This document shows, piece by piece, positions 1 through 64,000 of a DNA stretch of 64,000 nt (position 1 is its first letter; every line of letters starts with the position of its first letter). The stretch spans positions 64,689 through 128,688 of the forward strand of contig CAMCZZ010000007.1 in NCBI GenBank assembly GCA_945888375.1, given 5' to 3'. The notes beneath the pieces are model-generated. The model was not told where the DNA came from. It was given only the letters and a program-made list of their open reading frames with translations, and did no database searches. The translations under genes and the position numbers were made by a program. Source of the DNA: Akkermansia muciniphila. Lineage in GTDB: Bacteria; Verrucomicrobiota; Verrucomicrobiia; Opitutales; Opitutaceae.

Positions 1-122
1 AACACGTTGCCGGGAACGACGCGGCGGCTGTCCATCACCAGGCCGGAGATGGCGCGGTCGAGCGGGCCGCGGATGGCGGTTATCTCCTCCCGGTCAAGGA
101 GGTCGGAAAGGGTGGGAACCAT
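1..122 (-). CDS. murE: UDP-N-acetylmuramyl-tripeptide synthetase, N-terminal fragment
   Basis: Only the first 40 codons lie in the window; the rest runs off the left edge. Translation of the minus strand gives an N-terminus with the DSRRVVPGNV motif, which matches the conserved N-terminal substrate-binding region of MurE ligases. MurE adds the third amino acid to the UDP-MurNAc dipeptide in the cytoplasm. It lies directly after ftsI, the usual order in the division and cell-wall cluster. I chose the ATG at 122 because it gives a family-like N-terminus. The frame stays open upstream to a GTG at 275 that overlaps the ftsI stop as GTGA. The extra 51 residues would be arginine- and proline-rich and unlike MurE, but coupling makes that start possible. 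Confidence 0.85.
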   Translation of the reverse strand, partial: MVPTLSDLLDREEITAIRGPLDRAISGLVMDSRRVVPGNV

Positions 123-271
123 GGGAAAGGCGCGTTGCAAAGGGGAGGGCCGGCGGCGGCCGCGGATGGCCGGGCCGGGCCGGCGGCGAGAGGCCCTAGC
201 GGGCTCGCAGAGGCCTGATCCGCCGGCGGCGAAGGCGCGGATCAGGGCGTAGTTTTGCAGTAGATACCCGG

Positions 272-2170
272 TCACCGGCGGACTCCTTCCTTGGGCAAGG
301 CGGCGAGCGCGACGCCGGGGGCGGTGACAGGTTTGACATCCAGATACTGGATAAGCTGCTCGGCGACCTTGCGAAAGCTTGGCACGGCGACCACGGCTCC
401 GTAGCCGGTGCCGCCGCCGGGCGGGTGGCCGTCGTCGACGATCACGCTGATCACGACGCGCGGCCGGCTGGCGGGGAAAAAACCGACGAAGGAGCCCACG
501 TGATTTCTAGGCGAGTAGCGCCCGCCGATGAGTTTTTGGGCGGTGCCGGTCTTGCCGGCGACCTCAAAGCCGGGGATGGCGGCGGCCTTGGCGGTGCCGT
601 CGGGCGAGGCGACTTTTTGCAACATGCGCGCCATGGTCTCGGCGGTGGCGGGCGCGAGCACGGTGCGGCGGACGGCGGGGCGGAAGGTGTAAACCGGCTC
701 GCCGGACGTATCCAGCACCTGGCGGATCACCTGCGGGCGGAGCAACTGGCCGCCGCTGGCGATCACGCCCATCCCGTAATGGATCTGCAGCGGGGTGGCG
801 GCGATGGAGTAGCCGGCGGGGATGCGGGTGATATCGATGCCGGACCAGCGGGCGGGATCGGCCAGCAGCCCGGGTTCCTCGCGGCCGAGCGGGTAGCCGG
901 AGCGTTCCCCGTAGCCGAAGGCGCGGGCGTAGTCGTAGAGCCGGCGCTCGCCGAGCAGCATGCCGACCTGGGCGGTGCCGACGTTGCTGGAGTGGCTGAT
1001 GACTTCACTGAGGTTCAGCGGGTGGTCGTAGCGGTGGTCGTCGCGCATGAAGCGACGCGGTTTTCCATTGTGGACGAGGCTATCGAGGGTGCAGTCAAAC
1101 TTGCTCGCGGTTGTGACGAGGCCCTCGTTCAGCGCGCCGGCGAGAGCCACGATCTTGAAGGTGGAGCCGGGTTCGATTAGATCGGCGGCGGCGATGTTGC
1201 GTTGTTTCTCCAGGGGGGTGGTGCCAAACTCGTTGAGGTCAAAGGTGGGGTGGTTCGCCAGGGCCAGTAGAAAGCCGGTGCGGGCGTCGCTCACAATGAT
1301 GGTGGCTTTGGCGGGCTGGAACTTGGCGACCAAGGCGTTCATCTCCTGTTCGGCGATGTGCTGAACGGCGCAGTCGATGGACAAGACCACGCTCCATCCG
1401 TCATCGGCCGGCACTTCCCGCTGGCGGAACTGGGCGAGCTCGGTGCGTTTGCCGTCGCGTTCGATTTCGCGCCAGCCAGACAGTCCTTTCAGATAGCGAT
1501 CGGCATAGGCCTCGACGCCGCCCGAGGGGACGTCCTCTTTGTTGACGTAGCCCAGCACGTGGGCGGCGAGATCGCGGTGGGGGTAGACCCGGCGGAAGCG
1601 ACGTTCGTGGGTGAGACCGGCGATGCGGACGGGGTCTTTTTTTCCGGGTAGCCGGAGGGCCTGGATGCGGCTGAAATGCTCCTCGGTCACGCCTTCGAGC
1701 AACTTCATGTAGCGCACGCGCACGCGGCCGTCGGGAGCCTCGTCCTCGGTGTCTTCGGGAACGGGGATGGTTTTCCAGGCGGGGGCGAAGGCGGCTTCGA
1801 GCGTGCCGGCGGGCATGCCGAGCAGCTCGGCGAGGGCGGCGCGGGCGGCCCGTTGATCGTTTTCAAACGCGGCTTTGCGGGCGGCGAATTTCTGGGCCTC
1901 GATTTTCTCCGGCAGGGCCCAGGGGTCGATGGCGAGGGTGATATCGGTGCGGGTGGTGGCGAGGAGGTCTCCGCGTGTATCCAGAATATCGCCACGGCGG
2001 GCGGGGTCGGCAACCACGCGGTGACGGGCGTCCTGGATTTGTGAAAGATAGTGTTCGCGGTCGAGCACGTGCAGCTCGACTAGACGGTAGGCGACGACGG
2101 CGAAGCTGGCGACGACGGCGCCGGCGATCAGATGGAGACGCAGATTTTTGGCAAAGCCGCGGGCGGTCAT
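272..2170 (-). CDS. ftsI: Peptidoglycan transpeptidase, class B penicillin-binding protein (FtsI/PBP3)
   Basis: This septal transpeptidase crosslinks peptidoglycan during division and is anchored in the inner membrane. The 632-residue protein has one N-terminal membrane segment (about 12-30), a dimerisation domain, and a C-terminal transpeptidase domain. All three catalytic motifs are visible: SxxK as STFK at 336-339 (Ser336 the nucleophile), SxN as SSN at 394-396, and KTG at 540-542. The length is slightly above E. coli FtsI (588). It starts 4 bases after the ftsL stop and is followed by murE, so the division operon order is conserved and co-transcription from the mraZ promoter is likely. 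There is no C-terminal PASTA domain, which favours FtsI over the SpoVD/PBP2x type. Confidence 0.95.
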   Translation of the reverse strand: MTARGFAKNLRLHLIAGAVVASFAVVAYRLVELHVLDREHYLSQIQDARHRVVADPARRGDILDTRGDLLATTRTDITLAIDPWALPEKIEAQKFAARKAAFENDQRAARAALAELLGMPAGTLEAAFAPAWKTIPVPEDTEDEAPDGRVRVRYMKLLEGVTEEHFSRIQALRLPGKKDPVRIAGLTHERRFRRVYPHRDLAAHVLGYVNKEDVPSGGVEAYADRYLKGLSGWREIERDGKRTELAQFRQREVPADDGWSVVLSIDCAVQHIAEQEMNALVAKFQPAKATIIVSDARTGFLLALANHPTFDLNEFGTTPLEKQRNIAAADLIEPGSTFKIVALAGALNEGLVTTASKFDCTLDSLVHNGKPRRFMRDDHRYDHPLNLSEVISHSSNVGTAQVGMLLGERRLYDYARAFGYGERSGYPLGREEPGLLADPARWSGIDITRIPAGYSIAATPLQIHYGMGVIASGGQLLRPQVIRQVLDTSGEPVYTFRPAVRRTVLAPATAETMARMLQKVASPDGTAKAAAIPGFEVAGKTGTAQKLIGGRYSPRNHVGSFVGFFPASRPRVVISVIVDDGHPPGGGTGYGAVVAVPSFRKVAEQLIQYLDVKPVTAPGVALAALPKEGVRR

Positions 2171-2174
2171 CTAT

Positions 2175-2579
2175 TCAGCGCGGGGCGCCTCCGAGGTTGA
2201 AGCGGACAGGGGCAAGGTTTTGACCGGTCTCGGCGGCGAAGATCTCCGCCTTGCGGTTCGCGGCGAGGCGATCAGTCACGGAAATGCCCACGCGGACGAC
2301 GCGTGTCTCGACGGGGGGCACGAGGCCTAGGGCGAGGGTCTGGTTGCGCTCCTCGAGCACTTCGGGTGACTGGCCGGCGGCGACGAGGCCGCCGATCTCG
2401 GCGACCCGGCGCTCGGTCTCGGCGATGCGCTGTTCAAGCACGCGGGCGGTGTTGGCGGAAACGGAGATGTCGCGGCGGAGATCCACGATGGCGAAGCCGA
2501 GGCTGCCGCCTGTGCCCAGGGCGACGAGGGAGCCGAGGACGATCTGGGTGGCAAAGGCACGGGTGGAGCGGATTTTCAT
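2175..2579 (-). CDS. ftsL: FtsL-like cell division protein
   Basis: A 134-residue protein with a short basic N-terminus, one predicted membrane helix (about 12-32) and a following heptad-like stretch rich in Arg, Glu, Leu and Val (about 40-70) that could form a coiled coil. This topology is that of FtsL, the bitopic division protein that bridges FtsB/FtsQ and the FtsW-FtsI synthase. FtsL sequences are poorly conserved, so the call rests mostly on size, topology and position between rsmH (12 bases upstream) and ftsI (4 bases downstream), the standard FtsL slot. The C-terminal third after residue 80 is longer than in E. coli FtsL and has no recognised domain. Confidence 0.75.
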   Translation of the reverse strand: MKIRSTRAFATQIVLGSLVALGTGGSLGFAIVDLRRDISVSANTARVLEQRIAETERRVAEIGGLVAAGQSPEVLEERNQTLALGLVPPVETRVVRVGISVTDRLAANRKAEIFAAETGQNLAPVRFNLGGAPR

Positions 2580-2591
2580 AAAGCAGCGTGA

Positions 2592-3557
2592 TTAGAATTT
2601 GCGGATGGCGCGGAGGCGGGCGGAGCGGCTGCGCGGGTTGGCGGTGATCTCGGTTTCGGAGGCGACGACGGCCTTGCGGACGAGGGGTTCGGCTACGGCG
2701 TGGCGGAGGTCGGCGGGACGGTGGTCGTCGCGCGTCTCGGGTTGGCCGCAGAGACGGCGGAAGGCCTGTTTGACTGGGCGGTCTTCAAGGGAGTGGAAGC
2801 TGATCACGGCCAGCACGCCGCCCGGGGCGAGGGCGGTGAAAGCGGCGGGGAGGGCGCGTTCGAGGGCGCCGAGCTCGTCGTTTACCGCGATGCGGATACC
2901 TTGGAAGGCGCGGGTGGCGGGGTGGATCCGCGAGGTGAAGCGGTCCTTGGGCGGGATGGCTTGGGAAATGAGTTCCGCGAGGGAGGCGGTGCGGGTAAGG
3001 GCGCCGGTGCCGCGGGCGGCGAGGATGGCGCGGACGACGCGGCCGGCGTGGCGTTCTTCACCGTAGTCGGAAATGGCGCGGTAGAGCATTTCCTCGGTGG
3101 CGGTCTCGAGCCAGCGGGAGGCGGGCACGCCGTGGCGCGGGTCCATGCGCATGTCCGCGGGGGCGTCGGCGCGGAAGGAGAAGCCGCGCTCCGCGTCATC
3201 GAGCTGGAAGGACGAAACCCCGAGATCAAACAGCACCCCGTCGAGGCCGGTGAGGCCGAGGCTGGCGAGCTGGCCGAAGTCGCGGTCGAGCAGCGTGAAG
3301 TTTTCTCCGAACTGGGTCCGCAGGGTGGCGGCGCGGTCGGTCGCGGCGGGATCGCGATCGAGGGCGGTGACGCGGCAACCGGGGGCGGCCTCTAGCAACG
3401 CGCGTGTGTGGCCGCCGCCGCCGAAGGTGCAGTCGAGGTAGTGCCCGCCGGCGCGGGGGGCGAGCAAGGCGAGGGTCTCGGGCAGCAGGACGGAGACGTG
3501 GCCGGGCGTGGACATGGTCGGGGCGGGCGCGGCGAGATCAGGGAGCTCGGCAGTCAT
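2592..3557 (-). CDS. rsmH: 16S rRNA (cytosine1402-N4)-methyltransferase
   Basis: RsmH (MraW) uses S-adenosylmethionine to methylate N4 of C1402 in the 16S rRNA decoding centre. The N-terminal [13 protein letters not shown] segment is followed by the SAM-binding motif [10 protein letters not shown] (about 42-51). Further family motifs are [18 protein letters not shown] and [12 protein letters not shown]. The full length of 321 residues is typical (about 310). An internal ATG at 3515 would remove 14 unconserved N-terminal residues and begin just before the conserved region, so it is an equally plausible start. The gene sits between mraZ (66 bases upstream) and ftsL in the division cluster. Confidence 0.95.
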
Positions 3558-3623
3558 GGGCGGCGGGCCTCCGGGCGGCGCGAGGGGCGGGCGGGGAGGC
3601 GGGTGGCTTCATGGGCGGGCGGA

Positions 3624-4073
3624 TCAGATGCCCATCCGACGCAGGCGGTCGGCGGGTTTTTGCGCGGCGGTGGCGGACTGCACGCGTTCCCAATGGGCGG
3701 GACTGTAGAGATTGAACTTCGTCATCGAGCCAACGAGGACGACGTCCTTGGCGATGCCGGCGTGGGCGCAGAGCTCGGGCGTGAGCATGACGCGGCCGGA
3801 TTTATCGTAGCTGAATGATAGTGTCTTGCCGAAGAACTCGGCCGCGGCCTCCTGGGCTTCAGCGTCGGCGAGCGACTTTTCTGCGACCCGATCGTAGAGG
3901 GCCTGGGCCTGCAAAGGAGGCAAGACGCTGAGAAAGCCTTCGAGCGGCACCACCAGGAAAGTTTCGTCTTCAGAGTGCGCGGAGCGCCAGGCCGACGGAA
4001 TCGTGAGGCGATTCTTGTCGTCCAAAGTATGCCGGAAAGTGCCGGTATAGAATGGTTTGCCAGGAAGGGACAT
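3624..4073 (-). CDS. mraZ: Transcriptional regulator MraZ
   Basis: MraZ is a small DNA-binding protein built of two AbrB-like swapped-hairpin repeats. It forms a ring and represses its own division-cluster promoter. The first repeat contains DDKNRLTIP near residues 18-26 and the second contains DKSGRVMLTPEL. I start the gene at the ATG at 4073, which gives 149 residues beginning MSLPGKPFYTG, as in the family. The frame is open to 4118, but the longer start would place part of the four-repeat MraZ box inside the coding sequence. A GGAGGA lies 17 bases upstream of the chosen ATG, too far to be an ideal ribosome site. It is the first gene of the minus-strand division operon. Confidence 0.93.
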   Translation of the reverse strand: MSLPGKPFYTGTFRHTLDDKNRLTIPSAWRSAHSEDETFLVVPLEGFLSVLPPLQAQALYDRVAEKSLADAEAQEAAAEFFGKTLSFSYDKSGRVMLTPELCAHAGIAKDVVLVGSMTKFNLYSPAHWERVQSATAAQKPADRLRRMGI

Positions 4074-4092
4074 GGGATGCCGTGGAATTGTC

Positions 4093-4129
4093 CTCCACAA
4101 CGCCCCACTTTCTCCCATTTCGCTCCATT
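4093..4129 (-). promoter_or_regulatory. MraZ box: four direct repeats with 10-bp spacing
   Basis: Read on the minus strand, four pentamers occur at exact 10-base intervals: ATGGA (4124-4128), ATGGG (4114-4118), GTGGG (4104-4108) and GTGGA (4094-4098). MraZ proteins are known to bind TGG-rich direct repeats one helical turn apart upstream of mraZ, so this is very likely the autoregulatory operator of the division cluster. A TTGACG at 4132-4137 could be the -35 element. The -10 position 17 bases downstream (GAGAAA) is weak. Confidence 0.8.
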
Positions 4130-4503
4130 CTCGTCAAGCATTCCTCCAGAAAAACCCTACACTCCAGTGATTGGCGGTAACTGGGCACAGGTGGAGGCAG
4201 GTCGGCAGGCATGCGCGGCGCGTGCTTGGCTGGCGCCAGGGGAGGGCGTTTTTTATCCCCTAAAAACCTAGCCAAGATGCATTAAAAACTTGGGCTGGGA
4301 TGGCCGTTCAGCCTGGCCACGAGAGTGGGTGAGTGCGCGGGCAAACTCCGCCGGCTGGGGGGGCCGGGTGGGGCGTTGTGGGCAACTGCGCGAAACCTTC
4401 GCCCCCGCGGTGGGCCGTGGGTGGGTAGGGCCCGGATATCGGCCCTCCGCGCTGCGCTACTGAGCTGCCGGGCTAACCCCCGGGAAGGGTGAATGATCCA
4501 GGC
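4130..4503. other. Intergenic region between sufT and the MraZ box
   Basis: About 370 bases with no supported gene. It lies downstream of sufT and upstream of the mraZ operator, so it should hold the distal division-cluster promoter and the sufT 3' end. The open frames here are short and have no recognisable content. GC-rich inverted stretches such as CCGGG/CCCGG occur near 4468-4482, but no hairpin with a T-run is visible. Confidence 0.4.
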
Positions 4504-5043
4504 TCAGATCAGGCCCAGCTTCATTTTACCTTCTTCGGAGATCATTGACTGGTTCCAAGTGGGCTCCCAGACGATGCGCACCTCGGCGGAGGCGAGGCCG
4601 GGGACGAGCAGCAGTTTGCCTTTGGCGTCCTCGGCGATGGCTGGGCCCATGCCGCAGCCCGGTGCGGTGAGAGTCATCGCGACATCGGCGTGGTAACCGG
4701 TTGCGGTCGAGGTGACATCGAGGGAATAGACGAGGCCGAGATCGACGATGTTAACGGGGATTTCGGGATCGTAGACTTTGCGCAATTGGTTCCAGAGGGC
4801 CTCGGGATCGGGGGCGCCGTCCGCCAGGGTGGCGGCTTGCACGGATTGGTCGGTGGCTCGTTCGCCAATGGCGTCGGCGTCTTTGGCGTCGATGCGGTAA
4901 AGGCCGGCATCGCCTTGCACGGTGTAGGTGCCGCCGAGCACCTGGTGAATAAAGACTTTCGTGCCGGCGAAGAGGGTGTGTTTATCCCCGCTCGGGATCT
5001 GGGTGACGACGACGTCGCGGGACAGGAGGCGATCTTTATTCAT
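4504..5043 (-). CDS. sufT: Putative iron-sulfur cluster assembly protein SufT (DUF59/MIP18 family)
   Basis: The C-terminal half (about 85-179) is a MIP18/DUF59 domain with the DPEIPVNIVDLGLVY motif and the conserved cysteine in TAPGCGMG. The N-terminal half (about 1-70) matches the SufT-type extension. SufT proteins help maturation of Fe-S proteins in the cytoplasm; the exact step is not settled. The length of 179 residues is usual. The gene stands alone, with no other suf genes nearby, and is divergent from the radical SAM gene at 5825, which itself needs a 4Fe-4S cluster; a functional link is only a guess. The ATG at 5043 is the only good start. Confidence 0.88.
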   Translation of the reverse strand: MNKDRLLSRDVVVTQIPSGDKHTLFAGTKVFIHQVLGGTYTVQGDAGLYRIDAKDADAIGERATDQSVQAATLADGAPDPEALWNQLRKVYDPEIPVNIVDLGLVYSLDVTSTATGYHADVAMTLTAPGCGMGPAIAEDAKGKLLLVPGLASAEVRIVWEPTWNQSMISEEGKMKLGLI

Positions 5044-5824
5044 GAAAGAGGATTTTGCGGGCGGCCACGGGAAGCGGCGGAGCTTTAGGGGAAGAGAGTG
5101 TGATGCAGGGCGCTTGCGCGAGGTAAACGACCTGCCTATTTTTCACCTTTAACGATGTCAGGGGCCCTGTCCAATCCTGTGAACGCGCCGCGGCGAATTT
5201 CTTGGGCGACCCGGCGAGACCCGGGCCTGCAGGTCTGCGGGTTGGTGACGCGCGGTTTTTTAAGCGGCCCCACGTGACGGTTTCCGCTCTTCGCGGTCCG
5301 GGCTCCACCTGCCCCACAACCCAGCATCCCCGTTCCTGAGACGATCGTGATCGGTTAAACCAGAATCCGCGATTGGATTCGCTGAGACGCCGCAAGATCG
5401 GGGAGCAGATGGCGATGAACGAAATTCGCGGCGCGCCCACAGGGGCCAGAGGTGGTTTCGCAAATCGCCCGATGACCGCGAGGTTCCGGCGGATCGCGAC
5501 GAGCAAACGCGGCTTTCGGGTAAACTCGTCCAGACCCAATGGGCTTTTTCTCTAAAACGCCCCTACAAATTCGATGCGGAGTTTTCGCGAAATCTCGAAC
5601 CCAACGGTTGCACGCTCACGAACACCCTTCAGGTCATTTTTCAGCGATTCTCGGCCTGAGCCCTTTGGCTTGGTGGCAATTCGATTGAAGGAGGCAGACT
5701 TCGCCGAGGCGAAATCGGGGCTGACAAAACGTCGATTGCGGAATAAGTTTAAGTCATTAAATATGAAGCGAATGCATGACTGGATTTTCCACTGCGCCAT
5801 GGTTTGTCACTAGCATGGATTTTA
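5044..5824. other. Intergenic region between sufT and the radical SAM gene
   Basis: About 780 bases between divergent genes. The middle holds a family 1 dispersed repeat (5353-5525). Open frames on both strands here are compositional and share sequence only with the other repeat copies. The last 200 bases before the radical SAM gene are AT-richer, for example around 5740-5765, which fits a promoter, but I cannot fix -35 and -10 boxes. Confidence 0.4.
5353..5525 (+). repeat. Dispersed repeat family 1, copy A
   Basis: This stretch aligns over its full length with 50704-50880 and, inverted, with 58731-58878. Shared blocks include GATTGGA near the left end, GAGCAGAT, GAGGTGGTTTCGCAA and TTCCGGCGGATCGCG. 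The ends form a diverged inverted repeat: GGTTAAACCAGAATCCGCG on the left against CGCGGCTTTCGGGTAAAC on the right. It lies between divergent genes and is probably non-coding. Confidence 0.75.
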
Positions 5825-6907
5825 ATGTCGGCCATGAAACCGACTATCCCTGAAAATCCATCGTTCCCCCGGTCCAGTCAGCCTGCGTTCGGGAAAGTTG
5901 ATTCCTTCCCCGCCCGTGCCCGGATGAACGGAAAATCGGTCGTGATGGTGCCGGCTAAAACGATCCTGAATTTCCAAAGCGGGTTCGTTCATAAGATGCT
6001 TTGCGATGGTCCGACCTTCTCTACCGGAAGTGCGTGTGGATACTCCTGTTCCTTCTGTTACGTCCCGGCCATCATGCGGAAAAATCCCCATGGGATCGAC
6101 CCGAGTCTCAAGCATGAAGAGATCGTCGTCCGCCGGGAAAATCCGATCGAGGTCCTTCGTCGTCAGCTTACCCGGGCTAACGGAAAACCCAAGATAACGG
6201 GTCCCGATGAAGTCGGTCGCGTGGTCTTCGCGAGTCCCTTGGTGGATGTGGCGGCCAACATGGATCTCGTTCGCGAGACCATCGAGGCGTGTCGCGTGAT
6301 CTTGGAGCTTACCCCGTGGACGATCCGGCTGCTGAGCAAATCCAACTTGCTCCCGAAAGTAGCCGAGGGTCTGGCCGATCCGGCGATCAAAGACCGAGTG
6401 ATTTACGGAGTGTCCACCGGAACCCTGGACGACCGGCTTGCCCAGGCGTTCGAAGGCGGCACCCCTCTCGTATCGAAGCGTATCCAGTCGATCCATTGGC
6501 TTCAGGATAAGGGCTTCCGGACCTATGGGATGATTTGTCCGAGTCTGCCCTTGGAGACGCGCGAAGACTACTGGGACTTTGCGCGGGAGTGCGCGGAAAA
6601 ACTCCGGGCGGATCGCATGGAGCATGTCTGGGCGGAGGTAATCAATGTCCGCGGGGAAAGTTTTGAGCGGACCGAGGCGGCCTTGCGGGAGGCGGGCTTT
6701 GCGCGGGAAGCGGAGCGGCTCAAGGCGGTGAGTCTCGGGACGCCGGAGTCGAAATTGGCGTGGGAGGACTATGCGCGTTGGACCTTCGAGGGGCATGCCG
6801 AGGTGTATGCGGGCGTTCCTGGCAAACTCCGGTTTCTCCAATACGTGACCAAGCCTACCGAGGCGTGGTGGGCGGCGCGGGAAAACCAGGGCGCGGTCCT
6901 TCTCTGA
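5825..6907 (+). CDS. Radical SAM protein, spore photoproduct lyase-like family
   Basis: The cluster-binding motif CGYSCSFC (CX3CX2C) lies at about residues 71-78 of a 360-residue protein, followed by the TIM-barrel half with LTPWTIRLLSKS and ISTGTLDD-like segments typical of SPL-related radical SAM proteins. The enzyme should use a 4Fe-4S cluster to cleave S-adenosylmethionine; its substrate is unknown. A true spore photoproduct lyase is unlikely because the motif context differs and no sporulation genes are present. Starts at ATG 5825 or 5834 are both possible; the frame is open to a TTG at 5804. It is 40 bases from the next gene, 6948-7367, and likely heads a three-gene unit. Confidence 0.8.
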   Translation: MSAMKPTIPENPSFPRSSQPAFGKVDSFPARARMNGKSVVMVPAKTILNFQSGFVHKMLCDGPTFSTGSACGYSCSFCYVPAIMRKNPHGIDPSLKHEEIVVRRENPIEVLRRQLTRANGKPKITGPDEVGRVVFASPLVDVAANMDLVRETIEACRVILELTPWTIRLLSKSNLLPKVAEGLADPAIKDRVIYGVSTGTLDDRLAQAFEGGTPLVSKRIQSIHWLQDKGFRTYGMICPSLPLETREDYWDFARECAEKLRADRMEHVWAEVINVRGESFERTEAALREAGFAREAERLKAVSLGTPESKLAWEDYARWTFEGHAEVYAGVPGKLRFLQYVTKPTEAWWAARENQGAVLL

Positions 6908-6947
6908 AGAAGCCCACAGTCGGTAAAATCCATCCCGATTTCGAACC

Positions 6948-7367
6948 ATGCCCGAACCTAAATCCAAACCTATCGAGATACCCCTCGGAGACGACGGCGA
7001 GCCCCTGATGGTGGTGAGCCGTCATGTCGCCTTGATGCGCCCGCACCTTTTCAAAGTGTGCAATGAGAATATGAAACCGGGTGGCCGTCCCTCCCTCGAT
7101 CTATTCGCGGAGATGACCGAGTTTCCCGACGGCGAGCTGCTTTTGGTTTACGATGCAGCCACCGGCTCCCGCGTGTGGGTTCAGAGCCTTGGCGGCCGGG
7201 CGGATGGCTTTAGCCGGTTTTTTCTCCGACAAGCTGGCGTGTTGATGGACACCGAGGGCACGCATTTACGCGTGCCCCCCGGGTTTTGGCGGGTGCAGCC
7301 GCAGGCGGCGCAGCTAAGCGGCGGCGCGGTGACGTTTGCCTACTATCCTTTTCGTTATGTGTGGTGA
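6948..7367 (+). CDS. Hypothetical protein, 139 residues
   Basis: I do not recognise this protein. It has no signal peptide or membrane segment, is mixed alpha/beta in appearance, and ends in an aromatic-rich tail. Codon use is like its neighbours, with GC-rich third positions. Its last 11 bases overlap the start of the next gene, which strongly suggests co-translation, and it follows the radical SAM gene by 40 bases. It may be a small partner of that unit. Confidence 0.65.
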   Translation: MPEPKSKPIEIPLGDDGEPLMVVSRHVALMRPHLFKVCNENMKPGGRPSLDLFAEMTEFPDGELLLVYDAATGSRVWVQSLGGRADGFSRFFLRQAGVLMDTEGTHLRVPPGFWRVQPQAAQLSGGAVTFAYYPFRYVW

Positions 7368-8559
7368 AACTTTTGATTGGGATAAAATAACCCGGCGACA
7401 CGCCTTGTGCACGTGGCGCAATCGGGCGCGGTCCACCGAGCCTTTGATCGATTTTTTGGAATCCAAGTTGCGCGGAGTGCGCCTGCACCTCCTGGGCATT
7501 CCGGCCGAGGACGACATCGAGGTGCGAATTTGCGATTCGGCCGAGGAGTTCTCCCGCGCGGTGGAGCAGGCGGGCCGGCGCGTGCTGCCGCATCTGCGCC
7601 GGTGGGCGACGATTTGCCACGCCAGCACCGTATCGGTCGGGGACTTGATGCCGTGGGTGGCCAACGAGAGCGAGGCTTTGGAGACTTTGTTCCGCGTCGA
7701 GCTGGGCGGCGACGAACTGGCCGAGTGCTATCACTGCTACGCTCCCGAGGGATGGGCGGACCCGCAGGGAAAGCGGACGCCGGTCCTGCTTGCTGGCCAT
7801 GTGCCGCGCGCGGTGGAATGGCGCAGCCTCGTGGCGGTGGAGTGGTGCATGACGGAAACGGGTCGCGGCAAAATGCCGGACGTTCATTTCGACCTGGCGT
7901 TTGAGACGCTTCTGGCGCTGCACGCCTGCGCCGCCTTCATGATCCTGGACAACGGCATTGCGCTGGTCTGCCGACGCCCCGTGGAGTTGCACTTCGACCC
8001 TCAGGGCCGGCTGGGGCGCTGCGATGGCCCCGCGGTGTTGTGGGCCAATGGCGAGACCGGGTGGTATCTGGCTGATCAGGCATTCCCCCGCGTGCTGCGG
8101 GATCGCTGCAACCAGCTCTATCACGGAACGGCGAACCCTTGGCCGCAGCCCGACATGGAGTGGGAGGAGAAGGTCACGCGCGATCTTTGCGACGATTACC
8201 TGTATCCAGTTCCTATCTCCGGCGCGGAGCTGACAAAAATCATCCGCGAGGGTCTGGCCGACCAACCCTTGTTCAGCTCGTGGTTCTTTGAGGAGGATTT
8301 GCGGGCAGGGCGCTACATCGTCTGGGACACGGTGGGGCCGTGGACGCAGGGCGGCGGGACCGTGCTGCGGGAAATGCAACTGCGGCGGGTGGAGCGTGGC
8401 CCCGGGGTGAGGCACTATCTCTGCGAACTAGGGGAGGAGCGCCACGCCGAACGCGTCATCGAGGTGCCCGATCGTTTTTTCCGAGTGGATGACGCCCTCG
8501 CTTGGACCTATGATCCGAAAGGTGTTTCCAAGGCAGCGGGCGAAAAAACCGAGCCTTAA
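7357..8559 (+). CDS. Hypothetical protein with a DUF6745-like segment
   Basis: A 400-residue soluble protein. A central stretch (about 205-225) with HFDPQGRLGRCDGPAVLWANG resembles DUF6745-type proteins, where HxxxGP and W-x-G motifs recur; their function is not known. I start at the ATG at 7357, which overlaps the preceding gene by 11 bases; the frame is open to 7336 but that start has no support. It is the third gene in line with the radical SAM gene. The DUF assignment is from memory of the motif and needs a profile search. Confidence 0.65.
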   Translation: MCGETFDWDKITRRHALCTWRNRARSTEPLIDFLESKLRGVRLHLLGIPAEDDIEVRICDSAEEFSRAVEQAGRRVLPHLRRWATICHASTVSVGDLMPWVANESEALETLFRVELGGDELAECYHCYAPEGWADPQGKRTPVLLAGHVPRAVEWRSLVAVEWCMTETGRGKMPDVHFDLAFETLLALHACAAFMILDNGIALVCRRPVELHFDPQGRLGRCDGPAVLWANGETGWYLADQAFPRVLRDRCNQLYHGTANPWPQPDMEWEEKVTRDLCDDYLYPVPISGAELTKIIREGLADQPLFSSWFFEEDLRAGRYIVWDTVGPWTQGGGTVLREMQLRRVERGPGVRHYLCELGEERHAERVIEVPDRFFRVDDALAWTYDPKGVSKAAGEKTEP

Positions 8560-8641
8560 CCTCGGAAACGGCAGCAGGGACCTTAGATTTCACGGGTTAA
8601 CTCGGATAATGTAGTCCCAAACTAACCACAGCTTAAAATCC

Positions 8642-9373
8642 ATGAAGAGCTTTGGGAAAAAATCTCAGGCGAGTCGGGCGGCGTGTGGCGCGGCGTTTTG
8701 CGCGCTCGGCGTGGCTTCGGAGGCTTGGGCGATCCCCGGCTACGGGCCTTTTCTGCCTGCCGATCGGGTGCGGAGCGTCCTGCTCGTCGAGGGTATCCAG
8801 AAGCCGGATGTGGGGGACGATTCCGGCGGCTCGCGATGGAGTGTGCAGGTGGCGGAGCGGCAATGGGCGACGATCGCGGTGCGGGTCGGCGGCGAAGGTC
8901 AGGCGGCGGAACTAACCTTGACCCCCGGCGGTGACGCCATGCCGCAGACGTGGAAGATCACCGAGGCCGATGCGCCGGTGCTGATCACCGGCGTGTATGC
9001 GGCCCAGCTTAACGCAGATGCGGCGCCCGACTTCATTGTGACGCGGAGTTACCTAGGGTGTGGCCTAGCCGCCGATATCACACAAGTGATGTTCGTGCTA
9101 TCGCAGCCTGACGGGAAATACAGCCTGGCCTCCCATGATACCTACGATTGGGGTCTGGAGGACATCGTGGATCAGGGTGGCGACGGCAATGCGCGTTGGG
9201 TGAAAACGCAGCTAGAGCAAACCGAGGACGCCAAAGGTCGTCCGCAGAGCTATTGGGTCCACACCTTGTGGCGGGTGGAGGACGGCGAGGTGGTGCGGGA
9301 GAGGAAGTTAGGGCGGAAACGGTATTGGAGAGAACCTTCGATTGCCGGAGCGTCTAATGGGGTAGGCTACTGA
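8642..9373 (+). CDS. Secreted hypothetical protein
   Basis: A 243-residue protein whose N-terminus has a basic region, a hydrophobic core and a likely signal peptidase I site after AWA (about residue 30). The mature part contains a TGVYAAQLNADAAPDFIV segment, resembling the VCBS/FG-GAP-like pattern in which a calcium-binding Asp-rich loop sits in a beta blade, but there is only one such unit. No enzymatic motif is visible. It is 82 bases after the preceding gene and is probably exported to the periplasm. Confidence 0.6.
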   Translation: MKSFGKKSQASRAACGAAFCALGVASEAWAIPGYGPFLPADRVRSVLLVEGIQKPDVGDDSGGSRWSVQVAERQWATIAVRVGGEGQAAELTLTPGGDAMPQTWKITEADAPVLITGVYAAQLNADAAPDFIVTRSYLGCGLAADITQVMFVLSQPDGKYSLASHDTYDWGLEDIVDQGGDGNARWVKTQLEQTEDAKGRPQSYWVHTLWRVEDGEVVRERKLGRKRYWREPSIAGASNGVGY

Positions 9374-9430
9374 AATTCATGTGAGTCCCAGAAATAGGAC
9401 ATGCGGCCACTAAGAACTATGTCTATTTGA

Positions 9431-10564
9431 TTATAGCGCGTCAATCCACACCTGCGTCTCCGTTACGTTGTCAGGACAAGCCCGCACATCAAAGAATTGC
9501 TTTAGGTATCTGACCGCATTTTCGACCGTTCTCTTGTATATGCGACCTTGGTAATTACTACCATCCTGATGGCATGTTTTGCCGTCATGGCTTGCCTCCC
9601 AGTCTGGATCATGGGTCACATCCACGCCTTGGGCCCGAATCTCGCCAATCAGATATCGTGTCGTTCCGCGGACACCTTCGTTCTTAAAGTCGAGACTACC
9701 GTGGGCGCGACAGATCCATGCGTTATTCCACCTGCTGTCGCACGCTTCCTTAATGGTGACTGCGGTGTCGAGTTTATGATCCTGGGCTAAAAAGATTATC
9801 GGTTTGCTCGAATTGTTTTGAGCTTCGGACGCTTGTTTCCGGTCGGTGCTTGAATCAACCTTGGCCGCTTTCGACTCCGTGCGCGGTTCCCGGCTATTTG
9901 ATGTTGTCGCTCCTCCGCAATTGCACCAGCCTTGAAGCCATGCAAAGCACGCCATATCTACATCGGCAGCGGTCCACTTGCATTCCACAGGTTTTACAGT
10001 CTTTGTTAACTCGCCAAGATGATCGGGAGTTAAAAAATCTCCCAAAGTAACATTATTTGTCGTAAGCTGCATGGCTTTAAACCGACAAAAATCGGCGTAG
10101 CCTAGGTAGCGGCCTCCGATTGGTGTTCTTGCATATATGTCACTATGTGTCACCAAGTAATGGTCAATTACTCCGTCTAACACTGGAGATAACTCTGGGG
10201 CCAGCATCCTCAGGTGCTTGGTTGAGTATGAGAAGCTGCCTAAGCCGCTGATTGGGGCAAGGGAAGTTTTGGCGTGTAGAAGATTAGGGGAAATTCCCCC
10301 AAGATGTTTAATCGCATTCGAAAAGCTACTCACTATATTAATTGCAGGACTTGTGTTGATTCGCCAGAAAACGCGGGCTCCTGTTCGTCCGCCCCAGCGA
10401 CAAACATCTCTAGAGAACGCTAGTAAATTTGTATGACTTATAACGGCACCAGGGGCCATGAGGGTGCGGCCAACCGCCTCAACTGCTCTCGTGCCCGGCA
10501 CTTTATGTAGGTGCTTATAGTGGCAGCACTGGAGCTGGTGATCCGTTAAGTGATGGAGTGGCAT
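9431..10564 (-). CDS. Hypothetical protein with OGG/HhH-GPD-like motif
   Basis: A 377-residue protein with no named family that I recognise. Around residues 105-140 it has GLGSFSYSTKHLRML followed by ELSPVLDGVIDHYL. This is like the helix-hairpin-helix and substrate-pocket segment of OGG-fold proteins (G-L-G, then S-K-x-L, then P-x-x-D). The central region (about 215-255) is low-complexity, rich in Ser, Lys and Glu, and looks like a linker. The C-terminal part has several Cys and His residues. The DNA is AT-richer than the flanks, pointing to acquisition. Upstream is an AT-rich stretch with TAATATAAAT right before the start. It lies 102 bases after the GIY-YIG gene on the same strand. The OGG link is inference. 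Confidence 0.6.
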   Translation of the reverse strand: MPLHHLTDHQLQCCHYKHLHKVPGTRAVEAVGRTLMAPGAVISHTNLLAFSRDVCRWGGRTGARVFWRINTSPAINIVSSFSNAIKHLGGISPNLLHAKTSLAPISGLGSFSYSTKHLRMLAPELSPVLDGVIDHYLVTHSDIYARTPIGGRYLGYADFCRFKAMQLTTNNVTLGDFLTPDHLGELTKTVKPVECKWTAADVDMACFAWLQGWCNCGGATTSNSREPRTESKAAKVDSSTDRKQASEAQNNSSKPIIFLAQDHKLDTAVTIKEACDSRWNNAWICRAHGSLDFKNEGVRGTTRYLIGEIRAQGVDVTHDPDWEASHDGKTCHQDGSNYQGRIYKRTVENAVRYLKQFFDVRACPDNVTETQVWIDAL

Positions 10565-10666
10565 GAAAATTTATATTAAATTAGTAGTGCGTATGTCGTG
10601 GCGCATTGTCGTTATGAACTGCGGCGGGGGCGTGGATACAGCATTTAGGCATAGTGGTTAGGTGGC

Positions 10667-11128
10667 TTAGAGTTTTTGGTTCGCTACGGGCAAATCACCG
10701 AAATCGTGGATACAGCCCTGCAGCAGCAGGGCTTCGAGGGCGGCGGGTGCGATGTTCGTGGGAGTCTGTAGGCAAGTGACCTTGAGGTCCCGCACCTTAA
10801 GTGCACTCGTATACCCGGAAGGTGGAATGCTTGATGAGCTGGGGCCAAAGAGAAACTCCTCGCCATCGAATTTATACGGCGTTTTCGCCCCACGTAGCCG
10901 ATTTCGAATCGTGGATTTACTCACGACCAAACCACGGCTGATTTTGCCGGAACTCCCGATGTAGATCGGCTGACTCTGTCCATATGTCGGTGAAATTACA
11001 TAAACGCCAGGAAGATCCGGCACGCCGTCGAGTAATTCATTTGCATTTTGACCGATATGTTCGGATGCGTGAAACGCTTGAGAAGCCTCCTGAAGATGGT
11101 CCGCGTAGCCGGTGGAGAACGACTTCAT
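10667..11128 (-). CDS. GIY-YIG nuclease-like protein
   Basis: A 153-residue protein with a GIY-YIG pattern: GVYVISPTYGQSQPIYIGSSG (first and second motif strands, about 41-61), a following Arg-rich helix STIRNRLRG carrying the likely catalytic Arg, and a Glu in ALEALLLQ near residue 132. It ends with LPVANQKL, similar to the tail of stand-alone GIY-YIG domains. Such domains cut DNA or RNA; the target here is unknown. No DNA-binding extension is visible. The gene is AT-richer than the genome core and precedes the OGG-like gene at 9431-10564, forming one of two such pairs in the island. Confidence 0.72.
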   Translation of the reverse strand: MKSFSTGYADHLQEASQAFHASEHIGQNANELLDGVPDLPGVYVISPTYGQSQPIYIGSSGKISRGLVVSKSTIRNRLRGAKTPYKFDGEEFLFGPSSSSIPPSGYTSALKVRDLKVTCLQTPTNIAPAALEALLLQGCIHDFGDLPVANQKL

Positions 11129-11280
11129 GGTAATTTTGTATTTTTTGGCGGTTTTCTATGTCAATGGCGAAACCAGCTCAGACGCGCCGTTTTGTTTGGC
11201 CTGCGCCTTCTCGAGTCGGCTTTGGGCTGCGGCGAGACTTGTTGGGGCATCCGCATAGGTGGACGCGAGCGGGTAGTGGT

Positions 11281-11514
11281 TCACTGGGCGCGGAAGCGGC
11301 TCTGGAGCGCACCGTTGGTCAGGTTGTAGACGTGTCCGTAGAGGCCGGTGGTTTCCTGGATCATCCACACGCCGGTCGTCCCGTTGACTTGGGTGCCGAC
11401 GAAGCGGCCGTGGTAGTGGATCACGCGTTTCAGAGTTCCGGTGCGCGCATCATGCACGGCTACTTGGCCCTGGGAGCGCGGGGCGAGGGTGAGGACGGTG
11501 GGTTGAGTGGACAT
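11281..11514 (-). CDS. Small hypothetical protein, 77 residues
   Basis: A short soluble protein with repeated beta-like stretches rich in Gly, Thr and Val and no cysteines. Third codon positions are strongly GC-rich and the frame is closed tightly between neighbours, so it is likely real. It starts 31 bases after the AAA+ gene stop on the same strand. I do not recognise a family. Its position suggests that it belongs to the WYL/AAA+ unit. Confidence 0.6.
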   Translation of the reverse strand: MSTQPTVLTLAPRSQGQVAVHDARTGTLKRVIHYHGRFVGTQVNGTTGVWMIQETTGLYGHVYNLTNGALQSRFRAQ

Positions 11515-11545
11515 AGTTAAAGGGGTTTAAGATTTTTTACGGATG

Positions 11546-13687
11546 CTAGGTTTGGATCAAAGTGCCCGCGGCATGAAAGCCGACGCTCCGGCGCGCGGGG
11601 GTTTTGAGGCGCACCTCCTCGGCGAGGGCCTGAAACCAAGCCTCCGCTGTGGGTAGTGCTTGGAACCGCGACCGCCGCGCCACCGCCGCGAAATCGCCGG
11701 GGGTTAGCCGGTCGGTCTTATCGAGTTCCCGCAGCGTATCCTCGTCGGGAGGCGGAAGTTTTTGCGCGGCGAGATGCTCGGCGAATAGCGCGCGGGCTTG
11801 TTGTGGCCGCAGAAACCCGAACTCGCTTTTCAAATCGAAGCGACGCAGGGCGGCGGGATCGAGATCGGCAACGAGATTGGTCGTCGCCACCACAAGTCCC
11901 TCGAAGTTTTCAAGCTGGGTGAGAAACTCGTTGGTGCGGGTTACCTCCCAAGAGCGGAGGGCACTCTGACGGTTGGTCAGGAAACTATCGACCTCATCGA
12001 ACACCAACACGGCGGACTCCTGGATCGCCTCCTCGAACGCGGCCGCGATCTTGTGTTCCGTCATACCCACAAAGGGATCGAGCAGGTCCGAGCCGCGCTT
12101 GAGGATAAGGGGGCGATTTAGCCGTTCAGCCAGATGGCGGGCGAAAGCTGATTTGCCCGTGCCGGGTGATCCGTAGAGGAGTAGCCGGCCCGCGCCGCCG
12201 TTGCGGATCAAGCCCTCCGCCAGATCTTCGAGGTTTTGGTCGGCATTGACGTAGGCGGGACGATAATAGCCGGGCAGGCCGGCGTTGGTCGCTTTGAGCG
12301 GGCGGCGGCCCTGGGCCTTGAGCGTGCCGTCGACCGCGATTTCGATGTAGGGATCAAGCGGCGCCTCGGGCGGCAGGATGGCGCGCATGGCTTCTGCCGT
12401 CTGGGCGGCGCGGCAAATGATGGCCGGCGTGGTCGCGGGACTTTCCAGCAGGCGCCCCGCCAGCTCGGGGCTGATGGCCGGGGCCACCCGCTGAACTAAC
12501 GCAAGCCGGGCGGCGCGTGGCGGGTTGGGGACCTCGACGACCAAGTCAAAACGGCGCACGTAAGCTGGGTCGAGGGCATCGGGGCGGTTCGTGATGAAGA
12601 TCGTGCTGACGCTCGTTGCATCGAGAATCGAGTTAAACCAGCCCTTGCGCGAGGCGCCAACGCCCCGCGGGCCCAGTAGCGACGGCGGCGGGGTGACATC
12701 CTCAAGTTCATCGAACACAAGTAGGGTTCGCCGTCCCTTGAAAATTTCCCGCGCGGCAAGGAGGGCGCGTAAACGTTTTTCACCGTCAATTGACTCGCCG
12801 TCCTCATCCTCGACGGTGATCTCGTGGCATTCAAGGGCGATTTCACGGGCTAAAAGGCGCGCCAGCATGGTTTTGCCCACCCCGGGTTGCCCTGAGAGAA
12901 GGATGTTAGCGGCCGGACCTACTCCCGAGGAGCGGCTGCGCAGAAGCTCGCGCAAGAGCTCACCCTGGCGTCCGAGGTGGGCAAAGTCCTTCCACTCGAG
13001 ATCGGCGGCCGGTGCGGGGCGAAACAGATCGCGAAACAGGCCGACGATATCGGCCTGCGAGTAGAGCAGGTCCGCCGGCAAGCTGGACGACACAAAATCG
13101 AACTTATCCCGAAGGCAGTGCGGGTTATCATCGACACTGATCAAGCCTGCGGAACGGAGCTTACCTTTGCGCGAAAACAGAATCGTGGCCTGTTCCGCCG
13201 GGATGCCAAGCATGACGCCTATGGCGTTAAAAGCGGCCTCGCTGGAGAGCTGTTCCAGCACAAGAGATAGGCGCCCCAGAAGCGGGTCGCGGTCTAGTTG
13301 GACCAGCACGCACAAGGCTGTGCGTTCAACTTCGTTCAGGCCTAGGATGGTCGCGAGGCGGCGGGTGTTTTCGTCGAGCATCGGCGGTAGCCCGTCGAGG
13401 ACGCCGGAGGTCGTCTCGAGTTCGGCGAGGTCCTTGCGCCAACGGGCGAGCCACCGATCGCGCGCCTTCCGGTTTTCCGGGAACTTGCCCTTAAGGCCCA
13501 ACGCGATGGCGAAACCGGAGTCGGAGCCGAGTTCCGACCAGATACGGGAGCGGCAACGCTCGTGATTAAGAATGAGCCGGAGTATCCAGCGCTGCGCTTC
13601 AGGGGACTGTTCGCGCAGGGGACGGATAGGATCAAGCGCGGCTGCGGATTTGGAAAAACGAAGATGTTGGCGGGAGCGTTTAAGCAT
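11546..13687 (-). CDS. Tandem AAA+ ATPase
   Basis: A 713-residue cytoplasmic protein with an N-terminal helical region (about 1-230) and two AAA+ modules. Module 1: Walker A GQPGVGKT (266-273), Walker B LLVFDE (322-327), arginine pair in VRRFD (377-381). Module 2: Walker A GSPGTGKS (506-513), Walker B VLVFDE (560-565), LRRFD (614-618). All key residues for ATP binding and hydrolysis are intact in both, so it is probably an active remodelling ATPase. No protease, nuclease or zinc domain is fused. It follows the WYL regulator by 158 bases on the same strand. Such ATPases next to WYL regulators are common in accessory and defence loci, but this pair has no assigned role. Confidence 0.85.
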   Translation of the reverse strand: MLKRSRQHLRFSKSAAALDPIRPLREQSPEAQRWILRLILNHERCRSRIWSELGSDSGFAIALGLKGKFPENRKARDRWLARWRKDLAELETTSGVLDGLPPMLDENTRRLATILGLNEVERTALCVLVQLDRDPLLGRLSLVLEQLSSEAAFNAIGVMLGIPAEQATILFSRKGKLRSAGLISVDDNPHCLRDKFDFVSSSLPADLLYSQADIVGLFRDLFRPAPAADLEWKDFAHLGRQGELLRELLRSRSSGVGPAANILLSGQPGVGKTMLARLLAREIALECHEITVEDEDGESIDGEKRLRALLAAREIFKGRRTLLVFDELEDVTPPPSLLGPRGVGASRKGWFNSILDATSVSTIFITNRPDALDPAYVRRFDLVVEVPNPPRAARLALVQRVAPAISPELAGRLLESPATTPAIICRAAQTAEAMRAILPPEAPLDPYIEIAVDGTLKAQGRRPLKATNAGLPGYYRPAYVNADQNLEDLAEGLIRNGGAGRLLLYGSPGTGKSAFARHLAERLNRPLILKRGSDLLDPFVGMTEHKIAAAFEEAIQESAVLVFDEVDSFLTNRQSALRSWEVTRTNEFLTQLENFEGLVVATTNLVADLDPAALRRFDLKSEFGFLRPQQARALFAEHLAAQKLPPPDEDTLRELDKTDRLTPGDFAAVARRSRFQALPTAEAWFQALAEEVRLKTPARRSVGFHAAGTLIQT

Positions 13688-13845
13688 GCCCCTATTATAC
13701 CCGAAGACTGTGACAGTTCAGGGCCCAGTAGCTTGCCGCCGCCGCTTCGGCCCGCGGGAAACGACGGTTGCATCCACCGCTTGAAACGCCGTTGCCGGGC
13801 TGGGGCGGAAAGTGGCCCGAGCCCGTTTTCCGAGAACGAGACCGT

Positions 13846-15201
13846 TCAAGGAGTCGGCCTGCGATACAGGTCAAGCATCAGGGCGGCCTCTTCGGCGATC
13901 TCTTTGCGCAACGCGGCCGGTTCCTTGACTTCGCAGTCGCAGCCGAAGGCGAGTATCCAGCGCTTTATGTCCCCTGTGTGGCTGACCTTGAAGGTGACCT
14001 CTATTTCCCCCGTAGCCGAGCGCTCCACCTGCTGGGTCGGATGCCATTTCCGCTCCAAAACGTGATGGGCGCCGCGATCGGTGATGCGCAGTTTCACCAC
14101 AACCGGGTTCCCGTTCAGCGGACCGCTGTGCACCCCGAAGGCCGATTGCACGTAATGCGCGGGGCGGAAGTCTTCTGGGTAAGCGAAGTCCGTTTTGGTG
14201 GGGATAACTTTTGAAAACCGGGCGACGATGTAGGTGCGGATTGGATTCTCACCAGATTTCCGCGCCCGATCACGCGCCACGAGAACCCAACGGTCCGCCA
14301 CGCAGGCGAGGTGCAGGGGTTCGAGCATCAGCCTCTTCGCCGCAACCGGTTTCGAGCGCGAGGTATAATGTGTTTCCAATACACGATGTTCAAGAAGGGC
14401 CTGCGTGATCGCATTGAAAACGCCCTGATTGGCAATGCCCGCGCCGGGGGTGTGAAACGAGACCAGGGTGGAGATGGGAACGCCAAGTCCCAACGATTTT
14501 TCTTTCATGGGTCCGCCGCAGATTTTTTCGAGTCCTTCTCGAATATGATCGGCGAAATGCGCGCCGTCGAAAACCGCCAGCGCCTGGCGGGCCACTTCCA
14601 GGGCAACCTTGTGGTGGTGGTTCAGCCCCGGGCCGATCTTCAGGTAATTTTCGGCCTTGGGGTTGATGATGCGGTATCCGCGATTGGCGTAGTCGTATTT
14701 GACCGAGACCCTGTAAGGCTCATTCGCCAGTCGCGCTTTGATACGATGGATCGTGCGATTATGATTACCGACCAATTCCATGAGGTGCCTCATCGGCACG
14801 ACGCCGCCCCGCAGGGAGGCCTCGCGGAGTTTTTCGTAAACCACCACCATGCGGTCGAGGTGGTTGCCGTAATCGAATTTTTTGCCAAAGCCATCCGGCA
14901 CGGCCTTCCCCTTCGGCTTACGCTTTAGCGGGCGTTTACCCTTTGGTTTGCCGGTCTTTTTTGCGGGCTCGCCAGAAGAGGCCTTGGATTTCGAGCGCGA
15001 GGCCTTGGATTTCGAGCGCTGGGCGTAATCGAATTTTTTGCCAAAGCCATCCGGCACGGCCTTCCCTTTTGGCTTAGGCTTATGCGGGAGCTTACCCTTT
15101 GGTTTACCGGATTTTTTCGCGGGCTCGCCAGAAGCGGATTTGGATTTCGAGCGGGAGGCCTTGGATTTCGAGCGCTGGGGTTTTTTTCTGTTGTCCGTCA
15201 T
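13846..15201 (-). CDS. WYL-domain transcriptional regulator with lysine-rich N-terminal repeats
   Basis: A 451-residue protein. Residues 9-60 and 61-112 are two near-identical 52-residue lysine/serine-rich repeats. A DeoR/HTH-type DNA-binding region spans about 114-178, the WYL ligand-sensing domain about 255-336 (core RWVLVA rather than WYL) and a WCX-like C-terminal domain about 360-445. WYL regulators often control defence islands and respond to nucleic-acid ligands. The extended basic N-terminus is unusual and may bind nucleic acid non-specifically. It heads the minus-strand arm of the island and is divergent from the OGG-fold operon at 15674, so it may control both from 15202-15673. Confidence 0.88.
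   Translation of the reverse strand: MTDNRKKPQRSKSKASRSKSKSASGEPAKKSGKPKGKLPHKPKPKGKAVPDGFGKKFDYAQRSKSKASRSKSKASSGEPAKKTGKPKGKRPLKRKPKGKAVPDGFGKKFDYGNHLDRMVVVYEKLREASLRGGVVPMRHLMELVGNHNRTIHRIKARLANEPYRVSVKYDYANRGYRIINPKAENYLKIGPGLNHHHKVALEVARQALAVFDGAHFADHIREGLEKICGGPMKEKSLGLGVPISTLVSFHTPGAGIANQGVFNAITQALLEHRVLETHYTSRSKPVAAKRLMLEPLHLACVADRWVLVARDRARKSGENPIRTYIVARFSKVIPTKTDFAYPEDFRPAHYVQSAFGVHSGPLNGNPVVVKLRITDRGAHHVLERKWHPTQQVERSATGEIEVTFKVSHTGDIKRWILAFGCDCEVKEPAALRKEIAEEAALMLDLYRRPTP
14866..15177 (-). repeat. 156-bp in-frame tandem duplication inside the WYL gene
   Basis: Two adjacent copies, 15022-15177 and 14866-15021, encode 52-residue units that both end in GKAVPDGFGKKFDY. Most of the DNA is identical between copies, including long runs of the same bases at the 3' end of each unit. 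This points to a fairly recent duplication. The unit itself contains shorter SKSKASR-type repeats. The length is a multiple of three, so the reading frame is kept. Confidence 0.9.
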
Positions 15202-15673
15202 GTTTTTAACAATTGTCCAATGTTCATTTATCTCAAACCGAGAGTCCTAGCTTCTCAACCTTAACAAAATATCGAAGGTCGTATGGCGGTGGTCCCGCGT
15301 TGATTTACGATTCATCGGCTCAAGAGATGCGGCATAATGCCGCGACAGATGTGTTAGGATCGCGAATACTTTTTTCCTGATTCTCCATGGGTTGTGAAGC
15401 TAGTGGAACGAGATCTGTCACACTGAGGTGTAAAGATACGTTCATGTTAAACGAATCCTCCGCTTTCCAGTTCCCGCCAAGCCCGTGCCTAGGAGCCAAC
15501 AAACCCCGGCTTTGGACCGTAATGCGGAAATTCCAGCGAACTCCATTTGCACCAAAACGCGTGGCTGAAGCAACGGCCAATTCTTCTCTTCTAAATAGTC
15601 AGGAACTTTAACTCCACTCCGCCTTCGGCCCAAGCCTAGTTCGCCTGCGCTTAAACCTCAACCCGCTACATTC
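15202..15673. other. Divergent intergenic region of the accessory island
   Basis: About 470 bases between the WYL gene (minus) and the OGG-fold operon (plus). It must hold the promoters of both arms. AT content is higher than in the genes, especially 15202-15270 and 15360-15460. I found no supported small gene; open frames on both strands lack a recognisable product. Confidence 0.4.
15209..15225. promoter_or_regulatory. Imperfect inverted repeat next to the WYL start, candidate operator
   Basis: The sequence AACATTG-GA-CAATTGTT (minus-strand reading) is an inverted repeat with one inserted base, 8 bases upstream of the WYL start codon. Its position suits autoregulation by the WYL protein. 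There is no direct support beyond symmetry and position. Confidence 0.3.
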
Positions 15674-16321
15674 ATGCCCTTTCTTGCCGATCCTCTCTAC
15701 CTAAACATGATCAGCCACATACCGGTGGCGCAGCATTCCGTGTCAGTGCGCGCCGAGTTCTGGGAAACGCCATGCGCCGACGCCGGATGCGCCGAACTCC
15801 ACCAGACGCTTTTCGCCGGAGCAGGTGAAATCCGCATCACCCGCGAATGGCTGCACCATGCAGTCGTTTCCGACGAACTGCGCGCCCTGGCGATCATCCT
15901 ATGGGGCTACCCGAAAGGCGCGCGCGGCAACCGACACCTGCATTGGCTGGCTCATCTGCCGGCCATCGCGCGGGCAGCCGCTGGTTCGTTGAATAACTGG
16001 AATGCTTACCTTGCGGGATTCGCCAAAATCGGAGGTCTTGGCATATCAACCATCTCTAAGTTCGCTTGTTTTTTCGGCCGGCGCTTTGCCACGCCTGATG
16101 CGTCCGCTCCGTTGCCCGGTTTGATTTTGGATCGCCGCATCCTGGCTGTTTTGGCCGACGACCGTTGGGCGGAACTGCATCCCCTGTCCGCGCTGACCTA
16201 CCTCAATGCTCCCGCGCGCTACCTCGATTATCTACGCCTCCTGAATGATTTAGCCACCCATTCGGGCATCCAGCCGGAACAACTCGAATTCTTCCTCTTC
16301 GCCCACGGCGATAACTTCTGA
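15674..16321 (+). CDS. OGG-fold (8-oxoguanine DNA glycosylase-like) protein
   Basis: A 215-residue protein. The central part has GGLGISTISKFACFF followed by LPGLILDRRI, which matches the helix-hairpin-helix and Asp-containing helix of OGG-fold proteins found in bacterial accessory loci. The C-terminal part (YLDYLRLLNDLATHSGI then QLEFFLFAHG) fits the closing helices of the same family. The Lys in ISK and the Asp in ILDRR are in positions where glycosylases keep catalytic residues, but activity is unproven. The gene opens a plus-strand operon; the next start is 14 bases downstream. Confidence 0.65.
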   Translation: MPFLADPLYLNMISHIPVAQHSVSVRAEFWETPCADAGCAELHQTLFAGAGEIRITREWLHHAVVSDELRALAIILWGYPKGARGNRHLHWLAHLPAIARAAAGSLNNWNAYLAGFAKIGGLGISTISKFACFFGRRFATPDASAPLPGLILDRRILAVLADDRWAELHPLSALTYLNAPARYLDYLRLLNDLATHSGIQPEQLEFFLFAHGDNF

Positions 16322-16335
16322 ACCTCACCCATCCT

Positions 16336-16854
16336 ATGCCTGCGCTTGCCATTGTCACCCAACATTACCCTCGAGCTATCGTGCCGCACGCCCTCGCGGA
16401 CATACCGCGCTATCAGGAAATGGTTTACGGCCTGATCCTAAACGACGTCGCGATTGTTTGCGGTCGCGGAAAATTTAATCGCGCCAAGGTCATCTTCGAT
16501 GGTGCGCAGCAGACCACCGTGCACATTAAGGCGATGACGGTGCGCTTGCACCGGCGCTATGGCCCTCCGCAACAGGTGGTGGAGCGTTTTCTGATTCCCT
16601 GCGTCACCAAGGCCGATGCCCTGGCGGTTGAGCGCGATCTCCATCGGCGCATCGGCGGCGATGGTCCAAATATCCCGGCGGAGATCCAGGCGGCGTTGCT
16701 GGAAGGACTGGATCACGCCTCGCCCGCCTGTTTACTTTTGCGCGCCGCCCTCATCTCGGCTTACGATGGACTTTCCGATATACGCCGTTGGCGCGAGGCG
16801 GGCATCGCGGATGACGCTACTTGGGTGGAAATCGATCAACGCCTGGCATTATGA
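16336..16854 (+). CDS. Divergent GIY-YIG-like protein
   Basis: A 172-residue protein. It contains VYGLILNDVAIVCGRG (about 30-45), which I read as degenerate GIY and YIG strands, then KFNRAKV with a possible catalytic Arg, and a Glu in ADALAVERDLHRR near residue 99. The order and spacing suit a GIY-YIG domain, but the motif is weak. The C-terminal 60 residues are helical and unrecognised. It lies 14 bases after the OGG-fold gene and its stop overlaps the phosphatase start as ATGA, so the three genes are translated together. An alternative reading is an unrelated protein of unknown fold. Confidence 0.5.
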   Translation: MPALAIVTQHYPRAIVPHALADIPRYQEMVYGLILNDVAIVCGRGKFNRAKVIFDGAQQTTVHIKAMTVRLHRRYGPPQQVVERFLIPCVTKADALAVERDLHRRIGGDGPNIPAEIQAALLEGLDHASPACLLLRAALISAYDGLSDIRRWREAGIADDATWVEIDQRLAL

Positions 16855-17456
16855 AACAAAAAATCCATTCTTGCGGACAATTTGAGGTCATGAGGGCTGA
16901 CACACTGGGTGTTCATATGCGGGTATCGGGATTCCCGGCCTCTTTGATTGCTGGTCCTTTTCCCAACCGGCATCAGCCCGACTTTTTTACCCTAAATAAA
17001 GCGGGCATACGCCATATCGTGTGCCTTGCCTCGACCACGCCGGTCCTTCGCTACGATCCCTATCCGGCCGGGCTATCTTGGTTGGCCATGGAGGATATGC
17101 CTGAGCTGGCTGATTTTGTGGAGCCTACGAATCTGGCCAATTTTCGGCTACTGGCGGCTACTGGCCAATCTGGAGATGCTGCCTTCAATAATCGAAAAGC
17201 AGCGAGGGTTTCGATGAATCGCATAGCTCAAAAGGTGGTGGCCACGCTTTGGCGAAATGAAGGCGTGTTCGTCCACTGCGAGTATGGGGTGGAACGAACG
17301 GGTCTCCTCATCGCGCTGGTGCTGTATCTGGCTTCTGATGAGCCGGAGGAGGCCGCTGCTGCGGTCGCACGCTGTTTGTCGCCTCATGCTGGTGACGGTG
17401 GTGATCTGGAGAAGCGTCTTTGGAATGTGCTCTCTGCCTCAATCAACGAACGGTAG
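16851..17456 (+). CDS. Protein tyrosine/dual-specificity phosphatase-like protein
   Basis: A 201-residue protein with the Cys-based phosphatase loop HCEYGVERTG (CX5R; Cys143 and Arg149 by my count), followed by a helix. This is the signature of dual-specificity and tyrosine phosphatases, which act on phosphoproteins, phosphoinositides or RNA 5' ends. I start at ATG 16851, which overlaps the preceding stop as ATGA; the frame is open to 16821 but that would lie inside the previous gene. A conserved general acid loop is not certain; MEDMPE near residue 80 is a candidate. Its tight coupling to OGG-fold and GIY-YIG-like genes is unusual and argues for a nucleic-acid or signalling role. Confidence 0.75.
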   Translation: MKQKIHSCGQFEVMRADTLGVHMRVSGFPASLIAGPFPNRHQPDFFTLNKAGIRHIVCLASTTPVLRYDPYPAGLSWLAMEDMPELADFVEPTNLANFRLLAATGQSGDAAFNNRKAARVSMNRIAQKVVATLWRNEGVFVHCEYGVERTGLLIALVLYLASDEPEEAAAAVARCLSPHAGDGGDLEKRLWNVLSASINER

Positions 17457-17577
17457 CGCAGCGTGGCGGGAGACCTTGCTTCTCAATTCCGGCGCGGGGT
17501 CTCCTTCGAATTCGGATGCATTTCCGTCTTTGCCTTTATCCGCGTTCCTCGGCGCTATCCGCGGTTAAACCACGGCC

Positions 17578-18360
17578 ATGAATGGAGAAACCCAGCGCTG
17601 GAAATGCCTCGTCGCCTATGAGGGCACGGCGTTTTCCGGTTGGCAGGCGCAGCCAGACAAAAACGCCGTCCAAGACCACATCGAGCGGCGGCTGGCGGAG
17701 CTCCTGCTGACCGAGGTGCGCATCCATGGCAGCGGGCGCACCGATGCCGGCGTGCACGCGCGCGGGCAGGTTTTTCATTTCGACGCGACCTGGCGGCATG
17801 GCCCGGACCGGCTGCTCGCGGCGCTGCGCGGGGGCCTGCCGCCCTCGATCCAGGTGCAAAGTGCGGAGCCGGTCCCGCACGAGTTTCACGCCCGTTACTC
17901 GGCGGTTGGTAAGATTTATCATTACCACCTCATCCACGGCGCTTGGGCGGACCCTTTTGAGCATGCCTACACCTGGTCGGTGCCCAAGGCGCTCGATGTG
18001 GGGGCGATGCGCGCGGCCGCCGGGGTGCTCCGCGGGCGGCATGATTTTCGGGCTTTCTCGGCTTTCGGCGGCGAGGAGCGGGAAAACACCGTGCGCACCC
18101 TGGCGCGGCTCGACCTGATCGAGAACGGCTCGCGCCTGCGCATCGAGGCGGAGGCGGAGGGCTTTCTCTACAAGATGGTGCGCAGCCTCGTGGGCGCGCT
18201 GGTCTATGCCGGCATGGGCAAGCTCACGCCGGAGCGTATCGCCGCGCTGCTCGAGCTGCGCGAGCGCACCGCCGAGGTGGAGACGGCCCCTCCGCAGGGC
18301 TTGTTTCTCAGGCAGGTCCACTACCCGGAGACGGCGGCCGGGGCGGAGGCTGCGCGATGA
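17578..18360 (+). CDS. truA: tRNA pseudouridine(38-40) synthase
   Basis: TruA converts uridines 38-40 in the anticodon arm of tRNAs to pseudouridine. The N-terminal YEGTAFSGWQAQ and the catalytic motif SGRTDAGVHARGQV, with the nucleophilic Asp, are present. The C-terminal FLYKMVRSLVGAL segment is also typical. The length of 260 residues is normal. The start at 17578 follows a pyrimidine-poor, short leader. Its stop overlaps the comF start as ATGA, so the two are likely co-translated. Confidence 0.96.
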   Translation: MNGETQRWKCLVAYEGTAFSGWQAQPDKNAVQDHIERRLAELLLTEVRIHGSGRTDAGVHARGQVFHFDATWRHGPDRLLAALRGGLPPSIQVQSAEPVPHEFHARYSAVGKIYHYHLIHGAWADPFEHAYTWSVPKALDVGAMRAAAGVLRGRHDFRAFSAFGGEERENTVRTLARLDLIENGSRLRIEAEAEGFLYKMVRSLVGALVYAGMGKLTPERIAALLELRERTAEVETAPPQGLFLRQVHYPETAAGAEAAR

Positions 18361-19100
18361 AAGAGCGGGGCGGCTGGCGGGGGCTGGGGCGGGCGCTGTG
18401 CGATGTGATTTTCCCTCCTTCCTGTCTGCACTGCGGCGGCCTGGTGACCGAGGCGAGTCCCTTGCGCCATGTCTGCGCGGTCTGTGAACCGCTCATCCTG
18501 CGGGTGGAGCCGCCGGCCTGCCCGTGTTGCGGTCATCCCTATTTTGGCGAGACGATCGGCGAGCGGCTCTGCGTGCATTGCGAGGGTCTGGCGCCGGAGT
18601 TTCACGAGGGCCGCACGGCGGTGCTGTTTCGCGGCCCGGCGCGGGCTCTCGTCCACACGTTAAAATACCGGCATGGGCTCTTCGTGCTCGAGGATATGGC
18701 GGAACTGATCGCGACCAGTCCGCATGCTGCGGATTTTTTGCGCGGGGCCACGCTGGTGCCGGTGCCCCTGCATCCGCGCAAGGAGCGGGAGCGCGGCTAC
18801 AACCAATCGCGAGAGCTGGCGCAGGCGGTGGCGGCCCGGCTCGGGGCGGGCACCGGGGTAGCCGGGCTATTGCGGCGGGTCGCGGATACCCAGACGCAAA
18901 CCAATCTCGATCGCGAGCAGCGGCGGGCGAACCTCAAAAACGCGTTTGCGCTGGCGCCGGGTGTCGTCATTACCTCGGACTCTCGGTATGTGCTCCTGGA
19001 TGATGTTTTTACCACTGGTTCGACCCTTAATGCCTGCGCGGCGGTGCTGCGCCGGGCGGGTGCGGTGAACGTGGATGTCTGCACTTTTGGCCACGGTTAA
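18357..19100 (+). CDS. comF: ComF family phosphoribosyltransferase-like protein
   Basis: The N-terminus has paired cysteines (CLHCGG, CAVC, CPCCG, CVHC) forming a zinc-binding region. The C-terminal half is a type I phosphoribosyltransferase fold with the PRPP-binding motif VLLDDVFTTGSTL. In competent bacteria ComF helps single-stranded DNA uptake; elsewhere its role is not settled. The size (247) is usual. It overlaps truA by 4 bases and precedes accD by 32 bases. Confidence 0.88.
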   Translation: MKERGGWRGLGRALCDVIFPPSCLHCGGLVTEASPLRHVCAVCEPLILRVEPPACPCCGHPYFGETIGERLCVHCEGLAPEFHEGRTAVLFRGPARALVHTLKYRHGLFVLEDMAELIATSPHAADFLRGATLVPVPLHPRKERERGYNQSRELAQAVAARLGAGTGVAGLLRRVADTQTQTNLDREQRRANLKNAFALAPGVVITSDSRYVLLDDVFTTGSTLNACAAVLRRAGAVNVDVCTFGHG

Positions 19101-19132
19101 CCGGTCCCTGCCTCTCTAATCCTTTTGCGTCT

Positions 19133-19996
19133 ATGTCGTTGTTCAGCCCGCCCAAGTATTCCACTGTTGTTATCAAGCGTAAGGACATCCCCAAGGGTCT
19201 TTACGCGAAGTGTCCCCTGTCCGGGGAGACGATTTTCACCCAGGAACTGGAGGCCAACCAGATGGTGGTGCCGCGCAGTGGTTATCATTTCCCCATCGGG
19301 GCCCGCGGGCGGATCCAGGCCTTGTTTGATGCGGAGACTTTCGAGGAGCACGATGCCTCGGTGCGGTCGGCGGATCCTTTGAAGTTTGTGGACTCGGCCC
19401 CCTATCCCGAGCGCATCAAAAAATACGAGCGCGACAGCGGCCTGCCCGAAGCGGTCATCTGCGGCACGGGCAAGATCCACGGCATCAAGGTTTCCGTGGC
19501 GGTGATGGATTTCCGTTTTTGCGGCGGCGCGATGGGCTCGGCGGTGGGAGAGAAGATCACCCGCGCGATCGAGCGGGCGCTGGCGGAAAAGATCCCCTGC
19601 CTCATTTTCTCGGCCTCGGGTGGCGCGCGCATGCAGGAGGGCATTTTCTCGCTTATGCAAATGGCCAAGACCAGCGCCGCGCTCGGCCGTCTGGCGCAGG
19701 CCGGTCTGCCCTATATTTCCATCCTTACCCATCCGACGATGGGCGGCGTGACCGCCAGCTTCGCGGTGCTGGGCGACGTCAATATCGCCGAGCCCGGCGC
19801 GTTGATCGGTTTTGCCGGGGCGCGCGTGATCAAGGACACGGTTAAGCAGACCCTGCCGGCGGGTTTCCAGACCGCCGAGTTCTTGGAGAAAAAAGGCCTC
19901 ATCGACCTCATCGTGCCGCGCCTTGAGATGCGCGACACCCTCCGCACCGTCTTGGGCGCGCTCCACCTGCGCAAGGCCCCGGCTTCGGCGGGTTAA
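19133..19996 (+). CDS. accD: Acetyl-CoA carboxylase carboxyltransferase subunit beta, zinc ribbon eroded
   Basis: AccD with AccA transfers the carboxyl group from biotin to acetyl-CoA to make malonyl-CoA for fatty acid synthesis. The crotonase-like core is well kept (MDFRFCGGAMGSAVGEK, SASGGARMQEG, TMGGVTASFA). The N-terminal zinc ribbon normally has CxxC...CxxC. Here it reads KCPLSGETIF and VVPRSGYHF, so three of the four cysteines are replaced and zinc binding should be lost. The flanking residues still align, so the fold may be kept. The length of 287 residues is normal. The gene lies between comF and folC; accD-folC adjacency is common. Confidence 0.95.
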   Translation: MSLFSPPKYSTVVIKRKDIPKGLYAKCPLSGETIFTQELEANQMVVPRSGYHFPIGARGRIQALFDAETFEEHDASVRSADPLKFVDSAPYPERIKKYERDSGLPEAVICGTGKIHGIKVSVAVMDFRFCGGAMGSAVGEKITRAIERALAEKIPCLIFSASGGARMQEGIFSLMQMAKTSAALGRLAQAGLPYISILTHPTMGGVTASFAVLGDVNIAEPGALIGFAGARVIKDTVKQTLPAGFQTAEFLEKKGLIDLIVPRLEMRDTLRTVLGALHLRKAPASAG

Positions 19997-20043
19997 ACAA
20001 GACGGGTGGATCGGCGCGGTTCGCCCAAGTTTCCCTCGCATCC

Positions 20044-21381
20044 GTGAGCAAGGAGGCCTCCTGGGGTGACGCGGCGGACTATGCCGCAATCTGCGAGCGG
20101 CTCTACGCGCTCAAGGCTGGCGGTGTTTCCTTTGGCATCGACCGCATGCAGGCCTTTGCCGCTTTGCTCGGCCATCCGGAGCGCGCCACGCCGGCGCTGC
20201 ACGTGGCGGGCACCAACGGCAAGGGGTCGGTCGCAGCTATGCTGGACTCCATCCTGCGCGCGGCCGGCCGGCGCACCGGGCTCTACACCTCGCCCCATCT
20301 GGTGCGGCTCGGGGAACGCGTGCGCGTGGATGGCGTGGCGCTCACCGAGGTGGAGATCGTGGCCTACGTGGCCGAGTTGCTACCGAAGGCGGCGGAGCTG
20401 GAGCAGGCCACGCCTGGGGAGGCTCCGAGTTTCTTTGAGCTGATGACCGCGATGGCGTTTCTGCAGTTCCAACGGAAAAACTGTGCGGCGGCGGTGGTGG
20501 AAGTGGGTTTGGGCGGTCGGCTGGATGCGACCAATATCCTCGCACCCGAGGTTGCGGTGATCACCAGCATCGGCTTCGACCACTGCGAGCTCCTCGGCGA
20601 CACCCTTGCGGCCATCGCGGGCGAGAAAGCCGGGATCATCAAGCCGGGCGTGCCGGTGGTCATGGGCCTACTCCCGGAAGAAGCCGAGGCCGTGGTGCGC
20701 CGGGTGGCGGCGGAGCGGGGCGCACCGCTCACGGCGGTGCGGGATGTTTTTGGTGGGGACGTGGAAACCTATCCGCGGTCGTCGCTCGAGGGCGATTACC
20801 AGCGGCTCAATGCGGCGACTGCCACGCTGGCGGCGCGAGTGGTGGCGGGGCGTTTCGGGCTCACCGAGGCGCACATCCAAGACGGCCTTGCCCGGGTCGC
20901 GTGGCCGGGGCGCTGGCAGCGGTCGCGGCTGGCCGACGGACGGCTCCTCGTGCTCGACGCTTCGCATAATCCCGAGGGGGCGGTCGTGCTGGACGGCCTG
21001 CTGGGCAAACTGGTCGCGGAGACCGGCCGGCGGCCGGTGGTGGTGACTGGAGTGCTCGGTGCGGCGCGGGCGCGGCCCTTGCTCGCGGTGATCGGACGCC
21101 ACGCCCGGGAGATCCATCTGGCGCGGCCGCAACAGGCCCGGGCCTCGAGCTTCGAGGAGTTGGAGGCGCTGGTGCCGGCGGAATTCTTTTCGCGCGGCGG
21201 GCGGGTGCTGCGCGGCGAGGTGGCCGGGCTTTTCCCCGGGCCGGGTTGTTGCGCGGTCGGCGCGCCGGGGCCGGCTGGCGACGTCGTGGTCGTGACGGGT
21301 TCGATCTACCTGCTCGGCGAGGTCCTCGCCCGCCTCGAGCCGGAGCGCGGCGCGGGCGAGCAGCGGCTGCAGGATTTTTAA
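20044..21381 (+). CDS. folC: Bifunctional folylpolyglutamate/dihydrofolate synthase
   Basis: FolC adds glutamate to dihydropteroate or to tetrahydrofolates. The P-loop GTNGKGSV, TSPHLVRLGERVRVDG, GGRLDATNI and LDASHNPEGAV motifs are all visible in a Mur-ligase-type fold of 445 residues. Translation begins at GTG 20044. It follows accD by 47 bases and is convergent with the ABC ATPase gene. Confidence 0.94.
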   Translation: MSKEASWGDAADYAAICERLYALKAGGVSFGIDRMQAFAALLGHPERATPALHVAGTNGKGSVAAMLDSILRAAGRRTGLYTSPHLVRLGERVRVDGVALTEVEIVAYVAELLPKAAELEQATPGEAPSFFELMTAMAFLQFQRKNCAAAVVEVGLGGRLDATNILAPEVAVITSIGFDHCELLGDTLAAIAGEKAGIIKPGVPVVMGLLPEEAEAVVRRVAAERGAPLTAVRDVFGGDVETYPRSSLEGDYQRLNAATATLAARVVAGRFGLTEAHIQDGLARVAWPGRWQRSRLADGRLLVLDASHNPEGAVVLDGLLGKLVAETGRRPVVVTGVLGAARARPLLAVIGRHAREIHLARPQQARASSFEELEALVPAEFFSRGGRVLRGEVAGLFPGPGCCAVGAPGPAGDVVVVTGSIYLLGEVLARLEPERGAGEQRLQDF

Positions 21382-21383
21382 CC

Positions 21384-21411
21384 CGGCCCGGTCTGGGCGC
21401 CGGTCGGGCCG
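21384..21411. terminator. Possible bidirectional hairpin between folC and the ABC ATPase gene
   Basis: A 7-bp stem, CGGCCCG at 21384-21390 and CGGGCCG at 21405-21411, sits between two convergent genes. The folC side has no clear T-run after the stem, so its efficiency as an intrinsic terminator is uncertain. Confidence 0.35.
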
Positions 21412-21430
21412 AAAAGGGTGGGGCGGCGGC

Positions 21431-22567
21431 TTACTTGAGCACTTGTTCGGTCGCGGCGTCGAAGAGGTGGGCGGCGCCGATCTTGAGCGTGACCTTGACC
21501 GCCTGGCCGACCTCGAAGCGGTCGGTGGGGCGCACGCGGGCGATGAAGCTGGTGGCGCCGGTGCCGAGGTAGAGGAAGGTCTCGGCGCCCATGGGCTCGG
21601 AGACCTCGACCTTCACCTCGATGGTGTGCGCCGGATCGGCCCGCTCCAAACCGAGGGTGTCCTGCACGTCTTCGGGGCGGATGCCGAAGACAACCTCGCG
21701 GTCGAGGTGCCCGGCGCCCTTGGCGGAAAGGGCGGCGTCGAGGGTGATGCGCACGGGGGTGGCGGCGGCGTTGGTCTCGACAAAATCGAGCAGACCGGCC
21801 GAGGCGGAGCGGTGCAGGCGGCCTTTGAAAAAGTTCATCGGCGGGCTGCCGATGAAGCCGGCGACGAAAATATTTTCCGGACGGTTGTAGAGATCGAGGG
21901 GGGCATCGACCTGCATGATGCGACCGTCCTTCATCACGCAGATGCGGTCGCCCATGGTCATGGCCTCGACCTGGTCGTGCGTGACATAGATCATGGTCGC
22001 ACCGAGGCGCGCGTGGAGCTTGGAGATCTCGGTGCGGGTGGAGACGCGCATCTTTGCGTCTAGGTTGGAAAGAGGCTCGTCGAAGAGGAAGACCTTCGGT
22101 TTGCGCACGATGGCGCGGCCGACGGCGACGCGCTGGCGCTGGCCGCCGGAGAGGGCCTTGGGCTTGCGATCGAGGTAGGGGTCTAGGCCTAGCATGGCGG
22201 AGGCCTCGCGCACGCGGGCGTCGATCTCGGCCTTGGGGAACTTCCGCAGCTTCAGGCCGAAGGCCATGTTCTCGTAGACCGACATGTGCGGGTAGAGCGC
22301 GTAGTTCTGGAAAACCATGGCGATGTCCCGGTCTTTGGGCAGGACGTTGTTAACCACCACATCGTCGATGGCGATGGTGCCGCCGGTGATCTCTTCGAGT
22401 CCGGCGATCATGCGCAGGGTGGTGGATTTTCCGCAGCCGGACGGGCCGACGAGGACCATGAATTCGCGGTCCCGGATTTCGAGGTTGATCCCGTGGACGA
22501 CTTTGATGCCGGGGCCTTTGTTTTCGGCGTAGGATTTTTCCAGGTTGGAGATGACGACGGTAGCCAT
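21431..22567 (-). CDS. ugpC: Sugar/glycerol-phosphate ABC transporter ATP-binding protein (MalK/UgpC type)
   Basis: The ATPase of an importer for sugars or sn-glycerol-3-phosphate. It has Walker [10 protein letters not shown], the Q-loop in [11 protein letters not shown], signature [14 protein letters not shown], Walker [13 protein letters not shown] and the switch His in [11 protein letters not shown]. The C-terminal TOBE/MalK-type regulatory region (about 240-378) has VFGIRPEDV. The length (378) fits MalK, MsmK or UgpC. No permease or binding protein is adjacent, so it may serve several importers, as MsmK does. The gene symbol is by family only; the substrate is unknown. It is convergent with folC and divergent from the double ribbon-helix-helix gene. 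Confidence 0.9.
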
Positions 22568-22819
22568 GGGGTAGGAACGGAGGGGTGGGCGGACGGGTTG
22601 CCGTGATGGGGATTTACGGGGAGCGGGTCACGGGCACCGCCCTCCGGTTAAAGAGAGAGGACAATCCCGGGCCTCGGAGCGGAGTCAACGCTGGGCGGGG
22701 CTGGCGACCGGGCGGGGTGGATTTCCAAGAAATTTGCATTGCCCGCGTCTTTCGGCCGTGGATACGTCTGACCCTTGGAGACGATCTTCTCTTTTTTTCC
22801 CCCCGCACCTTAACCCAAC

Positions 22820-23176
22820 ATGGCCAAAAAAACCGCTCCCGCTCCTTCTCCGCTCACCTTCGACCTCCCGGTCTCGCTCCTCAACAAGATGGAGACGCAA
22901 CGCAAAAAGCTGGGTCTGGCCTCCACCTCGGAGGTGGTGCGTTATGCGCTGGGTGAATTCGACCTCTCGAAATTCCGGGCTGATACCGAGGAGCGTAGGC
23001 AGATCTCGGTGCGTTTAGCGGCGGCGGACAAGGCCACCCTCGTGAAGGCCTCCAAGAAGCAGAAGGTCAGCCTCGGTGAGATCCTGCGCGCGGCGCTGGA
23101 GGCGTTGCCCGAAAAGAAAGCCTCGGACAAAAAGAGCCCGGCCAAAAAAGGTGCCGCCAAAAAGTCCAAAAAGTGA
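22820..23176 (+). CDS. Tandem ribbon-helix-helix protein with lysine-rich tail
   Basis: A 118-residue protein with two ribbon-helix-helix-like units: about 12-44 (FDLPVSLLNKM, then TSEVVRYAL) and about 60-95 (QISVRLAAADKATL, then LGEILRAAL). The C-terminal tail (about 98-118) is a Lys/Ala run reminiscent of histone H1-type tails. A single chain with two RHH units could mimic the dimer needed for DNA binding. No toxin gene is adjacent, so an antitoxin role is not supported; a small nucleoid or regulatory protein is more likely. The start lies after a very pyrimidine-rich leader. Confidence 0.72.
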   Translation: MAKKTAPAPSPLTFDLPVSLLNKMETQRKKLGLASTSEVVRYALGEFDLSKFRADTEERRQISVRLAAADKATLVKASKKQKVSLGEILRAALEALPEKKASDKKSPAKKGAAKKSKK

Positions 23177-23214
23177 TGGCCGAGCGCGGTCGATGGGCCC
23201 GGTGACTTAGCCGG

Positions 23215-23236
23215 CAGCCCGGCCCAGAACGGGCTG
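23215..23236 (+). terminator. Hairpin after the ribbon-helix-helix gene, weak terminator candidate
   Basis: CAGCCCG (23215-23221) pairs with CGGGCTG (23230-23236) 38 bases after the stop codon. The stem is stable but no T-run follows, so it may be only a structured 3' end. Confidence 0.35.
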
Positions 23237-23294
23237 GCCGCAATCCGCCACCGGTTTCCCAGTATCTTTCCTTTTCCCTACTCTACCTTCCTCC

Positions 23295-24488
23295 ATGAGC
23301 ACCGCCCCCGCCGCCCTCTCCACCTGGGCTCGTAATATCTCGCCCTCACCTACCCTGGCGGTTGACGCCAAGGCCAAGGCCCTGGCCGCCGCCGGGGAGG
23401 ACGTTTGTGGCTTCGCCGCGGGCGAGCCCGACTTTGATACGCCCGACCATATCAAGGAGGCCTGCATCGCGGCCCTGCAGGCCGGCAAGACCAAGTATGC
23501 TCCCACGCCTGGCATCGAGCCGTTGCGCCAGGCGCTGGCGGACAAGTATCGCGACGACTACGGTCTGGCGGTCGCGCCCTCCCAGGTCATCGTCTCGCCG
23601 GGCGGCAAGTTCTCCTGCTACCTCGCCATCCTCGCCACCTGTTCGCCGGGCGATGAGGTGATCATCCCCGCGCCTTACTGGGTGAGTTACCCCGAGATGG
23701 TGAAGCTCGCTGGCGCGCGCCCGGTGGTGGTGCTGGCCGATGATACCACCGGCTTTCGCCTGACCCCGGCGCAGCTCGAGGCGGCGATCACCCCGCGCAC
23801 CCGTCTGCTCATCCTTAACTCGCCCTCCAATCCCACGGGCGCGGTTTACAGCCGGGCGGAGATGGAGGCTATCGTCGAGGTGGCTCTGCGGCACAATCTC
23901 TACATCCTGTCCGACGAGATCTACGAGCACCTCACCTACGACGGGGCGAAACACGTCGCGCCCGCCACTTTCTCCAAGGAGGTCGAGGCCCGCACCATCA
24001 TCGTCTCGGGTTTCGCCAAGACTTTCGCCATGACCGGTTGGCGCCTCGGCACCACCGTCGCCCCCGCGCCCATCGCCAAGGCGATCGCCGAGCTCCAGAG
24101 CCAGACCACCAGCAACGCCACGACCTTCGCCCAGTGGGGCGCGCTGGCGGCGCTCAAGGAAAAGGAGAAGACGCGGGTCGCGCTCGATGCCATGCTGGTC
24201 GCCTTCGATCGCCGCCGGAAGCTGCTCCACGCCGAACTGAATAAAATCGCCGGCGTGCGCTGCCTCTTGGCGGAGGGTGCGTTCTATCTTTTCCCCAACA
24301 TCTCCTCCTTCGGGCTCAGTTCCGAAGAGTTCTGCCAGCGCTTGCTGGAGCAAAAGAAGGTGGCCGCCGTGCACGGCTCGGCTTTCGGGGCCGAGGGGTA
24401 TCTGCGGTTGAGCTACGCAACGGGCGACGAGACTATCCGCAAGGGGGTTGCCCGCCTGGCGGAGTTCTGCGCCACGTTGCGGTCTTGA
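23295..24488 (+). CDS. aspC: Class I aspartate aminotransferase
   Basis: A 397-residue PLP enzyme of the Iβ/Iγ-type aminotransferases. Motifs: [25 protein letters not shown] and the PLP lysine in [15 protein letters not shown], followed by the conserved Arg at the C-terminal LRLSYAT. It should exchange amino groups between aspartate and 2-oxoglutarate; prephenate or other substrates are possible in this subgroup. The ATG at 23295 lies after a pyrimidine-rich leader. It is convergent with the histidine kinase gene. Confidence 0.92.
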
Positions 24489-24505
24489 GCCGAGGCCGTT
24501 TGCGC

Positions 24506-24531
24506 CCGGGGGAGATGTTTGTTTCCCCCGG
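24506..24531. terminator. Hairpin between convergent aspC and histidine kinase genes
   Basis: CCGGGGGA (24506-24513) pairs with TCCCCCGG (24524-24531), a perfect 8-bp stem with a 10-base loop between two 3' ends. No long T-run follows on either strand, so termination strength is uncertain. Confidence 0.45.
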
Positions 24532-24551
24532 CCGAAAGAGGCTTTTGCGGC

Positions 24552-27500
24552 TCAGGGCGGGCCGGCGTGAATGACGGCGCGCAGGGCTTCCGCGGCGGCA
24601 TACACCGCATCGGCGTGGCCGGGCAGGGCTTGAGCCTCGCTGGCCAGAGCGGCCCGCTCCAACTCCGCGCAAGCGGCGCGCAGCGGAGCGGCGCCCAGGT
24701 TTGACGCGGCCCCTTTGAGAGTGTGGGCGGTGCGGGCCAAGGCCGGCAGGTCGCCGGCGGCCTCCCCCTCGCGGAGCGCGGCGAGGAGGGCGTCCAGATC
24801 TTCGGGGAAGCCGGCGATGATACGGCGGACCAGATTGTCATCGTCCATCAGGCGGCCGCGGAGTTCGGCCCAGTCGAGCGGGGGGGGCGTGGTGCTTTCC
24901 GCACTGGCGGGGTGGATCGGCGGGGTGGGCGCGGTGGGCGCGGTGGTTAATTCGCGGGAGGCGGGCAGCCAGCGGCGCAGGGCCTGGTGGAGGAGGGCGG
25001 GGTCGATGGGCTTGGTCAGGTAGTCGTTCATGCCGGCGCTGATGCCCAGTTCGCGATCGCCGATCAGAGCGTGCGCGGTCATGCCGAGGATGGGGACTTG
25101 GTGGTTCTCGCGGCCGATGGCGGGATCGCGGATGGCGCGGGTGGCGGTGAGTCCATCCATGACCGGCATCTGTATGTCCATGAGGACCAGGTCGAACTTG
25201 GTGGTGGCAAGGGCATCGAGTGCTTCCATGCCGTTGCCCGCCACTTGGGCGTCCAGGCCGAAGCGCTGCAGCAGGCCGCGGGCGACTTCCTGGTTGGTGC
25301 GGTTATCCTCCACGAGCAGTATGCGTGCGGTGGCCGGCAGGGGGAGGGCTTCTTGGTGTAGGAGGACGGGTTCGTGAGCCTCGGCCTGGGTGCCTGCGTG
25401 GAAGGGGAGCTCAATCCAGAACTCGGAGCCTGCGCCCGGGGTGCTCTCGACCCCGATCTGGCCCGCCATGAGGCCGACCAGTTCCTTGGAGATGGCGAGG
25501 CCCAGCCCGGTGCCGCCAAACTCGCGCGTGGCGGAGGTATCGACTTGGGAAAACTTTTTAAACAGGCGGTCGAGCTGGTCCGGTTTTATGCCGGGCCCGG
25601 TGTCCTGGATGGAGAAGCGCAGGCGGTGGGCGTGGACGGACTGAGGGGGGAGAGGGAGGCAGGAGACGCTCAGGGTGACCTGGCCCTGGGTGGTGAACTT
25701 CACGGCGTTGCCGGTCAGGTTTACGAGAATTTGCCGCAAGCGGTCCGGGTCTCCGCGCAGGGCGTCGGGTATTTCCGCGCTGAAATCACACTTAAAGCCT
25801 ATGCCTTTGGTCTGGGCTTGGAGGCGGAAGGGCAGGGCGAGTTGCTGCAGGAAGGTGCCCAGGTGGAAGTCCTGGTTATTGAGCTCGAACCGGCCGGCTT
25901 CGATTTTGCTGAGATCCAGGATGTCGTTGATCAGGTGGAGCAAGGTCTGGCCGCTGGCCCGGATGGTTTCGGCGTAGCGGTGTTGCTTGTCGTTGAGGGG
26001 GGTGTTGAGCAGGAGATGCGTCATGCCGAGCACGCCATTCATGGGGGTGCGGATCTCGTGGCTCATATTGGCCAGGAAGTCGCTCTTGGCGCGGCTGGCG
26101 ATCTCGGCGCGGGCGGCGAGTTCGTGGGCGCGGGTGCCGGCCTCGGCCAGGCGGGCGTTGGCGGATTTCAGGTTGGCCTCGGATTCTTTGGCCGGGGTGA
26201 TGTTGATGTGCGAACCGACGATGCGGCGCGGGGTGCCGTCGGGTTGCCAATCGGTGACGCCGCCGGAGTTGATCACCCAGACGAGGGACCCGTTTTTATG
26301 CCGGTAGCGGACTTCGACGTAGAGGGGAATGCGGCCCCCGCTGGTGACGTGGGCGTGCATGGCGATGAGGCTGCGGGGCAGGTCTTCGGGCAGAATCAAC
26401 TGGCGCCAAGTATCGGGTTGGTTGGGCAGTTCGTGGTCCTCATAACCCAGCATGCGTTTCCAGGCCGGGCTGTAGATCTCGGTGTCATTCACCACGTCGT
26501 GGTCCCAGTAACCGGAGATGTTTGATTCGATCACAAACTCCAGCACCCGGCGCTGGGCTTCGCGGCTTTGCTCGGCTCGGAGGCGTTCGGTAATATCGCG
26601 GGCGGCGGCGTAGATGAAGCGGCCGAGGGGAGCACAGCGCCACTCGATCATGCGGTAATCCCCGCCTCGGGTCCGGTAACGGTTGACCAAGCCCATGACC
26701 GGGCGGCCCTGGGCCAGCTCGTTGAGGGCGTTTTGGGCGGCGGGGAGGTCGTCCGGGTGGACAAAATCGAGCAGGCGGGCGCCTTGGAGATCGTTCGTCT
26801 GGTGACCGAGCACGGATTCCCAGGCGGTATTGGAGCGGAGGAAGCGGCCTTCCAGGTCGGCGATGCACAGGAGGTCGAGGGCCAGCTGGAAGAACCCCTC
26901 GAATTCCCGGGTGCGATCGCGCAGGGTGCGCTCCGCGAGGATGCGCTCGGTGATGTCGATGAAAGTGGTGTGGGTATGGGTGGGTGACCCGGAGCCTTTC
27001 TCGCCGGGGAAAATGGGGATGCTGTCCACGGTGATCCAGACGGGGGCGCTCAGGGCGGGATTGTGGATGGCGATGGTAAGGCCGAGCACAGGGCGGCCGG
27101 TGCGCAGGGCGATCATGGCCGGTTGCTCCTCGGGCTTGAGCAGGCGGCCACCGAGGTCGGCCATGTGCCAACCGGGATCGGTGGCGGTGCGTCCCTTCAA
27201 GCGGTCCAAGGACAGGCCGAGGATGCGTTCGGCGGCGGGATTGGCGTCTAGGATGACGCCTTGGGCGTCCTGGGTGAGGAGCCCCTGCGCCATGGTTTCG
27301 AAAAGGGTGCGGAAGCGGTGTTCACTCTCGGCGTGGGCGGCGGTGCGGATACGCACGGTATCGGCGAGGCGGCGGGCGCTTGCGGTCAGGATCTGGCGGT
27401 TGCGGACCTCGATTTTATCGCGTTCGCGCAGGACGCGGTGCAGCACGACCCAGCAAACGAGCACGATAAAAACGGCGGCGCCGAGGAACTCGACGTTGCG

Positions 27501-28712
27501 TCGGCGCTGGAGCCGGGCCGCGTTGGCAGCCTCTTCGGTGCGCAGGGCGAGGACCGTGTGGAGCCGGTCAACGGCGGAGGTGAAGGCTTTTTTACCTGCG
27601 CTGTAGGCGGGGCCTTCCAGAAAGCCGAGTGCGACGGTGTCCTGCCCTTTCCGGACCAGGGCAAACACGTCTTTTTCGATTTTGGTGAGGCGGGCGTAGG
27701 CTTCCGAGAGTTGGTCGATGAGCTCGCCGAGGGCGGGACCGTTCAGGCTCAGCCCGGCGGCGAGGATATCCTCCAGCTCGGCGGCGTGCTGGCGATGCCG
27801 CGCTTCCCAGGAGGGATCGAGCGTATGGGCGGCGAGCAGCGTGGTAGAGATGAGGACCTCTTCGAGGCGGAGAAGTTCTTCGGTCTGGCTCAGCAGAATC
27901 TGGTTATTACGTTGATCACGAGCGAGTTCACTCTGATCGCGCACGAGATAAAGCATGAAGACCGCGAGGATGCCGATGGAGAGAACGGGGCCGGCGCCGA
28001 GGGCCAAGCGAACGACAAAATTGTTATGGCGATCGCGGTTCTGCCGCCGCCGTAAAAGCAGCGCATAGGCAATCATGCCGGCGGACAGCAGCACCATGAT
28101 ACCCAGCGCGACCGACGGCAGTAATTGTAGGGCGATATTGCTATACCACTGGCTGGCAGCGATATCCACGCCGAGGACGGCCCGCACCCCGTCGCTGCTG
28201 CCGGGCAGGGGGGCAAATACGGAAACCCATTTGCCATAGCTGTCCCGGTAAGGGCCGTCGGTCTGGCCCGAGCCGAAAAAGGCATTTTGCATACCCTTGA
28301 CCGATTCGGGGTAGATTTGGCCTGCTGGGGACTCGGCGGTGGAGCCAACGGGTTCGGAATCCGCGTAGAAGAAGATGGTGCGGTCCGGGCGCCGCCCGAT
28401 CAGGTAAACGAAGCGGCAGTCCGGGCTATCGGCCCGCAGCCGGGCGAGGCGGTTTTTGAGCTGCAGGTAGGCCGGGGTGCCCAGGTCTGCCGCGGTGCCG
28501 GTCAGCTTTTCATCCAGACCGGCGGGCAGGGCCTGCTGGAGCAGGTAGGCGTGTTTTAACCAGGCTTCGCGCTGCGTGCGTTCCGCGTCGCGCCAGAGCC
28601 AAGCGATGGTCACTGCCAGAGCGGCCGCGGTGATCGCGACGATGAGCCAGCCGCTCCGCGTATTCGCAGTGGCAGGGGGGCTTGGCGCGTGCAAGGGGTT
28701 AGCTGAGTCCAT
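24552..28712 (-). CDS. Hybrid sensor histidine kinase with PAS, receiver and Hpt domains
   Basis: A 1386-residue inner-membrane signalling protein. Residues 22-40 form a membrane helix, 41-195 a periplasmic sensor region that looks like a PDC/Cache domain, then membrane helices at about 198-220, 238-258 and 406-426 with a helical segment at 265-400 between the last two. Three PAS domains follow (about 462-590, 596-710, 716-845), then a HisKA domain with NMSHEIRTPMNG (His885), an ATPase domain ending in FGGTGLGLAISKEL (1065-1078), a receiver domain with phospho-acceptor Asp1179 in LVLMDIQMP, and an Hpt domain with AHTLKG (His1330). This is a full His-Asp-His phosphorelay. No response regulator is adjacent. 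The ligand is unknown. Confidence 0.93.
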   Translation of the reverse strand: MDSANPLHAPSPPATANTRSGWLIVAITAAALAVTIAWLWRDAERTQREAWLKHAYLLQQALPAGLDEKLTGTAADLGTPAYLQLKNRLARLRADSPDCRFVYLIGRRPDRTIFFYADSEPVGSTAESPAGQIYPESVKGMQNAFFGSGQTDGPYRDSYGKWVSVFAPLPGSSDGVRAVLGVDIAASQWYSNIALQLLPSVALGIMVLLSAGMIAYALLLRRRQNRDRHNNFVVRLALGAGPVLSIGILAVFMLYLVRDQSELARDQRNNQILLSQTEELLRLEEVLISTTLLAAHTLDPSWEARHRQHAAELEDILAAGLSLNGPALGELIDQLSEAYARLTKIEKDVFALVRKGQDTVALGFLEGPAYSAGKKAFTSAVDRLHTVLALRTEEAANAARLQRRRNVEFLGAAVFIVLVCWVVLHRVLRERDKIEVRNRQILTASARRLADTVRIRTAAHAESEHRFRTLFETMAQGLLTQDAQGVILDANPAAERILGLSLDRLKGRTATDPGWHMADLGGRLLKPEEQPAMIALRTGRPVLGLTIAIHNPALSAPVWITVDSIPIFPGEKGSGSPTHTHTTFIDITERILAERTLRDRTREFEGFFQLALDLLCIADLEGRFLRSNTAWESVLGHQTNDLQGARLLDFVHPDDLPAAQNALNELAQGRPVMGLVNRYRTRGGDYRMIEWRCAPLGRFIYAAARDITERLRAEQSREAQRRVLEFVIESNISGYWDHDVVNDTEIYSPAWKRMLGYEDHELPNQPDTWRQLILPEDLPRSLIAMHAHVTSGGRIPLYVEVRYRHKNGSLVWVINSGGVTDWQPDGTPRRIVGSHINITPAKESEANLKSANARLAEAGTRAHELAARAEIASRAKSDFLANMSHEIRTPMNGVLGMTHLLLNTPLNDKQHRYAETIRASGQTLLHLINDILDLSKIEAGRFELNNQDFHLGTFLQQLALPFRLQAQTKGIGFKCDFSAEIPDALRGDPDRLRQILVNLTGNAVKFTTQGQVTLSVSCLPLPPQSVHAHRLRFSIQDTGPGIKPDQLDRLFKKFSQVDTSATREFGGTGLGLAISKELVGLMAGQIGVESTPGAGSEFWIELPFHAGTQAEAHEPVLLHQEALPLPATARILLVEDNRTNQEVARGLLQRFGLDAQVAGNGMEALDALATTKFDLVLMDIQMPVMDGLTATRAIRDPAIGRENHQVPILGMTAHALIGDRELGISAGMNDYLTKPIDPALLHQALRRWLPASRELTTAPTAPTPPIHPASAESTTPPPLDWAELRGRLMDDDNLVRRIIAGFPEDLDALLAALREGEAAGDLPALARTAHTLKGAASNLGAAPLRAACAELERAALASEAQALPGHADAVYAAAEALRAVIHAGPP

Positions 28713-29296
28713 GTCTGGCCGAGGTGGTGCGAAATTTTAAGCGGGAGCCGGAGCTACCGATGGAGAGAATTGGTGATAGAAGCGGTTTGCGCAGAAGAAA
28801 CCTAATCATTCATCGGCCATTGTTTGAGCCAGTTGACCAGTTAGTGTGTTTTGGGGTAAAATGTTTGTGTTTATTGGGTTGAACTAATCACCCAGGCCCG
28901 TGCTCTGCACCTTCCTACGTTTAAGCATTTATGCGGATTAAAATAGGGTGAAGACCTGGGCGAGGGTCCTGCCGTTGCCGGGTTCGCGGCGAGGCGACTG
29001 GGCGGCCCGTCGCGGTGGGGCCCTCGGCTCGAAAACCCCTTCGAAAAGTGTTCGCCCTGCGGCCGCCCCCGCCTTCGGCACCGTCCTTCGTCCGGTCCGC
29101 GCGGAAAGCTGCTCGTCCCCTCGCCCCGCTGCTCTGCCGATCACTGGAAGGTTCCCGGCTGATGGGTGGAGTCTGTGCGCCGAGACCTCGGGGAGTGCCG
29201 GCAAGACCTGCGGGACCGGGTGTATCTGGTTCCGTTTACGGCTTTCCGCGGCCGGGCGGGGGTTTGGCCGGGGGCGGAAAGGGCCCGGAGGATGCC
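28713..29296. other. Intergenic region between the histidine kinase and AraC-type gene
   Basis: About 580 bases. The part 28760-28960 is AT-rich and probably contains the histidine kinase promoter. The part 28966-29153 is a family 2 dispersed repeat. Open frames over the repeat have no recognisable product. Confidence 0.45.
28966..29153 (-). repeat. Dispersed repeat family 2, copy a (longest)
   Basis: On the minus strand this copy shares blocks with the other three copies: CAGAGCAGCGGGGCGAGGGG at the left, GGACCGG-CGAAGGACGG in the middle, GAGCCGAGGGCCCCACCG, and GTCGCCTCGCCGCGA-CCCGG-CAACGGCAGGA at the right end. It lies 143 bases past the 3' end of the AraC-type gene, in the same orientation as that gene. 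Confidence 0.75.
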
Positions 29297-30067
29297 CTAC
29301 TGGCGCCGCCAGGCCGAGGGGGTGAGGCCGGTTTGTTTCCGGAACCAGCGGGCGAAATAATTGGGGTCATCGAAGCCGGCTTGGGCCGCGGCGGCGGCGA
29401 TGCCCGGGGTCGCGCGCAGGGCGGCTTGGGCGGCCTGGAGCCGTTCATGGTCGCGCAGGCCGCGCAGACCGAGGCCGTGTTCACGTTTTAAGCGGCGGCT
29501 GAGGGCATCCCGGACGTAGCCGGTCTCGCGGGCGATCTCCCCGAACGGTTTGGCTTCGCGCAAGCCCTCGCGCACGCGGGTGACCAACGGGGAGGGGGCC
29601 GGCGCCGGGGCGGGATCGGCCGGCCGTGAGGGCTCGAGTAGGCGCGCCACCACGGAAAGCACCGCGGGGTAGTCAGATAGGGCGAGGCGGCCTTTGGTGG
29701 GCACCCGGGCGAGCAGGGCGTGAAGTTCGTTCAGGGCCTGCTGGGGCAGGTGGCGGTGAAAAACCCGGGTGCCCGGGCGGCTCTCGAATTCCAGCACGAG
29801 GCAGAGCGGGCGGCTGGTGCCGGCTAGGGCGAAGCCGTGGTCGATGCCGGGCGGGATGATGAACAAGTCTCCCGCCCGGGCCTCGACGCGGCGCTCGCGC
29901 AGGATCTGCACGCCTTCGCCGGCGAGGTAGAGAATCAATTGGTGAAAGGGGTGCCGGTGGGGGGCGACCTCGGCCTCACGGTGGCGGTTTAGCTGCAATT
30001 TACGCAGCACGAAACCGAGGGCGTGGATCTCGATTTTTTGGACGAGCAGGGGACTCCAGGCAAGCAT
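29297..30067 (-). CDS. AraC-family transcriptional regulator with cupin sensor
   Basis: A 256-residue protein from ATG 30067. The frame is open to 30130, but the longer form adds unconserved residues across the divergent promoter. The N-terminal cupin-like domain (about 15-120) has HRHPFHQLILYLAGEG and a later GIDHGF pattern, typical of sugar-sensing AraC regulators. The C-terminal two helix-turn-helix motifs (about 160-256) include ETGYVRDALSRRLK and AAAAQAGFDDPNYFARWFRKQTGLTP. It is divergent from the oxidoreductase gene, its probable target; the effector is unknown. Confidence 0.9.
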   Translation of the reverse strand: MLAWSPLLVQKIEIHALGFVLRKLQLNRHREAEVAPHRHPFHQLILYLAGEGVQILRERRVEARAGDLFIIPPGIDHGFALAGTSRPLCLVLEFESRPGTRVFHRHLPQQALNELHALLARVPTKGRLALSDYPAVLSVVARLLEPSRPADPAPAPAPSPLVTRVREGLREAKPFGEIARETGYVRDALSRRLKREHGLGLRGLRDHERLQAAQAALRATPGIAAAAAQAGFDDPNYFARWFRKQTGLTPSAWRRQ

Positions 30068-30111
30068 GGCGGGACCGGGCGAGGGGGGGCGGGAACGTGC
30101 TAGGACACGTC

Positions 30112-30151
30112 GGTATCGTTCTAACTGCAAGCCAGCCCTTCAGGTATCTTG
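30112..30151. promoter_or_regulatory. Direct repeats in the AraC/oxidoreductase divergent region
   Basis: GGTATCGTT (30112-30120) and GGTATCTTG (30143-30151) are direct repeats 31 bases apart, about three helical turns, in the 126-base gap between divergent genes. AraC-type regulators bind such direct half-sites. The match is short and could be chance. Confidence 0.28.
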
Positions 30152-30193
30152 GAACCGCGCCTTTCCTGCGCCTCTCCCTCCTTTCCATCCAAA

Positions 30194-31339
30194 ATGACCA
30201 CGCACAAAGTCGGCATCATCATGAACGGCGTCACGGGACGCATGGGCACGAACCAGCATCTGCTGCGCTCGATCAAGGCCATCATCGACCAGGGGGGCGT
30301 GAAACTAAACGACTCCGAGGTCATCCTACCTGACCCCATCCTCATCGGCCGCAGCGAGTCCAAGCTCGCCGCCCTGGCCGCCCGCGCCGGGGTGAAGCGT
30401 TACTCGACCAACCTCGACGCCGCCCTCGCCGATCCGGCCAACCAAATCTATTTCGACTCCACGCTCACCGGTCAGCGCCCGCATGGCGTGCGCAAGGCCA
30501 TCGCGGCCGGTAAACACATCTACTGCGAGAAGCCTACCGCGACGACTTCGAAGGAAGCCCTCGCGTTGTTCGAGGAGGTCACCGCCGCCGGACTCAAGAA
30601 CGGTGTCGTGCAGGACAAGCTCTGGCTGCCCGGCCTGGTGAAGTTGAAATGGTTGATCGATACCGGCTTCTTTGGCAAAATCCTCTCCGTGCGCGGCGAG
30701 TTCGGCTACTGGGTCTTTACCGGCGAATATGAAAAGCTGCAGCGCCCTTCCTGGAACTACCGCAAGGAGGACGATGGCGGCATCATCGTGGACATGCTTT
30801 GCCATTGGCAGTATGTGATTCAGAATCTCTTCGGCGAACCCAAGTCGCTCACCTGCCTCGGTGCCACCCACGTGCCCGAGCGCTGGGACGAGGCTGGGAA
30901 AAAATACCAATGCACCGCCGACGATTCGGCCTACGCCACCTTCGAATTGAAGAACGGCGTGATCTGCCACTTCAACTCCTCCTGGACGGTGCGGGTGGAC
31001 CGCGATGATTTGTTGACCCTTCAGGTCGATGGCACCCACGGCTCGGCTGTCGCCGGGCTCCGCGATTGCAAGGCCCAGGCCCACGCCGCCACGCCCCGCT
31101 GCGTTTGGAATCCCGACATCGACAGCCCCGTCAAATACAAGGACGGCTGGGTGCGCGTGCCGGACCAAGGGGTTTACGACAACGCTTTCAAGGTCCAGTG
31201 GGAGCTGTTCCTCCGCCACGTGGTGAAGGACGAGCCCTTCCCCTGGAACCTGCGCGAGGGCGCCAAGGGCGTGCAACTCGCCGAGCTCGGTCTCCAGAGC
31301 TGGGCCGAGCGCAAGTGGCTCGACATCCCCGCGCTCTGA
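30194..31339 (+). CDS. Gfo/Idh/MocA-family oxidoreductase
   Basis: A 381-residue NAD(P)-dependent sugar or polyol oxidoreductase. The Rossmann part begins KVGIIMNGVTGRMG, and the family motif EKP is present in HIYCEKPTA. The C-terminal alpha/beta domain carries the GGIIVDMLCHW segment with the likely catalytic His. I start at ATG 30194 after a pyrimidine-rich leader; an earlier start at 30149 has no support. A good intrinsic terminator follows. It is probably controlled by the divergent AraC-type regulator and used for carbohydrate breakdown. Confidence 0.88.
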   Translation: MTTHKVGIIMNGVTGRMGTNQHLLRSIKAIIDQGGVKLNDSEVILPDPILIGRSESKLAALAARAGVKRYSTNLDAALADPANQIYFDSTLTGQRPHGVRKAIAAGKHIYCEKPTATTSKEALALFEEVTAAGLKNGVVQDKLWLPGLVKLKWLIDTGFFGKILSVRGEFGYWVFTGEYEKLQRPSWNYRKEDDGGIIVDMLCHWQYVIQNLFGEPKSLTCLGATHVPERWDEAGKKYQCTADDSAYATFELKNGVICHFNSSWTVRVDRDDLLTLQVDGTHGSAVAGLRDCKAQAHAATPRCVWNPDIDSPVKYKDGWVRVPDQGVYDNAFKVQWELFLRHVVKDEPFPWNLREGAKGVQLAELGLQSWAERKWLDIPAL

Positions 31340-31407
31340 GGAGCGTTTTTCCTTTCCGCGCCCTCCGTGTGGTGCGCCGGGCGCGGCATGCATCCCCTTA
31401 CGGGGAC

Positions 31408-31441
31408 AGCCGGCGTGGTTACAAACTGCGCCGGCTTTTTT
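31408..31441 (+). terminator. Intrinsic terminator after the oxidoreductase gene
   Basis: AGCCGGCG (31408-31415) pairs with CGCCGGCT (31429-31436), an 8-bp GC-rich stem followed by six T residues ending at 31441. It is 69 bases after the stop codon. Confidence 0.85.
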
Positions 31442-31514
31442 ACGTCCGGCGGCTTCCACTTGCAAAGCCGGCGGACTCGCGCGTGTTTCCGACAAACCTT
31501 AATCTTTTCCCACC

Positions 31515-32207
31515 ATGCTAATCTGGATCCTCCTCATCATCGTCCCCATGCTCTTCGGGTTCTACGCCCAGATGAAGATTCGCAGCGCTTACGCCCACAA
31601 TTCCCAAGTGGGCTCGCGCGGCGGCATCACCGGTCGCGAGGCGGCCGAGGCCGTCATCCGCTCCGCCGGCATTACCAACGTCAAAATCATCGAGGTGCCC
31701 GGCGAGCTGACCGACCACTACAATCCCATGACCCGCGAGCTGGCGCTCTCGGCCCATAACTACCATGGCTCCAGCCTTGCCGCCCTCGGGGTCGCCGCCC
31801 ACGAAGCCGGCCATGCCATCCAGCACAAGGTGGGCTATGCCATGATGAACATCCGCCAGACCCTCGCCCCGGCCACCCAGATCGCGGCGAGTGTATCGAA
31901 CTTTGTCATGATCGCCGGCATCTTCCTTTTCAGCACCGCGCTGGGCGGCAAACTCCTGGTGGCCGGCGCCGTCGCGCTGGCGGTTATCTGTCTCTTCCAG
32001 TTCGTGACGCTGCCGGTCGAGTTCGACGCCAGCCGCCGCGCCAAAGAGCAACTGGTCGGCCTGGGCATTCTGGATCGCGACGAGATGAAGGGCGTCAACG
32101 AGACGCTGAACGCCGCCGCGCTCACTTATGTGGCGGCCTTCGTCGCCGCGCTTGGTTCGCTCCTGCATATTCTGCTCATGCTGTCGGGTCGCCGCAGCGA
32201 GGACTGA
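31515..32207 (+). CDS. Membrane zinc metallopeptidase (YugP/PF04298 type)
   Basis: A 230-residue membrane protein with the zinc motif HEAGHAIQH at about residues 96-104. It has an N-terminal helix (1-17), two central helices (about 125-170) and a C-terminal helix. This matches the neutral zinc metallopeptidase family represented by YugP, of unknown substrate. A conserved EFDASRRA segment after the central helices supports the family call. The start follows the leader AATCTTTTCCCACC. A family 2 repeat begins 14 bases after the stop. Confidence 0.88.
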   Translation: MLIWILLIIVPMLFGFYAQMKIRSAYAHNSQVGSRGGITGREAAEAVIRSAGITNVKIIEVPGELTDHYNPMTRELALSAHNYHGSSLAALGVAAHEAGHAIQHKVGYAMMNIRQTLAPATQIAASVSNFVMIAGIFLFSTALGGKLLVAGAVALAVICLFQFVTLPVEFDASRRAKEQLVGLGILDRDEMKGVNETLNAAALTYVAAFVAALGSLLHILLMLSGRRSED

Positions 32208-32220
32208 GCCAGGATCATTT

Positions 32221-32309
32221 CGTTGAATGGCCCAGCCGCGGGGCGAGGGGCCGAGCCGAGGGCCCCAACGATAGGTCCCGCCACGTCGCCTCGCCGCGAC
32301 CCGGGCAAG
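32221..32309 (+). repeat. Dispersed repeat family 2, copy b (internally deleted)
   Basis: Begins 14 bases after the zinc peptidase stop. It keeps the left block (CGTTGAATGG, GCGGGGCGAGGGG), then GAGCCGAGGGCCCCA and the right block GCCACGTCGCCTCGCCGCGA followed by CCCGGGCAA, but lacks the central part seen in copies a, c and d. The orientation matches the upstream gene. Confidence 0.7.
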
Positions 32310-32483
32310 TGAAGCTCCCAGCGGAGGCCCCTTTGCCCCGAACTCCGGGGCTTGCCGGGAGCTTCCAGACAAGGGAATCGGAGGATTGGCCAAGGCGCGG
32401 GGGTTGCCTCTGAACTTTCCTTTCGTGGGCTGCGGTATGCCGTCTGGTCGTTCCCGGCAGGCTCTCTTCTATACTTTGATTTT

Positions 32484-34490
32484 ATGGATTTACCCCTTGG
32501 TTTCAGGAAGGCGTGGCGTGTTGTTCTGGTGCTCCTAGCCGGGGCTGCGGCAGGAACCGGTCCCGGCGCGGCGGCGGCCGATACTCTGCGCAGTCCCGAC
32601 AGACGGGTGGCGCTGCAGTTTTCTTTAAGTAAGGGGGGCGAGCCCGTTTACCGGTTAAAAATAGACGGCGAGGAAGTGCTGTCCGAGTCGCGACTCGGCT
32701 TGGTGGCGGGCGATGCCGATTTTAGCCGTGGCTTGAAGCTGGTCGGGCGCTCGGACGTCGAGCGGGTAAATGAAGTCTATGAACTCGCGACGGCCAAGCG
32801 CCGGCTGAATACCTATGAGGCAAGGCGGCGCACCTACCGGTTGGCGACGGCTGCCGGTCAGCGGATGGATGTGGTGTTTCAGGTATCCAACGACGGCATC
32901 GCCTTCCGGCATGTGTTTCCGGAGACGGGGACGGAAGAGCGGGTGATTCTTGAAGAGGCGACGTCTTTTCGCCTGCCGGCCGGAGCGCGCGCCTGGTTGC
33001 AGCCGATGTCGGCCGCCAAGACCGGTTGGTCGCGGACCAATCCCTCCTACGAGGAGTATTACGAGAGCGATATTCCGGCAGGCACTCCTTCCAAGCTGGG
33101 GGCCGGCTGGGTCTTTCCCGCGCTTTTTAAAACCGGGGGGCGCTGGGTGGTGCTTTCCGAGGCGGACGTGGGGCGCGGCTACTGTGCGTCGCGCCTTCGC
33201 CATGAGGCAACGGACGGAGAGTATCGTATCGGGTTTCCGGATGCACGAGAGACGATCGGGTCCCAGCCGGTCGGGCCGCGCTTCGCCACGCCCTACGCCA
33301 TGCCTTGGCGGGTGGTGGCGGCGGGCAGTCTGCGCACGGTCGTGGAATCCACGCTCGGGACGGATGTGGCCGGCCCGGCGGCGGCAGGCGCTTTTGTGCC
33401 GGCATCGGGTCTGGCGGCCTGGAGCTGGCCCAAACGCGGCGATGCCCAGACCACGTTTCCCGTGCAGAAAGACTTTATCGATTACGCAGCTTCCATGGGC
33501 TGGCCCTACTGCCTGATCGATGCCCTCTGGGACACCCAGATCGGCGAGGACAAGCTACGGGAACTGGTCGCTTATGGGCGGGCCCGGAAGGTCGGTGTGC
33601 TCGTCTGGTATAACTCCAATGGCGACTGGAACGACGCGTTTCAGACACCCAAGAACCGCCTGCTTACCCGCGAGGCGATGCGGTCCGAGTTCGCCAAGCT
33701 GCGCGACCTGGGGGTGCAGGGCGTAAAGGTCGATTTCTTCGGGGGAGACGGGCGGGCTTTTGTTGACCTCTATCACGATCTCATGACCGAGGGCGCGGTG
33801 GCCGGCCTGGCCATGAATTTTCATGGTGCGACGCTGCCGCGGGGCTGGGGGCGGACCTACCCCAACTTGCTGACCGCCGAGGCGGTGAGGGGCTACGAAT
33901 TCATCACTTTCGAGCAGGCCGGTGCCGATCGCGCACCGGGTCATGTCGCAATGCTGCCGTTTGCCCGTAATATTTTTGACCCCATGGACTTCACGCCTTT
34001 CTGCGTCGATGGTCCGCGCAAGATCAAACGGCGCACCAGCCCGGGTTTTGAGCTGGCGACCACGGTGGTTTTGACCTCGGGCATCCAGCATATCGTGGAG
34101 ACTCCGGACGGTCTCGCGAAGCAACCGGAATACGTGCGCGACTTCCTCCGCCGGGTCCCGGCGACCTGGGAGGAGACGCGGTTTCTGGCCGGCGAGCCGG
34201 GCAAGCTGGTGGTTTTCGGCCGGCTGGGTGCGGACGGGATTTGGCGCGTCGCGGGGATCAATGGCGAGGCCGTGCGGAAGACGGTTGAGGTCGATCTCTC
34301 TGCCCTTGTCGCGCCCGGCCGTCGTCGGGCCAAGCCCGAGCGCACGACAAACTATGCCCTGATCACCGATGCTGCCGAGGGTGGTTGGGCGCGCCGAGAG
34401 GGGCAACTGGAGGGCGAGACTCGTGTTTTGCGGATCGAATTGCTCCCGGCGGGCGGCTTCGTGGCGGAAGTGACGAAGCCCGCGCCGTAA
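32484..34490 (+). CDS. Glycoside hydrolase family 97 (alpha-galactosidase/glucosidase type), exported
   Basis: A 668-residue protein from ATG 32484, with a signal peptide (about 1-33, cleavage near AAAADT). The N-terminal super-sandwich (about 35-270) begins LRSPDRRVALQFSL, typical of GH97. The (beta/alpha)8 barrel (about 280-560) has WPYCLIDALWDTQIGEDKL, LVWYNSNGDW and GVKVDFFGGDG, and a C-terminal sandwich follows. An Asp in KVDFF is where retaining GH97 enzymes carry their nucleophile, so an alpha-galactosidase-like retaining activity is more likely than inverting SusB-type; this is inference. The protein probably acts in the periplasm on plant or algal oligosaccharides. Confidence 0.9.
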   Translation: MDLPLGFRKAWRVVLVLLAGAAAGTGPGAAAADTLRSPDRRVALQFSLSKGGEPVYRLKIDGEEVLSESRLGLVAGDADFSRGLKLVGRSDVERVNEVYELATAKRRLNTYEARRRTYRLATAAGQRMDVVFQVSNDGIAFRHVFPETGTEERVILEEATSFRLPAGARAWLQPMSAAKTGWSRTNPSYEEYYESDIPAGTPSKLGAGWVFPALFKTGGRWVVLSEADVGRGYCASRLRHEATDGEYRIGFPDARETIGSQPVGPRFATPYAMPWRVVAAGSLRTVVESTLGTDVAGPAAAGAFVPASGLAAWSWPKRGDAQTTFPVQKDFIDYAASMGWPYCLIDALWDTQIGEDKLRELVAYGRARKVGVLVWYNSNGDWNDAFQTPKNRLLTREAMRSEFAKLRDLGVQGVKVDFFGGDGRAFVDLYHDLMTEGAVAGLAMNFHGATLPRGWGRTYPNLLTAEAVRGYEFITFEQAGADRAPGHVAMLPFARNIFDPMDFTPFCVDGPRKIKRRTSPGFELATTVVLTSGIQHIVETPDGLAKQPEYVRDFLRRVPATWEETRFLAGEPGKLVVFGRLGADGIWRVAGINGEAVRKTVEVDLSALVAPGRRRAKPERTTNYALITDAAEGGWARREGQLEGETRVLRIELLPAGGFVAEVTKPAP

Positions 34491-34583
34491 AGTCATTCGT
34501 CGGCGTGGTGGTTTTCCAGTTGTCTTTATATTCGGGACGGGCGTGTCTTGGTTTCGTTCCGCAACAAGCACCCAGAATTATTG

Positions 34584-35261
34584 ATGGCCCTCTCAGCACC
34601 CTTCGGCGGTGGCGCTCGTCGCCCCGGTCAACCGTATCCCCGTCGTAACAACGACCCTTTTGCGCACATCAAGCGCAATGACAAGATCCGCGTCCCTGAG
34701 ATCCGGGTCATCTCCCCCGAAGGCAAGCAACTGGGTATCCTGCCCACTGAGCGTGCGCTGGCCTTGGCGCGGCAGTTTAACCTCGATCTCGTCGAGATGT
34801 CGGCCAACGCGGTGCCACCGGTGTGCCGCATCATGGACTTCGGCAAATACATTTACGAAGAGCAGAAGAAGACCAGCCACGTTAAATCCACCGCGAGCCG
34901 GTTGAAGGAGATCGAGTTTACTCCGCGCATCGAGAACAACGACTTCCTGACCAAGGTCCGCCACGCCGAGGAGTTTCTCGACCACGGCTCGAAGGTGAAA
35001 CTCCGCCTCAAGTTTCGCGGTCGCGAGATGGCTCACACCGAGATCGGCTTCCAAGTCATCAAGCGGGCGCTTGAGGAACTCGCAGGCATGGGCCACGCCG
35101 ATTCCGAGCCCAAGCTCATGGGCAAGCAGATCAACGTCATGCTCACGCCGCACCCGACCAACAAGCGGAAGCGCAAATACGCGATGCACGCTGACGAGCA
35201 GGCGGTGGACGACACCGGCAAGGGCGATCACGACGAAGACGACGGCGACGAGCAAAAGTAG
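34584..35261 (+). CDS. infC: Translation initiation factor IF-3 with acidic tail
   Basis: IF-3 binds the 30S subunit and checks the start codon. The N-terminal domain contains NDKIRVPEIRVISPEGKQLG and the linker region PVCRIMDFGKYIYEEQKK; the C-terminal domain carries KVKLRLKFRGREMAH. The 225-residue form from ATG 34584 has an N-terminal extension of about 28 residues and an acidic C-terminal tail rich in Asp and Glu. TTG 34581 is an alternative start. The usual rpmI and rplT genes do not follow; an amidase gene does. Confidence 0.95.
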   Translation: MALSAPFGGGARRPGQPYPRRNNDPFAHIKRNDKIRVPEIRVISPEGKQLGILPTERALALARQFNLDLVEMSANAVPPVCRIMDFGKYIYEEQKKTSHVKSTASRLKEIEFTPRIENNDFLTKVRHAEEFLDHGSKVKLRLKFRGREMAHTEIGFQVIKRALEELAGMGHADSEPKLMGKQINVMLTPHPTNKRKRKYAMHADEQAVDDTGKGDHDEDDGDEQK

Positions 35262-35309
35262 GCCCGGCCTGCGTTCCGCGAGCGAGTAAACGTCCGCGCC
35301 AAGCTTCCC

Positions 35310-36377
35310 GTGCCCTTCTTTGGTTTTACTCCCCGCCTGCCCCGGGCCTCTCTGGCCGCGCTTTTGTTGCTGGCGCTGGTCTCCGGTCCGTCCGCTGGCA
35401 ACCTGTGCGCAGCCGGTGCGGGCAACGTGCGGCAATCCGTCGCCCGCGCCCCCGCGACCGTAAAATTACGCGGCATCAGTTACACCGATGCGAGGGCGCC
35501 GTTTGTCCAGTTCGGCTACAAAGCGAGTTACCAGGCGGCGTCCGGTGTGCTCACGCTCCGTTCGGGTGCGAGCGAGGTCGTGCTCACGGTGGGCTCGCGC
35601 GAGGCGAAATTAAACGGTCTGCGTCTCTTTCTCGGCGAACCGGTGGAGGTTTATAAAGGCACTCCGGTAGTCACCACCATAGACCTGGAGCGTTTTCTTT
35701 TACCGATTGTCCGGCCGTCGCGGCTCGGTCGAAAAGCGGTTCGCACGATCGTGATCGACGCCGGTCACGGGGGCAACGACTCGGGGACCCGCCATATCAA
35801 GCGCAAGCTCAACGAAAAAACCTTCACGCTCGATGTCGCCAAGCGCTTGCAGGCCATGCTCGCGGGCGGGCCCTGGAAGGTGCGCATGACCCGCACCGAC
35901 GATCGTTTCATCGAGCTATCCGACCGCGCCGAGTTCGCCAACAACGCCAAGGCCGATCTCTTCATCAGCATCCACTTCAACGCGGTTGCCGCCGGTTCGG
36001 ACGTGCGCGGGACCGAGACCTACGTGCTGACTCCGCAGTTCCAGCGCTCCACCTCCTCGGCCAAAGCCGGCCCGGAGGACAAGGTCGCCTACCCCGGCAA
36101 CCGGCACGACGCGCGCAGCGCGATCCTCGGTTATCACATGCACCGCCAACTCCTGGCCAAGCTGAAGTCCGAGGACCGTGGCTACAAACGGGCCCGCTTC
36201 GCGGTGCTTCGCCTCGTCGATAGTCCGGGCGTGCTGGTCGAGGCCGGCTACCTCTCGAACGACACCGAAGCCGCCAAGATTGCCAATGCCGGCTATCGCG
36301 GGGACATCGCGGAGGCGCTTTTCGCCGCGATTCAGGCCTATGACGCCAGCGTCGGGGCCCCTACCAAGGCGCCGTAA
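35310..36377 (+). CDS. N-acetylmuramoyl-L-alanine amidase (Amidase_3)
   Basis: A 355-residue exported cell-wall hydrolase that cuts the amide bond between MurNAc and L-Ala. It starts at GTG 35310 with a hydrophobic signal sequence (about 12-30). After a small N-terminal region (about 50-135) comes the Amidase_3 domain: IVIDAGHGGNDSGT with the first zinc His, ISIHFNA with the second, and VLVEAGYLSN with the catalytic Glu. It probably takes part in daughter-cell separation. The gene lies 48 bases after infC and 54 bases before cysC. Confidence 0.92.
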   Translation: MPFFGFTPRLPRASLAALLLLALVSGPSAGNLCAAGAGNVRQSVARAPATVKLRGISYTDARAPFVQFGYKASYQAASGVLTLRSGASEVVLTVGSREAKLNGLRLFLGEPVEVYKGTPVVTTIDLERFLLPIVRPSRLGRKAVRTIVIDAGHGGNDSGTRHIKRKLNEKTFTLDVAKRLQAMLAGGPWKVRMTRTDDRFIELSDRAEFANNAKADLFISIHFNAVAAGSDVRGTETYVLTPQFQRSTSSAKAGPEDKVAYPGNRHDARSAILGYHMHRQLLAKLKSEDRGYKRARFAVLRLVDSPGVLVEAGYLSNDTEAAKIANAGYRGDIAEALFAAIQAYDASVGAPTKAP

Positions 36378-36431
36378 CGCCTCGCGCCGTCCGAATGTTG
36401 TGAGTTTGCGCTTGGCCTTCGGTTAAATCCT

Positions 36432-37070
36432 ATGCAAGTTGACCAACTTACTCAACAAATGAGCAGTGCCGAGAATCTCCATCCCATCTTTGACCGCGTC
36501 CTGCCGCGAGCGGAGAAGGAGGCTCGGCTGGGACAACGCGGCCGGGTGATTTGGCTCTTTGGGCTATCCGGGTCGGGTAAAAGCACCCTGGCCATCGCGC
36601 TGGAACGGCGTCTGCACGCCGAGGGGTTTGCCACGCAACTGCTGGACGGGGACAACGTCCGCACGGGCCTTAATCGCGGGCTGGGTTTTTCCGAGGCGGA
36701 TCGCACGGAAAACATCCGGCGTATAGCCGAGGTGGCCAAGCTCCACGCCCAGGCCGGCTTGGTGACGCTCTGCTCCTTCATCACTCCGCTACGGGCGCAG
36801 CGGGCGCTGGCGCGCGAGATCCTCGGGGCGGACGATTTGCTCCCGGTTTACGTCAAGGCGGACTTCGCGACCTGCGCCCGGCGCGACCCCAAGGGACTTT
36901 ATGCCAAGGCGGCTGCCGGCGGGGTGGGGCAGTTCACGGGCAAAGATTCGGCTTTCGAGGAGCCCGGTGAGCACGAAGCGAACACCCTAGTGATCGACAC
37001 CGAGGCGGCTGCCCCCGAGGCCTGCTTGGCGCTGCTCCATGCGGCGGTTTCTCCCCGCATCCAACTGTAG
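36432..37070 (+). CDS. cysC: Adenylyl-sulfate kinase
   Basis: CysC phosphorylates adenosine 5'-phosphosulfate to PAPS. The P-loop GLSGSGKST, LLDGDNVRTGLNRGLGFS, and ENIRRIAEVAKL, all typical of APS kinase, are present in a 212-residue protein. It opens the cysC-cysD-cysN cluster for sulfate activation; cysD starts 42 bases downstream. Confidence 0.95.
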   Translation: MQVDQLTQQMSSAENLHPIFDRVLPRAEKEARLGQRGRVIWLFGLSGSGKSTLAIALERRLHAEGFATQLLDGDNVRTGLNRGLGFSEADRTENIRRIAEVAKLHAQAGLVTLCSFITPLRAQRALAREILGADDLLPVYVKADFATCARRDPKGLYAKAAAGGVGQFTGKDSAFEEPGEHEANTLVIDTEAAAPEACLALLHAAVSPRIQL

Positions 37071-37112
37071 GCTATTAATTTCCGCTTTTTCGTTTTCCAC
37101 TTTTTCCGCCCA

Positions 37113-38018
37113 ATGTCCTCCTATAATCTAACCCACTTGGCCCAGCTCGAACACGAGGCGATCTTTGTCTTGCGCGAGGTGGCTGCACAGTTCGAGCGCC
37201 CGGCGCTGCTGTTTTCCGGCGGTAAGGATTCAATCGTGATGGCCCGACTCGCGCAAAAGGCCTTTGCCCCTGCGCGTATCCCATTCCCGCTCGTCCACGT
37301 TGATACCGGCCACAACTTCGCCGAGACCATCGAGTATCGCGACTGGTTTGCGGCCGAGATCGGGGCTCGCCTGGTTGTCCGTCTCGTCGAGGATTCGATC
37401 AAGGCCGGGCGCTGCCAAGAGGAGAAGGGCCTGAACCCGTCGCGCAACGGTCTTCAGACCGTCACGCTGCTCGATACCATCGAGGAGTTTAAATTCGACG
37501 CCTGCCTCGGTGGGGCCCGCCGCGACGAGGAAAAGGCCCGCGCCAAGGAGCGTTTCTTTTCCCACCGCGACGAGTTCGGCCAGTGGGATCCGAAGAACCA
37601 GCGTCCGGAGCTGTGGAATCTCTTCAACGGCCGGAAAAACCAGGGCGAACACTTCCGCGTTTTCCCGCTCTCCAACTGGACCGAGATGGATGTCTGGCAA
37701 TACATCGCCCGGGAAAATCTCCGCATCCCGAGCATTTATTTTAGCCACTCCCGCCGGGTCGTTAACCGCAACGGCGTGCTCCTCGCCGAGTCGCCCTACA
37801 TCACCCTGCTGGAGGGGGAATGCTACGAGGAGCGCATTGTGCGCTACCGCACGGTCGGCGACAGCACCTGCACCGGCGCGGTCGAGTCGCCCGCCGCGAC
37901 CCTCGGCGAGGTCATCCAGGAGGTCGCCTCGGCCCGGGTGACCGAGCGCGGCACCCGCGCCGACGACAAACGTTCCGAGAGCGCCATGGAGGACCGGAAG
38001 AAGGCGGGTTATTTTTAA
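37113..38018 (+). CDS. cysD: Sulfate adenylyltransferase subunit 2
   Basis: CysD with the GTPase CysN makes adenosine 5'-phosphosulfate from sulfate and ATP. The PP-loop LLFSGGKDSIVM, the PFPLVHVDTGHNF segment and the C-terminal ending DRKKAGYF are family hallmarks; the length of 301 is normal. The last codons form the left arm of a perfect 20-bp inverted repeat that continues past the stop. A four-helix-bundle gene separates it from cysN. Confidence 0.96.
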   Translation: MSSYNLTHLAQLEHEAIFVLREVAAQFERPALLFSGGKDSIVMARLAQKAFAPARIPFPLVHVDTGHNFAETIEYRDWFAAEIGARLVVRLVEDSIKAGRCQEEKGLNPSRNGLQTVTLLDTIEEFKFDACLGGARRDEEKARAKERFFSHRDEFGQWDPKNQRPELWNLFNGRKNQGEHFRVFPLSNWTEMDVWQYIARENLRIPSIYFSHSRRVVNRNGVLLAESPYITLLEGECYEERIVRYRTVGDSTCTGAVESPAATLGEVIQEVASARVTERGTRADDKRSESAMEDRKKAGYF

Positions 38019-38035
38019 CCCGCCTTCTTCCGGTC
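37992..38035 (+). terminator. Perfect 20-bp inverted repeat over the cysD stop codon
   Basis: The left arm 37992-38011 and the right arm 38016-38035 are perfect reverse complements with a four-base T loop. The left arm lies inside cysD and encodes its conserved C-terminus; the TAA stop is in the right arm. The stem is strong but no T-run follows, so it may act as a 3' stability or attenuating hairpin rather than a full terminator, since cysN lies downstream. Confidence 0.8.
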
Positions 38036-38076
38036 GGTCGAAGGTCGGAAGGTCCAACGGCGAAAGGCACCACAAC

Positions 38077-38436
38077 ATGTCCAAGGCGGAACGTTTCGAG
38101 GATTTGCGCATCTGGCAGGAGGCCCGCGCGCTGGTGCGCTCCGTCCGAGCAGCCACCCGGGACGTGCGCGACTTCGACTTTCGCGACCAGTTCCGCTCCG
38201 CCGCCCTTTCGATCATGAACAACATCGCCGAGGGATTCGAGCGCCGCACCGACGCCGACTTCGCCCATTTCCTCGATATGGCCAAGGGCTCCGCCGGCGA
38301 GGTTCGCAGCATGACTTACGTCGCGGAGGACGACGCCATTTTCACCGCCGAACTCGCCCAAAGGTTTCGGGACGAGTGCATCCGCCTCTCCGGGGGCATC
38401 GCCACCCTCGCCGCCTATCTTCGCAAACAAACATAA
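38077..38436 (+). CDS. Four-helix-bundle protein (23S rRNA intervening-sequence protein family)
   Basis: A 119-residue helical protein with FEDLRIWQEARALV at the N-terminus and FRSAALSIMNNIAEGFER in the middle, both typical of the S23/IVP family (PF05635). These proteins were first seen encoded in intervening sequences of 23S rRNA genes; their biochemical role is unknown. Here it sits between cysD and cysN on the same strand, with inverted CCTTCGAC/GTCGAAGG motifs flanking the segment, suggesting insertion into an existing operon. Confidence 0.9.
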   Translation: MSKAERFEDLRIWQEARALVRSVRAATRDVRDFDFRDQFRSAALSIMNNIAEGFERRTDADFAHFLDMAKGSAGEVRSMTYVAEDDAIFTAELAQRFRDECIRLSGGIATLAAYLRKQT

Positions 38437-38482
38437 CCCGTCCCCCTTGCGCGGCCCCAGCCTCGCCGCACCCGACCTTCGC

Positions 38483-38520
38483 CCTTCGACTTTAGACCTT
38501 CGACTTTAGACCTTCGACTT
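38483..38520 (+). repeat. 14-bp tandem repeat upstream of cysN
   Basis: CCTTCGACTTTAGA occurs at 38483-38496 and 38497-38510, with a third partial unit to 38520, eight bases before the cysN start. The inverse of the CCTTCGAC core occurs once at 38037-38044, on the other side of the four-helix-bundle gene. Confidence 0.8.
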
Positions 38521-38527
38521 CCTCACC

Positions 38528-39880
38528 ATGTCCTCCTCCGCCGCTCCCGCCCACGTTCATACCGACGAGCACTACCTCTCCATGGATCTCCTGCGCTTCA
38601 CCACCGCCGGTTCGGTGGATGACGGCAAGTCCACCCTCATCGGCCGTCTGCTCTACGACTCCAAGGCCATCTTTGAGGACACCCTCGAAAACCTCGAGCG
38701 CGTCACCGAGCAGCGCGGCGAGGAGAATCTCAATCTCGCCCTCCTCACCGACGGCCTGCGGGCCGAGCGGGAGCAGGGCATCACCATTGACGTCGCCTAC
38801 CGCTACTTCGCCACCCCCCGGCGGAAGTTCATCATCGCCGACACTCCCGGCCACATCCAATACACCCGCAACATGGTGACGGGCGCCTCGACCGCCAATC
38901 TCGCCATCATCCTGATCGACGCGCGCAAGGGCGTGATTGAGCAGACCTGCCGCCACTCCTTCATCGCTTCCCTCCTCGGCATCCCGCACGTCGTGGTGGC
39001 GGTCAACAAGATGGACCTGGTCGATTTCTCCGAGGCGCGCTTCAACGAGATCGTCGCGCAATACTCCGAGTTCGCCTCCCGCCTGAGCATCCCGGACATC
39101 AAGTTCATCCCCATCTCCGCCCTGCACGGCGACAACGTGGTGGAGAAATCGGCCCGCACCCCGTGGTATCAGGGCGGCGCCCTGCTCTACACCCTCGAAA
39201 CCGTTTACATCGGTAGCGACCTCAACCACGTCGATCCGCGCTTCTCGGTCCAGACCGTGATCCGGCCCAACAACGACGCGCACCACGATTTCCGGGGCTT
39301 CGCCGGCCGCGTCGCGGGCGGGGTCTTCAAGCCCGGCGACGAGATCGTCTCGCTGCCCTCCGGCCTGCCCGCCGTGATCAAGTCCCTCCACGGCCCCGAA
39401 GGCGAACTCGCCGAGGCCTTCGCGCCGATGTCCGTCGTGATGACCCTCGACCGCGAGATCGACAGTTCGCGCGGCGACCTCTTCGCCAAGGCCCACAACC
39501 AGCCCGCCGTCACCCAGGACGTCGAGGCGATGGTCTGCTGGTTCTCCCCGGCCAAGCTGAATCCGGCCGGCAAATACATCCTGCGCCACGCCACCCGCGA
39601 GACCAAGTGCGCGGTTAAGGCGGTCCGCTACAAGGTCGATATCAACACCCTACGCAAACAGACCGACGACGTGGCGATCGGCATGAACGATATCGGCCGC
39701 GTGTTCCTGCGCACCGCCGTGCCGCTGATGACGGATCCTTATAAACGCAACCGCACGACGGGCAGCTTCATCCTCATCGACGAGTTTACCAACGCCACCG
39801 TCGGCGCCGGCATGATCCTCTGGCTGGAACCCGCCGAGCGGTCCGCCGCCGGCCAGTTTGCCGACATGGGCGGGCTTTGA
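38528..39880 (+). CDS. cysN: Sulfate adenylyltransferase subunit 1 (GTPase)
   Basis: CysN is the EF-Tu-like GTPase partner of CysD. The G1 motif GSVDDGKST, the G3 motif DTPGH and the G4 motif NKMD are intact in a 450-residue protein; two beta-barrel domains follow. There is no fused CysC domain, in line with the separate cysC gene upstream. The start follows the tandem repeat and a CCTCACC leader. Confidence 0.95.
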   Translation: MSSSAAPAHVHTDEHYLSMDLLRFTTAGSVDDGKSTLIGRLLYDSKAIFEDTLENLERVTEQRGEENLNLALLTDGLRAEREQGITIDVAYRYFATPRRKFIIADTPGHIQYTRNMVTGASTANLAIILIDARKGVIEQTCRHSFIASLLGIPHVVVAVNKMDLVDFSEARFNEIVAQYSEFASRLSIPDIKFIPISALHGDNVVEKSARTPWYQGGALLYTLETVYIGSDLNHVDPRFSVQTVIRPNNDAHHDFRGFAGRVAGGVFKPGDEIVSLPSGLPAVIKSLHGPEGELAEAFAPMSVVMTLDREIDSSRGDLFAKAHNQPAVTQDVEAMVCWFSPAKLNPAGKYILRHATRETKCAVKAVRYKVDINTLRKQTDDVAIGMNDIGRVFLRTAVPLMTDPYKRNRTTGSFILIDEFTNATVGAGMILWLEPAERSAAGQFADMGGL

Positions 39881-39982
39881 ACCGGGGCTTCCGCCACTCG
39901 TTTTGGCGCCGCCGGCCGGTCCCGGTTTTCCTGCTGCTGGTTGAGCAGAATGCTGCCCAAGCAGCAGATCATCCCGAGTCGG

Positions 39983-40128
39983 GATCCTGCCGTTGCCCGG
40001 GTCGAAATGCTCTCCGGGTAGTGTGCGCCCTGAGGGCTCACTCACCGCTTCGCTCCGTCCTTCGCCCGGTCCGCGCCGAAATCGGCTCTCCCCTCGCGCC
40101 TCTGCTCTGTCGTCTAACGGAATGTTCC
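39983..40128 (-). repeat. Dispersed repeat family 2, copy c
   Basis: The minus strand shows the family order: GTTAGACGACAGAGCAGAGG, then CGCGGACCGGGCGAAGGACGG, GTGAGTGAGCCCTCAGGGCG, and CCCGGGCAACGGCAGGAT. It lacks the ACGTCGCCTCGCC block near the right end. It fills the gap between the convergent cysN and PEP-CTERM genes, ending 3 bases from the latter's stop. A palindrome ATCCCGA-G-TCGGGAT overlaps its end at 39971-39985. Confidence 0.72.
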
Positions 40129-40131
40129 AGC

Positions 40132-40860
40132 TCAGCCAACTCGGCGGAGGCGGAGGCTTGAAGCGGCCAGGGCGGCGAGGGCCGCCAGCGCTGCGCCCGC
40201 GGTCGGTTCCGGGATCTGGACGAAGGTTCCGGTGATAATGCCCGCGCCTATCGCGGTTGCGCTGGCACGCACGCTCCAGGAAACGGTCGGGATGTAGGTG
40301 AGCGGTTCCTCTGCGAGCGTGTAGTCGATCACCATCCAGCCGTAGAGGTCGGCGGCGTCGGGCGCGTTTACCACCCCGCCGCCGCCCAAGGCAGAGCGAT
40401 CGTCCCAGTAGGCGAAAAGGCTGGATTGGCCCTCCGTGTAAGGAAGTAGACAGGGCGGAGTCATGCCGTTGTTGGACGCCACCGGCTCGTGGGTGGCGAC
40501 ATAGGCGGCGTCGAAGACCACGCCGGGCGGCACCACGAACAATTTGTAGAGTTCGGCGATGAAGGCGCCGGTGATCTGAGTGGAGACTGTTCCGCTGGTT
40601 TCGTCGTGGATACTACTGAAGAAAAAGCCGCAGGCGCCGCCGCCCGCTGGGATGGATTTTGTCAGGGCGAGCAGTTCGGTGGCGCCGTCCGGATAGAGCG
40701 GAAAGGGGGAGAACGCTGCGTCCCCGACGATCACAGCCGCTGGGGTGAAGGCCGGCGCAAACAGAGCCAGGGCAAGGGCGAGGAGGCGGCGGGACACGGT
40801 CGGGGATTGGCGGGGCGGAGGCGGGGTGAAGCAGGGAAGGTCGTGGCGCCCGGCCCGCAT
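40132..40860 (-). CDS. PEP-CTERM sorting-signal protein
   Basis: A secreted protein with a C-terminal PEP-CTERM tail: IPEPTAGAALAALAALAA, a hydrophobic run, then an Arg-rich end. Such tails are processed by exosortase and direct proteins to the surface or extracellular matrix. The N-terminal hydrophobic stretch RRLLALALALF is a signal peptide. The ATG at 40860 overlaps the rhomboid-like gene stop as TGATG, while a GTG at 40797 gives a more normal signal peptide beginning at VSRRLL; I keep the coupled ATG but the start is open. The mature region has no named domain. No exosortase gene is in the window. Confidence 0.75.
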   Translation of the reverse strand: MRAGRHDLPCFTPPPPRQSPTVSRRLLALALALFAPAFTPAAVIVGDAAFSPFPLYPDGATELLALTKSIPAGGGACGFFFSSIHDETSGTVSTQITGAFIAELYKLFVVPPGVVFDAAYVATHEPVASNNGMTPPCLLPYTEGQSSLFAYWDDRSALGGGGVVNAPDAADLYGWMVIDYTLAEEPLTYIPTVSWSVRASATAIGAGIITGTFVQIPEPTAGAALAALAALAASSLRLRRVG

Positions 40861-41723
40861 CAGCTGCGGCCGCCGCGTTTGGCCAGGCGCGCCTGGGCCT
40901 CGTCGAGTTTCGCGCGTTCCGCGGGGGTGAGGCTGTGGATGCCGTCGCGGCTGATTTTGTCGAGGAGCGCGTCGATGTCGGCCGGGCCGGGCGGAGGCAC
41001 GCCGCGCACGGCGGGGCGGGGGGCGGCGGGGCGGGCCGCCGCAGGGGGGGGGGACGCGGCGGGGCGCGGCGCGGGGCGCGCGGGCAGACGCGGGGCAGGC
41101 AGGTTAAAATGGCCCTGGGCGTGACGGATGTAGGCGAAGGCGAAGCCGGTGGTGGCCCAGAGCGAGAGCAGGCCGGACCAGTCGTGGTTGCTCAAGGCGA
41201 CCAAAGTATAGACCGCCACGAGGATGCCGGCCACCCACTTGGCGAGCACGTTGAAAAACATCGGCACGTTCGGGTAGAGCGCGGCGAAAGCGATGAAGAT
41301 GGCAAAGCTGCCGGTCTGCCCGGAAAGGAAGCGCGGACCGAACAGCCCGAGGATGGTCAGCAGGACTGGGGTGAGTAGGTAGAGCGCGAGGTAGAGCCGG
41401 AGAAAGGCGCGGCGGCCGAGGTATTTCTCCACCTCGCGGCCGAAGAAAACCAGCATCACCATATCGATGACAAAGCCGAGACCGGGCGGGTTGACCAAGC
41501 CGTAGGTGAAGGGCCGCCAGAGCTGGCCCGCGAGAACCTCCGGGCTGGTGAACTCCAACCAGGCGAGCCAGGCGCGACCCCCGAAGGCCAGCATCAATGT
41601 GGTGACGATCATGCTGACGCTCAGCACCGCGACGATGAGGTGGGCGGCGTAGACGGGGTGTCCCCGATACCAGGTGACCGGCTGGTGGTCCTCGTCGGTG
41701 GTGGGAGGGAGAAAACGGCTCAT
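40860..41723 (-). CDS. Rhomboid-like membrane protein with DUF6576-type tail, catalytic Ser replaced
   Basis: A 287-residue protein from ATG 41723 with about six membrane helices (30-215) resembling the rhomboid core, including LWRPFTYGLVN. Active rhomboids have a GxSG motif; here the position reads GQTG, so the serine is Thr and proteolysis is unlikely. The His of the last helix appears kept (NHDWSGLL). After a Pro/Ala-rich linker (about 220-255) the C-terminus has a DIDALLDKI-x8-LTPAERAKL pattern seen after rhomboid domains in Bacteroidota and Verrucomicrobiota. Its stop overlaps the PEP-CTERM gene start. It may be a pseudoprotease chaperone. Confidence 0.78.
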   Translation of the reverse strand: MSRFLPPTTDEDHQPVTWYRGHPVYAAHLIVAVLSVSMIVTTLMLAFGGRAWLAWLEFTSPEVLAGQLWRPFTYGLVNPPGLGFVIDMVMLVFFGREVEKYLGRRAFLRLYLALYLLTPVLLTILGLFGPRFLSGQTGSFAIFIAFAALYPNVPMFFNVLAKWVAGILVAVYTLVALSNHDWSGLLSLWATTGFAFAYIRHAQGHFNLPAPRLPARPAPRPAASPPPAAARPAAPRPAVRGVPPPGPADIDALLDKISRDGIHSLTPAERAKLDEAQARLAKRGGRS

Positions 41724-41897
41724 GGACGGACGCAGCCTCGGCCGCTTTCGCGGCGACGTCAAAAACTCGTCGCGGGCGAAAGCGAATTATCTGGAACGCG
41801 GTTCCGGTTGCCGAACGCGGCGGGGGATCTCGAAGCGGGGAGGGACGCGCGTGAACCAAGGTTTGGGAAACATCGATCAAGCGAACGGAGTTTTCGA

Positions 41898-41968
41898 CCA
41901 CGGATGGCACCGATGGGCACGGATCTATCGGTATGAATCCGTGAACATCCGTGCCATCTGTGGTTATC
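41898..41968. repeat. Imperfect 27-bp palindromic repeat
   Basis: The left arm 41898-41924 and right arm 41937-41963 are reverse complements at 23 of 27 positions, with a 12-base loop. The core words CGGATGGCAC and ATCCGTGCCATC recall short dispersed repeats common in environmental genomes. Its right end adjoins and partly makes up the stop region of the nuclease-helicase gene. Confidence 0.7.
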
Positions 41969-44387
41969 CGGATTCGGCGTGTTTTGGCGCGGGAGCGGCC
42001 AGCCAAGCGGCGAGGTCGGTCGCGTCGAGCACGTGGCGGCCGAGTTGGTATTCGGGGGCGAGCAGGGAGGCGTAGGCGGGCTCGGCGAAACGGCGGCAGT
42101 GGAGCAACACCTTCGCGGATTGGCCGGGGGCGCGCACGAGGCGGCCGAGGGCCTGGTTTACCTTTTGCAGGCCGGGCACGAGGTAGGCGCGGCGGAAGGC
42201 TTCGGGCGCGGGCAGGCGGCGGGCGAGGGCGGCCTCGCGGGCACGCTGGAGGGCGTTGACCTCGGGCAGGGCCGGGCCGACCACGAGGGCGTGCGAGACG
42301 CGGCCGCCGAGGTGGTCGATGCCTTCGGCAAAGCTCCCGCCGAGCACGAAGGCGAGCACGTCGGCGAGCGCGAGGTGTTCCTCGATCCAGGCTTGCTGGG
42401 CGGCGAGATCGGCGACGCGGGGCTGGAGCACGCAGCGCAGGCCGGGCTCGTCGGCTTCGAGCCGGGCGAGGATCTTTTCGGCGTAGGCGTAGCTGGGGAA
42501 GAAGGCTGCGACCGGACCGGTGGAGGCGGCGCGCAGGGCCGCGAGGGTGGAGGCGGTGGTCGGCAGGTGCCGGTCGCGCTGGCGGAAAGTGGTGTCCACC
42601 CGCAGGTCGAGGGCGACGTCGTAGGCGTGGTCCCGCCAAGGCGCGGCGGGCGCGAGGGTGCTCAACGCCGAACGACCAGGGTCTAGGGAGCCGGAAGGTT
42701 CGCAACCCAGCCCAAGGGCGGTGGCAAACACCTCCGGCGGCGGGGGCGTGGCGGTGGCGAGGATGACGCCGGCGAAAGCGCGCAATTGTGCGCCGATGTG
42801 CGGGGAGGCGTCGAGGCAGGTGAGGTGCAACTCGGCCGGGCGCGGACACCACAGAAGTTTTTCCAATGCGGAGTCCTCGGCAAAGGCGAGCAGCGCGGGC
42901 AGACGAAAGCGCAAATCAGCGGCGGGCGGGCTGAGCGCGGCGGGATCGACCGGGTGTTTCTCCAGTGCGGCGAGGGTGGCGCGCAGGGTGGCGAGCAGGT
43001 CGTCCTCGGCGTCAAGATCAAGGGCGTCGGCGGCCGGCAGGGCGGCGAGCAGGGACCAGAGTTGTTCGAGGGCTCGACGAGCGGAGCGGGCGGTATGGTC
43101 CGGGAGCTCGGCGAGCAGGGCGTGGACCTCATCTGCGGTGAGAGCGTGGGAATGGGCGTCAGCGACGCGGGCGGGCAGATGGTGGGCCTCGTCGATGATT
43201 ACCAGGGTGGAGGCGGGATCCCAGGTCGGCTGGTCGATGAAAACACCGCGGTTGGCCGGGGCGAACAGGTAGTTGAAATCGCCCAGCCAGACGGCGCAGG
43301 AGAGCAGGGCGGCGCGGGCGATCTCGTAGGGGCAGACCTGCGCGGCGAGGCCGGCCAAGCGCAGGGCGGGCAGGTCGCGGGCGTCGGCGGGGAAGAGATG
43401 GAAACGCGCGAGCCCGGCCTCGCGGTGGCGGCGGGGCAGGTCGTGCAGAAAACGGCAGCGCTCGCGGGTGCAGTGGAAAATCTCGTTCACGCAATGCTCG
43501 CGCTTCGGGCGCAGATTCCACGCGGACAGGGCGGGCGCATCGTGCGCCGCGCCGGGGTTGTCGAGCATCTTTTGGAGGGTGGCCAGGACGTGGAGCTGGC
43601 CGGTGGATTTTCCGGTGAGGTAGAGCACGCGGTCGGCGCGGCCGGCGCGGAGGGCGGCGAAGGCGGTCTCGAGCAGCACGCCGGTCTTGCCGTAGCCGGT
43701 GGGCGCGGCGAGCACGACCGGCAGGGGACGGGCCTCCTCGGCGCCGGGGGCGAGGGCGTTGGCTAGGTCGGCGAGAATGGTTTCCTGGCCGGGGCGGGGC
43801 GCGGCGAAGGCGGGTCGCCAGGCGAGGGCGCGCAAGCGGGCGAGGGCGACCCGGCGTTCCTCCAGAAAGTCCGCAACGAGGTCGAGGTGGGCGAGGGTGG
43901 CGGCGCGGTCGGTCTCGGAGAACGCGACCACCTGTTGCAGACCGGTGCCGGCCTCGACGAAGACGAGTTCGCCGGCGGGCGAGGGGGTGGGCGCGGCGAG
44001 CTCGTGGAGCAGCAGGTAGAGTCCGAGCTGGATGAAGTGGGTGGGGTGGGCGGCGCGCAGCTCGGCGGCTTCGAGCGGGAGGCGGGCAAGGGTGGTCTTG
44101 ATCTCGCGGATCAGCGGACCGGCGGGGGTGGCGTGGAGTTGGTCGAGCCGGCCTTCGAGGTGGAAAAGCCAGCCGCGGTGGGCGAGGGCGCCCTGGACCG
44201 GCACTTCGTGGCGGAGGGCGGCGTCGGTGGGGTCGGCGGCGGCGCGGAGTTCGCGGTGCCAATGGGAGCCGAGCTCCAGGCGCCAGCGTCCGCCCTGGCC
44301 ATCGGGGACGGCGCGGGGGCCGGGGGCGAAGGTGGCGAGTTCGCCGACGCCGAAGCGGGCGGAGCGGCTGGCGTGGTCGATGGTCAC
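41964..44387 (-). CDS. Rad3/DinG-type helicase with N-terminal PD-(D/E)XK domain
   Basis: An 807-residue protein. The N-terminal part (about 60-180) has a PD-(D/E)XK pattern: EGRLD (Asp82), REIKT (Glu95, Lys97), and a QxxxY motif (Gln120, Tyr124) as in Cas4/RecB-type nucleases. The helicase part has Walker A APTGYGKT (228-235) and DEAHHL (399-404). Four cysteines (299, 306, 311, 352) are placed like the 4Fe-4S ligands of XPD/DinG helicases. It therefore looks like a single-chain DNA helicase-nuclease for repair, acting in the cytoplasm. It is the last gene of a ybeY-recO-like-helicase unit, 15 bases after the preceding stop. Confidence 0.88.
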   Translation of the reverse strand: MTIDHASRSARFGVGELATFAPGPRAVPDGQGGRWRLELGSHWHRELRAAADPTDAALRHEVPVQGALAHRGWLFHLEGRLDQLHATPAGPLIREIKTTLARLPLEAAELRAAHPTHFIQLGLYLLLHELAAPTPSPAGELVFVEAGTGLQQVVAFSETDRAATLAHLDLVADFLEERRVALARLRALAWRPAFAAPRPGQETILADLANALAPGAEEARPLPVVLAAPTGYGKTGVLLETAFAALRAGRADRVLYLTGKSTGQLHVLATLQKMLDNPGAAHDAPALSAWNLRPKREHCVNEIFHCTRERCRFLHDLPRRHREAGLARFHLFPADARDLPALRLAGLAAQVCPYEIARAALLSCAVWLGDFNYLFAPANRGVFIDQPTWDPASTLVIIDEAHHLPARVADAHSHALTADEVHALLAELPDHTARSARRALEQLWSLLAALPAADALDLDAEDDLLATLRATLAALEKHPVDPAALSPPAADLRFRLPALLAFAEDSALEKLLWCPRPAELHLTCLDASPHIGAQLRAFAGVILATATPPPPEVFATALGLGCEPSGSLDPGRSALSTLAPAAPWRDHAYDVALDLRVDTTFRQRDRHLPTTASTLAALRAASTGPVAAFFPSYAYAEKILARLEADEPGLRCVLQPRVADLAAQQAWIEEHLALADVLAFVLGGSFAEGIDHLGGRVSHALVVGPALPEVNALQRAREAALARRLPAPEAFRRAYLVPGLQKVNQALGRLVRAPGQSAKVLLHCRRFAEPAYASLLAPEYQLGRHVLDATDLAAWLAAPAPKHAESG

Positions 44388-44402
44388 GAGGCGCGGTTGG
44401 TT

Positions 44403-45038
44403 TTAATCCACGCTCAGGTCATGCTCGGCGGCGAGGTAGGACGCGAGGTTCTGGGTGAGGCGGGAGAGGTCGGCGGGCACGGGGGCTTCGGGGGCGTCGG
44501 CGGGGAGGGCGAGGGCGGCCGCGGCGAGGTCGCGGTCGGCGGGGGGGAGCAGCGGCAGCCATTCCTCCTTCAGGGGCAGGCCTTCGTCGCGGGCGTAAAC
44601 GTAGAGGCTTTTGAAGAACACCAGCTCGGGGCGGGCGGCGGGGCGGGCGAAGGCGGCGAAGGCGCGGGTGAGCAGGGCGTCGATGCCGGTGCGGGTGTCT
44701 TGCGCGCCGGGATTGCGGGTGATGACCCGGGCGAGGCGGGAAGCGGCGGCAAGCGATTCGTAGGAACGGCCGATGGCGGCGTGGCGGACGAGCAGGCGGT
44801 GCTCGCGCACGAACCACGGGCCGCCGGCGGGTGAGCCGCGGCCGTGTTCGAGCGTGAGCGCGAGGCGGTCGAAAAGATCGGGGGGCGGGCTGGCGGCGGG
44901 CGCGCTGGCGCGGGGCAGGCGGAGCAGGGCGGTGAGCAGGCCGTCGTCGGGGGAGAAACCGGTCAGGATCAACTGGTCGCCGGCGTGGGTGGCCTTGGCG
45001 AGGACGTGGATCTCGGTGGAATGGAGCGGGCCGGGCAC
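44403..45038 (-). CDS. RecO-like protein, divergent
   Basis: A 211-residue protein from GTG 45038. The N-terminal STEIHVLAKATHAGDQLILTG resembles the OB-fold start of RecO and the helical rest with a LVFFKSLYVYARDEGLPL stretch resembles its C-terminal domain, but no zinc-finger cysteines are present. RecO loads RecA on gapped DNA; this is only an inference from weak similarity, size and position between ybeY and a repair helicase. A much longer open frame extends upstream to 46133, but it runs antisense through ybeY and hrpB and is spurious. Confidence 0.5.
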   Translation of the reverse strand: MPGPLHSTEIHVLAKATHAGDQLILTGFSPDDGLLTALLRLPRASAPAASPPPDLFDRLALTLEHGRGSPAGGPWFVREHRLLVRHAAIGRSYESLAAASRLARVITRNPGAQDTRTGIDALLTRAFAAFARPAARPELVFFKSLYVYARDEGLPLKEEWLPLLPPADRDLAAAALALPADAPEAPVPADLSRLTQNLASYLAAEHDLSVD

Positions 45039-45079
45039 GAGGGAGAAATCCGAAGGACGAATGAAGTCGGCGACGGCGG

Positions 45080-45625
45080 TTAACGCGGTTTCAGGGTGAA
45101 GGCGGGGACGAGGCCGGCGGCGCGCAGGAGTTGGAGCGCGCGGTCCTCGGCGGCGCGTTGGCGGCGTTTTTTGCGGGGTTCGAGGTCGTCGTAGCCGGCG
45201 AGGTGGAGCCAGCCGTGGATGACGTAGCGCAGGAGCTCCTCGGCGAAGGGGAGTTTGTGTTTCTCGGCGTAGGCGAGGGCGGTGTCGACCGAGACGCAGA
45301 TGTCGCCCGCGTGGTCGATGGCGGGGTCGCCTTCGAAGGTGATCACATCGGTCGGCGTCGGGTCGTTCAGGAAATCGGCGTGCAGGCGGGTGAGGGCGGG
45401 GTCGGTCAGGAAGGTGACGGATAATGCGCCGGGCGGAGCGGCGGAGGGGACATTGGTTTGGGCGGTCGCTTGGGCGCGGGCGCGGCGACGGCCGGCGGGG
45501 CTGAGGGTGGGGAGGTCGGCGGGGGTGACGCGGAACTCGGCGTCGAGGCGGGCGAGGGCGCGGGCGAGGGTGCGGCGTTCGAGCCGGAGGCGGGGGTGGC
45601 GGGAGGTCAGGGTGAGTTCGCGCAT
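45080..45625 (-). CDS. ybeY: Endoribonuclease/rRNA maturation factor YbeY
   Basis: YbeY is a zinc-dependent RNase needed for 16S rRNA 3' end maturation and ribosome quality control. The 181-residue protein has the motif VIHGWLHLAGYDD (HGxLHLxGxDx, with Asp in place of the usual last His). The N-terminal and middle parts also fit (DVITFEGD, AGDICVSVDTA). I start at ATG 45625; the longer open frame reads into the divergent promoter. It is divergent from hrpB, 82 bases away. Confidence 0.92.
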   Translation of the reverse strand: MRELTLTSRHPRLRLERRTLARALARLDAEFRVTPADLPTLSPAGRRRARAQATAQTNVPSAAPPGALSVTFLTDPALTRLHADFLNDPTPTDVITFEGDPAIDHAGDICVSVDTALAYAEKHKLPFAEELLRYVIHGWLHLAGYDDLEPRKKRRQRAAEDRALQLLRAAGLVPAFTLKPR

Positions 45626-45706
45626 GGCGGCGGGGGCGGTGGGCGGGCTTGCGGCGGGCGTTGGGGGGCGTTGGGCTGGCGGGCTTTTGATCACGATACC
45701 GATCCG

Positions 45707-48283
45707 ATGACGCCGCGCGAATTGCCCATTTACGAGTTGGAAACCGCCTTGGTGGCCGCCTTGCGCGGAACGGGGCGGGTGGTGGTGCAGGCGCCGACCG
45801 GGTCGGGCAAATCGACGCAGATCCCGCAGATGCTCCGCACGCATGGGTTTTTGGAGGCGGGCGAGGTGGTGGTCTTGCAACCGCGGCGGCTGGCGGCACG
45901 CATGCTGGCGCGGCGGGTAGCGGAGGAGGTTGGCTGCGCGCTGGGCGACGAGGTGGGCTACCAGATCCGGCTCGAATCACGGATCTCGGCGCGGACGCGG
46001 GTGCGGTTTGTGACCGAGGGGATTTTGTTGCGGCAGATGTCGTTCGACGCGCGGCTGCGCGGGGTGTCGGCCTTGGTCTTTGATGAGTTTCACGAGCGTC
46101 ATCTTTACGGTGACATCTCGCTGGCGCGGGCACTGCAGATCCAGGCGACCACGCGTCCGGATCTCAAAATCGTGGTCATGTCGGCCACGCTGGATGCGCA
46201 GGGGCTGGCGGAGTATCTCGCGCCCTGCGAAATCCTTACTTCGCAGGGGCGGAGTTTTCCGGTGGCGATCGAGTATCTGGCCAGGGCGGTCAACTTCGAG
46301 GCCGAGCCGGTCTGGGACGTGGCGGCGCGGGAGTGTGCGCGGTTGGCGGGGAGCACGGAGGGGGATTTTTTGGTGTTTTTGCCCGGGGCTTATGAGATCG
46401 GGCGCACGGTGCAGGCGCTGGGCGAGCACCGGGAGTTGCATGGCTGCGTCGTGCTGCCCTTGCATGGCGAACTGCCGCCGGAGGCGCAGGACCGGGCGGT
46501 GGCGCGGACCAGTGCGCGCAAGATCATCGTCTCGACCAATGTGGCCGAAACCTCGCTCACCATCGACGGTGTCACCGTGGTGGTGGACGCGGGGTTGGCG
46601 CGGCAGGCGAAATTCGATCCCAACCGTGGCATCAACACCCTGCTGGTGGAAAAAATCTCCCGGGCCAGTGCGGACCAGCGGGCGGGGCGGGCTGGGCGCA
46701 CCGCGCCCGGGCGGTGCCTGCGTTTATGGACGGAGCGCGAGCACGCGGGGCGACTGGCGCAGGAGCTTCCCGAGGTGCGACGGCTCGATCTGGCCGAGGT
46801 GGTGCTCACGCTCAAGGCCAGCGGTATCGACGATGTAGCGGGGTTCCCGTGGCTGGAAAAGCCCGACCCGAAGGCGCTGGCGCGGGCGGAGATGTTGCTG
46901 ATTGATCTGGGGGCGCTGGCATTGGAAAAAAAGTCCGCCGGGGGCGATGGGCAGGCGGTGATCACCGAGTTGGGGCGGCGCATGCTGCGATTTCCGGTGC
47001 ATCCGCGCTACGCGCGCATGTTTCTCGAAGCGGAGGCCCGCGGTTGTGTGCGACCGGTGGCGCTCATGGCCGCGCTCACCCAGGGGCGGAGTTTTTTGCA
47101 ACGCGGACTGCCCCGGGCGGTGGATGAAGCGCGCGAAGAGGCGTTGGGCGAGGAGACGGAGAGCGATTTTTTCCTGCTCATGCGCGCGTGGCGTTTTGCC
47201 GAAAAAGCGAGCTTTGGCCTCGATGCCTGCCGCCGGCTGGGCATCCACGCGCAGGGGGCGCGGGCGGTGGGGCCGCTCTTCGCTTCCTTTCTGGAGATCG
47301 CGGAAAAGGAGGGCCTCGACGTGGCTGAGCGGCGTCCCGAGGCCGGGGCGGTGGCCAAGTGCGTGCTGGCGGGCTTTTCCGACCAAGTGGCCAGGCGGCT
47401 CGACGGCGGCACGCTGCGTTGCGAACTGGTCCATGCGCGGCGGGGTTTCCTCGCCCGGGAGAGTGCGATCCAGCGGGCTCCGCTCCTGGTGGTGGCGGAG
47501 GTGAGCGAGATCGGGCGCGGGGACGGCGAGGTGAGCACGCTGCTCTCGCTCGCGACGGCAGTCGAGGAGCCGTGGCTCAAGGAATTGTTTCCCGCTGACT
47601 ATCGCGAGGAGCGTGCGGTGGTTTACGACCCGGAGATGAAGCGGGTCATCACGCGCCGCGAGCGGCGTTTTCGCGACCTCGTGCTGGAGGCGCGGGTGAG
47701 CGGTGACGAGGCGCCTCTGGGGGAGGCGGCGCTCTTGTTGACCCGCGAGGTGGTGGCGGGGCGGATCAAGATCGAGGCGTGGGACGAGACCGTCGAGCAG
47801 TGGATCCTGCGCGTGAACCGCATGGCGGAGTGGTTTCCCGAGCTGGAGGTCAACCCGCTCACCGACGCGGACCGGCCGACCTTGATTGAGCAACTCTGCT
47901 ACGGCGAACTCGGGGCGCGGGCGGTCAAGGACAAGGGCAAGGACGAGATCATGGCGGTGCTGCGCGATTGGTTAACGGCGGAGCAACTCGCGGTGCTCGA
48001 TGACTACCTGCCGGAGCGGTTGACCATGGCCAATGGCCGCAAGGCGAAGCTCGAATACGCCAAAGAGGGGCCGCCGGTGCTGTCGGCGCGGATACAGGAG
48101 CTCTACGGCATCGAGGGGCGTTTCACACTTGGGCGCGGGCGCGTGCCGGTGAAGATCCACGTGCTGGCGCCCAATTACCGCCCCATCCAAGTCACGGATG
48201 ATCTCACCAGTTTCTGGCGCGACATGTATCCGACGGTGAAGGGCGAGCTCAGCCGGCGCTACCCGCGGCACGAGTGGAGGTAG
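45707..48283 (+). CDS. hrpB: ATP-dependent helicase HrpB
   Basis: An 858-residue DEAH-type helicase. Walker A APTGSGKSTQIP at about 25-36, Walker B DEFHERHL near 125 as in HrpB, motif III SATLD, and motif VI QRAGRAGRTAPG are intact. HA2 and the C-terminal HrpB domain (to about 858) follow. The role of HrpB in bacteria is poorly known; an RNA-related role is likely. I choose ATG 45707; the open frame to 45458 is antisense to ybeY. Confidence 0.93.
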   Translation: MTPRELPIYELETALVAALRGTGRVVVQAPTGSGKSTQIPQMLRTHGFLEAGEVVVLQPRRLAARMLARRVAEEVGCALGDEVGYQIRLESRISARTRVRFVTEGILLRQMSFDARLRGVSALVFDEFHERHLYGDISLARALQIQATTRPDLKIVVMSATLDAQGLAEYLAPCEILTSQGRSFPVAIEYLARAVNFEAEPVWDVAARECARLAGSTEGDFLVFLPGAYEIGRTVQALGEHRELHGCVVLPLHGELPPEAQDRAVARTSARKIIVSTNVAETSLTIDGVTVVVDAGLARQAKFDPNRGINTLLVEKISRASADQRAGRAGRTAPGRCLRLWTEREHAGRLAQELPEVRRLDLAEVVLTLKASGIDDVAGFPWLEKPDPKALARAEMLLIDLGALALEKKSAGGDGQAVITELGRRMLRFPVHPRYARMFLEAEARGCVRPVALMAALTQGRSFLQRGLPRAVDEAREEALGEETESDFFLLMRAWRFAEKASFGLDACRRLGIHAQGARAVGPLFASFLEIAEKEGLDVAERRPEAGAVAKCVLAGFSDQVARRLDGGTLRCELVHARRGFLARESAIQRAPLLVVAEVSEIGRGDGEVSTLLSLATAVEEPWLKELFPADYREERAVVYDPEMKRVITRRERRFRDLVLEARVSGDEAPLGEAALLLTREVVAGRIKIEAWDETVEQWILRVNRMAEWFPELEVNPLTDADRPTLIEQLCYGELGARAVKDKGKDEIMAVLRDWLTAEQLAVLDDYLPERLTMANGRKAKLEYAKEGPPVLSARIQELYGIEGRFTLGRGRVPVKIHVLAPNYRPIQVTDDLTSFWRDMYPTVKGELSRRYPRHEWR

Positions 48284-48380
48284 GAGCGAGGAGCCGGAGA
48301 CAGGAGGACGGAGGTCGGAAGAAGAAACGATGCGGCCCGCCGTGAAAACGGGGTGTGGTCATGCTCGCTTCTTTTGGCCC

Positions 48381-49592
48381 TCACACGCTCGCGATGAGCT
48401 TGGAGAGGTCGACGTGGTCGGCGATCAGCTGCTTGATGATCGGAAACTTGTCATGGTCCTGAGGTTGGGTCTTCACCGACATGTGGTTGATGCGGCTGGT
48501 GACCTCGTAGCTCTCCTCCTTGGTGGCGATGACTGGGATGTCGGTCTGGGCGAGGAGCTCGGCGAGCTTGGGGTGGGGCTTGATGTCGTTCGTAACGACG
48601 AGCCCGGCGATGCTGGCGCCGCCGGAGATTTTGGACGAGGCGAGGGCGGCGAGCAGGATATCGTCGCGGTCGCCCGGGGTGATGATGAGCACGCCGGGTT
48701 GGAGGTAATCGACGATGCCCTTGGCGGACATGGCGCCGACGACGACGCGTTGCACGCGCTGCTTTACCCCGCCGCGTTTGCCGTTGAGCCATTTGCCGCC
48801 GATCTCCTCGGCGATTTGGGCCAGGTTGGGGGCGCTCAGGGCGCTTTGGATGGGGAGCACGCCCAGCAGGGGGATGCCCAGGCGGGCCAGGCCGAGGCCG
48901 GCGTAGTGGTGCACCATGTCCATCTTATCCGGCTCGATTTTATTCAGAATGGCGCCGATCACTTCCACGCCGTAGTGGTCGAAGAGGGCCTTGTTCAAGG
49001 CGAGTTCGTCCACGGGCCGGCCGATGCCGCCGGGCGAGACGAGGATGACTTTTGCGTTGAGCAGTTTGGCGACGCGGGCGTTGGACAGGTCGAAAACCGA
49101 GCCGACGCCGGCGTGGCCGGTGCCCTCGATGATGGTGAAGTCTTTTTCCCAGGAAACGCGGTCGAAGGCGCGGCAGATACGGTCCTCGAGCGAAGGGAGG
49201 AGGACTTCGGGGTTTTCGAGAAAGCGGCGGGTGAAGGTGCTGTCGATCGCGACCGGGCTCATGCTCTCGATCGGCACCCGGACTTGGAAGATCGAGTCGA
49301 GCAGCACGGAATCCTCGTCGATCTTTTGCCCCTGGACTTCGACGAAGCGCTGGCCGACGGGTTTGATAAACCCCACGCGGGGGAAGCGGGACTGCAGGGC
49401 GCCGTAGAGGCCGAGGCAGGTGGTGGTTTTACCGTCGTTCATCCGCGTGGCGGCGACGAAAACGCGTTTGGTAGTGGTGTTGGTCGGCGCGTTCAGCAGC
49501 GGCAGGGCGGGCTGGACGAAAGGATTGGGGGTGGGGAACAGCTCGGCGCTGGAGGGGTGGGGAGCTGCGGGCATGGGTGGGCGGGAGGCCAT
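48381..49592 (-). CDS. Phosphotransacetylase-type N-terminal protein (DethioB-synthetase-like ATPase + DRTGG)
   Basis: A 403-residue protein. The N-terminal P-loop domain has RMNDGKTTTCLG, as in the BioD-like N-terminal domain of long phosphotransacetylases. The middle and C-terminus contain a DRTGG-type domain (ITPGDRDDILLAALAS). In E. coli both are fused to the catalytic domain in a 714-residue Pta; here the catalytic part is the next upstream gene (49603-50634), 10 bases away. It is probably a regulatory partner of that enzyme. An internal ATG at 49574 is an alternative start. Confidence 0.82.
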   Translation of the reverse strand: MASRPPMPAAPHPSSAELFPTPNPFVQPALPLLNAPTNTTTKRVFVAATRMNDGKTTTCLGLYGALQSRFPRVGFIKPVGQRFVEVQGQKIDEDSVLLDSIFQVRVPIESMSPVAIDSTFTRRFLENPEVLLPSLEDRICRAFDRVSWEKDFTIIEGTGHAGVGSVFDLSNARVAKLLNAKVILVSPGGIGRPVDELALNKALFDHYGVEVIGAILNKIEPDKMDMVHHYAGLGLARLGIPLLGVLPIQSALSAPNLAQIAEEIGGKWLNGKRGGVKQRVQRVVVGAMSAKGIVDYLQPGVLIITPGDRDDILLAALASSKISGGASIAGLVVTNDIKPHPKLAELLAQTDIPVIATKEESYEVTSRINHMSVKTQPQDHDKFPIIKQLIADHVDLSKLIASV

Positions 49593-49602
49593 GGCGCCAA
49601 GG

Positions 49603-50634
49603 TCAGGAGGAAGGGTGCAACAGACGCGAATCTATGGCTTGGGTGGCCACGATGGCGGCCGCACCGAAGACGTCGTGGGCGCTGGCTCCGCGGGAGATCT
49701 CGGCGGCGGGTTTGGTGAGGCCGGTGAGGATCTGGCCGAAGGTATTGGCGCCTGCGAGGATCTGGACGAGTTTGAAGGCGATGTTGCCGGAATCCAGGTC
49801 GGGGAAGATGAGCACGTTGGCGCGGCCGCCGACTGCGCTGGTGACGTTTTTGTTTTTGGCGACCACGAGTTCGAGGGCGGCGTCCACCTGGATCTCGCCG
49901 TCGATTTCCATTTCGAGGTGGAGGGCTTTGGCCTTGGCGCGGGCCAGTTCGGTGGCGTGGCGGACTTTGACCAAAGCGGGGTGGTTGGAGCTGCTGTGGG
50001 TGGCAAAGCTGAGCATGGCGACGCGTGGGATTTCCCCGGTCAGGTGGCGGGCGATGCTGGCGGTGGACAGGGCGATGTCGCACAGTTGCTCGGCGGTGGG
50101 ATCGGGGATGACGCCGCAGTCCGAGAGGAAAAGGGCGCCGTCGGAGCCGACTTTTTTCTCGTCGAAATCGAGGATCATCAGGGAGGAGGCGTGCTCCACG
50201 CCGGGCAGACGGGGGATGATCTGGAAGATGGGTCGCAGGGCGCTGGCGGCCGCGACGGAGCCGCCCGAGACGAGGGCGTCAGCCTGGCCGGTGACCACCA
50301 TCATGGTGGCGAAGTAGCCGTTGTTTTTCAGGGCTTCGGCGGCCTCGGCGGTTTTGATGCCTTTCAGGCGGCGGATCTGTTCGAACTGGGTGGTCAAGGC
50401 CGGCAGGTCCTCGCTGCGGGCGGGCTCGATGATGCGCATGCCCTGGAGGTTGATATCGAGCTTGGCGGCGGCGTCTTTGATCACGGCGCGGTCGCCGAGC
50501 AAGATGGGCACTCCCATGCGCCGCGTCACCCACTGGCGGGCAGCCTGAAGGATGCGAGGATCGGCACCTTCAGCGAAGACCACGCGCTTGGGGTGGCGCT
50601 GGAGTTTATCGGTGAGCTTGGGGATGAGTGGCAT
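49603..50634 (-). CDS. pta: Phosphate acetyltransferase, catalytic domain only
   Basis: Pta interconverts acetyl-CoA and acetyl phosphate. The 343-residue protein from ATG 50634 starts MPLIPKLTDKLQRHPKRVVF and has the PTA_PTB core: GADPRIL, then ALVSGGSVAAAS, and SFATHSSSNH. The N-terminal regulatory domain is encoded separately downstream (48381-49592). No ackA gene is adjacent. A family 1 repeat lies just upstream of its start. Confidence 0.93.
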   Translation of the reverse strand: MPLIPKLTDKLQRHPKRVVFAEGADPRILQAARQWVTRRMGVPILLGDRAVIKDAAAKLDINLQGMRIIEPARSEDLPALTTQFEQIRRLKGIKTAEAAEALKNNGYFATMMVVTGQADALVSGGSVAAASALRPIFQIIPRLPGVEHASSLMILDFDEKKVGSDGALFLSDCGVIPDPTAEQLCDIALSTASIARHLTGEIPRVAMLSFATHSSSNHPALVKVRHATELARAKAKALHLEMEIDGEIQVDAALELVVAKNKNVTSAVGGRANVLIFPDLDSGNIAFKLVQILAGANTFGQILTGLTKPAAEISRGASAHDVFGAAAIVATQAIDSRLLHPSS

Positions 50635-50703
50635 GGGTTTGCGTGAGAAAGTGGGCGGTGGCGTGGCGGGGGGCAAGGCCTGAGCGAAGGTCTCGGCCCG
50701 GGC

Positions 50704-50880
50704 GTTTTAACCCGAAAACCGTGATTGGAGTCGATGAGCTGCCGTAAGATCTCGGAGCAGATTGCGATGCGCGAAATCAGAGGTGCACCAGAAGGTGCAT
50801 CGAGGTGGTTTCGCAATTTGCCAGATGCCCGCGAGATTCCGGCGGATCGCGGCGAGCAATCGCGGTTTTCGGGTTTAACC
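50704..50880 (+). repeat. Dispersed repeat family 1, copy B (best preserved)
   Basis: This copy has terminal inverted repeats: TTAACCCGAAAACCGTGATT at 50707-50726 pairs with the stretch 50858-50878, differing by one insertion and one substitution. The inside holds a smaller hairpin in which GCGAAA near 50770 and TTTCGC near 50808 pair around GGTGCACC. It lies between the aminotransferase 3' end and the pta start, in the antisense direction to both. Confidence 0.8.
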
Positions 50881-50939
50881 GCGGTATCCGGGTTTTTCCG
50901 GCTGGCGGGGTAGCGAGGTCAGCCAGCTTGCCGCGGGCC

Positions 50940-50974
50940 AAAAAAAGCCCGCCGGCCGAGAGGGGCCGACGGGC
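50940..50974 (-). terminator. Intrinsic terminator of the class V aminotransferase gene
   Basis: On the minus strand GCCCGTCGGCC is followed by a six-base loop, GGCCGGCGGGC and then seven T residues (50940-50946 as A on the plus strand). The 11-bp stem has one G-T pair. It lies 30 bases after the stop codon. Confidence 0.9.
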
Positions 50975-51003
50975 AGGGCGGGAGGGTGGCCGAGGGCGGC
51001 GGA

Positions 51004-52092
51004 TCAGGCGGCGGCTTTGGGGCACTCGGCGAGAGCGGAGTCGAAGGCGGCGAGCATCGCGGCGATGGTCGCATCGGTCTCGTCACCCATGTTCGAGATG
51101 CGGAAGGTTTTGCCCTTCAGCTTGCCGTAGCCGCCATCGATCACGAGCTGGTGCTTGTTCTTCAGGGTCTTGTTCAACGCGGCGAGGTCGTAGCCGAGGT
51201 TGTTGGCGAAGCAGTTTAGCGCGACCGAGCCGTAGCCCTCGCGGGGGAACATCGTGAAGCCCTTGGCCAGGATGTGGTCGCGGACGGTTTTGTTCAGGCG
51301 GGCGTGGCGGGCGTAGCGGGCCTCGATGCCTTCGGCGTTGATGTCCTCGAGCTTCGACTTGAGGGCGTAAATGAGCGCGATGGCGGGGGTGCTGGGCGTC
51401 ATGCCGGCCTCGTGGTTCTTCTGGAACTCCACGAAATCGAAATAGTAGCCGCGGTCGGTGAGGGTGGCGGCGCGTTCGAGGGCGCGTTTGGAGACGCTGC
51501 AAAGGGCGAGGCCCGGGGGGAGGGCGAGGGCCTTTTGCGAGCCGGTGATCAACACGTCGATGCCGAGTTCGTCCTTTTTGATCGGGACGACGGAGAAGGA
51601 GCTGACCGTATCGATGATCGAAATCACCTCGGGGAACTCGCGGATGACGGCCATCAGGGCGGGCAGATCGCTCATGCAACCGCAGGAGGTCTCGTTATGA
51701 ATCAGGGTGATGGCGTCGTAGGCGCCGGTGGCGAGTTCGCGGCGGACGGCTTCGGGGTCGATCGGCTGGCCCCATTCGGCCTTGAGCGCGGTGGCCGGTT
51801 TGCCGCAACGCAGGGAAACGTCATACCATTTGTCGGAAAAGGCGCCGTTCATGCAGTTCAGCACCTTCTTTTTGACCACGTTGCGAAGGGCGCCTTCCAT
51901 CACGCCCCAAGCGGAACTGGTGGACAGGTAAACGGCATCCTGGGTGTAGAAGAGGGCCTGCAGGGAGGGCTGGATCGCGTTGTAGAGGGCGACGAAGTCC
52001 GTGCTGCGGTGCCCGATCATGCCTTGGGCCATCGCGTGGAGGGTTTTGTCGGAGACGGCGATGGGGCCGGGGATGAAGAGTTTGTAGCTCAT
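51004..52092 (-). CDS. Class V aminotransferase (alanine-glyoxylate/serine-pyruvate type)
   Basis: A 362-residue PLP enzyme beginning MSYKLFIPGPIAVSDKTL at ATG 52092. The longer frame to 52326 overlaps lpxK and is rejected. Motifs include MIGHRSTDF at the N-terminus, the DTVSSF segment and the PLP Lys in ITGSQKALALPPG. The likely reaction is amino transfer from alanine or serine to glyoxylate. It is divergent from lpxK with 123 bases between. Confidence 0.88.
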   Translation of the reverse strand: MSYKLFIPGPIAVSDKTLHAMAQGMIGHRSTDFVALYNAIQPSLQALFYTQDAVYLSTSSAWGVMEGALRNVVKKKVLNCMNGAFSDKWYDVSLRCGKPATALKAEWGQPIDPEAVRRELATGAYDAITLIHNETSCGCMSDLPALMAVIREFPEVISIIDTVSSFSVVPIKKDELGIDVLITGSQKALALPPGLALCSVSKRALERAATLTDRGYYFDFVEFQKNHEAGMTPSTPAIALIYALKSKLEDINAEGIEARYARHARLNKTVRDHILAKGFTMFPREGYGSVALNCFANNLGYDLAALNKTLKNKHQLVIDGGYGKLKGKTFRISNMGDETDATIAAMLAAFDSALAECPKAAA

Positions 52093-52215
52093 GGGGAGGT
52101 GGCCGCCAGCAGGCGGGAAGAGCGACACCATCCGCGACCTGCCGAAGTGGTCAAATCCGATTTCCCCTCGCCTCCGGGCTAGCAGCAGGCCTTTTTGCCG
52201 GTATCTCGCTCCCGC

Positions 52216-53430
52216 ATGTCCCACTGGCTGAAACGCACGCTCAACGATTTTGAGCAATTTACGATCGATGTAATTTTCGGGCGTCGCGAAGGAGTCTGGC
52301 CCACGCTCTTTGCGGGTTTTTTGCACGGTCTTTCGTGGTTATTCAGCGGGATCGTGCAGGCCCGTGTCTGGCTTTATCGCCAGCGGATACTGCACGATCA
52401 ACCTTTGGGCTGTCTCGTGGTGGTGGTGGGCAACCTTACGGTCGGCGGCACCGGCAAGACTCCCGTGGTCGAGATGTTTGCCCGGGCGCTCCGGGATCGC
52501 GGGCGCAAGGTGGCTATTCTGTCGCGGGGCTATCGCAGCAAGGCTCCGCCGCTTTGGAAAAAAGCCTTGTGGTGGTTCACCCACACCAGCGCGCCGCCGC
52601 CGCGCATCGTCAGCGACGGACAGTCGGTGTTGCTGGATTCCGAGCAGGCGGGCGACGAGCCCTATATGCTGGCGCGCAACCTGCCTGGGGTGGTCGTGTT
52701 GGTGGACAAGGACCGGGTGAAGGCCGGGGTCTTTGCGATCAAGAAGTTCCGGTGCGATACGCTCATCCTGGACGATGGTTTCCAATACCTGCCGCTCAAG
52801 GGCCGGCTCAATCTCTTGCTGGTGGACAAAACCAACCCCTTCGGCAATGGCCAGCTCCTGCCGCGCGGTATCCTGCGCGAGCCGATCAAGCACCTGAAGC
52901 GCGCCAGCTACGTGCTGCTGACCAAATCCGACGGCGAGCGCGATCCCGAGCTGGAGGAGTTGATCCAGCGGCATAATCCGGGGGTGAACGTGATCGAGTG
53001 CGCGCACCGTCCGCAGTATCTCCAGCGCCTGGGGACGGACGAGCGGCTCCCCCTGGCAGACCTCCAGGGCCGGAGGGTGGGGGCGTTTTCAGGTATCGCG
53101 GTGCCGGAGAGCTTCGAGGCCTTCGTGCGCGATCTCGGCGGCCGGATCGAGTTTACGCGGCGCTTCCTCGATCACTACCGGTTCACCTACGAGGATTTCG
53201 TGGAGATTTTTTCGCAGGCGCTGGAGCAGGAAGTGGAGTTTATCGTCACCACCGAGAAAGACGCGGTGCGCATCCCTGAGGGCATGCCCTGTCCGGTGCC
53301 GATTTACTACCTGCGGCTGGAAATCGAGATCTTGCGCGGGGCAAGCGGCTTTGACGACGCGGTGGGGCGCATTTGTTTCCCGGCCCAGAATCCGGCGTCC
53401 GGGGCGGGGCTTGGCGCGCGCTTGCCATAG
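52216..53430 (+). CDS. lpxK: Tetraacyldisaccharide 4'-kinase
   Basis: LpxK adds the 4'-phosphate in lipid A synthesis at the inner membrane. The P-loop [29 protein letters not shown] and [12 protein letters not shown] are diagnostic. The 404-residue form from ATG 52216 is longer than E. coli LpxK (328), largely in a hydrophobic N-terminal segment and a C-terminal extension. It is the direct evidence for a lipopolysaccharide outer membrane. No other lpx gene is adjacent. Confidence 0.94.
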
Positions 53431-53473
53431 ACGTGGGCCAAGCTCCTCTTTTTACCAACTCCCTTTCAAATCC

Positions 53474-54595
53474 ATGCTCACCGATCCTCGTTTTGAACAA
53501 CTTGCCGCCGGCCTGGCCGGGTTTTCCTGCGAATTAAAAAAAGGCGAACGCGTCCTCATCGATGCCTTCGATGTGCCCGATGAGATGGTGGTGGCCCTAG
53601 TCCGCGCCGCCCGCGCCCGTGGCGCGCACCCGATCGTGCAACTGCATCGCGCCCGCATCACCCGCGAGCTGATGCGCGGAGCGGAGGAGGTGCAATTCGC
53701 CCCCCAGGCCGAGGTCGAGTTGCTGCGCATGCAGAAAATGGACGCCTACATCGCCCTGCGCGGTTCGGACAATATCTTCGAGTCTTCCGATGTCCCCTCG
53801 TCCCGCGTGCAGCTTTACTCGCGGTTGATGAAGCCCGTGCTCGACCACCGCGTCAACAAGACCAAGTGGGTGGTGCTGCGCTGGCCGACCGCCGCGATGG
53901 CCCAGCAAGCCGGCATGAGCACCGAAGCCTTCGAGGATTTTTACTTCCGGGTCTGCACCCTCAATTATGCCCGCATGATTCCCGGCATGAAGGCGCTGGC
54001 GGCCCTCATGGCCAAGACCGACCGGGTGCACCTCAAGGGCCCGGGCACCGATCTGACTTTCTCGATCAAGGGCATCGGCGCCCGGGCCTGCGGCGGGCAG
54101 CGCAACATCCCTGACGGCGAGGTGTTCTCCTGCCCGGTCAAGGACTCGGTCGAGGGCGTCATCCAATACAACACCCCCTCCGTCTATCTCGGCACCTCGT
54201 TCGAGAATATCCGCCTCGTTTTCAAAGCAGGACGCATCGTGGAAGCCACCGCCAACAACACCAAGCGCCTCAATGAGATTCTCGATAGCGACCCCGGCGC
54301 CCGCTACGTAGGGGAGTTTGCCCTCGGCTTTAACCCCCACATCCGCGAGCCGATGCGCGATATTCTCTTCGACGAGAAGATCGCCGGGAGCTTCCACTTC
54401 ACCCCCGGCCAGGCCTACGAGGGGGTGGGTAATGGCAACAAGAGCCAGGTCCACTGGGATATGGTCAGTATTCAGCGTCCAGAATACGGCGGCGGCGAAG
54501 TCTGGTTTGATGGCAAAATCATTCGCAAGAACGGGGTCTTCCTGCCCAAGTCCCTGCATAAACTGAATCCGGTTTACCTGCTCGGTCAGGATTGA
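53474..54595 (+). CDS. M29-family metal-dependent aminopeptidase
   Basis: A 373-residue cytoplasmic aminopeptidase of the thermophilic-type M29 family, like AmpS. Metal ligands are visible in GEFALG (Glu), GSFHFTPG (His) and VHWDMV (His and Asp), in the same order as in M29 enzymes. The N-terminal [15 protein letters not shown] segment also fits. I start at ATG 53474; earlier in-frame starts overlap lpxK and give no conserved sequence. It probably trims peptides during protein turnover. Confidence 0.9.
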
Positions 54596-54792
54596 CGCGG
54601 CGGTCTTTTCCCTGGCGGCCCGGCCTACCGCCGGCCCCGGGCTGCGGGTTTTGTGCAACGATGTGTGCGTAGTCCGGTTTGCCCGCGCACGCCTGCCTGG
54701 CGAGCTTGGAGAACCCCCCTGAATAGATTCTCCCCTGGAGTAGGGATGTTCTGCGACGGTTTGCAGCATCCCTGCCCGCGCAGCCCCCCGCC

Positions 54793-57700
54793 ATGTCCTT
54801 TCGCCCCCACGTCCTTTTGACCCGAGTTTGTCTTGGTTTACTCGCCTTGGTTTCCCTCCTCCCCGCCCGGGCGGACATTCCCATCGACACCTCTTTTCTG
54901 GCTGCGGGCTACCGCCAAAGTTTCGATTCCCTGCCGCTCACCGGAGGCTTCACCTGGGCCAACGATTCCACGCTCCCCGGCTGGTATGCGGCGGATTCCA
55001 CGGGGGCCTTCAACGCCGCCGCCGCGACTATCAACGGCACCGCCACCAACCCCGCTCATCTCGTCATCACCAACGCCGGTAATGCCGCCATTTCCGATCG
55101 CACGCTGGCCTATCATACCCAACTAGCCTCCGCCCCCACCCACCTCGGCCTCGCATTGGTCAACCGCTCCGGGCTTGAGCTGACCTCCCTTTCGCTGGCT
55201 TTCGCGGCCGAGCAATGGCGCGAGGCGACCAACGCACGCACCGTCGCCGTGGCGGTTTTTTATCGCGTCGGCGCCGCCGCCTCCGATTTACCCGCCACCA
55301 CCGGCTGGACCGAGCTGCCTGCGTTGGGTTTTACCACCCTGAATGGCGCCGCCCCCGCCGCGACGCCCCGCTCGGTCAGCGCCGTGCCCGTGAGCGTGCC
55401 CGCTGGAGCGACGCTCTGGCTTCGCTGGACTTTTACCAACACCGCCCCCTCCACCACCAATTCCCACGATATCCTCGGGATCGACGATGTGGTCATTTCC
55501 GCCACGGCCCTGGCCGCGGAGAGCGCCCCGGTTTTTACGCTGCAGCCCGCCACCCAGTCGGCTTCGCTCGGGGATACGGTTACTTTCACCGCCGCGGCTT
55601 CAGGCAGCCCCGCCCCGACTTACCAATGGTTCAAGGACGCAGCTTCCATCCCCGGAGCCACCGCGGCCAGCTACGCCCTGCCCGGTGTCAACGCCTCCGA
55701 TGCCGGTGCTTACTCGGTAGTGGCGACCAATGCGCTCGGCTCTGCCACCAGCGCCATCGCGACTCTGAGGGTATCGACCGTTGCGCTCCCACCCACCATC
55801 CTGACCCCCCCCGCAGACCTTTCCGTGGCCTCGGGCGGCAGCGCGAGCTTCACCGTCGTCGCCACCGGCACCGCGCCGCTGTCCTACCAGTGGTTCAAGG
55901 GCCTCATGCCCATCTCCGGCGCCAGCGCCGCCACGCTGACCATTCCCAACGTCTCCGCCGGCGACGCGGGCGACTACTCCGTCACGGTCGGCAACTCCGC
56001 CGGATCCACGCCGAGCGCCGTCGCGCAGCTGACGGTGGTGTTCCCGCCGGTCATCGCCACCCCTCCTTCGGCCGCGACCGTGGTCGTCGGCGCTTCCGCG
56101 AGCTTCTCCGTGGTCGCCTCGGGCGACGGCCCCTTCACCTACCAGTGGCGCAAGGCCGGGGTCGCACTATCCGGCGCCACCGCCGCCACACTGGTGTTGC
56201 CCACGGTCCAGTTTGCCGACGCCGGAGCCTACGACGTGGTCGTCCAGGGCCCGGGCGGATCGGCCAACAGCCCCGCCGCCGCGCTCACCGTCATCGGTCC
56301 TCCGAGCATCACGACGCACCCGGTCAACCAGGCCGCCTACGTCGGCGCCAGCGCCACGTTCTCGGTCAGTGCGCTCGGCACCGCGCCGCTGACTTATCAA
56401 TGGCGCCGGGGCGGGGTGGACATCCCTGGGGCCACCGGCGCCACGCTTACCCTGAGCAACCTGCAGGTCTCTGATTCTGGGGTCGTGGTCGATGTCGTCG
56501 TCAGCAACGCCCTTGGCTCGGCCCAGGGCGCGGTCGCCACACTCACCGTGACCACCGAGCTGGCTTGGTCCACCTTTGACTTGCAGGGCTTTGGCAAACT
56601 CGGGACCGGCACCACCGGCGGCGGGGTCGTCGCCGAGACGGACGCCACCTACCGGAAATGTTCCACCCCCTATGAGTTTGTGAAGGCGATTTATGACTCC
56701 TCCAAAACCGCGGGTGCCGTGCGCGTGATCGAGATCCTGAACGACCTCGACCTCGGCTACAACGAGGTCGACGCCGCCACCCGCCTGTTGGGCAATTTTC
56801 GGGAACATGCCGCACCCAAGCTCCACCCCCGCCTCCTCACGACCGGGGTCGCCTTGATCGATGTCATTCCCAAAGGGGGCGGCCTGACCATTTTCTCCGC
56901 CAACGGCGCCACCCTCCGGCACGCCGGCCTGAATATCAAGGGCACCTCCAACCTCATCCTCCGCAACCTGCGCTTCGACGAACTCTGGGAGTGGGACGAG
57001 GCCACCAAGGGCGACTTCGATTCCAACGACTGGGACTTCATCGTGCTTAGCAACGGTGGCACCGTCTCGAATGTCTGGATCGATCACTGCACCTTCACCA
57101 AGGCCTACGACGGCATCGCCGATATGAAAAAAGGCACGCAATACGTCACCCTCTCCTGGTGCCGCTACGTCGGCGATGACGGCGCGACCAATCCCAACAG
57201 TTTTGTGCGCCAGCAGATCGCCGCGCTGGAAGCTAGCCGGGCTTCGCAACCATTTTATAATTTTCTTCGCACCAATGGCTTCAGTGTGGAAGACATCGTC
57301 CAGATCATCCAAGGCCATGATAAGGGCCACTTGATGGGCGCCACCGAGCTCGACGCCCTGAACGCTGTCCTCTCCGCCACCTTCCACCACCAGTGGTTCG
57401 AAAACCTCTGGGACCGCTGCGTGCCCCGTTTGCGCGGCGGACAAGTCCACAATTACAACATCTACGTGGACGATTCCCGCGCCCTCGTCGCCAAGCGCCT
57501 GCGCGACACCCGCAAGGCCGCCATGAGTTCCGCCGCCCAGCTCAGTCTCGATAACACCTATAGTTTCAACCCTTTCCTCAACGGTTCCATCGCCACCGAG
57601 GGCTCCGCGATCCTCGTGGAGAAGTCCTTTTATCGCGATTGTCTCACCCCGCTGCGCAACAACCAGACCAACCCCGCCAACCCTGTTTATACCGGTAAGA

Positions 57701-58620
57701 TCAAGTCGGTCGATACGATCTACCAGTTCCGCAATGCCAACGGCACCACCACCACGGTGCGCGGCGCTAGCACCGACGCCGGCAGCCCGATGGGCCCCTT
57801 CCAGGCCCCCGTCATTCCCTTTTCCTGGAACACGCCCGACGGCTCCGCCCCCTATGCCGCGCCGCCCATGGACGACCCCGCGAATCTGCCGCAGATTCTC
57901 GAGGCCGGTGCGGGCGCGGGTCGTCTGGTTTGGCCCAAGGCAAACTGGCTCCGCACCGCCAATGCCGACGCCCCGGCGGCCACTGCACCGGTGATCACCA
58001 CCCAGCCGCTCAGCCAAGCGGTGAATGGCGGCCAAAGCGCCACGCTCACCGTCTCCGCCACCGGCACCGCGCCGCTCGTTTATCAGTGGTTCCGCGGGAC
58101 GTCTGGCGACACCGCCGCGCCGGTCGGCACCAATGCGGCGACCTTCACCACCCCGGCCCTGCTCGCCGCCACCTCGTATTGGGTCCGCGTTACCAACTCG
58201 GCCGGTTCCTCCGCCAGCACCACGGCCGGCATCACGCTCCTGCCGAGTTTTCCGACATGGCTGGCTTTGAATAACTTATCCGGCGCGAATGCCGCCTTCG
58301 GGGCCGATCCCGATGCCGATGGCCGGCCTAATTTGCTCGAATACAGCGTCGGCTCGGACCCAACCCGCGCCGAATGGGCGGGCGACGACTTGAGTCTCAC
58401 GACCGATCGTCCGGGCCACTGGATCGCCCGTTTTCCGCGCAATCGTGAGGCCGCCGGCATCACCACCCTCGTCGAAAACTCATCCGACCTCGTGACTTGG
58501 ACCACCTTGACCGGCACACCGACCGTCGAGTCCACCACCGCCGCCCTAGAGCGATTGGCGCTCGCCTTCGACTCCTCCGCCCCCCGCCTTTTTGTCCGCC
58601 TCCGGGTTGTCCTGCCTTGA
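54793..58620 (+). CDS. Secreted pectate lyase (PL1-like) with five Ig-like domains
   Basis: A 1275-residue exported protein with a signal peptide (about 1-27). An N-terminal beta-rich domain (28-240) ends in DDVVIS. Four Ig-like domains follow (about 244-330, 333-415, 416-500, 501-588), each with the YQW core (GTAPLSYQWFK and variants) and DAG-Y ending. The pectate lyase right-handed beta-helix (about 590-1050) has WIDHCTF and RCVPRLRGGQVHNYN with the likely catalytic Arg. A fifth Ig-like domain (about 1065-1150) and a calcium-binding DPDADGRPNLLEY tail with a verrucomicrobial-type C-terminus close it. It should depolymerise pectin outside the cell. Confidence 0.92.
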   Translation: MSFRPHVLLTRVCLGLLALVSLLPARADIPIDTSFLAAGYRQSFDSLPLTGGFTWANDSTLPGWYAADSTGAFNAAAATINGTATNPAHLVITNAGNAAISDRTLAYHTQLASAPTHLGLALVNRSGLELTSLSLAFAAEQWREATNARTVAVAVFYRVGAAASDLPATTGWTELPALGFTTLNGAAPAATPRSVSAVPVSVPAGATLWLRWTFTNTAPSTTNSHDILGIDDVVISATALAAESAPVFTLQPATQSASLGDTVTFTAAASGSPAPTYQWFKDAASIPGATAASYALPGVNASDAGAYSVVATNALGSATSAIATLRVSTVALPPTILTPPADLSVASGGSASFTVVATGTAPLSYQWFKGLMPISGASAATLTIPNVSAGDAGDYSVTVGNSAGSTPSAVAQLTVVFPPVIATPPSAATVVVGASASFSVVASGDGPFTYQWRKAGVALSGATAATLVLPTVQFADAGAYDVVVQGPGGSANSPAAALTVIGPPSITTHPVNQAAYVGASATFSVSALGTAPLTYQWRRGGVDIPGATGATLTLSNLQVSDSGVVVDVVVSNALGSAQGAVATLTVTTELAWSTFDLQGFGKLGTGTTGGGVVAETDATYRKCSTPYEFVKAIYDSSKTAGAVRVIEILNDLDLGYNEVDAATRLLGNFREHAAPKLHPRLLTTGVALIDVIPKGGGLTIFSANGATLRHAGLNIKGTSNLILRNLRFDELWEWDEATKGDFDSNDWDFIVLSNGGTVSNVWIDHCTFTKAYDGIADMKKGTQYVTLSWCRYVGDDGATNPNSFVRQQIAALEASRASQPFYNFLRTNGFSVEDIVQIIQGHDKGHLMGATELDALNAVLSATFHHQWFENLWDRCVPRLRGGQVHNYNIYVDDSRALVAKRLRDTRKAAMSSAAQLSLDNTYSFNPFLNGSIATEGSAILVEKSFYRDCLTPLRNNQTNPANPVYTGKIKSVDTIYQFRNANGTTTTVRGASTDAGSPMGPFQAPVIPFSWNTPDGSAPYAAPPMDDPANLPQILEAGAGAGRLVWPKANWLRTANADAPAATAPVITTQPLSQAVNGGQSATLTVSATGTAPLVYQWFRGTSGDTAAPVGTNAATFTTPALLAATSYWVRVTNSAGSSASTTAGITLLPSFPTWLALNNLSGANAAFGADPDADGRPNLLEYSVGSDPTRAEWAGDDLSLTTDRPGHWIARFPRNREAAGITTLVENSSDLVTWTTLTGTPTVESTTAALERLALAFDSSAPRLFVRLRVVLP

Positions 58621-58730
58621 TCAGGCTTTAACCCGGCACCGCCCGTTTTGCGACTTTGGTCGGCCGAGGTCCGCACCACCCGCGTGTCGCGCGAGTGCGG
58701 TTCGGCGTCCCGCCGAGTCTTTCCTGCCGG

Positions 58731-58878
58731 TCGCCGCGCTCCGCCGGTTTCTCGCGGGCACCTGGCTAATGGCGAAACCACCTCGACGCACCCTCTGGTG
58801 CTCCTCGGACTGCGCGCATGCCATCTGCTCAGCGATCTTACGCCAGCTCATCGACTCCAAGCACGGATTTCGGGTTCA
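58731..58878 (-). repeat. Dispersed repeat family 1, copy C (right end lost)
   Basis: On the minus strand it begins AACCCGAAATCCGTGCTTGG and then follows GAGTCGATGAGCTG-CGTAAGATC, GAGCAGATGGC, CGAGGTGGTTTCGC and CCCGCGAGA-ACCGGCGGA, as in copies A and B. The sequence diverges after GCGGCGA, so the second terminal inverted repeat is missing. It lies after the pectate lyase gene. Confidence 0.7.
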
Positions 58879-58920
58879 CAAAGCCATCCATCACGCGGGA
58901 GGATCAGCCAGGATATCAGT

Positions 58921-59067
58921 CCGTTGGACGGCAAAGCAGCGGGGCGCGGTGGCGAGCCGTAGGCGAGGGGTGAGCCCGCAGGGCGCACATACTCCGGAGG
59001 ATTTTTAGAGCCGAGGGCTCCACCGGAAGGGTGCCGCCACGTCGCCTCGCCGCGACCCGGGCAACGG
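58921..59067 (+). repeat. Dispersed repeat family 2, copy d
   Basis: Reads CCGTTGGACGGCAAAGCAGC, GGCGAGGGGTGAGCCCGCAG, CGCACATACTCCGGAGGATT, AGAGCCGAGGGCTCCACCG, and GCCACGTCGCCTCGCCGCGA followed by CCCGGGCAACGG. It fills much of the gap between the convergent pectate lyase and prepilin genes, next to family 1 copy C. Confidence 0.75.
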
Positions 59068-59108
59068 ACTGCACCCTGGGCAAGGGCACTGGGGCAGGAT
59101 AGGGACGC

Positions 59109-59139
59109 AAAAAACCCAGCCCTTGTGAGGCTGGGTTTT
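59109..59139 (-). terminator. Intrinsic terminator of the prepilin gene
   Basis: AAAACCCAGCC (59111-59121) and GGCTGGGTTTT (59129-59139) form a perfect 11-bp stem with a seven-base loop. On the minus strand a run of six T residues follows, 17 bases after the prepilin stop. On the plus strand four T residues follow, so it may also work in reverse. Confidence 0.92.
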
Positions 59140-59155
59140 CGATGAGAGCTTTGAA

Positions 59156-59947
59156 TCAGGGTCCGCCGGTGCCGACTGTGGCAGTGCCGTCGGCGCCGGA
59201 CTTGTTTTCCTCAACAAACTTCTTGGTCGTGGAGGTCGCCTTGGTGGTCTTCTTGATATCGTTGGCTTTGGCGCCGTCGGTGCCAATCAACTCGCCGGTC
59301 GCTGGGGCGGCGCCGAGATTGCGGTAATACTGCACGTTGCCGCCCAAGAATACGATATGGCCGCCGTCGGAGCCATACACGCCGATGGCGTCGTCGATGT
59401 TTCCGCCAGTCGTGGTCAGGAAACCACGGGTGAAGGCGATCGGGGTGGTGGAGGAATCGGAGGTGGTCAGGCCGAGGACGACGCCGAAGGCCAGAGAGAG
59501 GGACTTGAAGGTAGGCGTGCCACCAGTGAAGTCTTTGCTGGCGCCATTGGGGGTGTAAACGGTCGAGGCGCCGGTGGTGCTGGTGCCGTTCTTGTCGTTC
59601 GACACGACCCAGATGGTGGCGTCGTTCAAGCCGCCGCCGACAGCCAGAGCGGCTGCGAAGCCGTCAACGGATTCACCCGTGCCAGCGGTGGTAGTGGCGG
59701 TGCCGAAGGTGGCACCGTTGGTAACATTGGTCAACCTTGGCAATTGATCCTTGTTATCGGAAGCGTAAATTAGGGCAGCCTGGCCGATTTGGCGGAGGTT
59801 GCTGGCGGCAACGGACTTGGCGGCGGTGTCGCGCACCTTGCCCACGGTGGGGATGATGATCGCGGCCAGGATGCCGATGATCGCGATGACCGTCAGGAGC
59901 TCAATGAGGGTGAAGCCTTTTTGGAGGCGCTTGGTGGAGGTAGTCAT
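59156..59947 (-). CDS. Prepilin-type N-terminal cleavage protein (type II secretion/type IV pilin-like)
   Basis: A 263-residue protein with a short basic leader and a type IV prepilin signal: GFTLIELLTVIAIIGILAA, cleaved after the Gly by prepilin peptidase and with Glu5 kept. The globular part contains SNLRQIGQAALIYASDNK, typical of the pseudopilin-like proteins abundant in Planctomycetes and Verrucomicrobiota. The C-terminal tail is Thr/Lys-rich. It is probably a surface or periplasmic fibre or secretion component. No pil or gsp genes are adjacent. Confidence 0.88.
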   Translation of the reverse strand: MTTSTKRLQKGFTLIELLTVIAIIGILAAIIIPTVGKVRDTAAKSVAASNLRQIGQAALIYASDNKDQLPRLTNVTNGATFGTATTTAGTGESVDGFAAALAVGGGLNDATIWVVSNDKNGTSTTGASTVYTPNGASKDFTGGTPTFKSLSLAFGVVLGLTTSDSSTTPIAFTRGFLTTTGGNIDDAIGVYGSDGGHIVFLGGNVQYYRNLGAAPATGELIGTDGAKANDIKKTTKATSTTKKFVEENKSGADGTATVGTGGP

Positions 59948-60053
59948 AGGGGAGTGCAGAACGTCTAACTCATGGTCTGGTTCCTTACTTTACAAGCAGA
60001 AAGTCAGGCGCGGACTCGACATTTTTAAGGCCAGCCCAAAGTCTGCAGCCCGA

Positions 60054-60920
60054 ATGAAGATCTATCTCGATGGGAAGTTCGTCGATCAGGCGGACGCTAA
60101 AGTTTCGGTTTTCGACCACGGCCTCCTTTATGGCGACGGCGTGTTCGAGGGCATCCGCCTCTACCAGGGCAATATATTCCGCCTGGACGAGCACTTGGAG
60201 CGCCTGGAGATGTCGGCCAAAGCCCTCCTGCTCGACCTGCCTTGGTCGCGAGCCGAGATCGCCGAGGCCACGCTGGAGACCTGCCGCCAGAACGGCTTGG
60301 TGGATGGCTATATACGCCTGGTTGTCACCCGCGGCGTGGGCGACCTCGGGCTCTCGCCCTGGCTCTGCCCGCGCCCCTCGATCTTCATCATCGCGGCGAA
60401 GATCGCGCTGTATCCCGCCGAGCACTACACCAGCGGCTTGAATATCTGCACCGTGGCCACCCGTCGCATCAGCCCGGCCGCCCTGCCACCGACCGTCAAG
60501 TCGCTCAATTACCTCAACAACATCCTCGCCAAGATCGAGGCCCGCCAGGCCGGCTGCCTCGAGGCCATCATGCTCAACGACCAAGGCTACGTCGCGGAGT
60601 GCACCGGCGACAACCTCTTCGTCGTGCGCAAGGGCGCGATCATCACCCCCGCCGCCTCCCAAGGCGCGCTCAAGGGCATCACCCGCGATGTCATCTTCGA
60701 CATCGCGAAAGAGCTCGGCATCCCCATGCACGAGGGCGACCTCACCCGCTACGACGTCTGGTGCGCGGACGAGTGTTTCCTCACGGGCACCGCCGCCGAG
60801 GTCATCCCGGTGGTGAAGCTCGACGGTCGGGTGATCGGCGACGGCAAGCCCGGCGCGGTCACCGCCCGCATCCTCGAGGCCTTCCGCCGTCGCGTGCTGG
60901 TCGAGGGCACCCGGCTTTAA
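60054..60920 (+). CDS. ilvE: Branched-chain amino acid aminotransferase
   Basis: A 288-residue fold-type IV PLP enzyme beginning MKIYLDGKFVDQADAKVSVF. The VFDHGLLYGDGVFEGIR motif, the PLP Lys in TVKSLNYLNN (about residue 148) and ECTGDNLFVV are family hallmarks. It catalyses the last step of Leu, Ile and Val synthesis; D-amino acid transaminases are close relatives and cannot be fully excluded. The open frame back to 59799 is antisense to the prepilin gene and is rejected. It is divergent from the prepilin gene. Confidence 0.92.
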   Translation: MKIYLDGKFVDQADAKVSVFDHGLLYGDGVFEGIRLYQGNIFRLDEHLERLEMSAKALLLDLPWSRAEIAEATLETCRQNGLVDGYIRLVVTRGVGDLGLSPWLCPRPSIFIIAAKIALYPAEHYTSGLNICTVATRRISPAALPPTVKSLNYLNNILAKIEARQAGCLEAIMLNDQGYVAECTGDNLFVVRKGAIITPAASQGALKGITRDVIFDIAKELGIPMHEGDLTRYDVWCADECFLTGTAAEVIPVVKLDGRVIGDGKPGAVTARILEAFRRRVLVEGTRL

Positions 60921-61175
60921 GGCCGGGCGCCGGCACCGGGCGGACGAAATGTCCCGGTGCCGCGGGCTGGGGCGCGACGGCTTGGCGCGCCCGCCCCTCT
61001 TGTCTCGTGCCTGCCCACCCCTTGACCGGGAGGCGTTTTCCCCTGTGGCGAAGGCAGGTTTCCGCGAGTCGCAAATAACGCTGGCATAAGGCCTGCAAAC
61101 CTTGCGTGGTTCCCGCGCCACCTTTTTGTCACGTGGCGTTCGAATTTTTCCCGATCCCTCTTTAAATCTATCAGC

Positions 61176-61712
61176 ATGGCCAGCCCACTCCAGTGCAACC
61201 TTTGCGGCAAGCCCGCGACCGTCCATCTCACGCAGATCGTCAACAGCAAGATGCACAAGGTGGACCTGTGCGAGGCCTGCGCCCAGGCCAAGGGCGTGAC
61301 CGATCCCGGCGGGTTTTCCCTCGCCGATCTGCTGATGAAGGCCTCCCTGTCTCCCGAAGCATCGGCAGGCGCGGCCGGGGATTGCCCGGGCTGCGGCTTC
61401 ACCGCCAACGATTTTAAGAAACACGGGCGCTTCGGTTGCCCGCAGTGTTACCGCACCTTCGCCGGTATGGTCGCCCCGATGCTGGAGAACATGCACAAGG
61501 GCGTGCGCCACGCCGGCAAGGTGCCGGTCAAGGCCCTGGAGCGACACACCTTGCTCGAGCGCGTCGCCGGCCTCGAGGCCGGCCTCGCCGCCGCGGTGAA
61601 AGCCGAGCGCTACGAGGAGGCCGCCCGCCTGCGCGACGAACTCGCCGAGGCCCGCCGCTCCGCCGCCAAGCCCTCCCCCGGCACACCTGCTCCCAGCCCC
61701 GCCCGCCGTTGA
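61176..61712 (+). CDS. mcsA: McsA-like activator of protein arginine kinase
   Basis: A 178-residue protein with two zinc-binding Cys pairs at the N-terminus (CNLCGKPATVHLTQ, CEACA), two more in the middle (CPGCG, CPQCY) and a UVR motif at the C-terminus (AVKAERYEEAARLRDELAEA). McsA activates McsB by binding it through such zinc modules. It lies 13 bases before mcsB and should be co-transcribed with it and with clpC. Confidence 0.92.
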   Translation: MASPLQCNLCGKPATVHLTQIVNSKMHKVDLCEACAQAKGVTDPGGFSLADLLMKASLSPEASAGAAGDCPGCGFTANDFKKHGRFGCPQCYRTFAGMVAPMLENMHKGVRHAGKVPVKALERHTLLERVAGLEAGLAAAVKAERYEEAARLRDELAEARRSAAKPSPGTPAPSPARR

Positions 61713-61725
61713 TCCCCCGCCGCCC

Positions 61726-62811
61726 ATGACTGTCGCCGCCCTACTGGCCAACCCGAGCGAGCTCACCGATACCGCGAGCTCCAAGTGCGCCGTCGTCCTG
61801 ATGACGCGTATCCGCCTCGCGCGGAATCTCGCCGGCGCCGCCTTCCCCGGCTGGTGCCGTGAGGCCCAGCGCGAGGAGGTGCTCGCCAGCTGCCGCGTGG
61901 CGCTCGGGGCCACCGCTGCCATGCGCCGCTCGGTGAATGTGCCCGTCGCCGAGCTCACCGACCTCCAGAAACAGATCCTGGTCGAGCGCCACCTCATCTC
62001 CCGCGAACTCTCCGGGTCTAAGCACGGCGGCGGGCTCGTGATCAACCGCGACCAGACCGTCTCGGTGATGATCAACGAGGAGGACCACCTCCGCGTGCAG
62101 GTGTTGCGCGCCGGCTTCCAGCTGAAGAAGGCTTGGAACCAGATCGACACCCTCGATTCCGAACTGGAGGAGCGCCTCGACTACGCCTTCGACCCCGAAC
62201 TCGGCTACCTCACCGCCTGCCCGACCAACCTCGGCACCGGCATGCGCGCCTCGGCCATGATGCACCTGCCCGCCCTAGTCATCTCCGGCCAGATGGAGAA
62301 AGTCGTCCGCGCGGTGAATCAGCTCGGCATGGTCGTGCGCGGTCTTTTCGGCGAGGGCTCGGATGCCTCCGGCAGCATTTTCCAGATTTCCAACCAGACC
62401 ACGCTCGGCGAGTCCGAGGACGCCATCCTCAAGCGCCTCGGCAGCGTCCTCCAGTCCATCATCGAGCACGAGCTGAACGCCCGTGAAAAACTCATCGAGG
62501 CCGACGCCCCCAAGCTTTTCGACAAGATCGGCCGCGCCTACGGCATCCTGCAAAACTGCCACCAACTCAGCTCCAGCGAGGCCATGAACCTCCTGTCCTT
62601 GCTCCGCCTCGGCATCGACCTCGGCCTCTTCCCCGAGCCCATCCGCGCGGTGACCGACCGCCTCCTGATCGAGGCCCAGCCCGGCCACATCCAGGCCGCC
62701 GCCCGCCACGACCTCGATTCGGTTATGCGCGACGCCCTCCGTGCCGATAAAATCCGCAACGAATTTGCGGTCGTCGCCCGGCCTGATTTTAGTTTACACA
62801 CCAAAGAATAA
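61726..62811 (+). CDS. mcsB: Protein arginine kinase
   Basis: McsB phosphorylates arginine residues of proteins and so tags them for ClpC-ClpP degradation. The 361-residue protein is of the phosphagen kinase fold: VVLMTRIRLARNLAG near the N-terminus, the NEEDHLRVQ motif and LTACPTNLGTGMRAS, which includes the reactive Cys region. Its neighbours mcsA and clpC make the whole tagging and unfolding set; no ctsR gene is present here. Confidence 0.95.
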   Translation: MTVAALLANPSELTDTASSKCAVVLMTRIRLARNLAGAAFPGWCREAQREEVLASCRVALGATAAMRRSVNVPVAELTDLQKQILVERHLISRELSGSKHGGGLVINRDQTVSVMINEEDHLRVQVLRAGFQLKKAWNQIDTLDSELEERLDYAFDPELGYLTACPTNLGTGMRASAMMHLPALVISGQMEKVVRAVNQLGMVVRGLFGEGSDASGSIFQISNQTTLGESEDAILKRLGSVLQSIIEHELNAREKLIEADAPKLFDKIGRAYGILQNCHQLSSSEAMNLLSLLRLGIDLGLFPEPIRAVTDRLLIEAQPGHIQAAARHDLDSVMRDALRADKIRNEFAVVARPDFSLHTKE

Positions 62812-62885
62812 TTCCCCGCCGCCCGCCCGGGCCGGATGGCCGGGCCCGACGCCGCGCCCCTTACTCCCATTAAACTCCCTACTTT

Positions 62886-64000
<1,115 letters not shown>

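What the first reader, a model, noticed from the sequence alone, without database searches (positions are those of the whole stretch)
9431..17456. Two OGG-like/GIY-YIG-like gene pairs flank a WYL-regulated tandem AAA+ ATPase
In the sequence, the minus arm has a GIY-YIG protein (10667-11128) followed by a protein with an OGG-like HhH motif (9431-10564). The divergent plus arm has an OGG-fold-like protein (15674-16321) followed by a GIY-YIG-like protein (16336-16854). Between them are a WYL regulator, a tandem AAA+ ATPase and a 77-residue protein. WYL regulators are known from defence islands. The mirrored pairing suggests that the OGG-like protein recognises modified or damaged nucleic acid and the GIY-YIG domain cuts it. 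This could be a composite defence or repair island that has not been described. Family calls for the weaker members are from motif reading only.
Basis: partly seen in the sequence, partly recalled or inferred. Interest (0 to 1): 0.85.

Follow-up and report, generated by a model that had tools for sequence, protein, structure and literature searches.

The report
Mosaic island of DNA-damage-type genes
A patch of foreign-looking genes, including a likely DNA-base-removing enzyme and two possible DNA-cutting proteins, sits in one bacterium where most of its relatives have ordinary genes; it looks like several small modules gathered in one place, not one new machine.

Summary
15674-16321 is a PF21790 OGG-family protein (E 3e-18). 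10667-11128 is a GIY-YIG protein with the canonical motif residues. 16336-16854 is GIY-YIG-like by profile comparison but lacks the second tyrosine. WYL and tandem AAA+ are confirmed. The OGG call for 9431-10564 rests on a motif; no statistical test supports it.

The two arms are not detectably homologous and differ in GC3. In sampled relatives the parts occur apart: AAA+ with WYL alone; the 16336 homologue with a WYL gene and a restriction-enzyme-like gene; the 10667 homologue without an OGG-type gene; the halves of 9431 as separate proteins. Neither pair was found in a second genome, all sampled within one phylum.

The region is a real island: 11 of 12 congeners with a truA match have ruvX before truA; this genome and its closest sampled relative have different cargo there, the relative's of defence type.

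It could target modified DNA; that is unproven.

The parts
15674..16321 (+). OGG-family (PF21790) DNA-glycosylase-like protein, 215 aa; GGLG from residue 120, candidate catalytic pair K129 / D153
   Evidence: Pfam E 3e-18; residue positions; the K/D roles are inferred by analogy with the OGG1 K249-D268 pair mentioned in PMC13160076 (passage)
16336..16854 (+). GIY-YIG-like protein, 172 aa; keeps Y31, R49 and E99, lacks the Tyr of YIG (I-V-C-G)
   Evidence: profile-profile match together with its homologue, P 1.8e-4, 0 of 100 shuffles; alignment A1; positions
16851..17456 (+). DSP/PTP-type phosphatase, 201 aa, HCEYGVERTG; start codon overlaps the stop of 16336-16854 by 4 bases
   Evidence: Pfam PTP-SAK 1.6e-5 (25.4 bits, cut-off 27) and Y_phosphatase3 8.7e-5 (23 bits, cut-off 22.2); start codon
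13846..15201 (-). WYL+WCX transcriptional regulator, 451 aa, with a 156-nt tandem duplication near its 5' end (14868-15179)
   Evidence: Pfam; repeat
11546..13687 (-). tandem AAA+ ATPase, 713 aa, distantly IetA-like
   Evidence: Pfam, PADLOC IetA 2.1e-35; conserved next to a WYL gene in G102
11281..11514 (-). 77-aa ORF of unknown nature; GC3 0.82, unlike its neighbours
   Evidence: no significant family (best E 0.025); composition
10667..11128 (-). GIY-YIG nuclease candidate, 153 aa, motif residues Y43, Y56, R75/R77, E132, N150
9431..10564 (-). two-domain protein: N-half (about 16-208) with an OGG-like GLG...K116...D130 motif; C-half (267-377) of unknown function
   Evidence: N-half homologue standalone in L024 (31% over 194 aa), C-half homologue standalone in L023 (44% over 110 aa); OGG call not statistically supported
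5804..9373 (+). left part of the lower-GC stretch: radical SAM gene, DUF6745-like gene and two others; membership of the same insertion not shown

Best explanation
The region is a mosaic genomic island in front of truA, probably assembled from at least three small modules with separate histories: (1) WYL regulator + tandem AAA+ ATPase; (2) GIY-YIG nuclease + two-domain 9431 protein; (3) a three-gene operon of OGG-family glycosylase, GIY-YIG-like protein and DSP phosphatase. They are of defence or DNA-repair type and probably act separately, not as one machine. Most likely mechanism of module 3 (inferred): the OGG protein flips out and excises an unusual or damaged base and nicks through its Lys/Asp pair; the GIY-YIG-like protein, which lacks one catalytic tyrosine, binds or helps process the site; the phosphatase trims ends or signals. 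Module 2 (inferred): the canonical GIY-YIG protein cuts DNA with 9431 as its targeting partner. Module 1 (inferred): WYL senses a nucleic-acid or nucleotide signal and controls an ATP-driven remodeller. Shown: families, operon layout, separability of the modules, changed junction at truA. Inferred: every biochemical step, the separate acquisitions and the defence role.
For: AAA+ and WYL stand together at another locus of congener G102 without the rest (51% and 44% identity). The 16336 homologue in another genus overlaps a WYL gene and neighbours genes matching a methyl-directed-REase model, DpdC and DUF2779, with no match of the window's OGG protein in the 12 kb (best E 0.52). The 10667 homologue has no 9431 or OGG homologue in its 14 kb (best 9431 match 27 residues at E 0.036), and the two halves of 9431 stand alone elsewhere. 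GC3 falls into groups: 9431/10667 0.50/0.57, OGG/16336 0.67/0.66, AAA+/WYL 0.73/0.70, phosphatase 0.55, truA 0.83. ruvX (with manC) precedes truA in 11 of 12 congeners with a truA match; it is nowhere in this window nor in G102's contig end, where a PLD-SNF2 helicase and a DUF1016/YhcG nuclease lie instead.
Against: Sampling is thin: at most one good homologue for each OGG/GIY-YIG-type part, all inside the window's own phylum. PF21790 was found in no other sampled genome (1 of 273 and 1 of 387, both times the window itself), so a pair conserved in another phylum would have been missed. Only one AAA+ relative (G102) could be read for its neighbours; the other lies at a contig edge. G102's contig ends 5.3 kb beyond truA. 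The minus-strand genes follow one another with gaps of 31-158 bases (from coordinates), so co-transcription is possible. GC3 of single short genes is noisy. The GIY-YIG profile was seeded with hand-picked loci.
Confidence: 0.62

Rival explanations
1. One composite defence system: the WYL regulator controls both arms, the AAA+ loads DNA, and two glycosylase/nuclease pairs recognise and cut modified phage DNA.
For: Divergent layout around a WYL gene. Defence precedents exist for the family types: Brig1 glycosylase (PMC11078745, passages), Brig3-BapA operon (PMC13160076, passages), CMoRE GIY-YIG enzyme (PMC12923530, abstract and passages), WYL regulators near defence systems (PMC9122601, title and start of abstract in a search listing).
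Against: The parts occur separately in the relatives read; arms not detectably homologous; GC3 differs. In the divergent region 15202-15673 no repeat of 14 nt or more and no promoter-like site was found; neither absence is strong evidence.
Confidence: 0.1
2. Module 3 is a repair operon for endogenous damage, not an anti-phage system: the OGG protein removes 8-oxoguanine or a similar lesion, and the GIY-YIG-like protein and phosphatase clean up the ends.
For: PF21790 is named for 8-oxoguanine glycosylase likeness. The genome has only two HhH-GPD (PF00730) matches, so an extra glycosylase could fill a gap; most sampled relatives have two to four, so this is not unusual.
Against: It sits at a junction that differs from 11 of 12 congeners and PF21790 is absent from the sampled relatives, which fits cargo better than housekeeping repair; the GIY-YIG-like homologue lies among restriction-type genes.
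Confidence: 0.2
3. Remnant of a prophage or other mobile element whose genes are chance neighbours with no joint function.
Against: No phage structural or integrase gene recognised among the twelve ORFs of 5804-17456 scanned with Pfam or the five scanned with PHROGs; the named ORFs are unbroken.
Confidence: 0.08

Closest known systems
Brig1 / Brig3 antiviral DNA glycosylases (PMC11078745, PMC13160076; passages only)
   Same: a glycosylase in a variable gene neighbourhood; Brig3 in a two-gene operon with an accessory enzyme
   Different: Brig1's best structural matches were uracil DNA glycosylases (passage), whereas 15674-16321 is in the OGG family; the word GIY-YIG does not occur in the Brig3 paper (the Brig1 paper was not searched for it); no activity is known here
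CMoRE (PD-T4-3) GIY-YIG type IV restriction enzyme (PMC12923530; abstract and passages)
   Same: GIY-YIG domain in a defence setting, modified DNA as possible target
   Different: CMoRE is one protein with a GIYxY-YIG motif and its own sensing domain; 10667-11128 has no such extra Tyr; 16336-16854 lacks the YIG Tyr, and in CMoRE all active-site mutations tested, the second Tyr included, abolished cleavage in vitro (passage)
OGG / HhH-GPD glycosylases (PF21790, PF00730)
   Same: PF21790 profile match; GLG followed by Lys and Asp
   Different: no detectable match to a profile of the relatives' Nth-type proteins (19 of 100 shuffles as good); unusual neighbours
IetA-type AAA+ ATPases (IetAS)
   Same: AAA domain similarity (PADLOC E 2.1e-35)
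   Different: NCBIfam IteA score 106.6 against a cut-off of 510; two AAA domains; no protease family among the ten ORFs scanned

Membership tests
PF21790 OGG family (15674-16321) | score over Pfam cut-off along the full profile | tested here: met
   66.7 bits against 27, profile 3-201 of 201
PF21790 OGG family (15674-16321) | excision of 8-oxoguanine or another base | not testable with these tools
   needs biochemistry; only the K129/D153 positions were read
OGG family (9431-10564) | profile or sequence similarity to OGG/HhH-GPD proteins | tested here: inconclusive
   no Pfam OGG or HhH-GPD hit for it or for its L024 homologue; 345 of 1000 shuffles as good against 15674-16321; hhalign P 0.15; the Nth-profile test has no power because the true OGG protein fails it too
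GIY-YIG superfamily (10667-11128) | GIY ... YIG ... R ... E (... N) with profile similarity (motif order partly recalled) | tested here: met
   P 1.6e-4, 0 of 100 shuffles; single sequence above 1000 of 1000 shuffles; residues. The profile alignment covers only 28 columns around GIY and YIG
GIY-YIG superfamily (16336-16854) | profile similarity to GIY-YIG | tested here: met
   A1 against the profile: P 1.8e-4, 0 of 100 shuffles, 67 columns; alone, 13 of 1000 shuffles as good
GIY-YIG superfamily (16336-16854) | both catalytic tyrosines | tested here: not met
   the YIG Tyr is replaced (IVCG here, IAVG in the homologue); filed as GIY-YIG-like, not as an active nuclease
CMoRE | GIYxY-YIG third tyrosine | tested here: not met
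   GVYVI in 10667-11128; VYGLI in 16336-16854
Brig-type antiviral glycosylase | uracil-DNA-glycosylase-like protein | tested here: not met
   at sequence level only: PF21790 is the sole Pfam match of 15674-16321 at E <= 1; fold not modelled
Brig-type antiviral glycosylase | protects against phages with modified bases | not testable with these tools
   needs phage challenge
WYL-domain regulator | WYL (and WCX) domains over cut-off | tested here: met
IetA | score over NCBIfam equivalog cut-off | tested here: not met
   106.6 bits against 510
Genomic island | occupied site versus intact junction in relatives | tested here: met
   ruvX before truA in 11 of 12 congeners with a truA match; absent from this window and from G102's contig end. 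Exact ends of the insertion not determined; a rearrangement could have contributed

The most novel reading that the evidence does not exclude
15674-17456 is an undescribed three-gene anti-phage operon in which an OGG-fold glycosylase strips a modified base from invading DNA, a catalytically altered GIY-YIG protein acts at the resulting site, and a DSP-type phosphatase processes the ends. It would be a glycosylase-based immunity built on the OGG fold instead of the uracil-glycosylase-like fold of Brig1.
Probability: 0.17. Interest if true: 0.75.

Novelty: new member of a known kind. Interest (0 to 1): 0.38.

Why it matters
Glycosylases have only recently been shown to act as phage immunity (Brig1 2024, Brig3 2026). 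An OGG-family glycosylase in one operon with a GIY-YIG-like protein and a phosphatase, at a site that holds defence-type cargo in the closest sampled relative, is a concrete candidate for a second structural route to the same strategy, testable in a laboratory E. coli with T-even phages. The larger composite-island idea need not be pursued as a single system.

Tried and rejected
Tests that led nowhere. Two AlphaFold jobs on single sequences gave mean pLDDT 35.5 and 30.6, so no fold search was run. tblastn found no match in plasmids (window 9431, 10667, 15674, 16336; L024, L017 and L031 homologues) or in phages (15674, L024, L017). The two genome-contig scans (16336, 15674) and six viral-contig scans gave no usable locus; one search reported one matching stretch but handed out none. 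A first GIY-YIG profile held mis-extracted minus-strand loci; it was rebuilt from 15 hand-picked seeds to 29 of 30 loci and replaced. One search failed on a wrong motif and was replaced (27 of 30 loci used). phmmer against solved structures gave nothing better than E 0.31 or nothing at all. The promoter/terminator scan found 7 promoter-like sites (shuffles 3.3) and 9 terminator-like sites (shuffles 10.7), none of the promoter-like ones in 15202-15673.

Rejected: that the two arms are duplicates of each other; that the AAA+ is an IetA; that 9431-10564 is a proven OGG protein. Weak hits set aside: G739 for 10667 and G022 for 9431 (stops inside the match); four partial hits to 16336 at E 0.005-0.007 (G491, G727, G224, G545), of which only the G491 contig was fetched (a 64-residue match) and not pursued.
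Full report
What is there. Pfam places 15674-16321 in PF21790, the OGG-like family, at E 3e-18; 11546-13687 as a protein with two AAA stretches; and 13846-15201 as WYL plus WCX. Its ATG at 16851 overlaps the stop of 16336-16854 by four bases, and 14 bases separate OGG from 16336, so the three look like one operon. Gene names such as truA, ruvX, manC, comF, accD, folC, rsmH, ftsI and SufT are my reading of the sequences and come from no call.

GIY-YIG calls. No library names 10667-11128 or 16336-16854 outright. For each I found one clear homologue: L017:2025-2561 for 10667 (40%, E 3.2e-12) and L031:2488-3081 for 16336 (41%, E 2e-36). A GIY-YIG profile was built from 29 of the 30 loci handed out by a PF01541 search. 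Both two-row alignments match it by hhalign with P about 2e-4, and 0 of 100 column-shuffled copies score as high; a third alignment (9431 with L024), used as a negative control, is reached by 17 of 100 shuffles. For 10667 the match covers only the 28 columns around GIY and YIG. As single sequences against the HMM, 10667 beats all 1000 of its shuffles, its homologue all but 1, the 16336 homologue all 1000, and 16336 itself all but 13. The two GIY-YIG alignments do not match each other meaningfully. In 10667 the residues Y43, Y56, R75, R77, E132 and N150 are kept in the homologue. In 16336 the first Tyr, an Arg and the Glu are kept (Y31, R49, E99), but the Tyr of YIG is missing in both sequences. 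In CMoRE, the active-site mutations tested, second Tyr included, abolished cleavage in vitro (PMC12923530, passage), so 16336 should not be assumed to cut.

The 9431 protein. It has two parts with separate histories: the N-half has a stand-alone relative in L024 (31% over 194 aa), and the C-half has one in L023 (44% over 110 aa). The N-half has GLG at 107, K116 and D130, kept in L024, as one might expect of an HhH glycosylase. The similarity to the window's true OGG protein is not significant (345 of 1000 shuffles as good; hhalign P 0.15), and the L024 relative has no Pfam match at E <= 1. A profile of 27 Nth-type sequences does not help: 9431 fails it (71 of 100 shuffles as good for its N-half alone, 17 of 100 with L024), but so does the true OGG protein (19 of 100), so the test has no power. 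The call stays a motif reading.

Do the pairs hold together? Among the genomes sampled, no. PF21790 was found in 1 of 273 genomes of the order and 1 of 387 of the phylum, each time the window's own. 10667 has matches in 3 of 266 genomes of the class including its own; the good one has no 9431 or OGG homologue in 14 kb. 9431 has matches in 4 of 266 including its own, two of them solid but to different halves; no window GIY-YIG protein matches near either, and the GIY-YIG profile finds nothing better than E 0.15 there. 16336 has matches in 6 of 266 including its own, one of them strong. There its gene overlaps a WYL gene (34.5% identical to the window's WYL over 281 aa), and the neighbours match a methyl-directed restriction enzyme model (E 2.3e-6), DpdC (2.9e-12) and DUF2779 (1.1e-21). 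A profile of 16336 found only these two genomes among 120 of the family. The AAA+ has close relatives (E <= 1e-60) in 3 of 188 genomes including its own. In congener G102 it stands next to a WYL gene (51% and 44% identity) with no GIY-YIG profile match and no other window protein matched in the 19 kb read; the third (G055) lies at a contig edge and is uninformative. So AAA+ with WYL looks like a module of its own, and a 16336-type gene near a WYL gene is seen twice (here and in G228). WYL genes are not rare: this genome has three.

Composition. GC3 is 0.50 and 0.57 for 9431 and 10667, 0.67 and 0.66 for OGG and 16336, 0.73 and 0.70 for AAA+ and WYL, 0.55 for the phosphatase, 0.82 for the 77-aa ORF, 0.69-0.77 for the four genes at 5804-9373, and 0.76-0.88 for the seven flanking genes tested (SufT included).

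The site. Of 14 congeners searched, 12 have a truA match at E <= 1e-40. In 11 of these 12, ruvX and manC precede truA: eight shown, and three more (G841, G843, G839), the last two on a second contig fragment of truA. Neither gene is anywhere in the window, nor in the contig end that holds truA in G102, the exception. G102 is also the closest relative at this place (truA 92%, comF 98%, accD 99% identical). It has a PLD-SNF2 helicase and a DUF1016/YhcG nuclease there, both matching PADLOC models, and none of the window's cargo in the 5.3 kb available. The site was therefore probably opened in the lineage of these two genomes and holds different cargo in each. The left end of the insertion is not fixed: lower GC begins near 4-6 kb, so the genes at 5804-9373 may or may not belong to it.

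Mechanism. The best-supported reading is a mosaic of small modules of defence or repair type. For the OGG operon, excision of an unusual base followed by processing is the most likely chemistry. The OGG1 Lys-Asp pair is mentioned in PMC13160076 (passage), and the window's protein has Lys and Asp in matching order, but no activity is shown. Brig1 and Brig3 show that a glycosylase can be immunity (PMC11078745 and PMC13160076, passages); Brig1's structural matches were uracil DNA glycosylases, so an OGG-family version would be a different kind of enzyme. Paper searches: 4 papers hold both GIY-YIG and 'defence island' and none of them 'OGG-like' (listing only); one review holds glycosylase, anti-phage and base modification (not read); none holds 8-oxoguanine DNA glycosylase with GIY-YIG and operon; none holds HhH-GPD with anti-phage. 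The library holds open-licence papers only.

Limits. Sampling was one genome per species, at most 387 genomes per search and 1922 genome searches in all with overlap, all in the window's phylum. Structure prediction was uninformative.

Noticed in passing
window 14868-15179: A 156-nt tandem duplication (two copies, 90% identical) near the 5' end of the WYL gene encodes a repeated Lys/Ser-rich stretch.
   Followed up: no
L009:1001-5740 (G102, before truA): The closest sampled congener carries a PLD-SNF2 helicase (1001-4390) and a DUF1016/YhcG nuclease (4619-5740) at the same junction: a possible defence hotspot at truA.
   Followed up: partly
L031:257-4074: Locus of the 16336 homologue: GIY-YIG-like gene overlapping a WYL gene, then a DUF6998 / methyl-directed-REase-like gene, with a DpdC-like DUF6884 gene on the other strand; a possible compact restriction module.
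   Followed up: partly
L017:5010-5498: A second, unplanned ORF match to the GIY-YIG profile (E 1.7e-4) in the same locus as the 10667 homologue; it may be a chance frame.
   Followed up: no
window 5804-6907: Radical SAM gene (Pfam 6.6e-7) at the left side of the low-GC stretch, starting from TTG if the listed frame is right.
   Followed up: no
   Followed up: no
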